A stretch of 49,067 bases of DNA from a virus. The notes beneath the pieces were generated by a model. The model was not told the DNA's origin, searched no databases, and saw only the letters and a list, made by a program, of their open reading frames with translations. Shown here piece by piece: positions 1 through 49,067 of this stretch. The stretch's first letter is position 1. Every line of letters starts with the position of its first letter. The DNA is taken from IMG/VR virus record IMGVR_UViG_3300013132_000074, positions 1 to 49,067 of that record. One strand, written 5' to 3'. A program made the translations under genes and the position numbers.

Positions 1-249
1 TGGGCCATAGTTAGATCCATTCAAGCGGCTAACATCAATACTACTTCTGCACAGGTAGTAGAGATATCTCTTCGGCGCTCTGGTGTTAATTATATGCTCA
101 CGGATAATCTGTCGATCCCTGTAGGGGCGTCGGCTAGTGCTCTGGCGGATGTGTTATATATGGAGCCTGGAGACATCATAAGAGGGTACATAGTGTCAGG
201 TACTACTCTTAACGTCCACGTAGTCATATCTTACGAAGAGTACTCGTGA
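1..249 (+). CDS. C-terminal part of a small phage virion protein (5' end outside window)
   Basis: The frame is open from the first base to a TGA at 247-249 and gives 82 residues, starting WAIVRSIQAANINT and ending VVISYEEYS. The pattern of short beta strands, an 'LSIPVGAS' segment and a 'MEPGDIIRGY' turn resembles small beta-sandwich proteins that sit next to tail-fibre genes in many phages. No start codon is visible, so the gene begins upstream of the window. It is followed 16 nt later by another small virion gene with a good ribosome binding site. The role is inferred from appearance and context only; no catalytic motif is present. Confidence 0.6.
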   Translation, partial: WAIVRSIQAANINTTSAQVVEISLRRSGVNYMLTDNLSIPVGASASALADVLYMEPGDIIRGYIVSGTTLNVHVVISYEEYS

Positions 250-265
250 TAAGGAGAGGCCGGTC

Positions 266-472
266 ATGAGGAATAAAAACCAAACATTTGTTGGCCAACA
301 GCAAAGCGCATCGACTACCGCTGCGAATCAGCCTTTCTTTTTGGGAAAGATCACTATAAATCAGAATTTCTCGATTCCTACGGGTTTCAACGCAGTTACC
401 CCCGGGCCAGTAACAGTCGCTGACGAGGTTACCGTCACTGTTCCTGACGGCTCGACCTGGACGGTGGTCTGA
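266..472 (+). CDS. Small beta-rich tail/virion protein ending in 'VTVPDGSTWTVV'
   Basis: A 68-residue protein. Its second half (NQNFSIPTGFNAVTPGPVTV followed by an ADEVTVTVPDGSTW-type end) matches a short beta-helical cap sequence I know from the C-termini of marine phage tail fibres, where it usually closes a longer fibre. Here it is a stand-alone gene. The start is supported by AAGGAGAGG at 251-259. Its stop at 470-472 overlaps the ATG of the next gene (TGATG), indicating translational coupling. Probably a small tail-fibre tip or adhesin component; no enzymatic signature is present. Confidence 0.6.
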   Translation: MRNKNQTFVGQQQSASTTAANQPFFLGKITINQNFSIPTGFNAVTPGPVTVADEVTVTVPDGSTWTVV

Positions 473-1026
473 TGAGCATTATTTCGGCTAATAAGTTCAA
501 GACACTCGATGGAACTACTTATAACGTACCCATCCAGGTGGTGACTTCATCTCTGGGTACGGATTTGGGTACTACAGTATCAACCACATCTGATCGAACG
601 AATGATGCAGCAAGCTGGGGAATACAAAGCAATACGACTACTTGGCAGAATACATCTAATCTGCAACTGACCATCACGCCGAAATTTTCTACAAGTTTGA
701 TCAAACTCGGTTTATCCATCGCGATGTCTAATATAGGCAATCAGAATGCAGCAGGAATCCGAGTAATAAGAGGGTCCACTATATTATTCCGCCCAGCTAT
801 CAACACGACCGGTCCATACTCAACTGGGTATACTACCTCAGGCCAAGATTGCTATTTCCATCATTTCTTTGAGTTTTATGACCAGCCTGCTACAACCTCG
901 GCTGTAACCTACTCTTTACAGTACAGAGCGTATGCTTCTTCTTCTAGCCCGTGGTGGTTTGCTCTCCCAGTATCCAACCAGTGGGGATCAGCTAACTGGT
1001 TTACAGCCACGGAGATAGCGAAATGA
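472..1026 (+). CDS. Receptor-binding-like virion protein, cassette 1
   Basis: 184 residues, Ser/Thr/Asn-rich and beta-rich, with the pattern 'LQLTITPKFSTSLIKL ... FEFYDQPATTSAVTYSLQYR ... WFTATEIAK'. The same skeleton (ITPKYxTSKI, a DSPAT turn, a closing MEIAQ or TEIAK) occurs in the proteins at 1351 and 2186, so these are paralogues. This architecture is common in small phage tail-fibre or receptor-binding domains. The next gene starts inside its stop codon (ATGA). Inference: a virion adhesin paired with the XkdW-like protein that follows. Confidence 0.6.
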   Translation: MSIISANKFKTLDGTTYNVPIQVVTSSLGTDLGTTVSTTSDRTNDAASWGIQSNTTTWQNTSNLQLTITPKFSTSLIKLGLSIAMSNIGNQNAAGIRVIRGSTILFRPAINTTGPYSTGYTTSGQDCYFHHFFEFYDQPATTSAVTYSLQYRAYASSSSPWWFALPVSNQWGSANWFTATEIAK

Positions 1027-1358
1027 ATCGTGTTATCTCAATTCCCGATGCTCTAGAGTCTCTCTGCGCTGGATCTGAATGGACGGTGTTGGGGAATGAT
1101 CCGGATCGAATAATCTGGCACAAACCACCCGTTAAGATTCCCACCAAAGAAGAAATTGAAGCAGAAGTAACACGCCTCCAATCTGAGTACGATTCTCACC
1201 TCTACGCCCGCCAACGTGCTCCCGAGTATCCACCCCTCTCGGACCTCGCGGATGCCCTCTACTGGCAGGCTCAGGGGGACAACGAACCGATGGCTCGTTA
1301 CGTGGCGGCGTGCGAGGCCGTGAAGGCGAAGTACCCGAAGGGAGGAAACGATGCCTAG
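1023..1358 (+). CDS. XkdW-like small phage protein, cassette 1 (possible fibre chaperone)
   Basis: 111 residues, beginning MNRVISIPDALESLCAGSEW and ending with a helical region containing 'EYPPLSDLADALYWQAQGD ... ACEAVKAKYPKG'. The features 'I-x-W ... P-T-x-x-E-I' and 'YPP-x-x-D' resemble XkdW and related small proteins encoded immediately 3' of tail-fibre genes. Two further copies lie at 1881 and 2707, each directly behind an adhesin-like gene. The ATGA overlap with the upstream gene and an 8-nt overlap with the downstream one suggest coupled translation. A tail-fibre assembly role is inferred from synteny and has not been shown for this family. Confidence 0.6.
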   Translation: MNRVISIPDALESLCAGSEWTVLGNDPDRIIWHKPPVKIPTKEEIEAEVTRLQSEYDSHLYARQRAPEYPPLSDLADALYWQAQGDNEPMARYVAACEAVKAKYPKGGNDA

Positions 1359-1884
1359 TTACGCGAAATTTGACGTGTGGCAGAACACTGCGGGTGTGAA
1401 CTACGGTACAGTTCTGCAGGTGCAATCAACAACTCTAACGAACACGTTCTCAACCACCACCCTCATCTCATCGGGTGGATCTGCGATCACGGGGCTCTCG
1501 GTGAACATCACACCGAAGTACGCAACGAGCAAGATCCTCGTGTTCGGGCACATGGTAACGGGAAACAGCATATACACGCAGAGTTACTTCAAGCTGAAGA
1601 GAACGATATCAGCAACAACCACAGAGATTGGTGGAGGAACAGCTGTGGGCAGCAGGCCTGGCGTTATAGCAAAGGCGTATTTCGATTCTGCATCAGTGGG
1701 CCAATCTGCTCCCTTTTCCTACCTCGATTCTCCCGCAACGGTATCTCAGGTTACTTACCAGATGTTCCTGGGAACGGAGAACGCATCATACTCCGCTCAC
1801 ATCAACAGAACAGAAACGGATGGAGATAACGTGTTCGGTGCCCGCGGAGCTTCAACGATCACAGTTATGGAGATAGCACAATGA
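1351..1884 (+). CDS. Receptor-binding-like virion protein, cassette 2
   Basis: 177 residues with N-terminus 'YAKFDVWQNTAGVNYGTVLQV', core 'LSVNITPKYATSKILVFGHM', a 'SYLDSPATVSQVTYQMFL' strand pair and the C-terminus 'STITVMEIAQ'. This is a typical small beta-sandwich adhesin found in tail-fibre regions of marine phages. GGGAGG at 1340-1345 supports the ATG at 1351, inside the end of the previous gene. It is most similar to the protein at 2186, which shares the 'VW(Q/K)xTAGVN' start and the 'MEIAQ' end. Inference: one of three alternative or co-assembled receptor-binding tips. Confidence 0.62.
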   Translation: MPSYAKFDVWQNTAGVNYGTVLQVQSTTLTNTFSTTTLISSGGSAITGLSVNITPKYATSKILVFGHMVTGNSIYTQSYFKLKRTISATTTEIGGGTAVGSRPGVIAKAYFDSASVGQSAPFSYLDSPATVSQVTYQMFLGTENASYSAHINRTETDGDNVFGARGASTITVMEIAQ

Positions 1885-2183
1885 TAGATAAAGCACTAAT
1901 GAGCCTCCGCCCGGGAGCCCAGTGGGCGATGGCAGGAGATGAGTACGAGGGAATCCAGTGGTTGGATGGAGCGCAGAGCCTCCCCACCAAGGCAGAGGTT
2001 CTCGCAGAGGTTGCCCGCCTCAGGGATGAAGCATCCCGCACCGCCTACAGAGAGCTTCGCGCGCGAGAGTACCCACCCGTGGAGGATTACCTCGATGCCG
2101 TGGTCAAGGGCGATCAAGAACAGATAGATAGGTACATAGCGGCGTGCCTCGCGGTGAAGGCGAAGTACCCGAAGCCGGAGTAA
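1881..2183 (+). CDS. XkdW-like small phage protein, cassette 2
   Basis: 100 residues beginning MIDKALMSLRPGAQWAMAGD. It shares 'DEYEGIQWLDGAQSLPTKAE' with the third copy at 2707 and 'RAREYPPVEDYLDAVVKGD ... ACLAVKAKYPKPE' with the first at 1023. It overlaps the upstream adhesin-like gene by ATGA. The clear paralogy indicates that the adhesin plus small-protein pair was duplicated as a unit. A function as fibre-folding or attachment chaperone is inferred from the conserved pairing. Confidence 0.6.
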   Translation: MIDKALMSLRPGAQWAMAGDEYEGIQWLDGAQSLPTKAEVLAEVARLRDEASRTAYRELRAREYPPVEDYLDAVVKGDQEQIDRYIAACLAVKAKYPKPE

Positions 2184-2185
2184 CG

Positions 2186-2710
2186 ATGCCAGTAACCATA
2201 GAAGGAACAGGTACAATAAACTATAATGTCTGGAAGAGTACTGCGGGTGTGAACCGCAACGCAGTCTTACAAGTAAGATACAGTGCTCTCAATACTTCTG
2301 TGATAACGACGAGCATCACGGCGTACTCGGACATCGAGTCACTGACTATAACACCTTACTACAACACCAGCAGGATTCTCATGATAGCCAACTACGGCGC
2401 CTCCGGAGCAGGAGGTATAAGGTTCATGAGAGATTCTACTGTTCTCACCGCAGGACAGACAGGAGGGGCGGCGTACATGCACTGGGAGGCCAACTCTCAA
2501 ACACAAGGTAACTTCGATGGTGGTTCCCTCAGGACGCAATTTACCTTGATGTTTTATGATTCTCCTGCTTCTACGTCTTTGTTGACATACAAGACGCAGA
2601 TAACTGCGTATGACGGTTCTGGGACTGATGGATTTGGTGTGGGAACTGCTCCGGGTGCTTATTCCGGAGGACTGTTCTCCGGATTTCTACTCATGGAGAT
2701 AGCACAATGA
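2186..2710 (+). CDS. Receptor-binding-like virion protein, cassette 3
   Basis: 174 residues from the ATG at 2186, chosen over an in-frame ATG at 2144 because GGAG at 2177-2180 precedes it at normal spacing and because the paralogue at 1351 aligns from here. Features are 'YNVWKSTAGVNRNAVLQV', 'ESLTITPYYNTSRILMIANY', 'LMFYDSPASTSLLTYKTQI' and 'FLLMEIAQ'. It overlaps the next gene by ATGA. Beta-rich, without membrane segments or catalytic motifs. Inferred to be a tail-fibre tip or adhesin. Confidence 0.62.
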   Translation: MPVTIEGTGTINYNVWKSTAGVNRNAVLQVRYSALNTSVITTSITAYSDIESLTITPYYNTSRILMIANYGASGAGGIRFMRDSTVLTAGQTGGAAYMHWEANSQTQGNFDGGSLRTQFTLMFYDSPASTSLLTYKTQITAYDGSGTDGFGVGTAPGAYSGGLFSGFLLMEIAQ

Positions 2711-3015
2711 ACAAGATCACAATACATGCTGCGCTATCTAGTCTTCGACCAAAGGCCGAATGGACAGCTCGAGGAGATGAATACGAGGGCATACAGTGGC
2801 TCGACAAGACCCAGACCATGCCTACGAGAGAAGAAATTCGCCTGGAGATTCAACGACTCGAGGCCCAAGCGATCGATACAGAATACCAGCGCCTCCGAGC
2901 AAGAGAATATCCGTCCATCGGAGATCAACTCGACGCACTCTTTCACGCAGGCGCGTTCCCACCAGAGATGGCCGCCAAGATCCAAGCCATCAAAGATAAA
3001 TTCCCAAAAAGTTGA
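2707..3015 (+). CDS. XkdW-like small phage protein, cassette 3
   Basis: 102 residues beginning MNKITIHAALSSLRPKAEW, with 'DEYEGIQWLDKTQTMPTREE' almost identical to the copy at 1881 and a helical C-terminus ('LRAREYPSIGDQLDALFHAG ... IQAIKDKFPKS'). It is the last member of the triplicated pairs, and its C-terminus has diverged: the AC-x-AVKAKYPK end is replaced by a different helix. The next gene, a long fibre, starts 24 nt downstream. Confidence 0.6.
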   Translation: MNKITIHAALSSLRPKAEWTARGDEYEGIQWLDKTQTMPTREEIRLEIQRLEAQAIDTEYQRLRAREYPSIGDQLDALFHAGAFPPEMAAKIQAIKDKFPKS

Positions 3016-3039
3016 CACAGTTACTGATGAACGAATAAA

Positions 3040-5019
3040 ATGAGATTTGACTCCGCAACCCTCGTAGCAAACACAATCGTCTCGGGATCCTTCGAGATAA
3101 CCGGCACGACGGTGCCCGGAGACAACTCGTCCTACGACCTCGGGTCGGTCTCCAAGTCGTGGAGGACCATCTATTCCACGGCACTCTCGGGGTCTCTCAC
3201 GAAGTTGGCAGGCGGCGGAGACTACCTCGTCGCGGGCACCGGCATCCAGCTCTCCACGGGATCATCCGGTGCGGTCACCATCGCGTCATCAGTCGCTGGA
3301 AGCAGCTTCGTCTCTGGCCTCAACACCCAGGTGCAGTTCAACGACGGCGGCAGTTTCGGGTCAAGCAACCTCCTGACGTTCAATAAGGTCACAGGCGCTC
3401 TCACGTCCTCTGTCCTCGTCGCGACAGGACTCAGTGGATCTCTCACGAAGTTGAGCGATGGCACGACCAACTACCTGCAGGCCGGCAGTGGCATATACAT
3501 CGTCACTCAGTCCAACGGCTCCATACTCATCACAGGATCTTCGCAGGTCACACTTGGTGGAGCGAACACGAACGTCCAGTTCAATGACGGCGGCGTGCTC
3601 GGCGGAGATGCCAACTTCACCTTCAACAAGACCACCGACACTCTCACAGTCACCAACCTCTCGGGTTCTCTCACCAAACTCTCGACAGGCGGAGACTACC
3701 TCATCGGCGGCAGCGGCATCCAGCTCTCCACTGGTTCTTCAGGAGCTGTCACAATCACTTCGACTGTTGCAGGCAGCAGTCTCATCGGTGGATCCAACAC
3801 ACAGGTTCAGTTCAACGACAACAATTCATTTGCCGGAAATAGTGGACTCACCTACAACAAGACGACGGGCGCCCTCACAGGAACTTATGTGGTCGCCTCC
3901 ACAGGATTCAGCGGCTCCCTCACGAAACTGAACGATGGATCCAACTACATCGTTGGCAGCGGCGGAGTCGTGGTCACCACGGGATCCAACGGGTCCATCA
4001 CGATGTCTCTCGGGACCTCGACCTACACCACGGCCTCATTCACGAACGCCACCTCGGTCCTCGTGAACCACGCGATGGGCACAACGATCTACGACATCGA
4101 GGTATTTGATACTTCGTATAGCAAGATCATTCCGATGACTGCCACGGCGACCACCCCGACCCAGGCCAACATCACCTTCGCGATCCCGACATCGGGGTTC
4201 ATTGCGGTCGGAGGTCCAACCTCAGGAGTCACGGGTGCGGGACTCTTGCAGGCAGCAGTTTATGTCGGTGTCAATAATGCGATACAATCTTCTGTTGTTC
4301 AAGACACTCCACTCAATGTACAGACCACCCTCTATTCTCTTGGTAGCGATATAACAAGACCTACAAACTCTCGATTTACAATAAGCGGACCAGGAACTTA
4401 TAGATTGCAGGGTATTGTGGGCCTTGTAGACTCTGTTCAAAATTACAGCGGTTATCAGTGGTATGATGTCACAAATTCTGCTTATATAGGTGTTGCTGCA
4501 TACGCAGAAGATGCAGCAGCATTTTTGGCATCCACAACATCTGCTCTAGCTTATGTAACAATTTCTTCTTCCACAACATATGAACTAAGACAGGCGTACA
4601 GCGGTGTAACTGTTACTGTTTATGATAAAATTCAAGTCGAGATCACAAAAGTCACAGGATTCACTTCTGCCCTCGGGATCACACAGACTGTAGGTTCTGC
4701 CCCCTACTACGGTGCACGCGCGTGGGTTAACTTCAACGGCACGGGAACGGTTGCAATAAGAGCAAGTGCCAATATTTCAAGCATCACAGACAACGGGGTT
4801 GGGTCCTACACGCTTAATTTTACATTGCCCATGCAAGACTCTAATTTTGTTGTCATGGGCACCAGTGAACATGATGCGGGGTTATCAGTAGACTGGGCAG
4901 TCATTGACGGTGATGTTACAACATCTTCACCGTCTAATTCTTCTGTTCGCGTAAATTTCTTAGGGAACAACTCCGCAATGAGGGACTCAAGGTTTTGTTT
5001 CTTTACTATATTCAGGTGA
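3040..5019 (+). CDS. Long modular tail-fibre protein with C-terminal adhesive domain
   Basis: 659 residues. The N-terminus (MRFDSATLVANTIVSGSFEI, then a 'VPGDNSSYDLGSVSKSWRTIY' motif) is shared with the fibre at 5651. Residues about 50-330 contain four repeats of 'SGSLTKLxxGGDYLxxGxGI' and 'NTQVQFNDxGxFxG' units typical of trimeric beta-structured fibre shafts. From about residue 395 the composition changes to a more AT-rich region encoding a globular, possibly jelly-roll, domain. The last 110 residues ('YGARAWVNFNGTGTVAIRAS ... SITDNGVGSYTLNF') form a widespread phage-fibre terminal domain. Probably host recognition. No clear Shine-Dalgarno sequence precedes the ATG. Confidence 0.8.
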   Translation: MRFDSATLVANTIVSGSFEITGTTVPGDNSSYDLGSVSKSWRTIYSTALSGSLTKLAGGGDYLVAGTGIQLSTGSSGAVTIASSVAGSSFVSGLNTQVQFNDGGSFGSSNLLTFNKVTGALTSSVLVATGLSGSLTKLSDGTTNYLQAGSGIYIVTQSNGSILITGSSQVTLGGANTNVQFNDGGVLGGDANFTFNKTTDTLTVTNLSGSLTKLSTGGDYLIGGSGIQLSTGSSGAVTITSTVAGSSLIGGSNTQVQFNDNNSFAGNSGLTYNKTTGALTGTYVVASTGFSGSLTKLNDGSNYIVGSGGVVVTTGSNGSITMSLGTSTYTTASFTNATSVLVNHAMGTTIYDIEVFDTSYSKIIPMTATATTPTQANITFAIPTSGFIAVGGPTSGVTGAGLLQAAVYVGVNNAIQSSVVQDTPLNVQTTLYSLGSDITRPTNSRFTISGPGTYRLQGIVGLVDSVQNYSGYQWYDVTNSAYIGVAAYAEDAAAFLASTTSALAYVTISSSTTYELRQAYSGVTVTVYDKIQVEITKVTGFTSALGITQTVGSAPYYGARAWVNFNGTGTVAIRASANISSITDNGVGSYTLNFTLPMQDSNFVVMGTSEHDAGLSVDWAVIDGDVTTSSPSNSSVRVNFLGNNSAMRDSRFCFFTIFR

Positions 5020-5029
5020 GTAAATCAAC

Positions 5030-5272
5030 ATGACAAATCCAAGAATAATCTACCAGACAGACGAGGGCGGCGTAGCCGTCGTAGTTCCGACTCCAGAGGC
5101 GCTTTCACTCTACAGTCTCGAGGCGATCGCCCTCAAGGACGTGCCTGCAGGAAAACCCTTCAAGATCGTGGACGCCTCCGACATCCCATCCGATCGCACC
5201 TTTCGCTCCGCATGGGAGGTCGATCCTGCCGACCTCACCGACGGCGTCGGGTCGGAGTCAAATTCATTCTGA
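5030..5272 (+). CDS. Small conserved phage protein ('ALKDVPAGKPFKIVDASDIP' family)
   Basis: 80 residues with the segment 'ALKDVPAGKPFKIVDASDIP' followed by 'SDRTFRSAWEVD'. I recognise this as a small protein commonly encoded just downstream of phage tail-fibre genes. Its biochemical role is not known to me. It lies 10 nt after the fibre and 7 nt before the next small gene, so the three probably form one transcript. Association with fibre assembly is suggested by position only. Confidence 0.6.
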   Translation: MTNPRIIYQTDEGGVAVVVPTPEALSLYSLEAIALKDVPAGKPFKIVDASDIPSDRTFRSAWEVDPADLTDGVGSESNSF

Positions 5273-5279
5273 GGACACA

Positions 5280-5522
5280 ATGATAAAGGTAAACATCAAC
5301 AAGGCCAAGGACATCGCACACGACAAACGCCGCGCGGCGAGGGCCGCTGAGTTCGCACCCCACGACGAGATCATCTCAAAGCGGATACCGGGAACCGCGG
5401 AGGCGACCGCGGAGGCGGCTAGAGCCGCAATCAGGGAGAAGTACGCAACCATTCAGGACGAGATAGACGCAGCGGAGGACGTCGACACGCTGAAGTCGAT
5501 TGTCACCTCTCTTTCTCTGTGA
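5280..5522 (+). CDS. Small helical phage protein ('AHDKRRAARAAEFAPHDEII' family)
   Basis: 80 residues, strongly helical and charged, beginning MIKVNINKAKDIAHDKRRAA, with 'EFAPHDEIISKRIPGTAE' and a C-terminal 'IQDEIDAAEDVDTLKSIVTS' helix. This protein recurs beside the preceding small family next to tail fibres in phages and prophages. No function is established that I know of; a chaperone-like or fibre-linked role is a guess from synteny. GAGGACACA before the ATG provides a plausible ribosome binding site. Confidence 0.6.
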   Translation: MIKVNINKAKDIAHDKRRAARAAEFAPHDEIISKRIPGTAEATAEAARAAIREKYATIQDEIDAAEDVDTLKSIVTSLSL

Positions 5523-5650
5523 CATATTTCGCACTCCGTATATTTACGGGAACTAATGCGCAAGTGTACACCCAGGAATACAATTATCTCTCATGTGAAG
5601 CAATCCGTTTTATTCCTTTCTAACGAGTTGTACATTAACGAAAGTTAGAA

Positions 5651-7012
5651 ATGAGAATAGACTCACCGAATTTAGTCGGCTCGACCGTGATAACGGGATC
5701 GGCGGTCGTGACCGGATCCGTAGTGCCCGGGTCCGACCTGCTCTACGACTTCGGATCGTCCCTCAAGCGGTGGGGAAACGTCTACGCCGTCAACCTCAGC
5801 GGTTCGTTCACGGGAAGCAACGTCACTGCGGGTCAGGTCATCGTCGCAGGCACCGGAGGTGTCCTCAGCGGGACCAATAACTTCTTCTGGGACAACTCTG
5901 CGACGCGTCTCGGAATAGGCACTTCCTCACTCACCTCCACGCTCACGTTGTCTGGTTCTTCTACGACTACCATTCCCGTGTTGACAGTGAGGCAAGGAGC
6001 GGTCACTCCCGGAGCTGCCTCCCTAGACGTACAGAACAGGTTGGGCGCCTCCACGTTCTGGGTGAGCGGCAGCGGCACGTCGTTCTTCTCCGGCTCGGTA
6101 GGAATTGGTACTTCAGTCTTCTCGGCGACGCTATTCGTTTCCGGTGGAACTGCAGCTGCCAACTCCACGGTCATCTTTAGGGAGGGCGTGGCGAATGCCC
6201 TCGGCGGTGCAGAAGTCCTAGATGTTCAGAGGAGCAGCGGATCCAGTCTCTTCTGGGTGAGCGGCAGCGGCAACTCCTACTTCTCCGGCTCAGTCGGGAT
6301 CGGAGCCACGCAACCTGCTGGTCGACTCGACGTCACCGGCGTCTCAGGATCACTCTTTCTCATCAACGATGACATGTCGGGGTCTCTCTTCTCCGTCAAC
6401 AACGTGTCGGGCCTGCCGCTCTTTGAGGTGTTCTCCGACAATAGAGTCGTCGCCGGAGGCTACGCTCTCAACGCCTTGACGGTCACAGGATCGCAGGTCG
6501 GCATCGGAGCCACGACTCCTGGAGGTCGCCTCGACGTGGTCGGTGTCTCCGGATCCGTCCTCCTCGTCACAGATGACATGTCTGGATCGTTGTTCTCCGT
6601 GAACAATGTTTCTGGCCTCCCAATTTTCGAAGTTTTTTCTGACAACACTCTCGTCCTCGGAGGATTTAATTCCTCTGACCTCGTGATATCCGGCTCGAGG
6701 GTGGGAATCGGCACGACTGCGACGGGCGACAAACTTGCCGTTAACGGATCGATGTCCGTCACAGGTTCGATCCTTCCCGGTCAAGACGTTGCCTACAACC
6801 TCGGCTCCTCCACGAGACGCTGGGCCAACATCTTCACCGGAGACTTGCACCTCCAAAACGAGAGAGGAAACTGGACCATCATCGAGGAGGACGACTGCCT
6901 CACCGTTCGCAACAACAAGACGGGGAAGCGTTACAAGATCAACATGACGCCGATGCCCGAGCTCGACGAACCCCTCGGAAACTTCTCCACGGGACCCAAG
7001 CCTAACGCTTAA
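5651..7012 (+). CDS. Tail-fibre protein with duplicated 'SGSLFSVNNVSGLP' modules
   Basis: 453 residues. The N-terminus (MRIDSPNLVGSTVITGSAVV and a 'LLYDFGSSLKRWGNVYAV' motif) matches the fibre at 3040. The centre holds two copies of 'DDMSGSLFSVNNVSGLP(L/I)FEVF' with 'VGIGxTxPxGRLDV' turns, typical of fibre shafts. The last 75 residues ('LGSSTRRWANIFTGDLHLQNERG ... GKRYKINM ... LGNFSTGPK') match the C-terminus of the next fibre at 7106, a domain I know from marine phage fibres. The shared ends with different centres show module shuffling. Probably a long- or short-tail-fibre subunit. Confidence 0.75.
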   Translation: MRIDSPNLVGSTVITGSAVVTGSVVPGSDLLYDFGSSLKRWGNVYAVNLSGSFTGSNVTAGQVIVAGTGGVLSGTNNFFWDNSATRLGIGTSSLTSTLTLSGSSTTTIPVLTVRQGAVTPGAASLDVQNRLGASTFWVSGSGTSFFSGSVGIGTSVFSATLFVSGGTAAANSTVIFREGVANALGGAEVLDVQRSSGSSLFWVSGSGNSYFSGSVGIGATQPAGRLDVTGVSGSLFLINDDMSGSLFSVNNVSGLPLFEVFSDNRVVAGGYALNALTVTGSQVGIGATTPGGRLDVVGVSGSVLLVTDDMSGSLFSVNNVSGLPIFEVFSDNTLVLGGFNSSDLVISGSRVGIGTTATGDKLAVNGSMSVTGSILPGQDVAYNLGSSTRRWANIFTGDLHLQNERGNWTIIEEDDCLTVRNNKTGKRYKINMTPMPELDEPLGNFSTGPKPNA

Positions 7013-7049
7013 ATCACAAGCGATTATTGGACAATTCCACGTGATCACC

Positions 7050-7058
7050 ATACTTAAG
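7050..7058 (+). promoter_or_regulatory. Candidate late-promoter motif ATACTTAAG
   Basis: The sequence ATACTTAAG lies in the 93-nt gap before the fibre gene at 7106. It fits the recurring AT[A/T/C][C/G]TTA motif seen before several other genes and is identical to the minus-strand copy at 31514-31522. The distance to the start codon (47 nt) is longer than for most copies. A perfect 6-bp hairpin at 7062-7078 lies between motif and gene. Confidence 0.3.
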
Positions 7059-7105
7059 GACGGGAAGTAGCTCTTCCCTTCACAACAATCCCGGGAGTAT
7101 GAATC

Positions 7106-8572
7106 ATGGCATTAGTAGGACACATATCTGGCAGTAGCCAGTCTAATTCAGTCATCGGCGTTTCTGGATCAGTAATCATCGCCAACAGGTCGTCTGCGTT
7201 GTTCCCGGCATTGCCCGGAACCGACGTCTCGTTCTTCGTCAGCGGCTCGGCTGCCTCTGACATGGCTCTCTTCGGCGGCGGTCTCGTCAGCTCAGGCAGC
7301 CTCACAGTCAAGAACGCTTCAGGCGGAAACTCCTTCACGGTCGCGTCTGCCACAGGCAACACGGTCGTTCAAGGCACACTTCAGTCGGTCGGCGCGTTCA
7401 CAGCAACAGGTGGACTCACGGCCACGTCGATCACAGGCTCGATCACGAAGCTTGCTGGCGACGGCGGCGACTTCCTCCGTGCAGGCAGCAACATCACGCT
7501 CACCACAGGATCTCTCGGTGAGGTCACAATCGCTGCATCTGCAGGTGGAACACCTGGCGGTTCCGACACTCAAGTTCAGTTCAACAACGACGGAGCTTTT
7601 GCTGGTGACGCCGATCTCACGTACAACTCGACGTCCAACACACTCACAGGTGTCACAGGTTCTTTCTACCGCGTTGTGGCAACTGATGAAGTGAGAGCAA
7701 ACGGCGGAAGCGTCACAACGACTCAGACGACCTTCAATCTCGTCAACACCACAGCGACCACACTCAACGTCGGCGGAGCTGCCACTGCCATCACCATGGG
7801 CGATGTCACATCGGCCACAACGACCATCAGAGGTGGAACTCTCGTCGGCAACCTCACGACTCAGAACCTCTTCAACACAACAGCGACCACTCTCAATATC
7901 GGTGGCGCAGCGACGACAGTTGAGATCGGTGCGGCAACAGGAACAACTTCGGTCAACAATGCACTTACTGTTGATGGAAACGTCACGCTCGGTGATGCAT
8001 CTGGAGACACTGTAACAGTGAACGGTACCACAACTTTCGCAGGTGCAGCTGTCACAACGACACTCGCGGGAAGCGGATCGATCGCAGGAACTCTTACAGT
8101 CGCCGGATCAACGACACTCAACGGCGCCGTCACTGTCGGCGATGCGTCAGCTGACACAGTCACGGTGAACGGTACCACGACCTTCGCAGGTGCAGCCGTC
8201 ACAACAACTCTTGCAGGAAGCGGATCAATTGCAGGAGCACTTACGGTCGGCGGCGACACCACTCTCAACGGCAACACCACTCTTGGTAATGACATCTCCG
8301 ACACTGTCACCTTCACGGCACGTTCTGCATCGAACTTCCTGCCTTCCGCTGACGTTACTTACGACCTTGGATCTTCAGCACGCCGTTGGGCAAACATCTA
8401 CACCGGTGACTTGCATCTCAAGAACGAACGCGGCGACTATACCCTCATTGAGGAACCGGACTTCCTGACGATCCGCTTCAACGCCACAGGCAAGCGCTAC
8501 AAGTTCATGCTCGAGGCAGTCCCCGAGCTTGACGAAGAGCTCGGAAACTTCTCATCCGGACCAAAGGGCTGA
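7106..8572 (+). CDS. Tail-fibre protein with tandem 49-residue repeats
   Basis: 488 residues starting MALVGHISGSSQSNSVIGVS. The front half has 'GSITKLAGDGGDFLRAGSNI' and 'SDTQVQFNNDGAFAGDADLT' shaft repeats shared with the fibre at 3040. Residues about 205-400 are Thr-rich pseudo-repeats ('TTATTLN(V/I)GGAAT'), including two almost identical 49-residue units. The C-terminus ('LGSSARRWANIYTGDLHLKN ... GKRYKF ... LGNFSSGPKG') is paralogous to the fibre at 5651. The ATG at 7106 follows CGGGAG. A trimeric beta-helical shaft with a conserved tip or attachment module is likely. Confidence 0.75.
   Translation: MALVGHISGSSQSNSVIGVSGSVIIANRSSALFPALPGTDVSFFVSGSAASDMALFGGGLVSSGSLTVKNASGGNSFTVASATGNTVVQGTLQSVGAFTATGGLTATSITGSITKLAGDGGDFLRAGSNITLTTGSLGEVTIAASAGGTPGGSDTQVQFNNDGAFAGDADLTYNSTSNTLTGVTGSFYRVVATDEVRANGGSVTTTQTTFNLVNTTATTLNVGGAATAITMGDVTSATTTIRGGTLVGNLTTQNLFNTTATTLNIGGAATTVEIGAATGTTSVNNALTVDGNVTLGDASGDTVTVNGTTTFAGAAVTTTLAGSGSIAGTLTVAGSTTLNGAVTVGDASADTVTVNGTTTFAGAAVTTTLAGSGSIAGALTVGGDTTLNGNTTLGNDISDTVTFTARSASNFLPSADVTYDLGSSARRWANIYTGDLHLKNERGDYTLIEEPDFLTIRFNATGKRYKFMLEAVPELDEELGNFSSGPKG
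8012..8095 (+). repeat. Intragenic tandem repeat, copy 1 (147-nt period)
   Basis: Encodes 'VTVNGTTTFAGAAVTTTLAG' plus 'SGSIAG'. The same peptide is encoded again exactly 147 nt (49 codons) downstream, with mostly synonymous differences. This is internal expansion of the fibre shaft. Confidence 0.85.
8159..8242 (+). repeat. Intragenic tandem repeat, copy 2 (147-nt period)
   Basis: Second copy of the shaft unit at 8012-8095. The protein is essentially unchanged while codons differ (for example ACAACT against ACGACC), so the duplication is not brand new or is under protein-level selection. Confidence 0.85.
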
Positions 8573-8580
8573 TACTTATA
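8572..8580 (+). promoter_or_regulatory. Candidate late-promoter motif ATACTTATA
   Basis: ATACTTATA overlaps the stop codon of the upstream fibre gene and lies 21 nt before the GTG at 8602. It fits the recurring AT[A/T/C][C/G]TTA motif. The spacing matches other copies in the window. Confidence 0.4.
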
Positions 8581-8601
8581 CGCTGAGGAGAGTGGACTGC
8601 T

Positions 8602-10032
8602 GTGCCAATAATAACGAGCAACATATCCAGTTATAACAACACACCCATTGGAATATCTGGAAGCATCGCGTTCGCAAACACACAGCAGTCCAACTCCGAC
8701 ACAGTATTCTTCGTATCGGGATCGGACTCGTCACGATCAGTCTTCGGTGGCACTCTCTTGGTGTCTGGAAGTCTGGTCGTGTCGGGTTCGATGTTTTTTG
8801 GAGACGACGTCAATCAAGACTCTCTACAGGTGAGAGCAGGGTCGCTCTTCAGCGGTAACGTCGGCATAGGATCCACGACGACTTCGACTAGACTTCTCGT
8901 CTCAGGATCGTCTACACCTTCAAACTCCACTCTCGTCGTTCGTGAGGGTGTGACTTCTCCCACAGGAGGCGCAGATGTCCTCGACGTGCAAAACTCGTCA
9001 GGAACCAGTCTCTTTGTCGTAAGCGGCAGCGGATTCGTCGGAATTGGAACGACAAACACTGTGACAGCTAACAAGCTTTCAGTGTTCGGAGCCACATCAA
9101 CGACCACATTCGGAGGTCACCTCTTACTGTCGTCTGATTCAGCTTCTTCAGCAATAGACAATGGTGGTCAGTTAAACTTTCAGATGTACGACGGCACCTC
9201 TTTGAGAGGAGCTGCTCTGATAAAAGGCGCCGAGGAGAACGGTACAAGCGGCAACTATGGAACATACCTCTCCTTCGGAACACGTGCTAACGGCGACTCA
9301 GTTCTCACAGAGCGACTCAGGATCGACTCTACGGGAAGCGTAGGCGTCGGTCTCACATCTCCTTCCGCGAGACTCTTCGTCACAGGATCGTCTTCTACTT
9401 CACAGCCTGCACTCATTGTTCAAGCAGGAACTACGAACCAAGTCGGAGGAACAAAAGTCTTTCAAGTACTCAAGAGTGACGGCACAGGAATCTTTCACGT
9501 CTCAGGCAGCGGTGACGTCACAGTCGACAACGGCAACATCGTCATAGGAACGGCGGGAAAAGGGATAGATTTCAGCTCCACAGCAAATGCTCCCTCAGGA
9601 ACGCTTGGTCAAGAAATCCTAGATGACTATGAGGAAGGGTCGTGGACACCAGGCACGACTGTCGGCGGCGGCGGCACGATCACTTCTACACGTTCCGGAT
9701 ATTACACCAAGATAGGAAGAGTGGTCCACGTAAAATTCTTCGTCGAGGCTTCCGCAGTCTCCGGAACGAGGACCACATTGACTATAACGGGACTACCCTT
9801 TCAAGTGGACGTGACATACACAAACGGGTGGGTAGAATGCTATCTATTGAACAACACCGGCGGTCTTTCTGACGACTTCTCACATGGCATGGTCTGGACC
9901 AATGCGACGAGCAATTCTTTGACGTTCGACATTTATGAGACTACTTCTGGTGCACCTATAACCAGTCCTGCTTCTTTCATAGTTGCGGGCACACTCATAT
10001 CGGGACACTTGACATATTTCACAAATCAGTGA
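8602..10032 (+). CDS. Tail-fibre protein with 'YEEGSWTP' C-terminal domain
   Basis: 476 residues from a GTG start preceded by GAGGAGAG at 8584-8591. The N-terminus resembles the fibre at 7106 ('ISGSIAFANTQQSNSD', 'SVFGGTLLVSGSL'). The middle has 'VGIGSTTTSTRLLVSGSSTP' and 'RLRIDSTGSVGVGLTSPSAR' shaft turns. The C-terminal 140 residues begin 'DDYEEGSWTPGTTVGGGGT' and continue 'SGYYTKIGRVVHVKFFV', a domain widespread at the end of phage fibres and also present in the short protein at 30518. Probable receptor-binding fibre. No intramolecular chaperone (S74-type) is visible. Confidence 0.75.
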   Translation: MPIITSNISSYNNTPIGISGSIAFANTQQSNSDTVFFVSGSDSSRSVFGGTLLVSGSLVVSGSMFFGDDVNQDSLQVRAGSLFSGNVGIGSTTTSTRLLVSGSSTPSNSTLVVREGVTSPTGGADVLDVQNSSGTSLFVVSGSGFVGIGTTNTVTANKLSVFGATSTTTFGGHLLLSSDSASSAIDNGGQLNFQMYDGTSLRGAALIKGAEENGTSGNYGTYLSFGTRANGDSVLTERLRIDSTGSVGVGLTSPSARLFVTGSSSTSQPALIVQAGTTNQVGGTKVFQVLKSDGTGIFHVSGSGDVTVDNGNIVIGTAGKGIDFSSTANAPSGTLGQEILDDYEEGSWTPGTTVGGGGTITSTRSGYYTKIGRVVHVKFFVEASAVSGTRTTLTITGLPFQVDVTYTNGWVECYLLNNTGGLSDDFSHGMVWTNATSNSLTFDIYETTSGAPITSPASFIVAGTLISGHLTYFTNQ

Positions 10033-10038
10033 GGGAAA

Positions 10039-10320
10039 ATGAACATAGAGACAAGACACGTCATAGACAAGGTAGAGATAGACGAGAATACCAAGACGAT
10101 TGGAGTGAGGACTCGCATACAACAGTGGGTTGTCTCCTCTGAGGGTGAGATTCTCGTTCAGGACAATGCAGGTTTCCACAGAGTCTCCCTAAATCCCGGA
10201 GATTGGTCCGGTGCAGAGTCTCACGGCGTCAGAAATTACGCAGATCTAGTGTGGACGCAGAGTGCCATAGATGCCTGGAATGTAATACAAGCGCAGAACT
10301 CTTCGCGTCGACTCTTCTAA
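10039..10320 (+). CDS. Small conserved-looking protein of unknown function
   Basis: 93 residues starting MNIETRHVIDKVEIDENTKT. It appears to be a mixed alpha/beta globular protein with 'QDNAGFHRVSLNPGDWSG' and a Trp-rich C-terminal helix. I do not recognise the family. It lies 6 nt after a long fibre, preceded by GAGGGAAA, so it is probably translated from the same message. Its stop overlaps by 4 nt the stop of the minus-strand phospholipase gene, marking the convergent junction with the lectin island. Confidence 0.55.
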   Translation: MNIETRHVIDKVEIDENTKTIGVRTRIQQWVVSSEGEILVQDNAGFHRVSLNPGDWSGAESHGVRNYADLVWTQSAIDAWNVIQAQNSSRRLF

Positions 10321-10997
10321 CGACTGGTTCTGTACCTGAGCGAAAACTTCTCTCCGTCCTTCAAGCCCTCCTCGTACATCTCCATCGCAACAGCGGTGGA
10401 AGGTATCTCGATCGTGTACTTGTCGAAGAGCGACAGGTGGGATGGGCGGATGTCGGAACCGAAGGACAGGGGCCACGCTGAGATTCGCAACGTCTCGTGG
10501 TGTTTCGACGGTTGGTTGCAGAGGACACCGGCGTCGAGGTGCAGGATCCTGTTCTTGAGGCGGACCATGTCGTTCATGAAAGGGATGGAGACGGACGACT
10601 TCAGCGCCTCGAACATGTCACCCTTCGATGCGAATTCGTCCTGCATCACGTAGCTCATCTTGAAGGGAAAGAGGGAGACTTTGGTGTAGCAGATGGTGAG
10701 TCGACCGGTCGTGTGGATGTCCTTCGGGGTGGCGTCGTAGATGTAGGCCGTCGACCTCTCCACCACCTCCCGCTTCTTCACGGACCGCGCTGCGGCGGCC
10801 GCGTTTAATGCCTCTAAAAACGCCTCATAGGCATCACCCCGAGTTAACAGGAATATTGCTGCGCCACCCCCGGCTGACGCCGTGATGTACTCTGTCGTGT
10901 TCAGGTCGATCAAGCCGTTCTCGGAAAGGCGCTGGAGGACTCCGAAGTACCAGAACACCTTCCAACCGCAACCGCTGAGAGAGACGCGTGTGAACAT
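10317..10997 (-). CDS. Patatin-like phospholipase
   Basis: 226 residues. The N-terminus contains 'SLSGCGWKVFWYFGVLQRL', the glycine-rich oxyanion loop of patatin/PNPLA enzymes. The nucleophile elbow is 'ITASAGGGAA' with Ser41; it reads T-x-S-x-G instead of the usual G-x-S-x-G. The catalytic Asp is Asp155 in 'HLDAGVLCNQP', equivalent to the D-G-[GA] dyad motif. 'RLTICYTKVSLFP' and 'ALKSSVSIPFM' match other conserved family segments. The family hydrolyses acyl ester bonds of membrane lipids. It is the last gene of the minus-strand lectin operon, 44 nt after the tenth LamG gene. No signal peptide is seen, so lysis, host-membrane modification and virion entry are all open. Confidence 0.85.
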   Translation of the reverse strand: MFTRVSLSGCGWKVFWYFGVLQRLSENGLIDLNTTEYITASAGGGAAIFLLTRGDAYEAFLEALNAAAAARSVKKREVVERSTAYIYDATPKDIHTTGRLTICYTKVSLFPFKMSYVMQDEFASKGDMFEALKSSVSIPFMNDMVRLKNRILHLDAGVLCNQPSKHHETLRISAWPLSFGSDIRPSHLSLFDKYTIEIPSTAVAMEMYEEGLKDGEKFSLRYRTSR

Positions 10998-11041
10998 GAC
11001 GTCTTAAATATTACGATGTGGTGTCCATATTTGTTTCGGAT

Positions 11042-11743
11042 TTAGACGCCAAACCTTCCTCGTAGCGCCGTGAAGTTCTGGAGTATCTCTGCAGCGCTTA
11101 ACGCCCTGTTGTATATCGATACTTGATAGATAGAACCTCCGAAGTAGGCAGCTGGGCTTCCATTTTGTTGCCTTGCCCCGACTAGCAACGACACATTTGA
11201 CTGGTCCCATCCGATCGCTCCTGTCGAAGTGGAAGACGGGTCAAGCACACCGTTGATGTAGAGCCTCTGTGTGGATCCGTTGTACACTCCGCAGAGGTTA
11301 TATGTCAAACCAGCTAACAAGCTGGTGGTGGACGTAGTGCTGTAAGGTGATACTTCTCTCTCAATGACTGCCTTGTTGTTTTTTATAGAGAGAATGTAAT
11401 TACCCAGCACTCCGCCGTTGTATCGTCCCAATATGGATTGCTCTGACAAACTGACACTGCTAGGTCTAACCCAGGCGCACAGAGTGAACGGATTGTTGCT
11501 GCTGAAATAGTACAGAGAGTTCGTACCAATGGTCGCGTACTGGTTCGTTCCGTTGAGAAACAATCCTCCTCCCGCTGCCTCGCTGAAGGTCGGAGTCCCT
11601 GACAGGGTCGCCACCGTGCCGTTGTTGTTCAGGTCGACCCAGGACGTCCCTGTCCCTCTGTAGCTGTTCTTGTCTGCGGCATCGAGAAGCAGGATCAGGC
11701 TAGTGTCTCGAACTATCTTTCCGTTTCCAAACCGATAAGCCAT
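11042..11743 (-). CDS. LamG/concanavalin A-like lectin-domain protein 10 of 10
   Basis: 233 residues and essentially one jelly-roll domain. The N-terminal signature is 'LILLLDAADKNSYRGTGTSW' and the C-terminal signature 'IYQVSIYNRALSAAEILQNF', ending RGRFGV. These are the first and last strands of the LamG (Laminin_G_3) fold, with 'GTNQYATIG' and 'TLCAWVRP' between. Such domains bind carbohydrate or protein and are common on phage surfaces. It is the most 3' lectin of the array and is followed by the phospholipase gene. Confidence 0.78.
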   Translation of the reverse strand: MAYRFGNGKIVRDTSLILLLDAADKNSYRGTGTSWVDLNNNGTVATLSGTPTFSEAAGGGLFLNGTNQYATIGTNSLYYFSSNNPFTLCAWVRPSSVSLSEQSILGRYNGGVLGNYILSIKNNKAVIEREVSPYSTTSTTSLLAGLTYNLCGVYNGSTQRLYINGVLDPSSTSTGAIGWDQSNVSLLVGARQQNGSPAAYFGGSIYQVSIYNRALSAAEILQNFTALRGRFGV

Positions 11744-11744
11744 G

Positions 11745-12431
11745 TCAGACTCCGAACCTCGCGCGAATTGAATTGTAGTTCTGTGAGACTTCTGCTGCGG
11801 TGAGACCGCGATTGTACATCTTCACCACGCTTATCTTGCCATTCAACCAATAGGGTGTGCTTATTCCACCGATCGAGATTCCGTTCTGCCCCATGGTGGA
11901 GTTGGTGATGCTTCCCTGCACCGCTTGTGATGCACCGTTGATGTAGAGGGAGTAGGTGGAAGAGGTTCGAGACGCAACAATGTTGAACCACCTGCTCGTC
12001 GACGGTGACCACGAGCAGAAAACGGATCCACCTCCCGAGTGTTTCGCGAAGTACAATCCGCTTGAGAAATAAGCGAACCACCACTTGTCTGCAGTTGATC
12101 CTGCGACGGGATCGCTTTGAAGGAAAGGCGTTGGAACAGATCCTCCAGAGTTGATCGAGTTCATCCACACCCACGTCTCTATCGTGAAATCTCCTGTTCC
12201 GAATGAGTACGTGGAGTCGTTCGGCATGTAAACGTAGGTATTGAGCCCCGCGAAGTTCATGGTCCCGCCGTAATCACTGCTGAAAGTTGGACCGTTTTGA
12301 TATGAACCTGCGCTTCCCTTCACGAGATCATACCAGGCCGTTCCGCTGCCAGGGTGACTCGCGATGTCTGCTGCATCCAGTGCCAACACGAGACCGCTCT
12401 TGACTATTTGTGCGCCTCCGCCGATTCCCAT
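11745..12431 (-). CDS. LamG/concanavalin A-like lectin-domain protein 9 of 10
   Basis: 228 residues. Signatures are 'GLVLALDAADIASHPGSGTA', 'DFTIETWVWMNS', 'WFNIVASRTSSTYSLYINGA' and 'ISVVKMYNRGLTAAEVSQNY', ending RARFGV. This is a single-domain lectin-like fold. It overlaps the upstream lectin gene by 1 nt at 12431 and is separated from the next by one base. There is no signal peptide or membrane helix. Ligand unknown. Confidence 0.78.
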   Translation of the reverse strand: MGIGGGAQIVKSGLVLALDAADIASHPGSGTAWYDLVKGSAGSYQNGPTFSSDYGGTMNFAGLNTYVYMPNDSTYSFGTGDFTIETWVWMNSINSGGSVPTPFLQSDPVAGSTADKWWFAYFSSGLYFAKHSGGGSVFCSWSPSTSRWFNIVASRTSSTYSLYINGASQAVQGSITNSTMGQNGISIGGISTPYWLNGKISVVKMYNRGLTAAEVSQNYNSIRARFGV

Positions 12432-13156
12432 TACCGTCCATACCTTGCTTTGGTCTGATTGAAGTGGTCAACAAGTTGTTGTTGTGTCAACATGACGCCG
12501 TTGTAGACGAGCACCTGTCCTATCGACCCGCCCCAGTGATCACCACCCGGGTGTGACCTTTGACCTATGAAGTTGACTGAAGCTCCGCCCGTCGTGTAGT
12601 ACAGTGCGTTGTAATACCCGCCGCTTCCAACTTCCACACCGTCGAGGTAGAGTCTTGCAAATCTAGATCCGCCGTCCTGCACCACGGCAACATTGTACCA
12701 TCTGTTCGCTTGTATGAGATTGTAACTCGACGTGATGTTACTCGCAGTCGCAGTTCCGTCCCATATTGCCCAGGCCGTTAAGTATAGACGGCTTCCGTCC
12801 ACTCCCAGTGCGACTCCTAAGCCTCTACTGTCTTGTGTAGCTGTCCATCCTCCACCATATATCCAGCCTGTGCTTGACGTGTCACTCTTGTTCACCCATG
12901 TGGTCATTGTGAAGCTACCGTTCAAGTTGACGACAGAGACTTGACCGTACTGACTAGATCCGTTGAACGTGAAACTTCCTGCGCCTGTAGGAAGTCTGAC
13001 GAACTGAGGCCCATTCACAAGAGAACAGTTGTTGCCGTCGCTAGACAGATTTGTCCACGTTGTACCAGACCCACCGTAGCTTTCTGGTATTGTGGCATCG
13101 AAGAACAGGGTGTAGCCTGATGTTGGCTTGAAATTGCTTCCTACTTGATACGCCAT
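12431..13156 (-). CDS. LamG-like lectin-domain protein 8 of 10 (IPESYGGSG subfamily)
   Basis: 241 residues. With the next copy upstream it forms a distinct subfamily: 'SGYTLFFDATIPESYGGSGT' replaces the usual LYLDAGNRxSYPGSG, 'NNCSLVNGPQF' replaces NGTLTNSP, and the C-terminus is 'DHFNQTKARYGR' instead of RGRFGV. The core 'SFTMTTWVNKSD ... WYNVAVVQDGGSRFARLYLD' is LamG-like. It is coupled to its neighbours by 1-nt overlaps. Carbohydrate or receptor binding is inferred. Confidence 0.76.
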   Translation of the reverse strand: MAYQVGSNFKPTSGYTLFFDATIPESYGGSGTTWTNLSSDGNNCSLVNGPQFVRLPTGAGSFTFNGSSQYGQVSVVNLNGSFTMTTWVNKSDTSSTGWIYGGGWTATQDSRGLGVALGVDGSRLYLTAWAIWDGTATASNITSSYNLIQANRWYNVAVVQDGGSRFARLYLDGVEVGSGGYYNALYYTTGGASVNFIGQRSHPGGDHWGGSIGQVLVYNGVMLTQQQLVDHFNQTKARYGR

Positions 13157-13875
13157 TAACGACCGAACCTTCCCTTGGTCTGATTGTAATTATCGAGGAC
13201 TTGACCGCTCGACAGAACTACACCGTTGTAGATGAGAACCATCCCCAAAGATCCGCCAAAGTAGCGGTAATCACCTGGGTCTCCATGGAAGTCTGGTGAC
13301 TCGTATGCGCTCCTTCCGATGAATGAAGTCGCCGCAGCACCGAAGTTGTCGTAACCTGGATTGAAGACTCCGCTTCCTTGCAGCAGTCCATTGACGTAAA
13401 CGTATCCGACTCCCGAAGACTTTACGGCGCACAAGTGGTGCCAACGACTCGTGTCTATCACACCAGCAGCAACTTCTTTTCTGTTGCCCCATCCCCACCC
13501 GCTGTTTAACGTGGGCGTAAGTCCCGTGACCCCGAAGTTGACTGCATTGATTGCGCTCTGCCAGCCTGCGCCTATGAAGTAGCCTTCGGATGACGAGTTG
13601 TTCTTCTTGACCCACGCAATTAGCGTGAAGTTTCCTCCGAGACCCAGCTCTCCAATCGATCCGTATTGACTGCTGCCGTTAAAGTTCAGGAAGCCTGCTC
13701 CCGCAGGAGTGATTAAATAGGTAGGACCGTTCACTAGGCCGCAGTTGTTGCCGTTGCCCGACAAGTTAGTCCAAGTGGACCCAGAACCTCCGTAACTCTC
13801 GGGTATCGTTCCGTCAAGAAATACGGAGTAACCCGGGACGAACTCCAGCTTTCTTCCACCTTGAGTTGCCATCAC
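13156..13875 (-). CDS. LamG-like lectin-domain protein 7 of 10 (IPESYGGSG subfamily)
   Basis: 239 residues, closest to copy 8: 'PGYSVFLDGTIPESYGGSGS', 'GNGNNCGLVNGP', 'NFTLIAWVKKNN', 'WHHLCAVKSSGVGYVYVNGL' and the ending 'NYNQTKGRFGR'. Copies 7 and 8 therefore arose from a duplication separate from the rest. It overlaps the upstream copy 6 by 4 nt (ATGA on the minus strand), implying coupled translation. A second Met follows the first directly, so the exact start could be either. Confidence 0.76.
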   Translation of the reverse strand: MMATQGGRKLEFVPGYSVFLDGTIPESYGGSGSTWTNLSGNGNNCGLVNGPTYLITPAGAGFLNFNGSSQYGSIGELGLGGNFTLIAWVKKNNSSSEGYFIGAGWQSAINAVNFGVTGLTPTLNSGWGWGNRKEVAAGVIDTSRWHHLCAVKSSGVGYVYVNGLLQGSGVFNPGYDNFGAAATSFIGRSAYESPDFHGDPGDYRYFGGSLGMVLIYNGVVLSSGQVLDNYNQTKGRFGR

Positions 13876-14612
13876 ACTCCAAACCTTCCTCTGAGAGATT
13901 CGTAGTTTTGTGTGACTTCAGTCTGCGTGAGACCTCGTCCTATGTACGTCCTGAAGCTGCTGACTCTTGCAGGCAACGGTCCATAATAACCTGCAAATAC
14001 GGTGTTCTGAGCGATTAGAGCAGACGTGGGTGCTGCTGTTATGCTGACGCCGCTCAAGACTGCACTAGTCCCCACTAGACTTCCATTGAGATAGCAGTTA
14101 GTAGTTCCTGACACTCTTGTTAGACATATGTTGTGCCAAGTCAGTGTAGGAATCGTTAGACTTGAGAAACTCGCTCCGACTCCTCCGCCCATCCTCTCGA
14201 ATCCGATCCTGGACGGGACAGATGTGCCGGTCCCAGAAGATTGAATGTACAAAGCTATTGTACCCGAAGCATTTCCTGTGCAAATATAACCCGTGTAATT
14301 TACAAAGCTTCCCAAGTAGCTGAGGTTGGAGATGAGATATAACCAAGTCTCTATCGCGAAGTCACTTGTACCCGACGGATACGCCGCCGGAGAGAATGTC
14401 GCGTAGTCGTCCAACTGATCAAACTGTATCGCTCCTCTTCCAAACCCATTTCCAGCGTCATAAGTGAAGTTGTTGGCGAGAGTGGCATTGTAACCGTTGC
14501 CACTGAGATCAGTCCAAATTGCTCCCGATCTCGGGTAACTGTTGTTATCACCGGCATCGAGGTTCATCGTTAGGCCGCTCTTTACAATTCGATAGCCAAC
14601 GCTGCCACCCAT
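13872..14612 (-). CDS. LamG/concanavalin A-like lectin-domain protein 6 of 10
   Basis: 246 residues, the longest in the array. Signatures are 'SGLTMNLDAGDNNSYPRSGA', 'DFAIETWLYLISNLSYLG', 'WHNICLTRVSGTTNCYLNGS' and 'VSSFRTYIGRGLTQTEVTQN', ending RGRFGV. The IYNRALSAAE motif is altered to TYIGRGLTQTE. Single domain without a signal peptide. It shares its first base with the stop codon of copy 5. Confidence 0.77.
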   Translation of the reverse strand: MGGSVGYRIVKSGLTMNLDAGDNNSYPRSGAIWTDLSGNGYNATLANNFTYDAGNGFGRGAIQFDQLDDYATFSPAAYPSGTSDFAIETWLYLISNLSYLGSFVNYTGYICTGNASGTIALYIQSSGTGTSVPSRIGFERMGGGVGASFSSLTIPTLTWHNICLTRVSGTTNCYLNGSLVGTSAVLSGVSITAAPTSALIAQNTVFAGYYGPLPARVSSFRTYIGRGLTQTEVTQNYESLRGRFGV

Positions 14613-14661
14613 CAGACCCTGAACCTTCCCCTCATCGCGTTGAAGTTTTGGAGGACTTCTG
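14610..14661 (-). repeat. 52-nt exact repeat at the 3' end of lectin gene 5
   Basis: Identical to 16030-16081. It covers the gene junction and the codons for the C-terminal VLQNFNAMRGRFRV segment. Flanking DNA differs, so the identity is local and fits recombination between paralogues. Confidence 0.9.
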
Positions 14662-15334
14662 ATGAAGTGAGTGATTTGTTATATACAATCGTGGAGAACA
14701 TTTTTCCGTTGAAATACGTACCACTAATTCCTGCAGTCCCTAACTGATTGGTGGTTTGAAGAAGCGTTACCGTGAACGAAGAGAAAGTTTGCGTCATTTC
14801 CAAGTTTCCATTCACGTAGATGCTGAAAACGTTTCCCGATCTGGTTGCAGCCACATTGTAAGGAACGTTCACGATTGGTGTTGTTGTTCCATACAGGAGT
14901 TGGCTTGAGTAAGCAGGGCTTGTTCTATCCCCCAACAGCATGCCAAACTTGTTGTTCGTTCCTGCAGAATCGTACCTTAAGCCAAACAAAAATCTTCCGT
15001 TTCCTGACCCTGCAGAGTATTGAGAAAACATGACATACTCATTACCTTGTGTACTTATGAGTGAAGATATTGACACCCATGAGGAGATGGTCCAGTCAGA
15101 AGTTGCTCCTAGCGCCGTTGAATCCAAATTTGCGTATTGCGTGCTTCCGTTAAAAGCAATCGATCCGCAGTTATCTTGACCGTATGTGGGACTGTTTACA
15201 AGAGTCCCTCTGAATCTACTGGCGCCAAGATCTCTCCAAGAATTTCCGCTCCCCGAGTAGCTCTCTCTATTCGCTGCATCGAGGTACAGCACTAGACCGC
15301 TTGTGACCAGCTTGGGCATGTGATGTTGTGCCAT
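14612..15334 (-). CDS. LamG/concanavalin A-like lectin-domain protein 5 of 10
   Basis: 240 residues: 'SGLVLYLDAANRESYSGSGN', 'DWTISSWVSISS', 'VPYNVAATRSGNVFSIYVNG' and 'FSTIVYNKSLTSSEVLQNFN', ending AMRGRFRV. The DNA encoding its C-terminus (14610-14661) is identical over 52 nt to the matching part of copy 3, evidence of recent duplication or gene conversion. It is joined to its neighbours by 1-nt overlaps. Confidence 0.78.
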   Translation of the reverse strand: MAQHHMPKLVTSGLVLYLDAANRESYSGSGNSWRDLGASRFRGTLVNSPTYGQDNCGSIAFNGSTQYANLDSTALGATSDWTISSWVSISSLISTQGNEYVMFSQYSAGSGNGRFLFGLRYDSAGTNNKFGMLLGDRTSPAYSSQLLYGTTTPIVNVPYNVAATRSGNVFSIYVNGNLEMTQTFSSFTVTLLQTTNQLGTAGISGTYFNGKMFSTIVYNKSLTSSEVLQNFNAMRGRFRV

Positions 15335-16032
15335 TATAGACCGTACCTTCCTCTCATCGCAACGTAGTTCCTCGATATCTCTGCGGCGCTGAGTGCGCGG
15401 TTGTGGATTATAAGTGTAGAAATTCTGCCTGTGTAAAAATCTGCACTGTTAAGAGATTGATTCCCGCCCAATCTTAGAGTTGCAGAAGAGTTAATACTCG
15501 GGCTCCTAACTGTACCAGAAGACGAAAGAGAATTTTGCACATAAAACAATTGTGATGTGCTGCTTCTCACACCAGACAACATGTACCAACCTTCAACGGG
15601 AACAGAATAACTAGTTACTGTTTCTGTTCCGTCGAAAGTTCTAAAGCTAACATTTCCTGTATTGTAGGAAATACCAACCCAGTGATAGTTTGGAGCGTAC
15701 GCTAGGAAATTACCAAAATAAACTATTGATTGACTTGCTGATGTTACTGTGGGATTAAGATAACACCAGCAACAGATTGTATAGTCAGAACTAGTATTTA
15801 AATTTGAAGTTGTAATGCTAGTGTTGACCCACGTGCTTGATCCGTTAGTAAATGTAAGATACCCCAAGTTTGATCCGCTATAAGACGGACTATTTGTAAG
15901 CGTTCCATTCCGACCATTCCCGCTCAAATCACTCCACGTTGTCCCGCTTCCTGGATAGCTCGCCCGGTTGCCTGCATCGAGGTACAACATGAGGCTGCTG
16001 TCGATCACCATCTTTGGGCCTGAGGATATCAT
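15334..16032 (-). CDS. LamG/concanavalin A-like lectin-domain protein 4 of 10
   Basis: 232 residues: 'SSLMLYLDAGNRASYPGSGT', 'SDLSGNGRNGTLTNSPSYSG', 'DYTICCWCYLNP' and 'ISTLIIHNRALSAAEISRNY', ending AMRGRYGL. The middle of the gene is visibly more AT-rich than its ends, suggesting that the ligand-facing core was exchanged independently of the conserved ends. One-nt overlaps on both sides. Confidence 0.78.
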   Translation of the reverse strand: MISSGPKMVIDSSLMLYLDAGNRASYPGSGTTWSDLSGNGRNGTLTNSPSYSGSNLGYLTFTNGSSTWVNTSITTSNLNTSSDYTICCWCYLNPTVTSASQSIVYFGNFLAYAPNYHWVGISYNTGNVSFRTFDGTETVTSYSVPVEGWYMLSGVRSSTSQLFYVQNSLSSSGTVRSPSINSSATLRLGGNQSLNSADFYTGRISTLIIHNRALSAAEISRNYVAMRGRYGL

Positions 16033-16081
16033 CAGACCCTGAACCTTCCCCTCATCGCGTTGAAGTTTTGGAGGACTTCTG
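16030..16081 (-). repeat. 52-nt exact repeat at the 3' end of lectin gene 3
   Basis: Partner of 14610-14661, identical over 52 nt, at the equivalent position of another lectin gene two copies away. Confidence 0.9.
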
Positions 16082-16736
16082 CGGCGCTGAGTGCCCGATT
16101 GTAGATCCGCACAGTAGATATTTGACCGTTGAAGTAAGGACTACTACCTTCACCAGTTCCGATACGCAAGGGAGCAGCTGCATTAGGTATTAGCGATGAG
16201 TTCGTTGCGCTTCCGAGGGAGGCACCGTTGGAGTAGAAAGTGAACGAGGTTCCGCTCTTCGTGATGGAGAAGTTGTACCACGTGGAGAGGGAGAGGGAAA
16301 CCGTGCTCGAGGGTTCTATCACAACGTTGGTGCTGGGAGCGTAGTTGATGTGAAAGATGGGTTTGCTCTTCGAGATATCGTATGAATATATCCACTTCGA
16401 GAAGTTACCTCCACCCTCATCGTGAGAGAGAAGAGCATCGCGTTCCCATGCGGACGGCCACGCACCGCTCCTGTTGAACCACACGTCCATCATGAACTCT
16501 GAGTTTGTCCAGTCGTTCGAGTCAGGGACCGTGACGTGACTCGTGTTTCCTCCGAACGATATTGCTCCTAGCGCTGATGTACTGAACGTGGGAGAGTTGG
16601 TCAGAGTCCCGTTGTTACCTCTGCCGCTCAAGTCCCTCCACGTTGTCCCGCTTCCTGCATAACTGTCCCTGTTTCCCGCATCGAGGTACAGGACCATCCC
16701 TGACGTCACGATCTTTGGATAGTATGAACTTGCCAT
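16032..16736 (-). CDS. LamG/concanavalin A-like lectin-domain protein 3 of 10
   Basis: 234 residues: 'SGMVLYLDAGNRDSYAGSGT', 'DLSGRGNNGTLTNSPTF', 'WYNFSITKSGTSFTFYSNGA' and 'ISTVRIYNRALSAAEVLQNF', ending AMRGRFRV. It is a canonical representative of the array. The N-terminal 'YYPKIVTSG' is shared with copies 2 and 5, perhaps an attachment segment common to the set. Ligand unknown. Confidence 0.8.
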   Translation of the reverse strand: MASSYYPKIVTSGMVLYLDAGNRDSYAGSGTTWRDLSGRGNNGTLTNSPTFSTSALGAISFGGNTSHVTVPDSNDWTNSEFMMDVWFNRSGAWPSAWERDALLSHDEGGGNFSKWIYSYDISKSKPIFHINYAPSTNVVIEPSSTVSLSLSTWYNFSITKSGTSFTFYSNGASLGSATNSSLIPNAAAPLRIGTGEGSSPYFNGQISTVRIYNRALSAAEVLQNFNAMRGRFRV

Positions 16737-17452
16737 CAGATGCCGAACCTTCCTCTCGTCGCGCTGAAGTTCTGTGAGACTTCTGCGGCGGTGAGAGCCC
16801 TGTTATATATCGTCACGTGTGAGACACGTCCGTTGAAGAATCTAGTTGCCAAAGAGAAACCCCTCCCAATGTACACGTTGTTCATGGACCCGATGAAACC
16901 TGTCGGAGCTCCCCCTGATCCCACACTTCGAACAGTTCCCGTTGATGATCCGTTGTAGTAGATGAAACTGTTGGATCCAACGTATGTGATCGTGCTGTTG
17001 TTCCACCTGTTTAACTGCATTTGACCTGAGGAATGACCGTAATACCTGTCATTGTTGTTCGTTATGTCGGAATAATTCCATCCGCCGCCACCAGAACCGT
17101 CTATTTCGAACCGGGGGCCAATGTTGCCTGTCGTGCCGTTGTAAGCGTAGTTGCAGTCTATGACATTCTGCCAGTTCGTGAAAGTAAGTGGGAAAAACCA
17201 CACAGACACCGTGAAGGTTGCGAAAGAACCTGGCAATGCTCCATGTACACTGATTGCGTCTACACCGTTGAAAGTTATCGATCCTAGACTGGCAATATTA
17301 TAAGTGGTTCCTCCACTCAACACACCGTTCTTACTGTTCAAACTCAAGTCATTCCACACAGTCCCGCTCCCAGGATAACTCTCTCTGTTACCCACGTCGA
17401 GACACAACGCTAAACCATCTGTGACAATTCTCGGGTAGTAAGCACCTGCCAT
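16736..17452 (-). CDS. LamG/concanavalin A-like lectin-domain protein 2 of 10
   Basis: 238 residues: 'DGLALCLDVGNRESYPGSGT', 'TFTVSVWFFPLTFTNWQN', 'NNSTITYVGSNSFIYYNGSS' and 'VSHVTIYNRALTAAEVSQNF', ending ATRGRFGI. A 37-nt gap separates it from copy 1, the only such gap inside the array. Single domain without signal peptide. Probably a virion-displayed or fibre-associated binding protein. Confidence 0.79.
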   Translation of the reverse strand: MAGAYYPRIVTDGLALCLDVGNRESYPGSGTVWNDLSLNSKNGVLSGGTTYNIASLGSITFNGVDAISVHGALPGSFATFTVSVWFFPLTFTNWQNVIDCNYAYNGTTGNIGPRFEIDGSGGGGWNYSDITNNNDRYYGHSSGQMQLNRWNNSTITYVGSNSFIYYNGSSTGTVRSVGSGGAPTGFIGSMNNVYIGRGFSLATRFFNGRVSHVTIYNRALTAAEVSQNFSATRGRFGI

Positions 17453-17489
17453 CAGCTCCTCGCTCTCTTTTGGCTTTCACCGTGTTGCA

Positions 17490-18164
17490 TCAGATTCCGA
17501 ACCTTCCCCTGTGAGCGCTGAAGTTCTGTGAGACTTCTGCTGCGGTGAGCGCCCTGTTGTACAGCTGAACTATAGATAGACCTCCCGTGAAGTACTCTGA
17601 TGCGCTTATTGCGCCTTTACCAAGTGTAAGAGTACCTTCAACGAATGTCCTCGTACTTGCAGCAGTGCCAAATACATCGCCATTTTTGTAGGCCGTAATT
17701 GTAGAACCATTGTATGTCATCGTCAAATTTATCCACTGGTTCGCTGAATACGGAATGCTAGACACAGTATCTCCCGAGACACCCCAGACCCCTACCGTCA
17801 CCCAGAAAGTTCCATTGTTTCTCTGTTGAATTGCATAGCCAACCGTCGAACTGTCAAAAGTCATGTTTGTCAACGGAGTCATGAAATTCCCAGACGTAGT
17901 TGGGTAACACCAAATGTTTGCCGTTATATTTTGCCCGGACACGCCCGGTGAAGTCACAGTACCGCTTTGCGTGGATCCATTGAAAGACAGATAGCCCAAG
18001 TTTCTCGTGTCGTAAGATGGAGCATTTACTAGAGAGGCATTTCTCGCATTGCTTGCCAAGTTTAACCAAGACGCGCCGCTTCCTGGGTAACTCTCCCTGT
18101 TCCCGGCATCGAGGCACAACACCATTCCTTCGGTGACTATTCTAGGTGAGAAGTGCTTGCCCAT
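17490..18164 (-). CDS. LamG/concanavalin A-like lectin-domain protein 1 of 10 (first in operon)
   Basis: 224 residues, the shortest of the set: 'EGMVLCLDAGNRESYPGSGA', 'NITANIWCYPTTSGNF', 'WINLTMTYNGSTITAYKNGD' and 'LSIVQLYNRALTAAEVSQNF', ending AHRGRFGI. It is the promoter-proximal gene of the minus-strand island. Its upstream region, shared with the divergent gene at 18255, is AT-rich and probably holds the operon promoter. Lectin-like fold inferred from signature strands; ligand unknown. Confidence 0.79.
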   Translation of the reverse strand: MGKHFSPRIVTEGMVLCLDAGNRESYPGSGASWLNLASNARNASLVNAPSYDTRNLGYLSFNGSTQSGTVTSPGVSGQNITANIWCYPTTSGNFMTPLTNMTFDSSTVGYAIQQRNNGTFWVTVGVWGVSGDTVSSIPYSANQWINLTMTYNGSTITAYKNGDVFGTAASTRTFVEGTLTLGKGAISASEYFTGGLSIVQLYNRALTAAEVSQNFSAHRGRFGI

Positions 18165-18254
18165 CGCTGTAACTATAATATACTATTTGCCGTTTACGTC
18201 ACCCGAACCGTGTTTAGTTTCTTAGTGCTAACGTCAAACTCAGAGGTTAATCAC
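18165..18254. promoter_or_regulatory. Divergent AT-rich intergenic region between lectin operon and + strand genes
   Basis: The 90-nt gap separates the minus-strand lectin operon from the + strand gene at 18255. Near the lectin start it contains the alternating AT stretch TATAATATACTAT (18174-18186), a plausible promoter core for the minus strand. No single consensus match is decisive. Confidence 0.35.
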
Positions 18255-18458
18255 ATGGACAACGAATTGGTCGAGAAGCAGAACAAGGCATTGAACGTAC
18301 TGGTCGAGGCGGCGAGACTCGCTCAAGCCCGCGGCGCCTTCACGCTCGAGCAGGCATCACTCGTCGCCGAGGCGATCGCAGTGTTTAAGCAGCCTGAAGC
18401 ACAGTCGGGCACTCAGATCACCGACTCAGTGACTTCGTCTCCTCCGTCAGTCTTCTGA
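18255..18458 (+). CDS. Small helical protein of unknown function
   Basis: 67 residues from the ATG at 18255. An upstream in-frame start at 18153 would overlap the lectin start and lacks a ribosome binding site, while AGAGG at 18242-18246 serves this one. The sequence 'MDNELVEKQNKALNVLVEAA' continues through a predicted amphipathic helix ('FTLEQASLVAEAIAVFKQPE') to a polar tail. I do not recognise a family. It is a single gene between the divergent promoter region and a strong terminator, so it is probably transcribed alone. Confidence 0.55.
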   Translation: MDNELVEKQNKALNVLVEAARLAQARGAFTLEQASLVAEAIAVFKQPEAQSGTQITDSVTSSPPSVF

Positions 18459-18478
18459 TCGTCGAGTAAATTGTGAAA

Positions 18479-18511
18479 GCGGAGGTTCTTGTGGGCCTCC
18501 GTTTTTCTTTT
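18479..18511 (+). terminator. Rho-independent terminator
   Basis: A perfect CGGAGG/CCTCCG stem (18480-18485 with 18496-18501), extendable by one G-T pair, is followed by TTTTTCTTTT. It ends the transcript of the 18255 gene and isolates the block starting at 18528. Confidence 0.8.
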
Positions 18512-18527
18512 AGGTTATAATTTTCAC

Positions 18528-19022
18528 ATGCCTACACAGCTTCTGCAGAACGTCAATTTTGGAAGATCGAAGTACGATGCAACAGGATCTCTTGGTGTCG
18601 GTTATTCTCTCTTGGGAACAGATGGGACCGTCGTTGAGTCAAGGACGACCACGGGAGTCTACCAGACCGCACCCGGTATATACGCTGCATATGTGTCTTT
18701 CCCAGACAATTTCAAGGGACAGATACTCTGGGACACCGGAGATCATTATTTTCTGACAGCTTCTTATGCCACCGAAGAGTACAACGGTTCTGCAGCTGTC
18801 ACGATAGATACAGCCAAGATCGATGAGATATACGACGTCGTCACGTCCATGACGGGCACTCTCAATTCAATCTACGACATACAGTTCGGTCGCTGGAGGA
18901 TAGTGAACAATCAGATGATCTTCTACAAAGACGACAACACGACCGAGGTTGTTCGTTTCGACCTCTTCGACGATGCCGGCAATCCAACGATGGATGCTGT
19001 CTTTGAGAGAGTCAAGGTCTGA
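18528..19022 (+). CDS. Conserved phage structural-type protein ('YDIQFGRWRIVNNQMIFYK')
   Basis: 164 residues from the ATG at 18528; the in-frame GTG at 18489 lies inside the terminator hairpin and is rejected. The first 100 residues are beta-rich ('VGYSLLGTDGTVV ... TAPGIYAAYVSFP'). The C-terminus 'YDIQFGRWRIVNNQMIFYKD' and 'LFDDAGNPTMDAVFERVKV' is a recognisable conserved end of small virion proteins in tail/neck gene blocks. Exact role unknown. It overlaps the next gene by one base. Confidence 0.6.
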   Translation: MPTQLLQNVNFGRSKYDATGSLGVGYSLLGTDGTVVESRTTTGVYQTAPGIYAAYVSFPDNFKGQILWDTGDHYFLTASYATEEYNGSAAVTIDTAKIDEIYDVVTSMTGTLNSIYDIQFGRWRIVNNQMIFYKDDNTTEVVRFDLFDDAGNPTMDAVFERVKV

Positions 19023-19381
19023 TGGGAAACAAGTTGGTGACTCGCGGCATGGGACCTGTCACAGGCGGCGTCCCAGGAAGAGCTGCGTTGATATCGCAAG
19101 GACTTGGAGGTTTCTTTGAGGAGGTCAAGCGACAAGCGATCCGCATCTATCGAGCGGGTCAGAGTGGCACGAAACGGGCACTTCAAGAACTCCAAGAGGT
19201 GATGGTCTGGGCCAAACTGATCAGAATAAATGACGAGAAACCTCCCATTCCTATCTCGGGTTCGATTAAGGTGAGAATATCCAAGACGTCCCAGATAGCA
19301 GCAGTTCTCATCAGTAGGGCCTCCGTGCGTGTCAGATCTGCGCTAGAAGACCTCAAGATCACGGTAAAGAGGATAAAGTGA
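19022..19381 (+). CDS. Small conserved phage protein, unknown function
   Basis: 119 residues beginning MGNKLVTRGMGPVTGGVPGR. The Gly-rich start is followed by a basic helix ('FFEEVKRQAIRIYRAGQS') and a C-terminal strand-helix region. Similar 'LVTRGxG' starts occur in small phage proteins that precede neck or head-tail genes. The start is coupled to the upstream stop (TGATG). Structural role inferred from context. Confidence 0.5.
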   Translation: MGNKLVTRGMGPVTGGVPGRAALISQGLGGFFEEVKRQAIRIYRAGQSGTKRALQELQEVMVWAKLIRINDEKPPIPISGSIKVRISKTSQIAAVLISRASVRVRSALEDLKITVKRIK

Positions 19382-19397
19382 GTGATATGTATCTGCG

Positions 19398-19982
19398 ATG
19401 GAACCGCTGACAGAAACGATACAATTAGACATCGAAGAGAGTAACGACCTCACGTTCAAAATCAAGATGGAGGGAACAGCAATGTCTCCCGCCAAGGTGA
19501 GACTCGTATGTGAGAACGAAGACTTCGCCTACATGTTCAACGGTTACGGCACCGGTGAGGACGAGGTGGTGCAGTTTACTCTCCCGAGGATGGACAAGAA
19601 GATCACCGAGGGTACGTACGACGCCCGTGTAGAGGTCCTTGTCGACAACCGCTACTTCGCTCCTCTTCAGTTCCAGATCAACTTCAAGAAGACTCTCTCT
19701 GTCGTAGCAGAGACGATACAGGTCGTACGAAAGGCCGTCAAACCTGAGGTCACTGTGACTGCAGCGCCAATATCTGTCATAAAGCCTGTTGCTGCTCCTC
19801 CACCCGCAGTTGCCACCATTAAATTTGAGCAGAAGCCTGTTGCCAAAGTCGCTTCTCCCGTCACTCCTCCTGAGCCTCAAAAGATTCAAGTGGAGTCTGC
19901 ACCACTGCCTGGTTCACTGAAGGATACTTTCCTCAAGAAGACCGCCCAGCCTGGATCACTCAAAGAAAAATTCAGCAAGTGA
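19398..19982 (+). CDS. Phage structural protein with beta domain, Pro/Ala linker and duplicated C-terminal peptide
   Basis: 194 residues. Residues 1-105 form a beta-sandwich-like domain ('AKVRLVCENEDFAYMFNGYG', 'ARVEVLVDNRYFAPLQFQIN'). Residues about 120-170 are a flexible Pro/Val/Ala linker. The end carries two copies of a short peptide, 'LPGSLKDTFLKK' and 'QPGSLKEKFSK', which look like tandem docking motifs. I recognise the first domain only as a phage virion-type protein. It lies just before the neck genes, so a head or neck assembly role is possible. Confidence 0.55.
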   Translation: MEPLTETIQLDIEESNDLTFKIKMEGTAMSPAKVRLVCENEDFAYMFNGYGTGEDEVVQFTLPRMDKKITEGTYDARVEVLVDNRYFAPLQFQINFKKTLSVVAETIQVVRKAVKPEVTVTAAPISVIKPVAAPPPAVATIKFEQKPVAKVASPVTPPEPQKIQVESAPLPGSLKDTFLKKTAQPGSLKEKFSK

Positions 19983-20059
19983 TCTTCGATTCGAGAGCGC
20001 CGTCGATCAGGAACTGTCCACAAACTCTTGGTAGGTGAGACCAAATCCAAGACGATCAC

Positions 20060-20068
20060 ATACTTATC
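20060..20068 (+). promoter_or_regulatory. Candidate late-promoter motif ATACTTATC
   Basis: ATACTTATC lies 20 nt before the ATG of the neck gene at 20089, in a 106-nt gap. It matches the recurring AT[A/T/C][C/G]TTA element at the same spacing as before the tail tube and other genes. Confidence 0.45.
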
Positions 20069-20088
20069 GCACAGGATAGGTGTGACAC

Positions 20089-21264
20089 ATGGCCACGTTC
20101 GTTAACACAATAGCACCCACGCCATTTGGCTTTTTTGACGCTGACGCTGACTTTCAAGCAGAAGCAGATTCCATGGTCACTTACGTGAAGAGGAAGCTCG
20201 GTGACGACGTCCTCTCTGTCGAATTGACGAAGAAGCAGATCTGGTCTTGCCTTGAAGAAGCTGTCTGCGAATACTCTCGACAAGTCCATGAGACGAAGAT
20301 AGTTTCTGAATTGACGAACGTCCTTGGTGTATCTACATCGGAAGACTATACGAACAAGTATTCTCGTCAAACACTTGAATACTTGGTGAGAATGGCAGAG
20401 CCCTATGCGACTGAAGCTTACGTCGGAGGTTCTTTTAATTACACGTTAGGCTATTTTGATCTTGTCGGTGGAAAGCAGGACTACGACATCTATACAGACT
20501 TGAAAGACTTTGTATCAGGCTCGTCTGTATACGGTAATTTACCTGCCGGCAGCAAAGGCAAGCTTAAAGTCGTTGAGTTATTTCACATGGAACCTCTTGC
20601 TGCTCAACACTTTTTGTTAAATGCCTCTAACATAACGAACTTCATGGCGACGAACTTCAACTATGAGTCGTATGTTAATTCTTCAATCTTCTATGTTTTA
20701 CCCATCTTTGAAGACGTACTTCGCAGAGGAATGCTTGAGTCAGCCTTCAGAGTGAGAAGATCACACTACAGTTATGAGATAATGGGAAGCAAACTAAGGA
20801 TCTATCCTATTCCCATGACAGACTTGCAAACTGGTAAACTTTTTTGTAGGGTGTTACCTCCGCAGAATCCGCTCAATCCTTCAGCATTTTCTGATGATTC
20901 TATCGATGGCATCTCAGGTCCCCAGAATTTTCCACTTGGAAACATTCCGTTCGGTTCGATAAACCAGCCAGGTCGTCAGTGGATTAGACAGTATACACTC
21001 GCTCTGTGCCGTGAGATGTTAGGCCTCGTTCGATCAAAGTTTCAGAACATACCCGTTCCTAATGCAGATCTTCAGCTCAACGGCGAGTCGCTCGTTACTA
21101 CGGGACGTGAAGACAAGGATAAACTCCTCACACAGCTTAAGGAGTTTCTTGCAAACTTAACACATCAGAAGATGTTAGAATCCGACGCCGCCGCCGCCGA
21201 GTCCCTCAACAAGCAGTTGAAGTACGTTCCGATGCCTAAGGGCCACACCATCACGATAGGATGA
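20089..21264 (+). CDS. Neck / head-tail connector protein (T4 gp13-like)
   Basis: 391 residues, somewhat longer than T4 gp13 (about 309). The C-terminal part 'WIRQYTLALCREMLGLVRSK', then 'PVPNADLQLNGESLVTTG' and a Lys/Glu helical end, matches the conserved region of gp13-type neck proteins in T4-like phages. The N-terminus has 'TYVKRKLGDDVLSVELTKKQ', typical of connector/adaptor helices. It is directly followed by gp14-, gp15- and gp18-like genes, the T4 order. It should sit at the head-tail joint after DNA packaging. The gp13 assignment rests partly on synteny. Confidence 0.7.
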   Translation: MATFVNTIAPTPFGFFDADADFQAEADSMVTYVKRKLGDDVLSVELTKKQIWSCLEEAVCEYSRQVHETKIVSELTNVLGVSTSEDYTNKYSRQTLEYLVRMAEPYATEAYVGGSFNYTLGYFDLVGGKQDYDIYTDLKDFVSGSSVYGNLPAGSKGKLKVVELFHMEPLAAQHFLLNASNITNFMATNFNYESYVNSSIFYVLPIFEDVLRRGMLESAFRVRRSHYSYEIMGSKLRIYPIPMTDLQTGKLFCRVLPPQNPLNPSAFSDDSIDGISGPQNFPLGNIPFGSINQPGRQWIRQYTLALCREMLGLVRSKFQNIPVPNADLQLNGESLVTTGREDKDKLLTQLKEFLANLTHQKMLESDAAAAESLNKQLKYVPMPKGHTITIG

Positions 21265-21267
21265 TCC

Positions 21268-21936
21268 ATGGCACGTCTTTTCCTCGGACCCAGAGAACTC
21301 AACTTCATCAGTGACATTACCAAGGAGATTGTCAAGGATGTGATAGGTCAAAAAATATTTCTGTACCCAATTTCCGAGCTGAAGACGAAGACGCACGGAG
21401 TCTACAACGAGGCGCTGAAGAAGGTGTACGACAACCCCATCGCCCTCGACGCGCTGGTGGACAGCAACTTCCAGACCGACACGAAGATAGACAAGTTCGG
21501 CGTCGACGCCCAGTACAAGATCGAGGTGTACGTTCAACACAGGGACCTCTTAGACAAGGGCATCAACGTTTCCATCGGTGACTTCTTCTCCTTCTCTGAC
21601 GTCTTCTACGAGATAACAGAGCGGTCGTTCATGAGAAACATCTACGGCATGCCGGAACACAAGGATGGCGTCAAACTCGTCGGCGTCAAGGCCCGCGAAG
21701 GTCTCTTTACTGCACCTCTCATTGGACCTACAGATATTGGGTACACCGATGCTGCTGCTGTTCAAACAGAATTTCACCAGCAGCGAGGAGAAGCAGTCGA
21801 TGAGAATGGTGAGGCGACAGGAGACAAGAGGGATCTTGTCGAAAACGAAGTGCTCGACAAACCCCTGACCGGTCCAAAGCAGGTCTCCGATCTCGGAGAT
21901 CCTGCACGAGTAGGTTCTGCTTTCTATGATGAGTGA
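21268..21936 (+). CDS. Neck protein (T4 gp14-like)
   Basis: 222 residues. The pattern 'RLFLGPRELNFISDITKEIV ... VIGQKIFLYPIS', then 'DKFGVDAQYKIEVYVQHRDL' and 'SIGDFFSFSDVFYEITERSF' is that of T4 gp14-family neck proteins, which form the collar ring with gp13 and receive the tail. The length is close to T4 gp14 (256). The C-terminal 60 residues are acidic and low in complexity. The gene begins 3 nt after its gp13-like partner. Confidence 0.75.
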   Translation: MARLFLGPRELNFISDITKEIVKDVIGQKIFLYPISELKTKTHGVYNEALKKVYDNPIALDALVDSNFQTDTKIDKFGVDAQYKIEVYVQHRDLLDKGINVSIGDFFSFSDVFYEITERSFMRNIYGMPEHKDGVKLVGVKAREGLFTAPLIGPTDIGYTDAAAVQTEFHQQRGEAVDENGEATGDKRDLVENEVLDKPLTGPKQVSDLGDPARVGSAFYDE

Positions 21937-21947
21937 AGGGAAGTTAA

Positions 21948-23210
21948 ATGCCCACCAGACTGAATCCAAGCTACAAAAAGAACTTTAATCAGGCGCCTCT
22001 TCAAACAGGATACGAGAACGGCAACAGCGCTCCGTCTCTGACGATTCCTTCTTGCGGAATAGAAGATGTTGACTCGTCAATCTTCGATTTGTTCGACAAG
22101 GAAATATCTGCGCAATATGGAGGAATAGATTCCTCTGAAGTCAAGAAGACTCCTGTGATATTTGCAGCAGGAGAAAAGTGGGCTCTTCTGAAAGGCGGAA
22201 GGCCCGTGAGAGACAAGAACAATACCTTGATACTTCCACTCATAACCATAATGAGGACTGATCTGAATCAGTCGTCTTCTGAAGATATCGCAGGAAGAGG
22301 CATAAATCAGAACGTCGGAGAGATAGTAGTAAAGAGAAGGCTAGATAAGACGGACAGGGACTATCAGAACCTGTCTAACAGACTCCTCATTCCAAATCAG
22401 CAGAATCTTTCTGACAGTACACCGAACAGTGTAGTAAATACCGACAGGAAGACAGGCGAACTGTCAAATTCTAGGCCTCGTCGTGACGGAGCAATCCTGG
22501 CGCCCAACTTGCTAAACAACGTGTATGAGACCATCGTCGTCCCAACACCACAGTTCTACACTGCGAAGTATCAGGTGACTGTGTGGACTCAATATATGCA
22601 ACACGCAAACCAAATCATGGAGAAGATTTTCAGTACACTCCTACCACAGGGTCAGTCGTGGCGTCTAGACACGCCCAAAGGGTACTGGTTTGTTGCCAAA
22701 GTAGAAGATGGTTCTTTTGCACTGGAGACAAACTTTGATGACATGTCACAGCAGGAGAGGTACATCAAGCACACATTCAACGTAAGCGTCCCTGCTTATT
22801 TCTTCGTCCCAGAGTCCCCAGGATCTCCAATACCCATAAAGAGGTACGTGTCTTCTCCGACAATATCCTTTGAATCGAGTTTTGACAGACCAATTACTCC
22901 CAATGAGCCTGATGACGGTTATGTTTTAGGATCAGACGATCCTACACTTCCGCTAGACGAACAACCGAATAGAAAGACGGATCAACAGACTGACGGATGG
23001 AGGCAGCAGAAAGTTTACCCCGTGTTCTCTGACATAGGCTCTAACTCCGCCGCTCAGGGCCAATTGGATCCTGTCGCTTCCTCAAACTCGTATTCAAATA
23101 TCAGCTCTCCCCGAGGAAGTATAATAAAAGCAACAGGAAAGAATTCAAAAGGAGAAGTAACTTACTCAGGAGCTTCTCTAGGCGGCCTTGAAATTGTGAT
23201 TACAAAGTAA
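21948..23210 (+). CDS. Tail terminator / sheath completion protein (T4 gp15-like)
   Basis: 420 residues, longer than T4 gp15 (272). The diagnostic region is 'KTPVIFAAGEKWALLKGGRP' with 'RDKNNTLILPLITIMRTDLN', then 'PTPQFYTAKYQVTVWTQYMQ' plus 'HANQIMEKIF' and 'ERYIKHTFNVSVPAYFF'. T4 gp15 has the same sequence of features. It caps the tail tube and sheath and joins them to the neck. About 100 extra C-terminal polar residues have no T4 equivalent. AGGGAAG precedes the start. It lies between the neck and sheath genes as in T4. Confidence 0.75.
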   Translation: MPTRLNPSYKKNFNQAPLQTGYENGNSAPSLTIPSCGIEDVDSSIFDLFDKEISAQYGGIDSSEVKKTPVIFAAGEKWALLKGGRPVRDKNNTLILPLITIMRTDLNQSSSEDIAGRGINQNVGEIVVKRRLDKTDRDYQNLSNRLLIPNQQNLSDSTPNSVVNTDRKTGELSNSRPRRDGAILAPNLLNNVYETIVVPTPQFYTAKYQVTVWTQYMQHANQIMEKIFSTLLPQGQSWRLDTPKGYWFVAKVEDGSFALETNFDDMSQQERYIKHTFNVSVPAYFFVPESPGSPIPIKRYVSSPTISFESSFDRPITPNEPDDGYVLGSDDPTLPLDEQPNRKTDQQTDGWRQQKVYPVFSDIGSNSAAQGQLDPVASSNSYSNISSPRGSIIKATGKNSKGEVTYSGASLGGLEIVITK

Positions 23211-23230
23211 GCTTTCTGACTTCGATGTTG

Positions 23231-23239
23231 ATAGTTATG
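23231..23239 (+). promoter_or_regulatory. Candidate late-promoter motif ATAGTTATG
   Basis: ATAGTTATG lies 30 nt before the ATG of the first sheath gene, inside a 59-nt gap, with AAGGAG between. It fits the recurring element with G at the fourth position. Confidence 0.4.
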
Positions 23240-23269
23240 TGAAGAATCAAGATCGAAGGAGATTAGATA

Positions 23270-26200
23270 ATGGCCGAGCAGACTTTCAAGGCGCCGAACT
23301 TTTATGAGCGTGAGATCGACCTCTCCGCTCCAACCGTAACAGGACCTGTGGGCGTCCCTGCTACCGTGATCGGTACCGCGAACAAAGGCCCCGCTTTTGT
23401 ACCTGTCACGGTTGCAAACTTCAATGAATTCGTTCAGCTGTTCGGCAACTTAGATCCAAATAACTTTGGACCATACGCCGTCAACGAATTCTTGAAGCAT
23501 AGATCATCTCTCACATACTTGAGAGTTTTAGGCGCCGGCGCCAATTCAACAGATGCCCATCTAGATGCGACAAGAGTTTATGGAACTGTGAACAACGCAG
23601 GTTTCTTACTGTCAGGATCAGCTTCATCTGCATCAGATGCTAGAGACGTCGGAGCAGTTCAGTTCCTCGTTGCAAAGCACGTGAGAACGGATAAAGGTCT
23701 CTACGGCATGCCTGTGTTTCAGGACAACGACACAGTTGCTGATACGACAACGACAGATCTTGGAATCAACTTGGTGAGAGGACTCATCATGACTCCCAAT
23801 ACCGCTAGAGTCATGGTTCTTTCAAGCTCTACTTCTATCACAGGCTTAGGTCCGGCTGTAAATGACTGGACAATTGCCGACGGTGACAATAAGATTAAAA
23901 TTGTTATTTCTTCGTCATTGGGTTCTACATTCTCGACAGGTGACGGGAAGCCTGGTGTTAAGGTCCTTACAGCCTCTTTTGATCCTTCTGACAAGGACTA
24001 CTTCGCTAAAGTTTTGAACACAGACCCCGACAAGTTTTTCCAAGAACAGCACTACCTCCACGCAGACTTTGCAGTCGACGTCAACGTTGCTCACGTCAGC
24101 TCATCATGTGAGGTCGCTGTCGTCTCTGGTTCTTCGAATACTTCGTCTAATGGCCTCTCTTCTCGTTTCTTCAGAGAAGTCTTCGGTTCTTATAACGCGA
24201 GGTATTCTACGCCAAAGACGACCGACTTCATCTCTCAGCCATATGGAACGACTGAGTACGATCTCTTTAACTTCGAGGCGATCGACGATGGAGAGTACGC
24301 AAATGCGCTCTACAAGATCTCCATAAGCAACGTTAGAGCTTCTGCAGACGATTCCAACAAGTTTGGAACGTTCAACGTTCAGATCCGTTCTTGGGACGAT
24401 ACCGACACGTCTCTGAATATTCTTGAGCAATATACTAACTGTACGCTCGATCCGAATTCTGACAATTACGTCGCGAAGCTCATCGGAGACAGAAAAGTTT
24501 ACTACAACTTTGACGCTGTCAATCCAACAGAGAAGAGACTGGTCGCATCAGGGAAGTATCCAAACAACTCGAAGTACGTCAGAATAGTGATGAACGATGC
24601 AGTCGAGAGAGGAAATCTTCCAAAGGATGCACTTCCCTTCGGCTTCAGGGGGCCAAAGCTTCTCAACATCAATCCAAGCACAAAGCTCACAGATTCCTTG
24701 CCAACGTCAAATGCAAGATTGACAGGACAACTCACGAGCGTTGCCACTTCGCTCTCAAGCTCCTTCCTCCCGCCCATACCACACAGGTACAAGGTTACGA
24801 GAGGTGAGGTTTCTACGACAGGAAACTTCGATGGAGCTCCTGGATCTTCTGAGCAGGCAAACGTTTCCTACTACTGGGGTGTCAAGTTCGAGAGAGCCAG
24901 CACAGCTTCTACGCCAACATCTAACGATGTCCTCAATGCTAACGTTGTCAATGAAAAGAACGCGTTGCTCGAGGCATATACCAAGTTCGTAGGAATCGAG
25001 AAGCTTGATGCTCTCGTGACGGGCTCTACAACTGACAGTCTCAACAACAACAAGTTCACGCTCGCCAACGTTGCCCTTTACAACGAATTGATTACACAGC
25101 TCACAAGCTCGGTCAACGACCACATGAGAGAAGCTGCTTACATCAGAAACGCGAAGTTGGACAGCACGAAGTACACTTGGACCGAAGGCGGCAGGAACAG
25201 AATGACCTTCGCCACTCTTTTGGCATCGGGTTCTGCTGCTGTGTTCAACAGATTTTCCGCATACTCCAAGTTCACAAACTTTATGTACGGTGGTTTCGAC
25301 GGAACAAACTTCCTCAACAGAGACGCGCGCAGGATCAATGACAAGTCCGTCTCTTTCGATGCAGCAACAGCTGGTGGAGCCTCCACGAGCAATTCAATAA
25401 GCGGATTTACTACCAACCCGTCGGGTCAGAACATCAGCAACAACGGTGTAGCTTCTTACCTCACGGCGGTTGACATCGCCACAAACCCGCTTGAGGCCAA
25501 CAACAATCTCCTCGTGGTACCTGGAATTCGGGAGCCATACATAACAGACCAGACGATGGCCAAGACTCGCGACTACGGCCTCTCGATGTACGTCATGGAC
25601 ATTCCGTCCTACGACGACAACGGAACCAGGCTCTACGACGACTCTACCAACAAACCAAACATAAACCAGACGACGTCCAAGTTTGACAGCAGGGTGATAG
25701 ACAACAACTACGCAGCAGTCTACTACCCAGACGTCTTCATCGACGACGTAACAAATCGTCGTAGAGTAAAGGTCCCAGCATCTGTACCAGCACTTGGAGC
25801 CCTCGCCTTTAACGACAGAGTAACCTATCCTTGGTTCGCACCAGCAGGATTTAACCGTGCAGCTTTGGATTTCGTCACCAACGTGGCAATCAGACTCAGC
25901 AGCACAGACAAGGATCGCCTCTACGATTCACGCATCAATCCTATCGCCTCCTTCCCGAGGCTCGGTTACGTGATCTATGGACAGAAGACGCTGCAGATCA
26001 ACAAGTCTGCACTCGACAGAGTAAATGTTCGCAGGTTGATGCTCGAGATCAAACGCATCATCATCGACATCGCGCAGAGGATCGTCTTCGAGCAGAACAC
26101 ACCTGCCGTCCGCAATAAGTTTGTGGCAGACACTTCATTCCAGCTCAGCCTCATTCAGGCTCAGGCAGGAGTCGAGGCCTTCCAGGTGGTGATGAACGAG

Positions 26201-26329
26201 TCGAACAACACGCAAGATGACGTCGACCTCAACCGCCTCAACGGTCGAATCGTGGTCGTCCCAACGAGAGTGGTGGAATACATCGCGATCGACTTCATCA
26301 TCACAAATAGTGGCGTGCAATTCGTCTGA
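23270..26329 (+). CDS. Tail sheath protein, paralogue 1 (T4 gp18-like)
   Basis: 1019 residues, about 1.5 times T4 gp18 (659). The N-terminus 'FKAPNFYEREIDLSAPTVTG' with 'GVPATVIGTANKGPAFVPVT' and the C-terminus 'YGQKTLQINKSALDRVNVRR ... LMLEIKRIIIDIAQRIVFEQ ... YIAIDFIITNSG' are the conserved sheath core that forms the contractile helix and inter-subunit handshake strands. About 400 extra residues in the middle probably form surface domains. A second full-length paralogue follows 49 nt later. The start is supported by AAGGAG. Confidence 0.92.
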   Translation: MAEQTFKAPNFYEREIDLSAPTVTGPVGVPATVIGTANKGPAFVPVTVANFNEFVQLFGNLDPNNFGPYAVNEFLKHRSSLTYLRVLGAGANSTDAHLDATRVYGTVNNAGFLLSGSASSASDARDVGAVQFLVAKHVRTDKGLYGMPVFQDNDTVADTTTTDLGINLVRGLIMTPNTARVMVLSSSTSITGLGPAVNDWTIADGDNKIKIVISSSLGSTFSTGDGKPGVKVLTASFDPSDKDYFAKVLNTDPDKFFQEQHYLHADFAVDVNVAHVSSSCEVAVVSGSSNTSSNGLSSRFFREVFGSYNARYSTPKTTDFISQPYGTTEYDLFNFEAIDDGEYANALYKISISNVRASADDSNKFGTFNVQIRSWDDTDTSLNILEQYTNCTLDPNSDNYVAKLIGDRKVYYNFDAVNPTEKRLVASGKYPNNSKYVRIVMNDAVERGNLPKDALPFGFRGPKLLNINPSTKLTDSLPTSNARLTGQLTSVATSLSSSFLPPIPHRYKVTRGEVSTTGNFDGAPGSSEQANVSYYWGVKFERASTASTPTSNDVLNANVVNEKNALLEAYTKFVGIEKLDALVTGSTTDSLNNNKFTLANVALYNELITQLTSSVNDHMREAAYIRNAKLDSTKYTWTEGGRNRMTFATLLASGSAAVFNRFSAYSKFTNFMYGGFDGTNFLNRDARRINDKSVSFDAATAGGASTSNSISGFTTNPSGQNISNNGVASYLTAVDIATNPLEANNNLLVVPGIREPYITDQTMAKTRDYGLSMYVMDIPSYDDNGTRLYDDSTNKPNINQTTSKFDSRVIDNNYAAVYYPDVFIDDVTNRRRVKVPASVPALGALAFNDRVTYPWFAPAGFNRAALDFVTNVAIRLSSTDKDRLYDSRINPIASFPRLGYVIYGQKTLQINKSALDRVNVRRLMLEIKRIIIDIAQRIVFEQNTPAVRNKFVADTSFQLSLIQAQAGVEAFQVVMNESNNTQDDVDLNRLNGRIVVVPTRVVEYIAIDFIITNSGVQFV

Positions 26330-26346
26330 AATTCGTCACCAGGCAC

Positions 26347-26355
26347 ATAGTTAGT
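26347..26355 (+). promoter_or_regulatory. Candidate late-promoter motif ATAGTTAGT
   Basis: ATAGTTAGT is 23 nt before the ATG of the second sheath gene, at the same relative position as the similar ATAGTTATG before the first. This suggests that each sheath gene has its own promoter. Confidence 0.4.
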
Positions 26356-26378
26356 AACAAATTGATTGGAGCAGATAA

Positions 26379-29300
26379 ATGGCACAACTGAAATTCGGAA
26401 GCGCAGGAGTCACGGCAAGAGAAATTGATATCTCTGGCCCCACGACTCAACAGCCTGTCGGCGTACCCGCTGGTATTGTAGGAACTTCTTTGAAGGGACC
26501 TGCTTTCGTACCAGTGACCGTTGGCAATCTGTCGGACTGGTATTCCAAGTTTGGTCAGACAGACGGCAAGAAGTTCGGTCCTCTTGCCGTTGTGGAATGG
26601 CTTCGCAATGCGCAGTCAGTCACCTACCTGAAGGTCCTCGGCGTCGGCGACGGTCGCAAGAGAGACATCACAGACGCCAGCAGAGTAACTAGAGCAGGTT
26701 TCGTCGTCGGGTCAGAGCTTCCAGACTCAGATGGAGAGATCAGCTCAAACTCTTACGCCAACAGCAACGGCTCTTCGGGGCGCCTTTACTTCCTCGGATG
26801 CTTCATGTCTGAGTCGGCAGGCTCCACATTCTTCTCTGAGGCAGGTCTACAAGGAACTAACGCTGTCGGAACTTACAACGTAACAGCATCACTTCCCATA
26901 GTGAGAGGCGTTCTAATGGCGCCGTCAGGAGTCTTGCTGAAGCTCTCTTCTTCTCTCGACGCCAACTCTTCAGCACCTGGTCAGACTGCCATAGGGCTTG
27001 AGGGTAATGCTTCCGTTAGAGGATCTTCACTTGGTAGCGTTGTTCTCTCGAATGGAACTTCACCGAAGCAAGAGTTCGTACTTTTCCTCAATGGACACAA
27101 GGGAACCGACGATAGGTATCCGCGAGTCGTCACTGCATCCTTCGACCCTCTGTCGAACAACTACTTTGCTAAGACTCTCAACACTGATCCATACAAGATT
27201 CAGGAAGCAGGACACTACCTCTATGCGAGTTGGGACGTTCATCCCAACCTTGCTGTCGTTACAGGATCTGGACTCGTGCATCCGACTTCAGGTGCTGTCG
27301 CATCAAATGCGTACGCCGAACCTTCGGCTTTCTTACTCACGTCTTCGGTTGCATATGACAACGGAACATCGACCGTACCCAACTACGAATCGTTTGAAGA
27401 CAGATTCTCGCACGCAGTCTCGCCTTGGGTCATCTCTCAGAAGTTCGGTGGACAGGCACAGAACCTCTTTAGGCTTCACTCGTTGGACGACGGATCGGGC
27501 GTTTCGACTCTCTTCAAGGTCTCCATCGAGAATCTCAACGTCTCCACAGACCCACTCAACAAATACGGATCTTTCGATGTCGTCCTCAGGTACTGGACAG
27601 ACAGAGATCAGGATAAGAAGAATATACCTAACGAAGTGTTCCGAGGCGTTAACCTCGATCCGATGTCTGACAGGTATATCGGGAAAGTCATCGGTGACTT
27701 GCATGCATACTTCGACTTCGATAGAGACGAAGCAGAGCAGAGAATGGTCGTCGAAGGAAACTACGAGAACCGCTCGAACTACGTGAGAGTAGAAGTCCAC
27801 GTCGACGTCGAGAACGGATTCGTCGATCCCGCAGCGATACCAATGGGCTTCAGGGGCGTCGATCACCTCTTGACCTCCGGATCAGCGCCTCTCCAGAGTC
27901 TTGGAGCCCTCCTCACTGCAGGTCTCAACTCTGATGTAGGAGGAACCGTCTCGAAGAGAGCAGTTACACCACCGGTTCCCTTCCGCAGGAAAGTCACACA
28001 GTCTGAGGAGTGGACAGCACTTGAACAGGTCAACAGCAGACTCTACTGGGGAGTTCAGTTCGAGCATCCTGCTTCGTTGGTCAAGAAGAACGACAGCATC
28101 CTTCCGAACGACACACTCAAGTCCTTTGCCAAGTACTTCCCCAACTTCGTGACAGGAGAGGCGAAGTTCCTCACAGGCAGCAACAGCGGACAGCCTGACA
28201 CGGCAGCTTGGGGTGTCATAGACTCGGACAGATTCTGCAACAACATCTTCACGTTGGAGAACCTTCAGGTCGTGACCGCATCGAACGGCCTCGCCGATCC
28301 TAACAAGTGGGTCAACGCCGTCTACTGCAGAGACGGAAAGGTCACGTCGACCGACACGTCCAAGTTCCTCACATCGACCGACGCAAGCAAGGTAAGAGGA
28401 TTTAAGACGGACGACATCAACTCGAACAGACAGTTTGCCAAGTTCACCTTCCTCATGCAGGGCGGATTCAACGGCGTCAATATCTTCGACGAGGACTCCT
28501 ACGAGATCAACAACAATGCCGTTTCTGCAGACATGAACTCTCAGGCCGGCCGTGGTCTCCAGGACGGAGCATCTGTCAGGACTTACCTCAAGGCCCTCGA
28601 GGTCATGAAGAACACGACCAACGTGGACATTCAGCTCCTCGCCATCCCGGGAATCCGTGAGGCGATAGTCACAGATGCAGCGACTCTTGCCGTCGAGGAG
28701 AGATTCGACGCTCTCTACATCATGGACATCGAACAGGTCGACGAAAACAACAACGAGGTCAAGCTTGATACACAGAATCCTTCTGTGATCAGGACGGTCG
28801 ACACCTTCGTCAACCGCTCGGTCGACTCCTCCTTCGCTGCAGCCTACTTCCCTGACGTACTCTATCGTGATCCGATCGGCAGGAACCTCCAGGCGCCTCC
28901 CTCGGTCCTCGTGCTCGGCGCGCTCTCGCTCAACGACTCCGTGGGACATCCATGGTTCGCGCCGGCGGGCTTCTCACGAGGTGCTCTCCCAGAGGCAGCG
29001 CTCGAGCCTCGCGTCAGACTCTCTCAGGGAGACATGGATAGGCTTTACGACAGGTCAATCAACCCAATCGTCGCCTTCCCAGGAGCTGTTCGAAGCGGAA
29101 CAAATCCTCGTGGCGGTGTGGTGGTGTGGGGCCAGAAGACGCTCCAGGTCGCTGCATCTGCTCTCGACAGAGTCAACGTACGACGCCTTCTCATCGACAT
29201 CCGTCGACAGGTCCGAGAGATCGCACAGACGGTCCTCTTCGAGCCGAACCGCGAGGCAACACTCGCTCGCTTCTCCGCGGCAGTCACACCACGCCTCCAG

Positions 29301-29480
29301 AGGATCCAAGCCCTCGCCGGTCTCGAGAGATTCAAGGTTGTCATCGACTCCTCGACGACGACGCAGGACGACATTCTCAACAACACGATACGTGGTAAGA
29401 TATTCGTGCAGCCTACCAAGACGATCGAGTTCGTATCGCTTGACTTCGTGGTCGCAAACAATGTCACCCAGGTGCAGTGA
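26379..29480 (+). CDS. Tail sheath protein, paralogue 2 (T4 gp18-like)
   Basis: 1033 residues. Its N-terminus ('VTAREIDISGPTTQQPVGVP', 'GTSLKGPAFVPVTVGN') and C-terminus ('VWGQKTLQVAASALDRVNVR', 'LLIDIRRQVREIAQTVLFEP', 'EFVSLDFVVANNV') align with paralogue 1, while the middle is quite divergent. The C-terminal half is more GC-rich and uses different codons from paralogue 1, so the duplication is old or one copy was acquired. Both retain all core segments, suggesting that both assemble, perhaps as a mixed sheath or as an alternative layer. Confidence 0.92.
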   Translation: MAQLKFGSAGVTAREIDISGPTTQQPVGVPAGIVGTSLKGPAFVPVTVGNLSDWYSKFGQTDGKKFGPLAVVEWLRNAQSVTYLKVLGVGDGRKRDITDASRVTRAGFVVGSELPDSDGEISSNSYANSNGSSGRLYFLGCFMSESAGSTFFSEAGLQGTNAVGTYNVTASLPIVRGVLMAPSGVLLKLSSSLDANSSAPGQTAIGLEGNASVRGSSLGSVVLSNGTSPKQEFVLFLNGHKGTDDRYPRVVTASFDPLSNNYFAKTLNTDPYKIQEAGHYLYASWDVHPNLAVVTGSGLVHPTSGAVASNAYAEPSAFLLTSSVAYDNGTSTVPNYESFEDRFSHAVSPWVISQKFGGQAQNLFRLHSLDDGSGVSTLFKVSIENLNVSTDPLNKYGSFDVVLRYWTDRDQDKKNIPNEVFRGVNLDPMSDRYIGKVIGDLHAYFDFDRDEAEQRMVVEGNYENRSNYVRVEVHVDVENGFVDPAAIPMGFRGVDHLLTSGSAPLQSLGALLTAGLNSDVGGTVSKRAVTPPVPFRRKVTQSEEWTALEQVNSRLYWGVQFEHPASLVKKNDSILPNDTLKSFAKYFPNFVTGEAKFLTGSNSGQPDTAAWGVIDSDRFCNNIFTLENLQVVTASNGLADPNKWVNAVYCRDGKVTSTDTSKFLTSTDASKVRGFKTDDINSNRQFAKFTFLMQGGFNGVNIFDEDSYEINNNAVSADMNSQAGRGLQDGASVRTYLKALEVMKNTTNVDIQLLAIPGIREAIVTDAATLAVEERFDALYIMDIEQVDENNNEVKLDTQNPSVIRTVDTFVNRSVDSSFAAAYFPDVLYRDPIGRNLQAPPSVLVLGALSLNDSVGHPWFAPAGFSRGALPEAALEPRVRLSQGDMDRLYDRSINPIVAFPGAVRSGTNPRGGVVVWGQKTLQVAASALDRVNVRRLLIDIRRQVREIAQTVLFEPNREATLARFSAAVTPRLQRIQALAGLERFKVVIDSSTTTQDDILNNTIRGKIFVQPTKTIEFVSLDFVVANNVTQVQ

Positions 29481-29487
29481 GGAATAA

Positions 29488-29868
29488 ATGAGAATAACAC
29501 GAGGTCAGTTAACCGACCTGATTAATGAAGAAATATCTACAGCACTCTTGGAGCGTCAGAACAGGCGCCTCTTGGAGGCTGCGGGTGTTGAAGACGACGT
29601 GGGTCCCATGTCGCTCGACGACCTCGTGGACTTCGCGAAGAAATACGCAAGCCTCTCGAGAGACGACAGGAAGAATCTCGACCTCATCATGGACGGCCGC
29701 GGCGAAGGCGTGACCCCCGAGGAGATTCGAGATCTACAGATCGCGCTCGGCGGTTATAGCGTCGACCTCGACGATTACCTCGATGATGCGCTTAACGCTT
29801 CTGCGATGTACACGGACGAGGACGAAGACGACGGCACTTGGGCCGCCGCAGTTCGAGCAAACCGCTGA
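29488..29868 (+). CDS. Small acidic protein with N-terminal [I/L]-x-E helix (possible capsid-targeted protein)
   Basis: 126 residues. The N-terminus MRITRGQLTDLINEE is an amphipathic helix with Ile-Asn-Glu at 12-14. The proteins at 45807 and 46794 begin similarly. The rest is acidic and helical ('SLDDLVDFAKKYASLSRDDR', 'VTPEEIRDLQIALGG') with an Asp/Glu-rich end ('YTDEDEDDGTW'). I do not recognise a functional family, but N-termini of this kind are frequent in uncultured marine phage proteins. The gene sits between sheath and tube. See the finding on the leader family. Confidence 0.6.
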   Translation: MRITRGQLTDLINEEISTALLERQNRRLLEAAGVEDDVGPMSLDDLVDFAKKYASLSRDDRKNLDLIMDGRGEGVTPEEIRDLQIALGGYSVDLDDYLDDALNASAMYTDEDEDDGTWAAAVRANR

Positions 29869-29896
29869 TTTCACCAACAATTTTTCGACAGACAGA

Positions 29897-29905
29897 ATAC
29901 TTAGA
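29897..29905 (+). promoter_or_regulatory. Candidate late-promoter motif ATACTTAGA
   Basis: ATACTTAGA lies 21 nt before the tail-tube ATG at 29927 in a 58-nt gap, with AGGAGA as ribosome binding site. Part of the recurring AT[A/T/C][C/G]TTA set. Confidence 0.42.
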
Positions 29906-29926
29906 ACAGGATAACAGGAGAACACC

Positions 29927-30418
29927 ATGGCCGCAGAGACACTTGACGTCACATCAATGATTCCAGCGAAGTTCGAGCCGAAGCGCAAGAATCGTTGGGT
30001 GCTTATGATCGAGGGCATCGACGCCTACATCATCAAGACGACGGCACGTCCGACGATCACGACAGAGGAAGTTGAAGTCCCCTTCATCAACTCACGTCGT
30101 TACCTCGCCGGCAAGACGACCTTCGGAACGATGGCCGTCACCCTCCACGATCCAATCGCCCCCTCGGGCGCCCAGCAGGTGATGGAGTGGGTCCGCACCC
30201 ACTTCGAGTCGGTGTCGGGTCGCTCAGGTTACGCCGACTTCTACAAGCGCGACGTGCAGCTGAAGCTCCTCGATCCCGTCGGCACCGTGGTGGAACTCTG
30301 GGACATCAAGGGAGCATTCATCACGGAGGCCAACTTCGGTGAGGTCACCTACGAGGACGGCGGACCGGCTGAGATCTCCCTGACACTTCGATTCGACAAC
30401 TGCGTGCTTCAGTTTTAG
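29927..30418 (+). CDS. Tail tube protein (T4 gp19-like)
   Basis: 163 residues, the same as the usual gp19 length. Diagnostic features are 'MIPAKFEPKRKNRWVLMIEG', 'PTITTEEVEVPFINSRRYLA', 'MAVTLHDPIAPSGAQQVMEW' and 'LTLRFDNCVLQF'. It polymerises as hexameric rings inside the sheath and forms the DNA conduit. It has its own motif upstream, a strong ribosome binding site (AGGAGA) and a terminator directly downstream, as expected for one of the most abundant late proteins. Confidence 0.93.
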   Translation: MAAETLDVTSMIPAKFEPKRKNRWVLMIEGIDAYIIKTTARPTITTEEVEVPFINSRRYLAGKTTFGTMAVTLHDPIAPSGAQQVMEWVRTHFESVSGRSGYADFYKRDVQLKLLDPVGTVVELWDIKGAFITEANFGEVTYEDGGPAEISLTLRFDNCVLQF

Positions 30419-30456
30419 TAGAAGTCTTATATCGAATCGTTCGGTGAAGTATAATT

Positions 30457-30487
30457 ACCTCCGCTAGATAACCTCGCGGAGGTTTTT
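30457..30487 (+). terminator. Rho-independent terminator after tail tube gene
   Basis: A perfect 8-bp stem ACCTCCGC/GCGGAGGT (30457-30464 with 30476-30483), an 11-nt loop and a TTTTT run. It lies 38 nt after the tube stop codon. Confidence 0.85.
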
Positions 30488-30490
30488 ATT

Positions 30491-30499
30491 ATTCTTATG
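30491..30499 (+). promoter_or_regulatory. Candidate late-promoter motif ATTCTTATG
   Basis: ATTCTTATG follows the terminator directly and lies 18 nt before the ATG at 30518. Because of the terminator, the downstream gene needs its own promoter. Confidence 0.42.
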
Positions 30500-30517
30500 C
30501 GAGATTAAGGGACTAAC

Positions 30518-31102
30518 ATGGCTCGTGCAACTTTTGAAAGTGGAACCAATCTATTCATCAGCTCTGGTAACAACTACTACTTCAGCAGCAGCTTAGGTGG
30601 AGAAGTAGGGATAGGTACGAAGAATCCGACTGCACAATTAGAAGTCTTCGGCGGAGACATCAAGATCTCTTCTCCAGGTGCAATCCTAGATCTCACGACA
30701 AACTCCACTAACGGCGTGAGATTCTTCAACAGAGGCGCCGCCGGAATAACGTCGACAACACAGGTTGCATACGAAGAAGGATCCTACACGCCTACATTGT
30801 CTGCAGGTTGGACGGCAACTGCAGGTAATTACGCAGGCTATTGGCAGAGAAGCGGCACCAGAGTTACAGTTTGGGTTAATTTTACCGGTGGTACAAACAG
30901 CGGAGCGACAGGCGGTCAGACAATAAGTCTTCCTACTGGCTTGACACCTGTTAGACTTGGCTCCGGTACTGCAGTAAATACCAGCGGTACTGCTCTTGGA
31001 AACGGAGTCGTAGTAGCGACAACTTCGGGGACAATTGTGAATGCAAGCATAATCACAACCACGACTGTTGACAAGGTATTGCAAGTCAGTTACTTGATAT
31101 GA
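30518..31102 (+). CDS. Short tail-fibre/adhesin protein
   Basis: 194 residues. The N-terminal half has 'EVGIGTKNPTAQLEVFGG', a fibre-shaft turn. The C-terminal half starts 'VAYEEGSYTPTLSAGWTATA' and contains 'WQRSGTRVTVWVNF', the same terminal domain type as the long fibre at 8602. It looks like a mini-fibre consisting of one shaft turn and one tip domain, placed between tail tube and baseplate genes. It has its own promoter-like motif and an upstream terminator, so it is an independently expressed cassette, perhaps a transferred moron. Confidence 0.65.
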   Translation: MARATFESGTNLFISSGNNYYFSSSLGGEVGIGTKNPTAQLEVFGGDIKISSPGAILDLTTNSTNGVRFFNRGAAGITSTTQVAYEEGSYTPTLSAGWTATAGNYAGYWQRSGTRVTVWVNFTGGTNSGATGGQTISLPTGLTPVRLGSGTAVNTSGTALGNGVVVATTSGTIVNASIITTTTVDKVLQVSYLI

Positions 31103-31115
31103 TGCTTTAAATCTA

Positions 31116-31499
31116 TCAACCGACGCCTTGATACCCTAGCGATCCTGTCAGAGTAGACATCTGACTCGAGGGTATTCCTGTGAGACCAGCCACGAGCTCG
31201 TAACTTGAGGTACCGGTTCCTGCTCCTTGCAAGAATATAGCTTTCACTCTAAAATCTCCGCTGAAGGACTCGTTCTGTCCGAGAACAATTCTGTTGCTTC
31301 CAGCGACTCCAAGTTCTGTGAAACCTACCGCTAATGCGTCTGCGCCTTTGTTCTTCACTGTAAAAAACGCGACTATGTGTGAAAAGTCGTGAGACTTAGT
31401 AGCGCTACTAGCGACTGTTGATGCCGTCACGTAGGGTATAAGTGAGATTTGATAAGCTGAGACGTATCCCTCGCCTTGAACAGGATGATTTAAAGCCAT
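31116..31499 (-). CDS. Small beta-rich virion/decoration-type protein on the opposite strand
   Basis: 127 residues beginning MALNHPVQGEGYVSAYQISL, with 'DFSHIVAFFTVKNKGADALA', 'NRIVLGQNESFSGDFRVKAI' and 'SSYELVAGLTGIPSSQMSTL', ending GYQGVG. The alternating strands and the AGLTxIP segment remind me of small capsid-decoration or virion-surface proteins in tailed phages, but I cannot name a family. It stands alone on the minus strand between tail tube/adhesin and baseplate genes. It has its own motif (CTTAAGTAT on the + strand) and an AGGAAGG ribosome binding site. Confidence 0.6.
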   Translation of the reverse strand: MALNHPVQGEGYVSAYQISLIPYVTASTVASSATKSHDFSHIVAFFTVKNKGADALAVGFTELGVAGSNRIVLGQNESFSGDFRVKAIFLQGAGTGTSSYELVAGLTGIPSSQMSTLTGSLGYQGVG

Positions 31500-31513
31500 T
31501 GATTCACCTTCCT

Positions 31514-31522
31514 CTTAAGTAT
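31514..31522 (-). promoter_or_regulatory. Candidate late-promoter motif ATACTTAAG on the minus strand
   Basis: Reading the minus strand, ATACTTAAG lies 14 nt before the ATG of the lone minus gene (31499), followed by AGGAAGG. Strand-matched placement supports a directional promoter element rather than chance AT-richness. Confidence 0.45.
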
Positions 31523-31575
31523 TAGATGCTGTGGTCGTTTTTCTCTCAATTGTTTACATAGACTCTCGATGAATT

Positions 31576-31584
31576 ATCCTTATA
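31576..31584 (+). promoter_or_regulatory. Candidate late-promoter motif ATCCTTATA
   Basis: ATCCTTATA lies 19 nt before the ATG at 31604, divergent from the minus-strand copy at 31514-31522. AGGAGA follows as ribosome binding site. Confidence 0.4.
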
Positions 31585-31603
31585 CCTAGGAGATAGACCC
31601 TAA

Positions 31604-32476
31604 ATGTCAGACGATAGAGAGCAGAAGAACGCGATTTTTTCACAGCAGCTGCCACCCGGTGTGGATCCCAGAATGCCTCGTCAGTCGCACGCCGAGAAGG
31701 TCAAGGCAGACTTCGGTCTTGAGATACCGAATGAAGTCGTTCCTCTTCCATCGAACGGAAAAGTCTACTCGCAGGACTCTTCTCTCTACGGATCAGAGGT
31801 CGTCGAGATCAGAGCAATGACCGCCCGCGAGGAAGACATCCTGACTTCTCGCGCTCTCTTGAAGAAGGGAACAGTTATCACAGAGCTCATTAGATCCTGC
31901 CTCGTAGACAAGTCGGTCAATCCTCTCGACCTCCTCAGCGGTGACAGGAATGCGCTCATGGTCGCCATTCGCATCACGGGTTATGGTCCTGAGTACAATG
32001 TTGAACTTGAGTGCAATGAATGCGGTGTCAAGTCTCCTCACTCCTTCAACTTGGGGGCCCTTCCGATCAAACGTCTCGAGATAGAACCAGTTCTACCTGG
32101 AAGTAATTTGTTTGAGTTTAAGTTGCCTAGAACTGGCAAGGTCGTCAAGTTCAAGTTTATGACTGGCCGCGACGAGGAAGAGATGATGGTCATGAGTGAG
32201 AAGCAGAAGAAATTGGGCCTTCCGACAGACAATAGCGTCACAACAAATCTCCTCTATTCCATCCAGTCTATCGAAGGCATTCAGGACAGATCTGCCATCG
32301 CGGCGTTCGTCAAGGCAGTTCCTGCGGCCGACTCGCTCGCTCTCAGAAACTACATGCGCGATCACGAACCAGGCATCACGATGAGACAGGACACGACCTG
32401 CAATGCCTGTGGACACACCGAGGAGGTCAACATGCCGCTCGGCGTCACGTTTCTTTGGCCTTCGGCCGGAAGATAG
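31604..32476 (+). CDS. Baseplate hub/assembly protein (T4_baseplate, gp26-like)
   Basis: 290 residues. 'EVVPLPSNGKVYSQDSSLYG' followed by 'EIRAMTAREEDILTSRALLK' is the hallmark of the T4_baseplate/gp26 family, which acts in baseplate hub or tail assembly. Two Cys pairs ('LECNECGVKSPHSF' and 'TTCNACGHTEEV') probably form a zinc-binding site. The end is 'LGVTFLWPSAGR'. It lies in front of a small partner gene and the tape measure, the usual position for this family. AGGAGA precedes the ATG at normal spacing. Confidence 0.8.
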   Translation: MSDDREQKNAIFSQQLPPGVDPRMPRQSHAEKVKADFGLEIPNEVVPLPSNGKVYSQDSSLYGSEVVEIRAMTAREEDILTSRALLKKGTVITELIRSCLVDKSVNPLDLLSGDRNALMVAIRITGYGPEYNVELECNECGVKSPHSFNLGALPIKRLEIEPVLPGSNLFEFKLPRTGKVVKFKFMTGRDEEEMMVMSEKQKKLGLPTDNSVTTNLLYSIQSIEGIQDRSAIAAFVKAVPAADSLALRNYMRDHEPGITMRQDTTCNACGHTEEVNMPLGVTFLWPSAGR

Positions 32477-32489
32477 AGAAGACCTCCTG

Positions 32490-32723
32490 ATGGAACCAGC
32501 GTTCCTCCTGATGTACTACGGAGGATTCACTTGGAGGGAGACCCAACACATGCCAGTCTCCTACAAGCGCTGGTTCATCGAGAGGATAGGCAAGGAAATT
32601 TCGAGGTCGCACGAAGCCGGCCAGACTCAGAGCAGAGCAGCCCACCAGAACACGCCTGATGTGAGGACCTTGCAGGGTAAGTCGAGAGATCAAACTCCCT
32701 CACGCTTGAGAAGATTCACCTAA
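32490..32723 (+). CDS. Small protein downstream of gp26-like gene (tail-assembly partner)
   Basis: 77 residues from the ATG at 32490: 'MEPAFLLMYYGGFTWRETQH' then 'MPVSYKRWFIERIGKEIS' and a polar basic tail. This YYG...W...MP...RW pattern is typical of the small protein placed after gp26-type proteins and before the tape measure in contractile-tail clusters. The reading frame is open back to about 32403, overlapping the end of the gp26-like gene in another frame, so production by frameshifting is an alternative to independent initiation. The last codons run into a terminator stem. Confidence 0.65.
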   Translation: MEPAFLLMYYGGFTWRETQHMPVSYKRWFIERIGKEISRSHEAGQTQSRAAHQNTPDVRTLQGKSRDQTPSRLRRFT

Positions 32724-32741
32724 ATTGTGTGAATCTTTTTT
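32711..32741 (+). terminator. Rho-independent terminator overlapping the end of the small tail-assembly gene
   Basis: A perfect 9-bp stem AAGATTCAC/GTGAATCTT (32711-32719 with 32729-32737), a 9-nt loop and a T-run to 32741. The stop codon of the upstream gene lies within the loop. Confidence 0.85.
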
Positions 32742-32778
32742 AGCTTCTATTTATTTAACATACGAATAGGAGAGATGC

Positions 32779-33075
32779 ATGGAGTCGACACCCAATGACG
32801 AAACCCTCAACGAGGGTGGATACCTCAATTTGACAGGAAAGATATTTCTCGCATCCCTCGGCGCGTGGCTCGTCGGCAAAGTCATCAACACGAAGGTCCG
32901 AGGAAGTAGAGACGAGATACAGGCCGTAACAAATGCTCTCATGTCATCCAAGAAGTTTCAGGATGAGTTGAGACGTCCCGGTGCGTCTGTTGAGTCTGTC
33001 ATGGAGAAACTAAGAGTAAAGCAGATGTCGGCGTCAGAGTTTGAAAGAGTTCTCGGCGTCAGATGGCCTCTCTGA
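32779..33075 (+). CDS. Small conserved phage protein preceding tape measure
   Basis: 98 residues: 'MESTPNDETLNEGGYLNLTG', a moderately hydrophobic stretch 'KIFLASLGAWLVGKVI' (about 21-36), a helical 'QAVTNALMSSKKFQDELRRP' and a C-terminal 'FERVLGVRWPL'. I recognise it as a small protein recurring before tape measures in marine T4-like phages; its function is unknown. A single short hydrophobic segment could be membrane-inserted or pack against the tape measure. GGAGAG precedes the ATG. Confidence 0.6.
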   Translation: MESTPNDETLNEGGYLNLTGKIFLASLGAWLVGKVINTKVRGSRDEIQAVTNALMSSKKFQDELRRPGASVESVMEKLRVKQMSASEFERVLGVRWPL

Positions 33076-33086
33076 GAGTAACTTAA

Positions 33087-36000
33087 ATGGCGGGTGAGAT
33101 GGATCCTAAGGCAGCGGAGGAGCTAGCCAAAAACATCCAGAACGTGAAGAACGCGTCGCTGGAGACCACCCGTGCTTTCCAAGAACAACTTAAAATAATC
33201 ACTCAAATGAGGGACGCCATGTCACAGGTGGCCGGAAATGTCCGCGCCATGTGTCAAGGAGAGTGCGGCGTCCTGGATCCTGAAACTTGGCAAGAAGTTT
33301 CAAAAGAAGTAGAAAAGCACAACACTGAAGTGAGCGAGGCAGCAGCAGCTGCGAAGAAACTCGCTGAGGTCATGAAGTCCACTCTCGCGAAGGCAATCAT
33401 CATTGCGACGACTGCTCTGACAGGTCTCACTCAAGGCTTCAAGAACGTCATCGCCATGTCCAAGGCGGCAGGAAAAGCAATATCCACGATCGGCGGTGGA
33501 ATATTCTCTATCGCGCAATCGATTCTGAGCATACCCTTCAAAATATTCGAGAAATTATTCGACATGGCGAACCAAGGAGGAGGCGGCAATGAATTGGCCG
33601 CAGCCTATCAGGAGGTCGTCAAGCAGTTCGGAGACTTAAAGTCAGGAATGGGTAAAGCTGTAGTCGACACAGCTAAAGGTCTGGACAAGGCCAACAAGAC
33701 AGGAATAAGCACCATCCAGATCTTTGGGAGCATGGCCGAGAGAGTGAAGGCAGCGAAAGAAATGGCCGAGGGACTCGGTCCTGCTTTCTCCGTCTTTGAG
33801 CAGGAGGTCGAAAAGGGAGGATCAGCGATGCTGATCTTCAACAAGGCGCTTGGAATATCTGGGGAGCAGATGGGCAGCATCGCCTCCAACGCCATGAGGA
33901 TGGGCAAGAGTATCAACGACGTCCACATGAGCATGACCAAACAGGCTCTCGGAATGGAGAAGGCGTTCAAGCTCAATGCAAAGACTCTCTCCAAGGACAT
34001 GGCGAAGGCGATGCAGGACCTCTCGCACTTCGGTCACTTGAGCACCAAGGAAATGGCAGTCACCGCCGCCTTCGCTCAGAAGATGGGCGTGTCGATCGAC
34101 AAGCTTGTCGGAGTGATGGACGCCACTTCCACCTTCGACCAGACGGCCGAGGGAATGTCCAAGTTGAATCAACAGTTCGGATTGAACATTGATTTCACTG
34201 AGATGATGACGGCTCAGTCACCCGAGGAAAAGATAGCACTCCTTAGCAAAGAGTTTGCACGAACGGGCAAGGATCTCTCTAAACTTACATTGCAGGAACG
34301 TCAACTCATCAAGACGTCCTCGAGCCTCACCGACGAGGCTCTCAACTCCATGGCAGCCCATGGCGACATGTCCGACATGCTCAAGGACCTGAACAAGCAG
34401 GCCGACAAGAACGAAGACAAGGTCATGTCTCAGACCGAGGCGATGAAGGAGCTGGCGAAGCAGATCGACAAACTCACGCCCAGCGGCGGCGAGAACAAGA
34501 AGACCATCTTCGAGCAGATCATAGAGGGAATGACGCGAGGAATCAAGGCATCCCCAGAATTCCTTCAGTTGATGAAGAACATCAGAGACGTCTTCAGGCT
34601 TGCTCTTCACTTCGGTTTCGAGCTTGGAAAGCAGATCATGAAACTCCTCCCGGGCTTCGGTCAAGTCCTGACGGGCTTCAAGGAGCTCTTCGATCCTGCT
34701 CGCTTCAAGAAGATGTTCGACGGCATCCTGGGAGCATTTAAGGAACTCGAAAAAGGAGGTCCCGATGCTTCTAAGCGTTTCTTTGAGAAGATATCAGCGT
34801 CTTTCAAGGAATTCTTCACATCAGGATCGGGCGCGACCGAGAAGATAAAAGAGGGTTTCGCTAGCATTGGAAAGACGCTCATCAAAGTCGTTGCAGGCCT
34901 GGGAACCTTTTTCATGGAGGGTCTTGCAAAACTTCTGCCGAAGATCACAGATGGAGTCATCAAGTTCCTCAGCTGGATAAAGAATCCAAAGGAGATCGGA
35001 CTCGACAAGGTGAAAGGAGACGCCCCAGAGTGGCTCAAGCCTCTCATAGACATGTTCGGAACGTTCAAGACCGTCCTTCTTCCTGCCCTCAAGGACGCTT
35101 TTGATAAGATATGGCCAGAACTCAAGCCTCTTCTTTTGAAAGCGGCGCCTTACGTCACGGGTGCTATCAAAGCAATGTTGTTTGCAGCGTTCGCCCCAGC
35201 AATGCTGAGCGCTATAATAGGAACAGCATCAACATTTTTAGGGAAGGCGCTTTTCGAGGGAATTCTGCATGCGACAAATAATGCTGCGGACAAAGAAGTC
35301 GGAACTCTTGCCAAGAAGTTCTCTAGTTTCTTTAAGAATTCTTTCGCAAAAGTCGAAGGATTCCTTGGTAAGGAATTCTTTGGTAAATCTTTAGGGGCAA
35401 TTCTGAAGGGTGCAGGCGTTGTAACAGCTGTCGTCACTGCCGCTGTCGATGTTAGTGACGCCATGGAAAAATACACAGATATTCTTCAGAAAGATGGATT
35501 CTCTCCTGCAGAAGCGAAGATGGCTGCTGGCACTGCCGGCCTTATAAACACGCTGACTTTAGGTCTGATACCTGAAAGTCTACAGGGTACACTTGCTCGC
35601 GGAGTCGCTGAGATATACAAAATGCTCTTTGAGCAACTCGACAAGTGGTTCGGCCCAGGATTATCTAACTCTTTGAAGCAGGCTTTTTCTGGTATCTTTG
35701 ATTTCATCGGTGGAATCGGTGGACTAATAAAGGGAATGTGGCAGGGCGACTCAAAGAAGGTCGACGAGGCCTTCGAGCAGATAGGTCAAGGAATCGTAGA
35801 CCTTTTCATCGGTGCAGTCAAACTTGCTGCGGTCGCAATATTCCAGATAGGACCCCTCATCTTGGAGTACTTGATGAAGGCAGCAGGATGGATATCCGGC
35901 AAGATAGGAAACATCTTCGCCTCTCTAGAGCACGTCCCCATCTTCGGCCCTCTATTCAAGGTCATTGGTGACCTCTTCCACGGAATTCAAGAGATCTTCA

Positions 36001-37373
36001 ACATGTCTGCACAAGGCTGGAAGGAGATCGGAGATTTCTTCAAGCAGTTTGACATCGCACAGTGGTTCAGCGACGCCGGCAAGGCTTCCTCTGATTTCTT
36101 CAGCGGCGTCTGGCAGACGATAACGGGCTGGTGGAATTCCGTCACGGAACTCTTTGGCAAAGTGTTTGATGTCATCACACTTCCTTGGAGACTTGCCTAC
36201 AACTTCGTGAAGACTGTAGTTGAGGCCATCTATGAAGAGGTCATAAGTCCTGTTGTCGATTGGATATCCGAGAAATTCGACATGATCTATGAGTACGTCG
36301 CAGGAGCTTTCAATAGCATTCTTGCCAATATCAAGATGATGTTTAATATCGTCATGGAGGACGTCATCAATCCTTTCGTTGACTTTGTCATCTCCTGGGG
36401 AAAGAAGATCTTCGAGTGGGTCACTTGGCCCTTTAAGACGGCATGGACGGTCATTCAAGGTACGTTCGATGTCATGAAGATACTCTTCACTTCATTCGTC
36501 GACATCATCACGCTTCCCTTCAAGACGCTGTACGGAGTGATAACCAGCACTTTCGCGTACATGTGGGACACTGCTACTGGAATCGTCGCGAAGATGATAG
36601 AGTGGGGCAACGACCTTCTCAATATACTCACGAATCCTGCCGACAAAGCTTCGCTTAGGCTGGCCAAGTTCTTCGTGTACATCTGGAACGGTTTCAAGGA
36701 GATTCCGACCAAGCTTGTTGAGTGGGGCAAAGGTCTGTTCAACAGCATAACTACACCGTTTAGCGACGCGTGGGAGACGATCAAGAAGACGTTTAGCTGG
36801 GACAACATGAAATACGTCTTCCTCAACATTGTTGAAAGTATCAAAGAAACTCTTGGAAAGCTCGCAGACATCGGACCCTTCAAGGCGCTCATCGACATCG
36901 CGAAGAAGGTCTTCAAGATTCAGTCGCCCTCGAAGGTGTTCGCCGACATAGGAAACAATCTCGCCGCAGGCATGGATCAGTCGCTGTCTATGATACCTGC
37001 CAATGCCGAGAAGACTTTCGATGCCACGATTGACAAGGCCGAAGACATGGCGAAGAGCATGGCAAAGGTCTCTCGCACTGCCATACCCGACCTGAACGTC
37101 GATGCCAACATGAAGCCGACAGCCGGCGGCATGGGTGCATCTGGTGGTTACAGCATCCAGGGCAAAGACATAACGATCAACGTCAACTTCAATGTGACGA
37201 TGGACGTCGACAAGGTAGAGAAGGTGATCATAACCCGTCAGCAGTCTGTCATCAGAGACAGGATCAACTTCCTCATGGACAACACGATGAAGGGTAACTC
37301 TCAGACAGCGAACGCGTTGATCAAGTCAGTCGGTGAGCAGAGCGGCAACGTGGCACCAAATGCAGCTCCGTGA
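33087..37373 (+). CDS. Tail tape measure protein
   Basis: 1428 residues, the longest gene in the window. The N-terminal 100 residues are coiled-coil-like ('KNIQNVKNASLETTRAFQEQ'). Hydrophobic, Gly/Ala-rich segments occur near residues 95-155, 690-725 and 865-960, as in proteins that pass into the host membrane during DNA ejection. Trp-rich repeats ('SDFFSGVWQTITGWWNSV', 'VTWPFKTAWTVIQGTFDV') follow, then the typical end 'VFKIQSPSKVFADIGNNLAA'. Its length should set tail length; at roughly 1.5 angstrom per residue this implies a tail near 200 nm (inference). Confidence 0.9.
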   Translation: MAGEMDPKAAEELAKNIQNVKNASLETTRAFQEQLKIITQMRDAMSQVAGNVRAMCQGECGVLDPETWQEVSKEVEKHNTEVSEAAAAAKKLAEVMKSTLAKAIIIATTALTGLTQGFKNVIAMSKAAGKAISTIGGGIFSIAQSILSIPFKIFEKLFDMANQGGGGNELAAAYQEVVKQFGDLKSGMGKAVVDTAKGLDKANKTGISTIQIFGSMAERVKAAKEMAEGLGPAFSVFEQEVEKGGSAMLIFNKALGISGEQMGSIASNAMRMGKSINDVHMSMTKQALGMEKAFKLNAKTLSKDMAKAMQDLSHFGHLSTKEMAVTAAFAQKMGVSIDKLVGVMDATSTFDQTAEGMSKLNQQFGLNIDFTEMMTAQSPEEKIALLSKEFARTGKDLSKLTLQERQLIKTSSSLTDEALNSMAAHGDMSDMLKDLNKQADKNEDKVMSQTEAMKELAKQIDKLTPSGGENKKTIFEQIIEGMTRGIKASPEFLQLMKNIRDVFRLALHFGFELGKQIMKLLPGFGQVLTGFKELFDPARFKKMFDGILGAFKELEKGGPDASKRFFEKISASFKEFFTSGSGATEKIKEGFASIGKTLIKVVAGLGTFFMEGLAKLLPKITDGVIKFLSWIKNPKEIGLDKVKGDAPEWLKPLIDMFGTFKTVLLPALKDAFDKIWPELKPLLLKAAPYVTGAIKAMLFAAFAPAMLSAIIGTASTFLGKALFEGILHATNNAADKEVGTLAKKFSSFFKNSFAKVEGFLGKEFFGKSLGAILKGAGVVTAVVTAAVDVSDAMEKYTDILQKDGFSPAEAKMAAGTAGLINTLTLGLIPESLQGTLARGVAEIYKMLFEQLDKWFGPGLSNSLKQAFSGIFDFIGGIGGLIKGMWQGDSKKVDEAFEQIGQGIVDLFIGAVKLAAVAIFQIGPLILEYLMKAAGWISGKIGNIFASLEHVPIFGPLFKVIGDLFHGIQEIFNMSAQGWKEIGDFFKQFDIAQWFSDAGKASSDFFSGVWQTITGWWNSVTELFGKVFDVITLPWRLAYNFVKTVVEAIYEEVISPVVDWISEKFDMIYEYVAGAFNSILANIKMMFNIVMEDVINPFVDFVISWGKKIFEWVTWPFKTAWTVIQGTFDVMKILFTSFVDIITLPFKTLYGVITSTFAYMWDTATGIVAKMIEWGNDLLNILTNPADKASLRLAKFFVYIWNGFKEIPTKLVEWGKGLFNSITTPFSDAWETIKKTFSWDNMKYVFLNIVESIKETLGKLADIGPFKALIDIAKKVFKIQSPSKVFADIGNNLAAGMDQSLSMIPANAEKTFDATIDKAEDMAKSMAKVSRTAIPDLNVDANMKPTAGGMGASGGYSIQGKDITINVNFNVTMDVDKVEKVIITRQQSVIRDRINFLMDNTMKGNSQTANALIKSVGEQSGNVAPNAAP

Positions 37374-37393
37374 TGTAGAATGGAGTCACGACC

Positions 37394-37645
37394 ATGAAAA
37401 AAGAAGACTACATAAAGCTACTGAACGAGGATCCGATCTACAAGGACATGCTCAAGAAGGCAACAGACCCGAAGGAGAGACGGATCATATCGGCCTACGC
37501 AGAGGACTTCATACACAAGTTCTTCAGAGACGTCGTGGAACCAGCGAAGAAAATTCTGGAAAACGATCCTGATGCTCTAAACAAAGCATTCCTAGAAGTA
37601 CAGAAAGATCTAATTAATAGCAACAGCGGAAGCCAGGAAACGTAA
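37394..37645 (+). CDS. Small charged helical protein between tape measure and baseplate gene
   Basis: 83 residues beginning MKKEDYIKLLNEDPIYKDML, almost all helix, with 'KERRIISAYAEDFIHKFFRD' and a Gly/Ser tail. No family recognised. It lies 20 nt after the tape measure and 1 nt before the next large gene. Small proteins in this place can be tape-measure chaperones or baseplate fillers, but nothing in the sequence decides this. Confidence 0.55.
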   Translation: MKKEDYIKLLNEDPIYKDMLKKATDPKERRIISAYAEDFIHKFFRDVVEPAKKILENDPDALNKAFLEVQKDLINSNSGSQET

Positions 37646-37646
37646 C

Positions 37647-40600
37647 ATGCCGAACTCGCCCAACAACCAAAGACCCGGTGGAATAGACACCGGAACGGGT
37701 GGATTCCCGATTGGTCAGAACGACTCATTGAACACCTACGACGTCGGTTCTGAGCTGGGCGATGCGTCTCCAAAACCTAGGTGGAGCCCAGGTCAGATAA
37801 ACGTCGACAAGGAAGTGAAGGATCTCTCGAGAGGAACCAAGAGAACTCTGGCCTCTTATCTCAGCGATACAACTCTCGGTAATACGCCTTCCTCTCCTTC
37901 CTCAGTGAGCAACAAGTATCCCATAAACCACGTCGACGGTCATGACCCCGACCCTCTTAGTCTCATGGACGAGAAGGGCTATCCTACGTCACCAGACAGA
38001 GACTTGGACGGTCATCTCAACAAGTTCATTCCTGGAAAACAGCTGCAGAGCAGGTCCAGCGCGGACACCAATTTGAAAGTGAAGAGAGGCCGTCAAGACG
38101 GAAATCTTCCAGATGGAAACGAATTGCTGAAGAGCGTCACGCCCCCCACCCCTGCCGCCTCGAGCATGGGTGGAAAGTTCACGCCTTCCATGAATTCCGT
38201 CAATCTTCCTGACGGCAATCCTGTTAAGCAGTACTACGGTAGTCCGAACCTCAGCAACTCCGTCATATACAACCGCTTCAATCCTGAGGGCGGAGACTAT
38301 CAGACTCTCGGAGCTGCACTCAGTTCACAGCAATTCGCGAAGAAGTACACACCAGGAACAAGCGAGGCCGTCAGAGACATGTCCTATGGACGCCTCGCTC
38401 AGGTAGGAGGAATACTTTCGTCCAGGGCATCCACGGAACTGAACTCCAATTCTCCAGGTTATGTTCCTGATGTTTTAGGATCTGCGCTTCCAGGCCCTGC
38501 TCAGATCGGAATCACTAGGATAAACAGAGATGAATTGACCGCCGAGAGCGTCATAAAAGACCTCACTGAGTCTTCGATTTCTGAGAACACTCTCGTCAAC
38601 GTGGCAGGTCAGTCCTGGGGTACGCTCAACAACATCAACGACCAGTTCTCAGGCATGTCTAACTTCGGAATGAAGCTGCTCGCCGTCGCTCTCCTCGTCG
38701 CGCTCTCTGTTGTCGTTCTGGCGATGACTGCGTTGTTCTCAATTGGAAGCTCTAGTTCTCCTTTCAAGAAAACAGACGGATACGGCAGACCGTTGTACGG
38801 AGCTTACAAAGTGGATTCTGCTCCTTCTGGTTTCTTTACTTCCATTCCATTTAGCCTCTGGCGAATGCTTGGAATAGAAAACACCAACAATCCTCTCAAT
38901 CTTTGCATTCCCACAGGAGCTCTCGCTTTCTTCGGAATGAACGTATCAGAAGTCACATCAGCGGGTATGGCCGCACGTGCCGCCTTAAATGGCTTACAAG
39001 CAGTTTCCGAAAGCCCTGGTTATTATGCGATACTGGGAAGAATGATTGGCTTGTCATTCGTTCAGATAGGAGACGCTTTCGCGTCTCTTGGGCCTGCATT
39101 TTCTGCAGGAGCTTTCTCGGGTGTGTCCCAGATATTTAATGTCGTCGGTGCAATAAGAGCCACAAGATTTATCAGAATTCTCAACATCTTTGCTAGAGTT
39201 GGAGACAGGACAATAGATGCTAGCAAAGATGTGGGAGGTAGTAGAAACATTGCTGATCTTGGAGCTCCTGGATTTGGAACTAGATTCACAGGTATGATAG
39301 ACAATCTTCCCAACACAGACAGACTAAAGAATAGAATGCTTGTTACGGGAGATGGTGTTAAGCCACTGACACTCGCTTGGGCAAGTTATAGAGCAAAAGA
39401 CCTCTTTATTGTTCCTTCTAACCTTAGCTTAGTTCTTGATTCTCCCCATGCAAAATCAATGGGATCGATAAGACCTTACAATTCTTCCATACCGCTTCTT
39501 GTTGAAGGAGGCTTTGAGAGAAATTCTTATTCGACTCCTGACAGCGAGGGAAGTAGAATAGATACAAATTTAAGAGAAGCGATAGAGAAAGATCTTGAAT
39601 CGGAGTATGTTCCTTTTTACATTCACGATGTAAGAACGAACGAAATTGTAAGCTTCCACGCGTTTCTTGCCTCTCTCTCAGACGGATACACAGCGTCCTA
39701 TGATACCGCAGAGGGTGTTGGAAGAGTAGAACCCATAAAGATCTACAAATCTACCACAAGAAAAGTTGACTTCTCTTTCTACATTGCTGCCACAAATGAA
39801 AAAGACTTTGACTCAATGTGGCTTAAAGTGAATAAACTCACGACACTTCTGTACCCTCAGTTCACTGAAGGAAGAACAATTACAGATGGCAGTACCAATA
39901 CTATCTACATGCCCTTCAGTCAGACTATTCAAGCTTCGCCTCTTGTGAGAGTCAGGATAGGCGATCTGATCACTTCTAACTACTCCAAATTTAACTTGGC
40001 TAGAATCTTTGGATATTCTTACAAGGGTACTAAGTTCGGCGGAGTTGACAGACCAGACAAATCTGAAGTAGACGAATCAGGAGACGCAAGAAAATTTGAC
40101 AAGAAGCTTGAAGAATTGAGACGGCGCCCAGGAAACACTTTTATTACGAACGCTAAGTTAGAAGACTATGCTGTCAGAGTTCCCAGAAATTATGACAGAA
40201 GTCCACCGGATGATTTAAATTTGCCTAAAGGTCTTGTTCTCGAGGTTGTTAAAGTCAACGAAGAAAAGAGGATTGAGTGCAAAGTAGTAAAAGCCACAGG
40301 TGAAGACGCCGAAGAATATCCCAGCTCTGTAATAGACGCAGCTGTAAAGGCGTATGGAGATGAAAGTTTCCCACCTCAGCACATCCTAGATAATGGTTAC
40401 AATTATATCTTCGATCCAGCTGATTTGAGCCCTACATTAAGCACTTTAAGGAAAGTGACAGACGAATTGAGCGGTGGATATTCTCTTAACGTGAGAGACT
40501 TCATGCAAGACGACCCGCTTGACTCAAGCAAAGGAAACGCTGTGGCGCGTTCTTTTAGATCTTCAGGAGGAAAAGGGCTCGCAGGATTCATAGAGAGCAT

Positions 40601-40775
40601 GAGCTTTGACTGGTACGATAAGGTCACGTGGACTACGAACGAAGGACCTGGTCGAAAAGCTCCTAAGATGTGCAAAGTGACCATATCGTTCTCACCAATA
40701 CACGACATCACACCGGGTCTCGATCATATGGGCTCCAACAGAGCACCGATATACAGAGTTAGAAGTATCGTGTGA
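37647..40775 (+). CDS. Large tail/baseplate structural protein with one transmembrane segment
   Basis: 1042 residues. The first 330 are low-complexity and polar (Pro/Asn/Ser/Gly). A strong hydrophobic helix occupies about 342-368 ('GMKLLAVALLVALSVVVLAM'). The C-terminal half has 'RKVDFSFYIAATNEKDFDSM', 'YMPFSQTIQASPLVRVRIGD' and 'CKVTISFSPIHDITPGLDHM', patterns I associate with phage tail/baseplate proteins encoded after the tape measure. From about 38850 to 40450 the DNA is noticeably more AT-rich. Probably part of the tube-tip or hub region; the membrane segment suggests contact with the host membrane during ejection. Confidence 0.6.
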   Translation: MPNSPNNQRPGGIDTGTGGFPIGQNDSLNTYDVGSELGDASPKPRWSPGQINVDKEVKDLSRGTKRTLASYLSDTTLGNTPSSPSSVSNKYPINHVDGHDPDPLSLMDEKGYPTSPDRDLDGHLNKFIPGKQLQSRSSADTNLKVKRGRQDGNLPDGNELLKSVTPPTPAASSMGGKFTPSMNSVNLPDGNPVKQYYGSPNLSNSVIYNRFNPEGGDYQTLGAALSSQQFAKKYTPGTSEAVRDMSYGRLAQVGGILSSRASTELNSNSPGYVPDVLGSALPGPAQIGITRINRDELTAESVIKDLTESSISENTLVNVAGQSWGTLNNINDQFSGMSNFGMKLLAVALLVALSVVVLAMTALFSIGSSSSPFKKTDGYGRPLYGAYKVDSAPSGFFTSIPFSLWRMLGIENTNNPLNLCIPTGALAFFGMNVSEVTSAGMAARAALNGLQAVSESPGYYAILGRMIGLSFVQIGDAFASLGPAFSAGAFSGVSQIFNVVGAIRATRFIRILNIFARVGDRTIDASKDVGGSRNIADLGAPGFGTRFTGMIDNLPNTDRLKNRMLVTGDGVKPLTLAWASYRAKDLFIVPSNLSLVLDSPHAKSMGSIRPYNSSIPLLVEGGFERNSYSTPDSEGSRIDTNLREAIEKDLESEYVPFYIHDVRTNEIVSFHAFLASLSDGYTASYDTAEGVGRVEPIKIYKSTTRKVDFSFYIAATNEKDFDSMWLKVNKLTTLLYPQFTEGRTITDGSTNTIYMPFSQTIQASPLVRVRIGDLITSNYSKFNLARIFGYSYKGTKFGGVDRPDKSEVDESGDARKFDKKLEELRRRPGNTFITNAKLEDYAVRVPRNYDRSPPDDLNLPKGLVLEVVKVNEEKRIECKVVKATGEDAEEYPSSVIDAAVKAYGDESFPPQHILDNGYNYIFDPADLSPTLSTLRKVTDELSGGYSLNVRDFMQDDPLDSSKGNAVARSFRSSGGKGLAGFIESMSFDWYDKVTWTTNEGPGRKAPKMCKVTISFSPIHDITPGLDHMGSNRAPIYRVRSIV

Positions 40776-40793
40776 TCAATAAGGAATTAAGCA

Positions 40794-41090
40794 ATGTCAT
40801 TCAGTAGGTACGTCAACGACACGAGGATAAACCTGGGTCAGCAATTGGGAAGTCCCAGCTCTATATTACTTCTGAAGAGAGCGATCAAAGACGGAACTGT
40901 GCCTATTGTCAGGTCCGTCGTCATAACGGGTGATGAACGACTTGATGTCCTCTCAGGAACTTTCTACGGCGACGGAAGGTTTTGGTGGGTCCTCGCCGCG
41001 GCGAGTGACATCGGCTGGGGACTCCAAGTTCCTGCCGGGACTGTCGTGAACGTCGTGAAGATTTCTGACGTCGAGAGGTTGATAGGGTAA
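40794..41090 (+). CDS. Small baseplate protein (gp53/LysM-like)
   Basis: 98 residues: 'MSFSRYVNDTRINLGQQLGS', then 'GDERLDVLSGTFYGDGRFWW' with 'VLAAASDIGWGLQVPAGTVV'. The succession D-x-L-(S)-x-x-x-Y-G-D, WW and a terminal 'L-x-x-G-T-V-V' fits gp53-type baseplate wedge proteins and LysM-like baseplate domains. It overlaps the following large gene by one base (TAATG). Probably a connector in the baseplate; which of the two families is uncertain. Confidence 0.6.
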   Translation: MSFSRYVNDTRINLGQQLGSPSSILLLKRAIKDGTVPIVRSVVITGDERLDVLSGTFYGDGRFWWVLAAASDIGWGLQVPAGTVVNVVKISDVERLIG

Positions 41091-44000
41091 TGGCCTTCAA
41101 CAGACTTGAAGACTTCTTCAGGACGCTCTCGCCATCAGGAGTGTCCGGGGACGCAAGAGGAGACAAGATAACAGACAAGAAGTCTCTTAGATCAACTCTG
41201 ATGCACATGCTCCTCAACCCGGGGGGTAGATTCTATTCTTACGAAGACATCGTCACCGAGATAAACAATTATCTCAATGGAAACTCTCCTGAAATTCCTG
41301 CAGAAAAGGAGAAGGAGGGTCTTCTCTTTCACGCCCTCGGGTCGAAGAGACTCGACCTGTCTGACAGCGACTATTGGGACGGACTCGAGAGTGTAGACGG
41401 ACTTCTAGCCGGCATCACTGACAGCAAGAAGGTGAAGACTTCGGTGTTCTCCATAAAGAGTCCCTACGTCAGTCCATCTCTCAAAGGAACAGAAGAGATC
41501 GACTTCTTCTTGAATTACATACCTTCGATAGTCACGTCACAGATGGTTCCTTACTTGGACGTCGAATTCCATATAAAGCGTCCCGTCGATGGAACGGGTT
41601 ACACCAGCACGCCTTCTGTCATGAGGTTTCTCTTGGGATCGAAGCCTACAGCTGACATGAGTCCTGCTGACAAACTCCTCGCTGAAGGAAACACTTATTC
41701 TGTAGGGAAAGACTCCGACGCGAGAAAGGTGTCAGTCGCAGGCATGGAGTTGTTCCTCATGCCTGCGACACTGACAAACATGGACTCGTTGACAGCGCAA
41801 GGTTTAGGCCAAGAAGGCGCGCGCCTTGTCAGGGCAAAACCTTTTTTGCCTTTTGCGTCGATCGAAGGATTAGACGTCAGCATGCAGAACGCCGGAGCAG
41901 GCTCCTTTGTCCACAAGAAGGGAAGCCTGAAGCTGAAGATACACGACAAAGCACGAATATCCGAGATGTCAGAGTTCTTCCGCGGTGAAGTAGGTTTCTC
42001 GCAAGCCTTGATATGGACGACTTATGGGTGGATAGCTCCCCGAGGTCCCTCAGAGTCAGAAGATGGCTATAGCTCATTCATCAACAAGAACATGCTGGTG
42101 AAGGACTGCTGGCAAGTCATGAACTCACAGTTCTCTTTTGATCAATCAGGACAGGTTTCTGTCAACCTAGAGATAGTCTCTGCAGCTGCTAGAACCACTC
42201 ATGGACTGACAGTGTGCAAAGTGGACGAACAATTGAAAAACTTCCACAGGACAATTCAGTGGATGAACGAGCTCAAGAAAAAAGCAGCAGGAGCCGACGG
42301 TAAGTTCGTTGTTAGTGCGACTGCCGAACAAGTCTTGAATGCAGCATCAACAAACGGCGTGTTCAAGGACATAAAGGACATGGACGTAGCCATAGCGAGT
42401 CTTGCTGCTTCGCTCACCCAGTCAGGAAAAGTTACAACGGAGGAAGCCGACACTTTCATAGAGAAGATAAACAGTCTTCGAGGCGACAACAGCTACGACA
42501 AGTTCAAGGAGAGAGCTGCAGCTTTCGTCAAGAATCAGTTCGACGGTCTTGTGAGAACCCCTGAAAGACCCGATCCCTTTCTCCCTGTCGACAAGAAGTC
42601 CAAATACTTTCCAGGAAAAACTGCCGAAGCCATCAAAGAGATAGAGACTTACATCACAAACAACACGAAGCGTAACGAAGAAGTCTCAGGAACACAGTCC
42701 TCGACGGTCGAGAAGCACAAGAAAGAGCAGCAGTCGAAAACTAATCAACAGAATGCGAAAATAATAAATGAAGTTTTTGCCGCTTTTGGTGGAAAAATAA
42801 CAGATGCAGCGGTTAAGCAACAGTTTCAAGCTGCAAAAGATGCTGCTGCTAAAAAGTCTGATATAAATCTTTTTAAGAGAGAAATAAATAGAATAAGAGC
42901 AGGAACAGGAGTAGGAGCAGCTAGCACTGGCTTCTCTTTTGGCGCTGCTATAGTGGGACGTGCAGCTGGATTTGCAACTAATACCGCAGATATAAAAGTC
43001 TTAGACGACGCTCTGAAGCAGATAGGAATTTCTTTGGCAGCTCAACGTAAAAAAGCAGCCGCTGAAGGAGCATCTGCAGGCGAAAACGTCACAGGAGAGA
43101 TAAGGCTCAACGCTGACGTCGTCTCCTTCGGGAAGTTGTTCACGAGATTCGTCCTCCCGAGCATAATAGAGACTCAAAAGGCAGACGAGCTGCAGGTGTT
43201 CTTCTACGGCCTCAATGACAAGTGCGGACCCATGAGTAGCCTCAGCATCGCTGAATTCCCAGTCGACGTCAAAGAGCTGGCCTATGCCTACAGTGACGCT
43301 GTGAAAAAATCCAACGTTGACACACTCAGCATTGAATCCTTCCTGAGACTAGTCATAGAGTCACAGTTCGTCAACAAAGGTTCGCTTGCCTATGGTCTAA
43401 ACAGGTATTACAAGATTACCGAGGAAAACGGAACGAGAAAGTCAAGCATAGACCTCGACGACAAGGACACAAGAGACGCATACGAGAAGTGGTTGGAAAA
43501 ATACGGTACACTCGTGCTTCCTACGATAGAGATGTTCGTTGAGACGGGAGAGAAGGGATCCTACGGAAAAGACATCGTTGGCAGTCTAAAGAAGACTGCC
43601 ACACGCACTCAGCTCGGTGCAACAGATCCGAAGGTCGGAGGTGACAGAGAGACGATAATGAGGATCCACATATACGACAGGACGAACAATCCTTTCGGGT
43701 TGATGCAGAAGATAATCAACAGCGGGACAGGTCTAGAAGTGGGCGACATCGACTCTGACGCACTCAGCAACTTCATAGAAGAGCTGAGCAAGACGGATCA
43801 GCTCGACAAGATAACTTCACAATCTGACACCTTCAAGTCCAGTGCAAGTAACTACAAAGACGCACTCAAATCATCTGGTGTGTCTGACGTGACAGTCGGA
43901 AAGTTCGAGCTCGTGAAGAGGCCCGGAGGAGACAAGATAACGATACCCAAGGACAGGAAGACGTTCAGGGAGATACTCATGAAAACCGTTCCAGCAGTCG

Positions 44001-44548
44001 TGATAGGAGCCAACGGCTCGATCGTCCTGTCTGTGAACGTCGCTTCCAAGACGGACGGTCACATGGGCGCGATAAACCTCACGAACCTAGCGAAGGGAAG
44101 AGAACCCGGCAAGGTAGGTCTCAACAACAACGGTCTCCTCGAGGCGAACGGCCTGCCGCTGACAGTCGTTCCCGTGCAAGTGACAATGACGACACTGGGA
44201 GTCCCGACTGCCCAAGTATACCAGACTTTCTTCATAGACTTCGACACCGGGACCACACTAGACAATCTCTACAGCTGCTCACAGATACAGCACTCGATAT
44301 CGCAAGGAAAGTTCACCACGAACTGGACGTTCATATTCACAGACGGATACGCGAAGTTCGGTTCACCTCCGAGCATCAACGAGATAATCGCAAGAAAAGC
44401 TCAGGACAAAGCAAAGCAACTGAAGGAGGCTGCGGCAGCGGCCGCAGCAGCTAAGGCCAGTCCCAAGAAGCCCGGTAAGTCTTCTGGCAGGAGTCAGACG
44501 CCTGCCAAGGGCGGCAATACCTCCGGTGGCAAGAAGCCAGGTCAATAG
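41090..44548 (+). CDS. Large baseplate/hub-type structural protein
   Basis: 1152 residues. The C-terminal region 'TTLGVPTAQVYQTFFIDFDT ... SQIQHSISQGKFTTNWTFIF' and 'TDGYAKFG' resembles the end of baseplate hub proteins (gp27/D type). The centre (about 520-660) is a Lys/Ala/Gln-rich helical, probably coiled-coil region. The last 45 residues are an Ala run followed by Lys/Pro/Gly/Ser-rich basic sequence, likely disordered. A catalytic domain (lysozyme, peptidase) is not evident. It is the last of the tail genes before the replication block, so it probably closes the baseplate cluster. Confidence 0.6.
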   Translation: MAFNRLEDFFRTLSPSGVSGDARGDKITDKKSLRSTLMHMLLNPGGRFYSYEDIVTEINNYLNGNSPEIPAEKEKEGLLFHALGSKRLDLSDSDYWDGLESVDGLLAGITDSKKVKTSVFSIKSPYVSPSLKGTEEIDFFLNYIPSIVTSQMVPYLDVEFHIKRPVDGTGYTSTPSVMRFLLGSKPTADMSPADKLLAEGNTYSVGKDSDARKVSVAGMELFLMPATLTNMDSLTAQGLGQEGARLVRAKPFLPFASIEGLDVSMQNAGAGSFVHKKGSLKLKIHDKARISEMSEFFRGEVGFSQALIWTTYGWIAPRGPSESEDGYSSFINKNMLVKDCWQVMNSQFSFDQSGQVSVNLEIVSAAARTTHGLTVCKVDEQLKNFHRTIQWMNELKKKAAGADGKFVVSATAEQVLNAASTNGVFKDIKDMDVAIASLAASLTQSGKVTTEEADTFIEKINSLRGDNSYDKFKERAAAFVKNQFDGLVRTPERPDPFLPVDKKSKYFPGKTAEAIKEIETYITNNTKRNEEVSGTQSSTVEKHKKEQQSKTNQQNAKIINEVFAAFGGKITDAAVKQQFQAAKDAAAKKSDINLFKREINRIRAGTGVGAASTGFSFGAAIVGRAAGFATNTADIKVLDDALKQIGISLAAQRKKAAAEGASAGENVTGEIRLNADVVSFGKLFTRFVLPSIIETQKADELQVFFYGLNDKCGPMSSLSIAEFPVDVKELAYAYSDAVKKSNVDTLSIESFLRLVIESQFVNKGSLAYGLNRYYKITEENGTRKSSIDLDDKDTRDAYEKWLEKYGTLVLPTIEMFVETGEKGSYGKDIVGSLKKTATRTQLGATDPKVGGDRETIMRIHIYDRTNNPFGLMQKIINSGTGLEVGDIDSDALSNFIEELSKTDQLDKITSQSDTFKSSASNYKDALKSSGVSDVTVGKFELVKRPGGDKITIPKDRKTFREILMKTVPAVVIGANGSIVLSVNVASKTDGHMGAINLTNLAKGREPGKVGLNNNGLLEANGLPLTVVPVQVTMTTLGVPTAQVYQTFFIDFDTGTTLDNLYSCSQIQHSISQGKFTTNWTFIFTDGYAKFGSPPSINEIIARKAQDKAKQLKEAAAAAAAAKASPKKPGKSSGRSQTPAKGGNTSGGKKPGQ

Positions 44549-44584
44549 TGTAAAATCATTCCTCAGCGTGATAAAAATAGAAGC

Positions 44585-45802
44585 GTGCGTCGCTTCACAA
44601 TAGACTCTTCTCTCCTCGGCACATCGAAGCATATCGTCGGTGATTCCGACGGATATGTCTTGGCTGATTCTGTGCCTCGCGACACATGGCATCTCACCGG
44701 TGAGATAAAGATCGCCCCTACAGCGCGCTGTTTAGACACTCTCAGAAGACTTGTCGGAAAGAAGCTGCCGCAAGTTCCTGAGAAGTACTTGACCTCCATG
44801 AGTTGCCTCGTCACCGATTTTCAGGACATCGTCATCCCATGGAGGTACGTACTCCCCCAGGATGAATTCAGAATATTCTTCAAAAATGTCGTACAGGAAA
44901 CAACAGACACATTTTCTGATCTTCCCTTCGATTACTACGAGGTCGCCTGGAGTGCAGGCTCTCGCGTCCTCAACTCTTTGAAGCCTGCTTCGATCGACCC
45001 TATAGCTTTGCAACGACACATAGACGGGATTGGGCAAAGTGCACCAGGACTTGAGAGTTTTCGTCCGAAACGCAGTGGCTTCTCGCAACCTGTTGAATAC
45101 GATCGCTTCGCCACGAGGACCGGGAGGCTCACGATCACTAGTGGCCCGAACATTCTGGTGCTCAAGAAGAGCTGTAGAGATATCCTGAGATCTTCCTTTG
45201 AAGGCGGATCCATCGTATCTCTCGATTTTAGAGCGCTCGAGGCGAGGATCGTCCTCGCTGAAGCAGGCAAATACTCTAGAGAAGAAGACATCTACGACGA
45301 GATCTCTCAGAAGCAGTTCAAAGGTGTCATTCCCAGGGACATCGTGAAGGTCTCCGTCCTCTCTGACTTATACGGTATATCGCGCGGAGCATTAAAGGCT
45401 CGACTCGGCGTCTCTGACCAAAAACTCGACTCATTTATTGGAGTCATTCGAGATTACTTCAGAGTCGATGAGCTTCGAACGAAGCTCAAGGCGCAAGTCG
45501 GATCATCTGGGATGATGATGAATAGATTCGGGCGTCCACTCAGTGTCCCAGAAGGGCAAGACAACCTCCTTGTGAACACTTACGCACAGTCCTCAGGCGT
45601 CGACGTCTCCATGCTTGGATTTGATCAGATCTTAAAGACTCTCGGCACGGAGGGAATTAGGCCTCTTTTCGTTTTGCACGATGCAGTAATCATCGATGTT
45701 AGAAACGACAGACTGAGTGACGTTGAATCGATAAGAGACGTCATCGTGCCGACATATGAAGAGCCTTTTCCTCTCAAGTTTGAGACGATAACCAATAGTT
45801 AG
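44585..45802 (+). CDS. Short family-A DNA polymerase (palm/fingers only)
   Basis: 405 residues from a GTG start. 'TRTGRLTITSGPNILVLKKS' is the conserved TGR region. Motif A is 'SLDFRALEARIVLAEAG' with Asp214 and Glu219. Motif B is 'RDIVKVSVLSDLYGIS' with Arg251, Lys255 and Tyr263, the position equivalent to Phe762 of E. coli Pol I being Leu. Motif C is 'VLHDAVIIDV': His365 and Asp366 are kept but the usual Glu is Ala367. The N-terminal 180 residues show no exonuclease motifs. It is much shorter than Pol I (928) or T7 gp5 (704). Both metal-binding Asp residues remain, so activity is plausible. It lies between baseplate and recombination genes. Confidence 0.82.
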   Translation: MRRFTIDSSLLGTSKHIVGDSDGYVLADSVPRDTWHLTGEIKIAPTARCLDTLRRLVGKKLPQVPEKYLTSMSCLVTDFQDIVIPWRYVLPQDEFRIFFKNVVQETTDTFSDLPFDYYEVAWSAGSRVLNSLKPASIDPIALQRHIDGIGQSAPGLESFRPKRSGFSQPVEYDRFATRTGRLTITSGPNILVLKKSCRDILRSSFEGGSIVSLDFRALEARIVLAEAGKYSREEDIYDEISQKQFKGVIPRDIVKVSVLSDLYGISRGALKARLGVSDQKLDSFIGVIRDYFRVDELRTKLKAQVGSSGMMMNRFGRPLSVPEGQDNLLVNTYAQSSGVDVSMLGFDQILKTLGTEGIRPLFVLHDAVIIDVRNDRLSDVESIRDVIVPTYEEPFPLKFETITNS

Positions 45803-45806
45803 ACTC

Positions 45807-46154
45807 ATGAAGTTGACGATTGGTAAACTTAGGCAAATCATCAGAGAGTCCATCGAAGAGACCATCAGCGAATTAGATGCAGGCTCTAGGAGCACAGGAC
45901 CGGAGGAACTCGCCGATGTCCTCGGTTTCGACGGGTACACTTTGACTCCCGCAGAAAAGCGCGACTTCGGCGACCTGATGATGTCTATACAGTCAGGATC
46001 CAGCGACAAGAACCTCATGTTGGCGTTGCACAACCTACCTCTCGAGAAGAACTTCGGAACTTCGAAGCCCGGCGGCAGGTATGCTGCTCCTGATGACGAT
46101 GAAGTCGACTTCGGCGGAATGTTGCGCAAGATCAGAGCAAACTACACTGTTTGA
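45807..46154 (+). CDS. Small acidic protein with N-terminal [I/L]-x-E helix (possible capsid-targeted protein)
   Basis: 115 residues. MKLTIGKLRQIIRES places Ile-Arg-Glu at 12-14, exactly where the protein at 29488 has Ile-Asn-Glu. The remainder ('LADVLGFDGYTLTPAEKRDF', 'YAAPDDDEVDFGGMLRKIRA') is acidic and unlike the other members, so only the leader is shared. It begins 4 nt after the polymerase stop. Unknown function; see finding. Confidence 0.6.
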   Translation: MKLTIGKLRQIIRESIEETISELDAGSRSTGPEELADVLGFDGYTLTPAEKRDFGDLMMSIQSGSSDKNLMLALHNLPLEKNFGTSKPGGRYAAPDDDEVDFGGMLRKIRANYTV

Positions 46155-46186
46155 ACAAATGTGGTCGATGGTGTAGAGTCCAACCC

Positions 46187-46774
46187 ATGGAACTCACACC
46201 GGAACAGATCGCAGAGAACTTTGAGAAGTATCGTGGCTTCATGGAGAAGCTCGGAGACAGAGCAGAACCTGCTCTCGCACTCGTCGACCACCTCGGGGAG
46301 AGGTTGGCGTTGTGCCCCGCATCGTCGCGAAAGGACTACCACCACGCCATCCCGGGCGGTCTCGTGGATCACTCTCTTCGAGTCCTCAGCAACGCGCTGA
46401 AGCTTGTCAAGGCTTTTGGGTGGGATCTTCCCAAGGATTCCCTCATCATTGGCTGCCTCACCCATGACATCGGCAAGGTGGGCGACCACGAGAAGGACTA
46501 CTACGTTCCTCAGGATTCCGATTGGCACCGTGAGAAGATCGGTGAGATGTACAAGCACAACAAGGACATTCAGTACATGACCGTCCCAGATCGAGGCGTG
46601 TGGTTGTGCCAACACTTTGGTCTTAAACTCACACAACCAGAGTGGCTCGCAATCAAGCTCAACGATGGTCAGTACGCTGACGAGAATGCTCCATACAAGA
46701 TGAAGGAGCCTACTCTCGTTGATGTAGTCCACATCGCCGACTTCATCTCGACAAAACAAGAGAAGAACCTGTAG
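46187..46774 (+). CDS. HD-domain metal-dependent phosphohydrolase
   Basis: 195 residues from the ATG at 46187; an upstream TTG at 46151 would overlap the previous gene and adds an unconserved peptide. The HD signature is present: 'HHAIPGGLVDHSLRV' with His62, then 'LTHDIGKVGDH' with His93-Asp94. 'YYVPQDSDWHREKIGEMYKH' and a late 'VHIADFIS' Asp complete the metal site. I know this type from marine T4-like phages. The family hydrolyses phosphate esters, often nucleotides, which would suit nucleotide salvage during replication, but the substrate cannot be read from sequence. Confidence 0.82.
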   Translation: MELTPEQIAENFEKYRGFMEKLGDRAEPALALVDHLGERLALCPASSRKDYHHAIPGGLVDHSLRVLSNALKLVKAFGWDLPKDSLIIGCLTHDIGKVGDHEKDYYVPQDSDWHREKIGEMYKHNKDIQYMTVPDRGVWLCQHFGLKLTQPEWLAIKLNDGQYADENAPYKMKEPTLVDVVHIADFISTKQEKNL

Positions 46775-46793
46775 TTTCTGAATACTTATCCGT

Positions 46794-47078
46794 ATGAGCG
46801 CTTTACTGAGACAGTACATCGAGGCGGTCCTCTCTGAGGTCACTGACTATCGTGTACCAAATCAGTTGGTATCCAAAGGATCACCTAAGAAGCAAGAGAA
46901 GAAGTCGGATAAGGACTCGGAAGAGGAGACGGAAGAGATGGACGAGATGAATGTCGTCGGCAACATTGCAGGTTACACAGCGCCTCTTGGCGCTTCTTCG
47001 GCTGACGTGGGCGCGAACCCAACGAAGCCGGGTCAGAAGCTCAAGAAGAACAAGAAGAACTTTGTTCGCTGGAAGTGA
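46794..47078 (+). CDS. Small charged protein with N-terminal [I/L]-x-E helix
   Basis: 94 residues. MSALLRQYIEAVLSE has Leu-Ser-Glu at 13-15, comparable to the leaders at 29488 and 45807. The middle is a highly charged Lys/Asp/Glu run ('KKQEKKSDKDSEEETEEMDE'), then 'VGNIAGYTAPLGASSADVGA' and a basic end KKNKKNFVRWK. It is probably disordered in large part, like T4 internal proteins. ATACTTATC at 46782-46790 lies only 3 nt before the ATG, so it is unlikely to be the promoter unless the message is leaderless. Confidence 0.58.
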   Translation: MSALLRQYIEAVLSEVTDYRVPNQLVSKGSPKKQEKKSDKDSEEETEEMDEMNVVGNIAGYTAPLGASSADVGANPTKPGQKLKKNKKNFVRWK

Positions 47079-47152
47079 TCTCTGTTGGGACAAACAATTG
47101 AACAGTTGCGTCTCCACGTGATATGTTGAAGATTCAAATGGCGACGGTGGTA

Positions 47153-47169
47153 CACCACGCGGTGTGGTG
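47153..47169 (+). promoter_or_regulatory. Hairpin in the leader of the gp32-like gene (candidate translational operator)
   Basis: A perfect 6-bp stem CACCAC/GTGGTG with loop GCGGT lies 41 nt before the ATG at 47211. It is followed by a purine-rich, unstructured leader (47174-47210) carrying the ribosome binding site AGGAAAAGG. In T4, gp32 represses its own mRNA by binding an unstructured leader nucleated at an upstream structure. The arrangement here is analogous. Confidence 0.4.
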
Positions 47170-47210
47170 CTGCTGTCAACAGGCGAAAAAGAGGAAAAGG
47201 AATAGGAATA

Positions 47211-48053
47211 ATGGCAATCGATCTAGAAGCAATCAAGCGTCGTGTGGCAGAACTCAGTGGCGTCAAGAAGACGTCTTCGGTCCAACTCTGGAAGCCGGGT
47301 CTCGGCGAGCACAAGGTTCGCTGTCTTCCGTGGAAGAACTCCGTCGACGGTCAGCCGTTTACAGAGAGGTGGTTCTACTACATCGGTGAGAACAGCGGCA
47401 TCCTCACGCCGAAGCAGTTCGGCAAGCCGGATCCGATCGACGATCTCATTCGCAAGCTCTACAGCAGCGGCAAGCCTGAGGACAGACTCCTCGCGAAGAA
47501 GCTGGCTCCTAAGATGCGCTGTTATGCTCCCGTCATCGTACGCGGTGAGGAAGACAAGGGAGTCCAAATCTGGAGCTTTGGAAAGTTGGTCTACCAGCGC
47601 ATGCTCGGTTTCTTCCTCGACGAAGACGTGGGTGACATCCTCTCGCCTTCGGAAGGCTTCGACCTGAAAGTTTCGATCACGAAGCAACCAGGTAAGCAGT
47701 ACAACGACACGACCGTCGATCCTGCACGCAAGTCTTCGGCACTTCATTCTGATGCAGCGACTGCTCAGAAGTGGCTCGATGGCATTCCAAACATCGACGA
47801 TATGTACCGCCTCAAGTCTACGCAGGAGATTGAGGCGGTCCTCAACAACTGGCTCAACGGCGGCGGCGCCGAACCGACTCAGGAAGGCGGCTCCACAAGA
47901 GGCGCGGAGCCGGTCGATGAGCTTGAGAGCTTAGTCGCCGAGGTCAAGCAGGCTGCTCCTTCCGAGAAGAAGGTCACAAAAAAGTCTGAAAAGCCTGAGG
48001 CGAAGAAGCAATCTCTAGACGATGCATTCGCCGATCTAATCGGCGAGGACTGA
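47211..48053 (+). CDS. Single-stranded DNA-binding protein (T4 gp32-like)
   Basis: 280 residues against 301 for T4 gp32. N-terminal basic helix 'AIDLEAIKRRVAELSG' (cooperativity region), an OB-like core with 'HKVRCLPWKNSVDGQPFTER', 'WFYYIGENSG' and 'QIWSFGKLVYQRMLGFFLDE', and 'DVGDILSPSEGFDLKVSITK'. A Lys-rich linker ('PSEKKVTKKSEKPEAKKQ') leads to the acidic end 'LDDAFADLIGED', which recruits replication partners in gp32. The zinc-binding His/Cys cluster of T4 gp32 is not seen. It lies directly before the recombinase, as expected for a replication/recombination module. Confidence 0.85.
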   Translation: MAIDLEAIKRRVAELSGVKKTSSVQLWKPGLGEHKVRCLPWKNSVDGQPFTERWFYYIGENSGILTPKQFGKPDPIDDLIRKLYSSGKPEDRLLAKKLAPKMRCYAPVIVRGEEDKGVQIWSFGKLVYQRMLGFFLDEDVGDILSPSEGFDLKVSITKQPGKQYNDTTVDPARKSSALHSDAATAQKWLDGIPNIDDMYRLKSTQEIEAVLNNWLNGGGAEPTQEGGSTRGAEPVDELESLVAEVKQAAPSEKKVTKKSEKPEAKKQSLDDAFADLIGED

Positions 48054-48056
48054 AAT

Positions 48057-48085
48057 AAAACGGGAGTGAGCACTCCCGTTTTTTT
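48057..48085 (+). terminator. Rho-independent terminator between gp32-like gene and recA
   Basis: An AAAACGGGAGT/ACTCCCGTTTT stem (48057-48067 with 48072-48082), a GAGC loop and a run of seven T. It separates the ssDNA-binding gene from the recombinase gene. Confidence 0.9.
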
Positions 48086-48093
48086 GTTATCAA

Positions 48094-48102
48094 ATTCTTA
48101 CA
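48094..48102 (+). promoter_or_regulatory. Possible promoter motif ATTCTTACA before recA
   Basis: ATTCTTACA follows the terminator, 12 nt before the ATG at 48115. It is a weaker match to the AT[A/T/C][C/G]TTA set and sits closer to the start than the others. Confidence 0.25.
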
Positions 48103-48114
48103 ATAGGAGAAATA

Positions 48115-48828
48115 ATGGCAAAGAAAGAAAAGATTGAGTCAGAACAACTGACAGCAAAAAAAAGCGGCGTTGATGATATGATGAAAGATCTCATCACATC
48201 GATCAACAAAGAATTTGGAACGCGAGTCGCATACAATCTCTCCGAGATGGATGCTCCTACCATCGTGAAGAGGTGGATCGACACGGGTTCCATTCAGCTC
48301 AATTACGCCATCAGGAATGCCGCAGGTGGAGGGTATCCTGAAGGAAGAATCATCGAGATTAGCGGTGCTCCTTCGAGCGGTAAGTCTCACTTGGCTTATC
48401 ATGCAGCTTCGGTTGCTCAATCTCTTGGTGGATTGGTAGTTTACGTAGATACTGAAAATTCTGTTCCTGTACAGAAGCTGGCAGATATGGGCATTGATGT
48501 CAGGAAGAGATTTGTCTATGTTGACACCCACTGCACTGAGGAGGTATTTTCAATCATAGAGTCTACGATTACCAAGGCAAAACAGATCGTAGATAAAAAC
48601 GTTCCCATTGTTGTCATCTGGGATTCTGTGGCGGCAACTTCACCAAAGGCTGAGCTCGACGGTGAATACGAAGACAACACCATTGGCCTACAAGCTCGTG
48701 TTATCTCAAAAGGCATGCGCAAGATCACGGGGGTGATTGGACAGAACAATGTGACGCTTCTGTGCATCAATCAGATCCGTGACAAGATCGGTGTTCTCTA
48801 CGGAGACCCTACAACGACACCGGGTGGT
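48115..48828 (+). CDS. recA: RecA/UvsX-family recombinase, exon 1 (interrupted by intron)
   Basis: 238 residues before the proposed splice site. Walker A 'GAPSSGKS' at 84-91, 'VVYVDTENSVPVQKLADMGI', 'YVDTHCTEEVFSIIESTI', Walker B 'VVIWDS' with Asp170, and 'LLCINQIRDKIGVLYGDPTT' followed by TPGG. In intact relatives TPGG continues into 'KAIPFHASVRI'-like sequence. Here two codons (Trp-Tyr) and TAA follow instead, in the middle of the ATPase core, and the next bases are a group I intron core. The 3' exon must lie beyond the window. ATP-dependent strand exchange with the gp32-like partner is expected after splicing. AGGAGA precedes the ATG. Confidence 0.88.
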
Positions 48829-49067
48829 TGGTACTAAGCTGAGCCTCCCGTAAAAAATTCCGTGAATTGCTGGAAACTCCTTAGAGCTCTCATTGCTACA
48901 ACGTGATTGGCAACGATGAACGTGAATGCAGAAAAAATGAGAGATTGGACAATCAGCAGCCAAGCACCATGGCGACATGGTGAAGGTTCAGAGACTAGTG
49001 TTAGTAATCTTACAATGAACTCCATACCTATTCATATGCAAGAAGAAAACACCTCGAGCGCGGAACA
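48829..49067 (+). ncRNA. Group I intron, 5' portion (continues past the window)
   Basis: Starts after the U of ..GGGTGGT at 48828. P1 can form between exon 48821-48828 and guide 48843-48850 (CGGG with CCCG, one U-U mismatch, GG with CC, and the diagnostic U-G wobble at the splice site). The conserved P element AATTGCTGGAAA is at 48865-48876, Q (AATCAGCAGCC) at 48951-48961 and R (GTTCAGAGACTA) at 48986-48997. TGCTG (48868-48872) and CAGCA (48954-48958) pair as P4. A small P8-like hairpin follows R. Element S and the 3' splice site are not in the window, and no homing endonuclease is visible here. Confidence 0.85.

Follow-up and report, generated by a model that had tools for sequence, protein, structure and literature searches.

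The ten LamG lectin genes at positions 11042-18164 of the DNA analyzed here (the window: one IMG/VR record of 49,067 nt from an uncultured T4-like myovirus of bacteria) probably encode a co-expressed set of virion receptor-binding or surface-decoration lectins that was assembled cassette by cassette. The array consists of ten minus-strand ORFs of 224-246 codons each, named G1-G10 in the order of transcription and uninterrupted by any other gene. The array and its neighbors are as follows:

3040..10032, plus strand: tail-fibre-like genes (659, 453, 488, and 476 aa), with PHROG matches to tail fibre or virion structural proteins, some of them partial
10317..10997, minus strand: patatin-like gene, 226 aa (PF01734, 37 bits, above the cut-off)
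11042..11743, minus strand: G10, LamG, 233 aa (PF13385, 91 bits), closing the array
11745..12431, minus strand: G9, LamG, 228 aa, with an orthologue (72% identical) at a different array position in relative L110
12431..13156, minus strand: G8, LamG, 241 aa (AlphaFold model), with counterparts (44-48%) in relatives L107, L120, and L097
13156..13875, minus strand: G7, LamG, 239 aa, GTG start, in the same starred clade as G8
13872..14612, minus strand: G6, LamG, 246 aa
14612..15334, minus strand: G5, LamG, 240 aa, whose 3'-terminal 52 nt equal the end of G3
15334..16032, minus strand: G4, LamG, 232 aa
16032..16736, minus strand: G3, LamG, 234 aa (PF13385, AlphaFold model)
16736..17452, minus strand: G2, LamG, 238 aa, its closest relatives being found in phage contigs L313 (49%) and L224 (47%)
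17490..18164, minus strand: G1, single-domain LamG, 224 aa (PF13385), opening the array
18255..18458, plus strand: small ORF, 67 aa, without a PHROG match, between the divergent G1 and the gene at 18489
18489..19982, plus strand: three genes (177, 119, and 194 aa) recognized by synteny, the right locus border in most relatives
20089..23210, plus strand: neck genes, comprising a gp13-like head-tail adaptor of 391 aa, a gene of 222 aa, and a sheath stabilizer of 420 aa that resembles gp15

The earlier note, made from the same DNA, had described ten single-LamG genes running head to tail with overlaps of mostly 1-4 nt, and their coordinates, sizes, and strand were as it reported: seven of the nine junctions overlapped (six by 1 nt and one by 4 nt), one had a 1-nt gap, and G1 and G2 were separated by 37 nt. 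All ten copies were complete ORFs, nine of them starting no more than 37 nt from the stop of the preceding gene; this close spacing, with its stop/start overlaps, suggests that all ten proteins are made together. No promoters or terminators above chance were found; a T4-late-like octamer gave 16 hits versus 10.2 expected.

Every copy exceeded the curated cut-off of the Laminin_G_3 family (PF13385; 45.1-92.7 bits versus 27.6), and no further match was found in the 49-kb record outside G1-G10. The LamG jelly roll expected for these proteins was found, by structure prediction and structural alignment, in both of the copies modelled (two of ten): the AlphaFold models of G3 (pLDDT 83.6, pTM 0.85) and the divergent G8 (pLDDT 78.8, pTM 0.82) were beta-sandwiches with arabinan-binding domain 4 of AbnA as their best structural match, with Z values of 22.8 over 196 residues and 22.2 over 195 residues, respectively. 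Many of the PDB fold matches were binding domains of toxins; a common jelly roll is shared, with no implication for toxicity. From the fold, the family, and the locus, we infer that G1-G10 bind sugars and are located on the virion. Alternatively, the proteins may serve within the infected cell or after release at lysis, for instance by binding freed polysaccharide or blocking rival phages; the position of the array on the other strand and beside the patatin-like gene fits this non-virion role, which is nevertheless very unlikely because no obvious signal peptide was present in the ten translations (judged by eye) and because members of the family known from cultured phages are annotated as virion structural proteins.

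The location of the array is consistent with a virion function. It lies between the tail-fibre-like genes, which adjoin it on the opposite strand, and the gp13/gp15-like neck genes, which places it in the part of the structural block where tail fibres are encoded. The neck genes (phrog_211, E 4.6e-12; phrog_227, E 0.0018, the gp15-like match being weak) served as the synteny anchor and have the same order as in S-PM2. The patatin-like gene, located 3' of the array on the same strand, was the left locus border in relatives and was found in seven of the ten records searched, including the window and a sibling assembly; Ser41 and Asp155, presumably the Ser-Asp dyad of patatin, were invariant in all six proteins aligned. 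The three-gene block at the right border was absent in L094. In line with the surface-binding repertoire proposed in the earlier note, both the family and the locus are of a virion type. Within a virion function, the LamG proteins may instead coat the head or tail and help the virion adhere to mucilage, particles, or cell envelopes, the fibre tip not being involved. PHROG 8510 ("virion structural protein", category head and packaging) matched nine of the ten copies, through the C-terminal part of the profile in eight and its inner part in G7, with no match in G8; this, together with the transcription of the array apart from the fibres and the absence of the usual fibre-then-LamG order, favors such a decoration of capsid or sheath, while the position of the array between fibre and neck genes, like the parallels with Pan3 and S-PM2 described below, favors the tail fibres. 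Decoration without a fibre role therefore appears possible but rather unlikely.

Amino acid identity among the ten proteins was 22-44%, with conserved ends and variable centers, as the earlier note had pointed out for these paralogues. At the DNA level, the 52-nt identity that it had reported between copies 3 and 5 was confirmed at the 3' ends of G3 and G5 (16030-16081 and 14610-14661). In the coding alignment, identity extended without interruption over up to 47 nt, a length that did not exceed 26 nt when synonymous codons were shuffled 200 times. Two sets of dispersed repeats mark the gene ends:

11040..17592, no strand assigned: gene-end repeats, a 105-nt unit present seven times (62-78% similarity to the reference), starting at 11040, 11743, 14610, 15332, 16030, 16734, and 17488, each at the 3' end of a gene
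14473..18118, no strand assigned: gene-start repeats, a 94-nt unit present six times and encoding the N-terminal motif of G1-G6

Identical codons were in excess at the ends (residues 16-45, z 3.7; 201-224, z 4.0; 225-234, z 7.0), and not in the center (46-90, z 1.1; 91-150, z -2.0; 151-200, z 1.4). The excess at the ends was repeated when only conserved columns were used, and the N-terminal value dropped to z 1.9 once G5 was removed. The ribosome-binding site of the next gene could partly account for the last ten residues, but not for 201-224 and 16-45. Since the surplus of shared synonymous codons is seen at the ends and not in the centers, cassettes seem to be swapped via homologous ends, and we propose the 105-nt gene-end repeats as the recombination homology. 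The same phage encodes a UvsX-like recombinase ORF; its gene is interrupted by an apparent group I intron, so that recombinase activity would need splicing.

The shared termini had also been regarded as a common attachment site on the virion, an assignment that was not supported in this form. The end motifs belong to a wider phage LamG subfamily, including LamG domains within large proteins, and occurred at similar frequency in 36 domains of ORFs of at least 400 aa: mean conservation over 24 motif columns was 0.85 in these versus 0.88, with R231, N213, R214, and W33 being 0.17-0.22 weaker in the embedded domains. In this comparison, the profile was built from the ten copies, hits were required to cover more than 80% of it, only identical ORFs were removed, and two of 220 domains in ORFs of 300-399 aa were left out.

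Copy number was not fixed among related genomes: the six complete syntenic arrays contained 10, 6, 5, 2, 2, and 1 copies, the single copy being that of L107. Among the loci compared, the best match of each of the ten copies was found outside the array, only just in the case of G4 (119 versus 116 bits) and with a cut copy in the case of G3. G7 and G8 formed the closest pair, each of which matched the single copy of L107 better than the other, and counterparts of G9 and G3 were present in a different order in L110. In a 128-domain tree, eight label changes were required for the ten copies, at least four of which were forced by starred branches; the copies clustered slightly more than expected from random labelling (10 of 500 shuffles needed no more changes), and there is room for some local homogenisation or old duplication. 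Recent tandem duplication was not supported, as every copy matches something outside, among the loci compared, better than its array mates. Therefore, of the "expanding, recombining repertoire" in the earlier note, variable copy number and signs of recombination at gene ends were borne out, and expansion by recent local duplication was not. Concerning the host, the photosystem family PF00124, a cyanophage sign, was absent in all 13 records searched; among 29 LamG relatives in genome assemblies, 22 were in bins whose titles we read as Bacteroidota, and these may be phage contigs.

The strong variation in the centers between paralogues did not extend to orthologues, whose centers were constrained in the pairs tested: dN/dS was about 0.06-0.15 in four pairs of this lineage, with synonymous sites near saturation, and no hypervariable center was found in these four pairs. 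Purifying selection was demonstrated in the G9 pair and, among three relatives, in copies of the G8 type. Pairs from other phages were looser, L204/L186 having a dN/dS of 0.50 overall and 0.56 in the middle. The array was identical in the window and the sibling assembly (no difference in a 21,173-bp match); over the stretch 420-40415, the two contigs differed at 426-583, 38698, and 39983. Similarly, one difference was found in 9,768 bp between L094 and L095, and one in about 1.8 kb between L103 and L104. These results bear on the suggestion of an antigenic-style cassette library, in which only one copy would be in use or expressed at any moment, with the rest serving as silent donors. Common ends, varied centers, and the 52-nt identity between two copies are what such a library would look like, but all ten ORFs are intact and start close to the preceding gene or overlap it, the record has no LamG gene beyond the array, orthologous centers are under purifying selection, and assemblies hardly differ over the array, so that such a library is highly improbable. 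The absence of a reverse transcriptase from the window, mentioned in the earlier note in relation to a diversity-generating retroelement (DGR), was extended to 14 related records: PF00078 was found in none of the 15, which are fragments.

The size of the array was compared with clusters elsewhere, using the best 80 loci per scan, a sample that is biased toward larger clusters and comes from two overlapping scans. Within it, 97 of 100 LamG clusters elsewhere contained one to three genes, and the sibling's copy of the array was the largest of 100 independent complete clusters; since the sampled viruses mostly carry one, two, or three such genes, ten is unusual. The direction of this ceiling held in all 27 settings, with continuation of 0.00-0.17 from three to four genes versus 0.42-0.80 from two to three; Fisher p values ranged from 4e-10 to 0.35, the least support coming from the A2 sample after dereplication at 50%. 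With a looser gap of 350 nt, two clusters of four appeared, and the ceiling is not obeyed by the window's syntenic relatives. No distinct positional roles (first, second, or third) were found inside triplets, 111 of 500 shuffles reaching the observed value. The copies may also have piled up neutrally by illegitimate recombination, with few of them mattering. One copy suffices in L107, and a copy number down to one implies that most copies are dispensable over evolution; on the other hand, none of the ten is broken, dN/dS is low in the orthologue pairs of this lineage, and the rank of the sibling's array as the largest of the 100 clusters in this sample is a hint that copy number itself has been selected for. 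Neutral accumulation is accordingly considered improbable.

For the co-expressed set of virion lectins, we envisage that ten different complete LamG/ConA-like proteins would be produced from one operon-like block and most likely act on the virion next to the neighboring tail fibres, and that one virion or one burst would carry mixed specificities. The set would have been built by gain and loss of whole cassettes around an old G7/G8-type member, as supported by the comparison with relatives, at least some cassettes probably being common to other phages. Judging from DNA sharing at the ends only, homologous recombination at conserved gene ends would be the likely route by which cassettes enter, leave, and move, with the UvsX-like recombinase as a candidate for end-to-end recombination, and the cassettes would be held by purifying selection. 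A more specific version, which we put forward tentatively and regard as doubtful, is a virion with a mixture of as many as ten interchangeable lectins, taken from a pool of cassettes common to unrelated phages. Ordinary members would be restricted to three lectin genes per fibre, perhaps reflecting three different LamG subunits capping one three-fold tip, and this lineage would have escaped the limit by moving its cassettes into a separate operon on the opposite strand, thereby bet-hedging over many host surface sugars. If the co-expressed set is right, host recognition would be widened or hedged by a growing set of separate constrained lectins swapped whole through conserved ends, in contrast to mutating one tip (by a DGR) or exchanging one fibre, and host-range breadth would be countable from the genome as the number and kind of cassettes. 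The three-gene ceiling in most other sampled phages is a structural prediction, testable on cultured S-PM2 or immuto.

No paper on phage LamG gene arrays was found among the titles and abstracts listed in searches of the open-access literature. Laminin G3/ConA-type lectin domains tied to tail fibres and virion components have already been described in jumbo phages, in the relevant part of PMC7824862; these are one or more domains in certain phages, whereas the window contains an array of separate genes. A functional parallel only is provided by the umbrella toxin particle of Streptomyces, which, according to part of PMC13274773, carries a diversified lectin set (UmbA) as bet hedging over target surfaces: these are bacterial toxin-particle lectins, the solved one being a beta-propeller, versus phage LamG proteins. 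In Flavobacterium phage vB_FspM_immuto, whose tail sheath is 38% identical to that of the window phage over part of its length, two (not ten) consecutive single-domain LamG genes, gp051 and gp050, follow a putative tail-fibre-like gene on the same strand. They are named "structural protein"; the basis of this naming was not found in the literature, the accessible portion of PMC7077304 making no mention of immuto.

The tailspike gp15 of the Pseudanabaena phage Pan3 (PDB 9vyh) is a stand-alone jelly roll of 270 aa and a solved tailspike subunit, the gene of which starts one base after the tail spike gene. It aligned with the G3 model over the whole length (Z 19.4, rmsd 4.5, 222 residues) and was not among the 50 structural matches listed for the G8 model. 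The likeness is of fold only, with no Pfam match and a hhalign probability of 0.2, and one gene (three gp15 chains in the 9vyh entry) compares with ten in the window. A matching arrangement was found in Synechococcus phage S-PM2 (NC_006820), in which a tail fibre gene of 3,338 aa is followed by p092-p094 ("virion structural"), one small gene, gp13, gp14, and gp15, so that the slot of the LamG genes between fibre and neck genes is the slot of the window array. A LamG domain above the cut-off was present in p093 and p094, while p092 had a fibrinogen-like match below the cut-off and no LamG; p093 aligned with a 13-sequence profile of the window-type LamG family at a hhalign probability of 99. In contrast to the window proteins, which start directly with the LamG N-motif, p092-p094 share an extra N-terminal module of ~80 residues, and they are three genes on the fibre strand, versus ten on the strand opposite to the fibres. 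The fibre-then-LamG order is common to S-PM2, immuto, Pan3, and many of the distant contigs, and the window array is located on the opposite strand instead.

The window, an entire IMG/VR record of 49,067 bases, had the gene content of a T4-like myovirus: its structural genes comprised tail-fibre-like, gp13-like neck and (by a weak match) gp15-like neck genes, two tail sheath genes, and tube, hub and tape measure genes, and a single-strand binding protein was also encoded. The features considered here are as follows.

11042-18164, minus strand: LamG array, ten genes
10317-10997, same strand as the array: patatin-like gene, 3' of the array, between the fibres and the array
23270-26329 and 26379-29480: two adjoining tail sheath genes, 1,019 and 1,033 codons long
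within 48115-49067: UvsX-like open reading frame (ORF) of 240 aa, spanning the first half of its profile

The two tail sheath genes were approximately 34% alike, and the pair was also present in relatives. The UvsX-like gene was interrupted after the TTTPGG motif, and a group I intron match (RF00028) began at 48786; at 45.1 bits it fell short of the gathering score (50), and it was truncated by the window end. In the sibling contig (L373 1-2151), a near-identical second assembly, the insert contained a 323-aa ORF that by eye resembled a nuclease, with a RecA-like C-terminal frame past the insert; no intron match reached the gathering score in L373.

All ten genes proposed in the earlier note as LamG lectins matched the Laminin_G_3 profile above its cut-off, with 22-44% of residues common to the proteins in pairwise comparison. 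The jelly-roll fold was likewise predicted for the two of ten copies modelled with AlphaFold, G3 (pLDDT 83.6) and the divergent G8 (78.8; G1 to G10 in transcription order), both of which were sandwiches with a C-terminal helix. The closest solved structures to both models were of the arabinan-binding domain 4 of AbnA. The G3 model also aligned over residues 1-233 with chain p of the Pan3 tailspike structure 9vyh (Z 19.4, rmsd 4.5, 222 residues), the sequence of which is named "tailspike gp15" (three chains, 270 aa). The fold was common along the full length of the model, but no sequence kinship between Pan3 gp15 and the array proteins was detectable; gp15 was absent from the 50 rows listed for G8. 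The Pan3 gp15 gene starts one base after the tail spike gene. Among predicted viral structures, the best matches of G3 included single-domain Caudovirales proteins and proteins of S-PM2 and S-SKS1.

In relatives, the array was delimited by the neck gene (20089-21264 in the window) and the patatin gene. The latter was found at the fibre/array boundary in the window, the sibling and the contigs of five relatives; Ser41 and Asp155 were invariant in all six aligned proteins, and the product is perhaps a virion or lysis lipase. Copy number varied, as the idea of a changing repertoire had implied: the six complete arrays contained ten (window), six (L094), five (L116), two (L097 and L120) and one (L107) LamG genes. 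Three of the five in L116 were on the minus strand and two on the plus strand, the latter encoding 400-406 aa, and L094 had two more complete LamG ORFs and one partial ORF among the fibre genes, past the patatin gene. The arrays of L102, L103/L104/L106, L110 and L136 were interrupted by contig ends, and some relatives (e.g. L130 and L131) had the neck genes and no LamG gene in the stretch covered. From its right border inward, L110 carried a copy without an assigned counterpart, a G9 counterpart (72%) and an incomplete G3 counterpart (75% over 97 residues); since these counterparts sit in other positions, copy order was not conserved between L110 and the window. An approximately 190-nt stretch (82% identical) lay between the array and the right border in L103 (1894-2087) and next to the patatin gene in L116 (2738-2925), and this border piece is therefore mobile within the locus. 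The sibling was identical to the window across 21,173 bp including the array; differences in the compared stretch were found only at two later sites and, densely, in a short stretch at the left end (426-583), perhaps an assembly or strain boundary.

The earlier note had suggested an expanding repertoire; recent tandem duplication as the source of the expansion did not fit: when siblings were left out, all ten copies had their best match outside the array, and starred pairs in the tree joined different phages (G2/L224, 97; L094_8638/L091_1856, 100; L198_10657/L094_7970, 97). In this tree of 128 domains from the window, syntenic relatives and distant phages, 66 of 125 inner branches stayed open, so its resolution was poor. 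G7 and G8 fell in one starred clade with copies from L107, L120 and L097. The ten window copies needed eight changes, at least four of them forced by starred branches; they were slightly clustered, because random labels equalled this number in only 10 of 500 shuffles. Judged from these sequences, growth of the array fits acquisition of whole cassettes.

At sites with the same amino acid, the ten genes had more identical codons than the shuffles did at their ends, but not in the centre. When re-tested on columns conserved in at least six of ten copies, as a safeguard against misalignment, the excess was z 3.1 (residues 14-48), 0.6 (49-200), 3.4 (201-222) and 6.1 (223-234). In all eight arrays tested, z was at least 2 for residues 16-45 or 201-224 and at most 0.9 for residues 91-150. 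The pattern was less clean in other arrays: residues 46-90 were also in excess in L217, L204, L234 and L213, and residues 151-200 in L186 (z 2.5) and L204 (z 2.1). Between arrays, the excess was weak for the window against syntenic L094 and L104, absent against unrelated L198 and L213, and found in the N-terminal part and centre for L186 against L204. SD-like purine-rich stretches lay by eye within the last codons of the upstream gene at most junctions, and may add to constraint at gene ends. The centres, described in the earlier note as strongly variable between copies, were under purifying selection in two cassette lineages: mid-region dN/dS between orthologues was 0.15 (G9/L110) and 0.06-0.07 (three G8-type pairs, L107/L120/L097), with synonymous sites near saturation.

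Family scans found many uncultured phages (IMG/VR loci L179-L341) in which single-domain LamG genes run head to tail. Merging at 70% identity reduced 220 raw clusters to 150 groups. Of these, 33 were set aside because they contained a long ORF and 17 because every example was truncated, which left 100 independent complete clusters: 45 were single genes, 24 were pairs and 28 were triplets, two had five genes, and one, in the sibling of the window, had ten; there were no quartets. Clusters elsewhere thus rarely exceed three genes, an apparent ceiling that depends on dereplication. A same-strand ORF of at least 300 aa ended beside most triplets (22 of 28), but beside fewer than half of the pairs (nine of 24) and singles (11 of 45). 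Among nine such upstream ORFs scanned against PHROG, tail fibre, tail spike or virion structural matches led in four (L186 6738, L252, L224 and L255) and ranked below an unknown family in one (L186 12384); the other four had no informative match. Members of 29 independent triplets were interchangeable between positions; of these 87 genes, 80 matched best in another record, as expected alone from 84 outside versus two inside candidates. L186 had three groups of three LamG genes (4516-17028), and L204, L224 and L255 were further examples of loci with single-domain LamG clusters. Tandem LamG repeats within single proteins were observed in L244 (8345-11956; five in 1,203 aa), L254 and L230.

The array is best read as a co-expressed set of virion lectins, collected as cassettes and swapped via homologous ends. 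Recombination would be the mover of the cassettes, and the proteins, probably expressed together, would be located on the virion and bind sugars. Such a set might serve bet hedging; the umbrella toxins show that a set of lectins on one particle can have this role (PMC13274773), a comparison with the array by analogy only. Cultured phages offer parallels, with protein names as deposited. In S-PM2, the tail fibre p091 precedes three genes each named "virion structural protein" (p092, p093 and p094), after which come the small p095 and then gp13, gp14 and gp15. The p092-p094 proteins (L372 13517-16563) had a common N-terminal module and differing heads, with a LamG domain in p093 and p094 and a fibrinogen-like match below the cut-off in p092, an apparent interchangeable-head design. 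These three genes occupy the slot equivalent to the array, and in immuto the tail-fibre-like gp052 is similarly followed by the LamG proteins gp051 and gp050.
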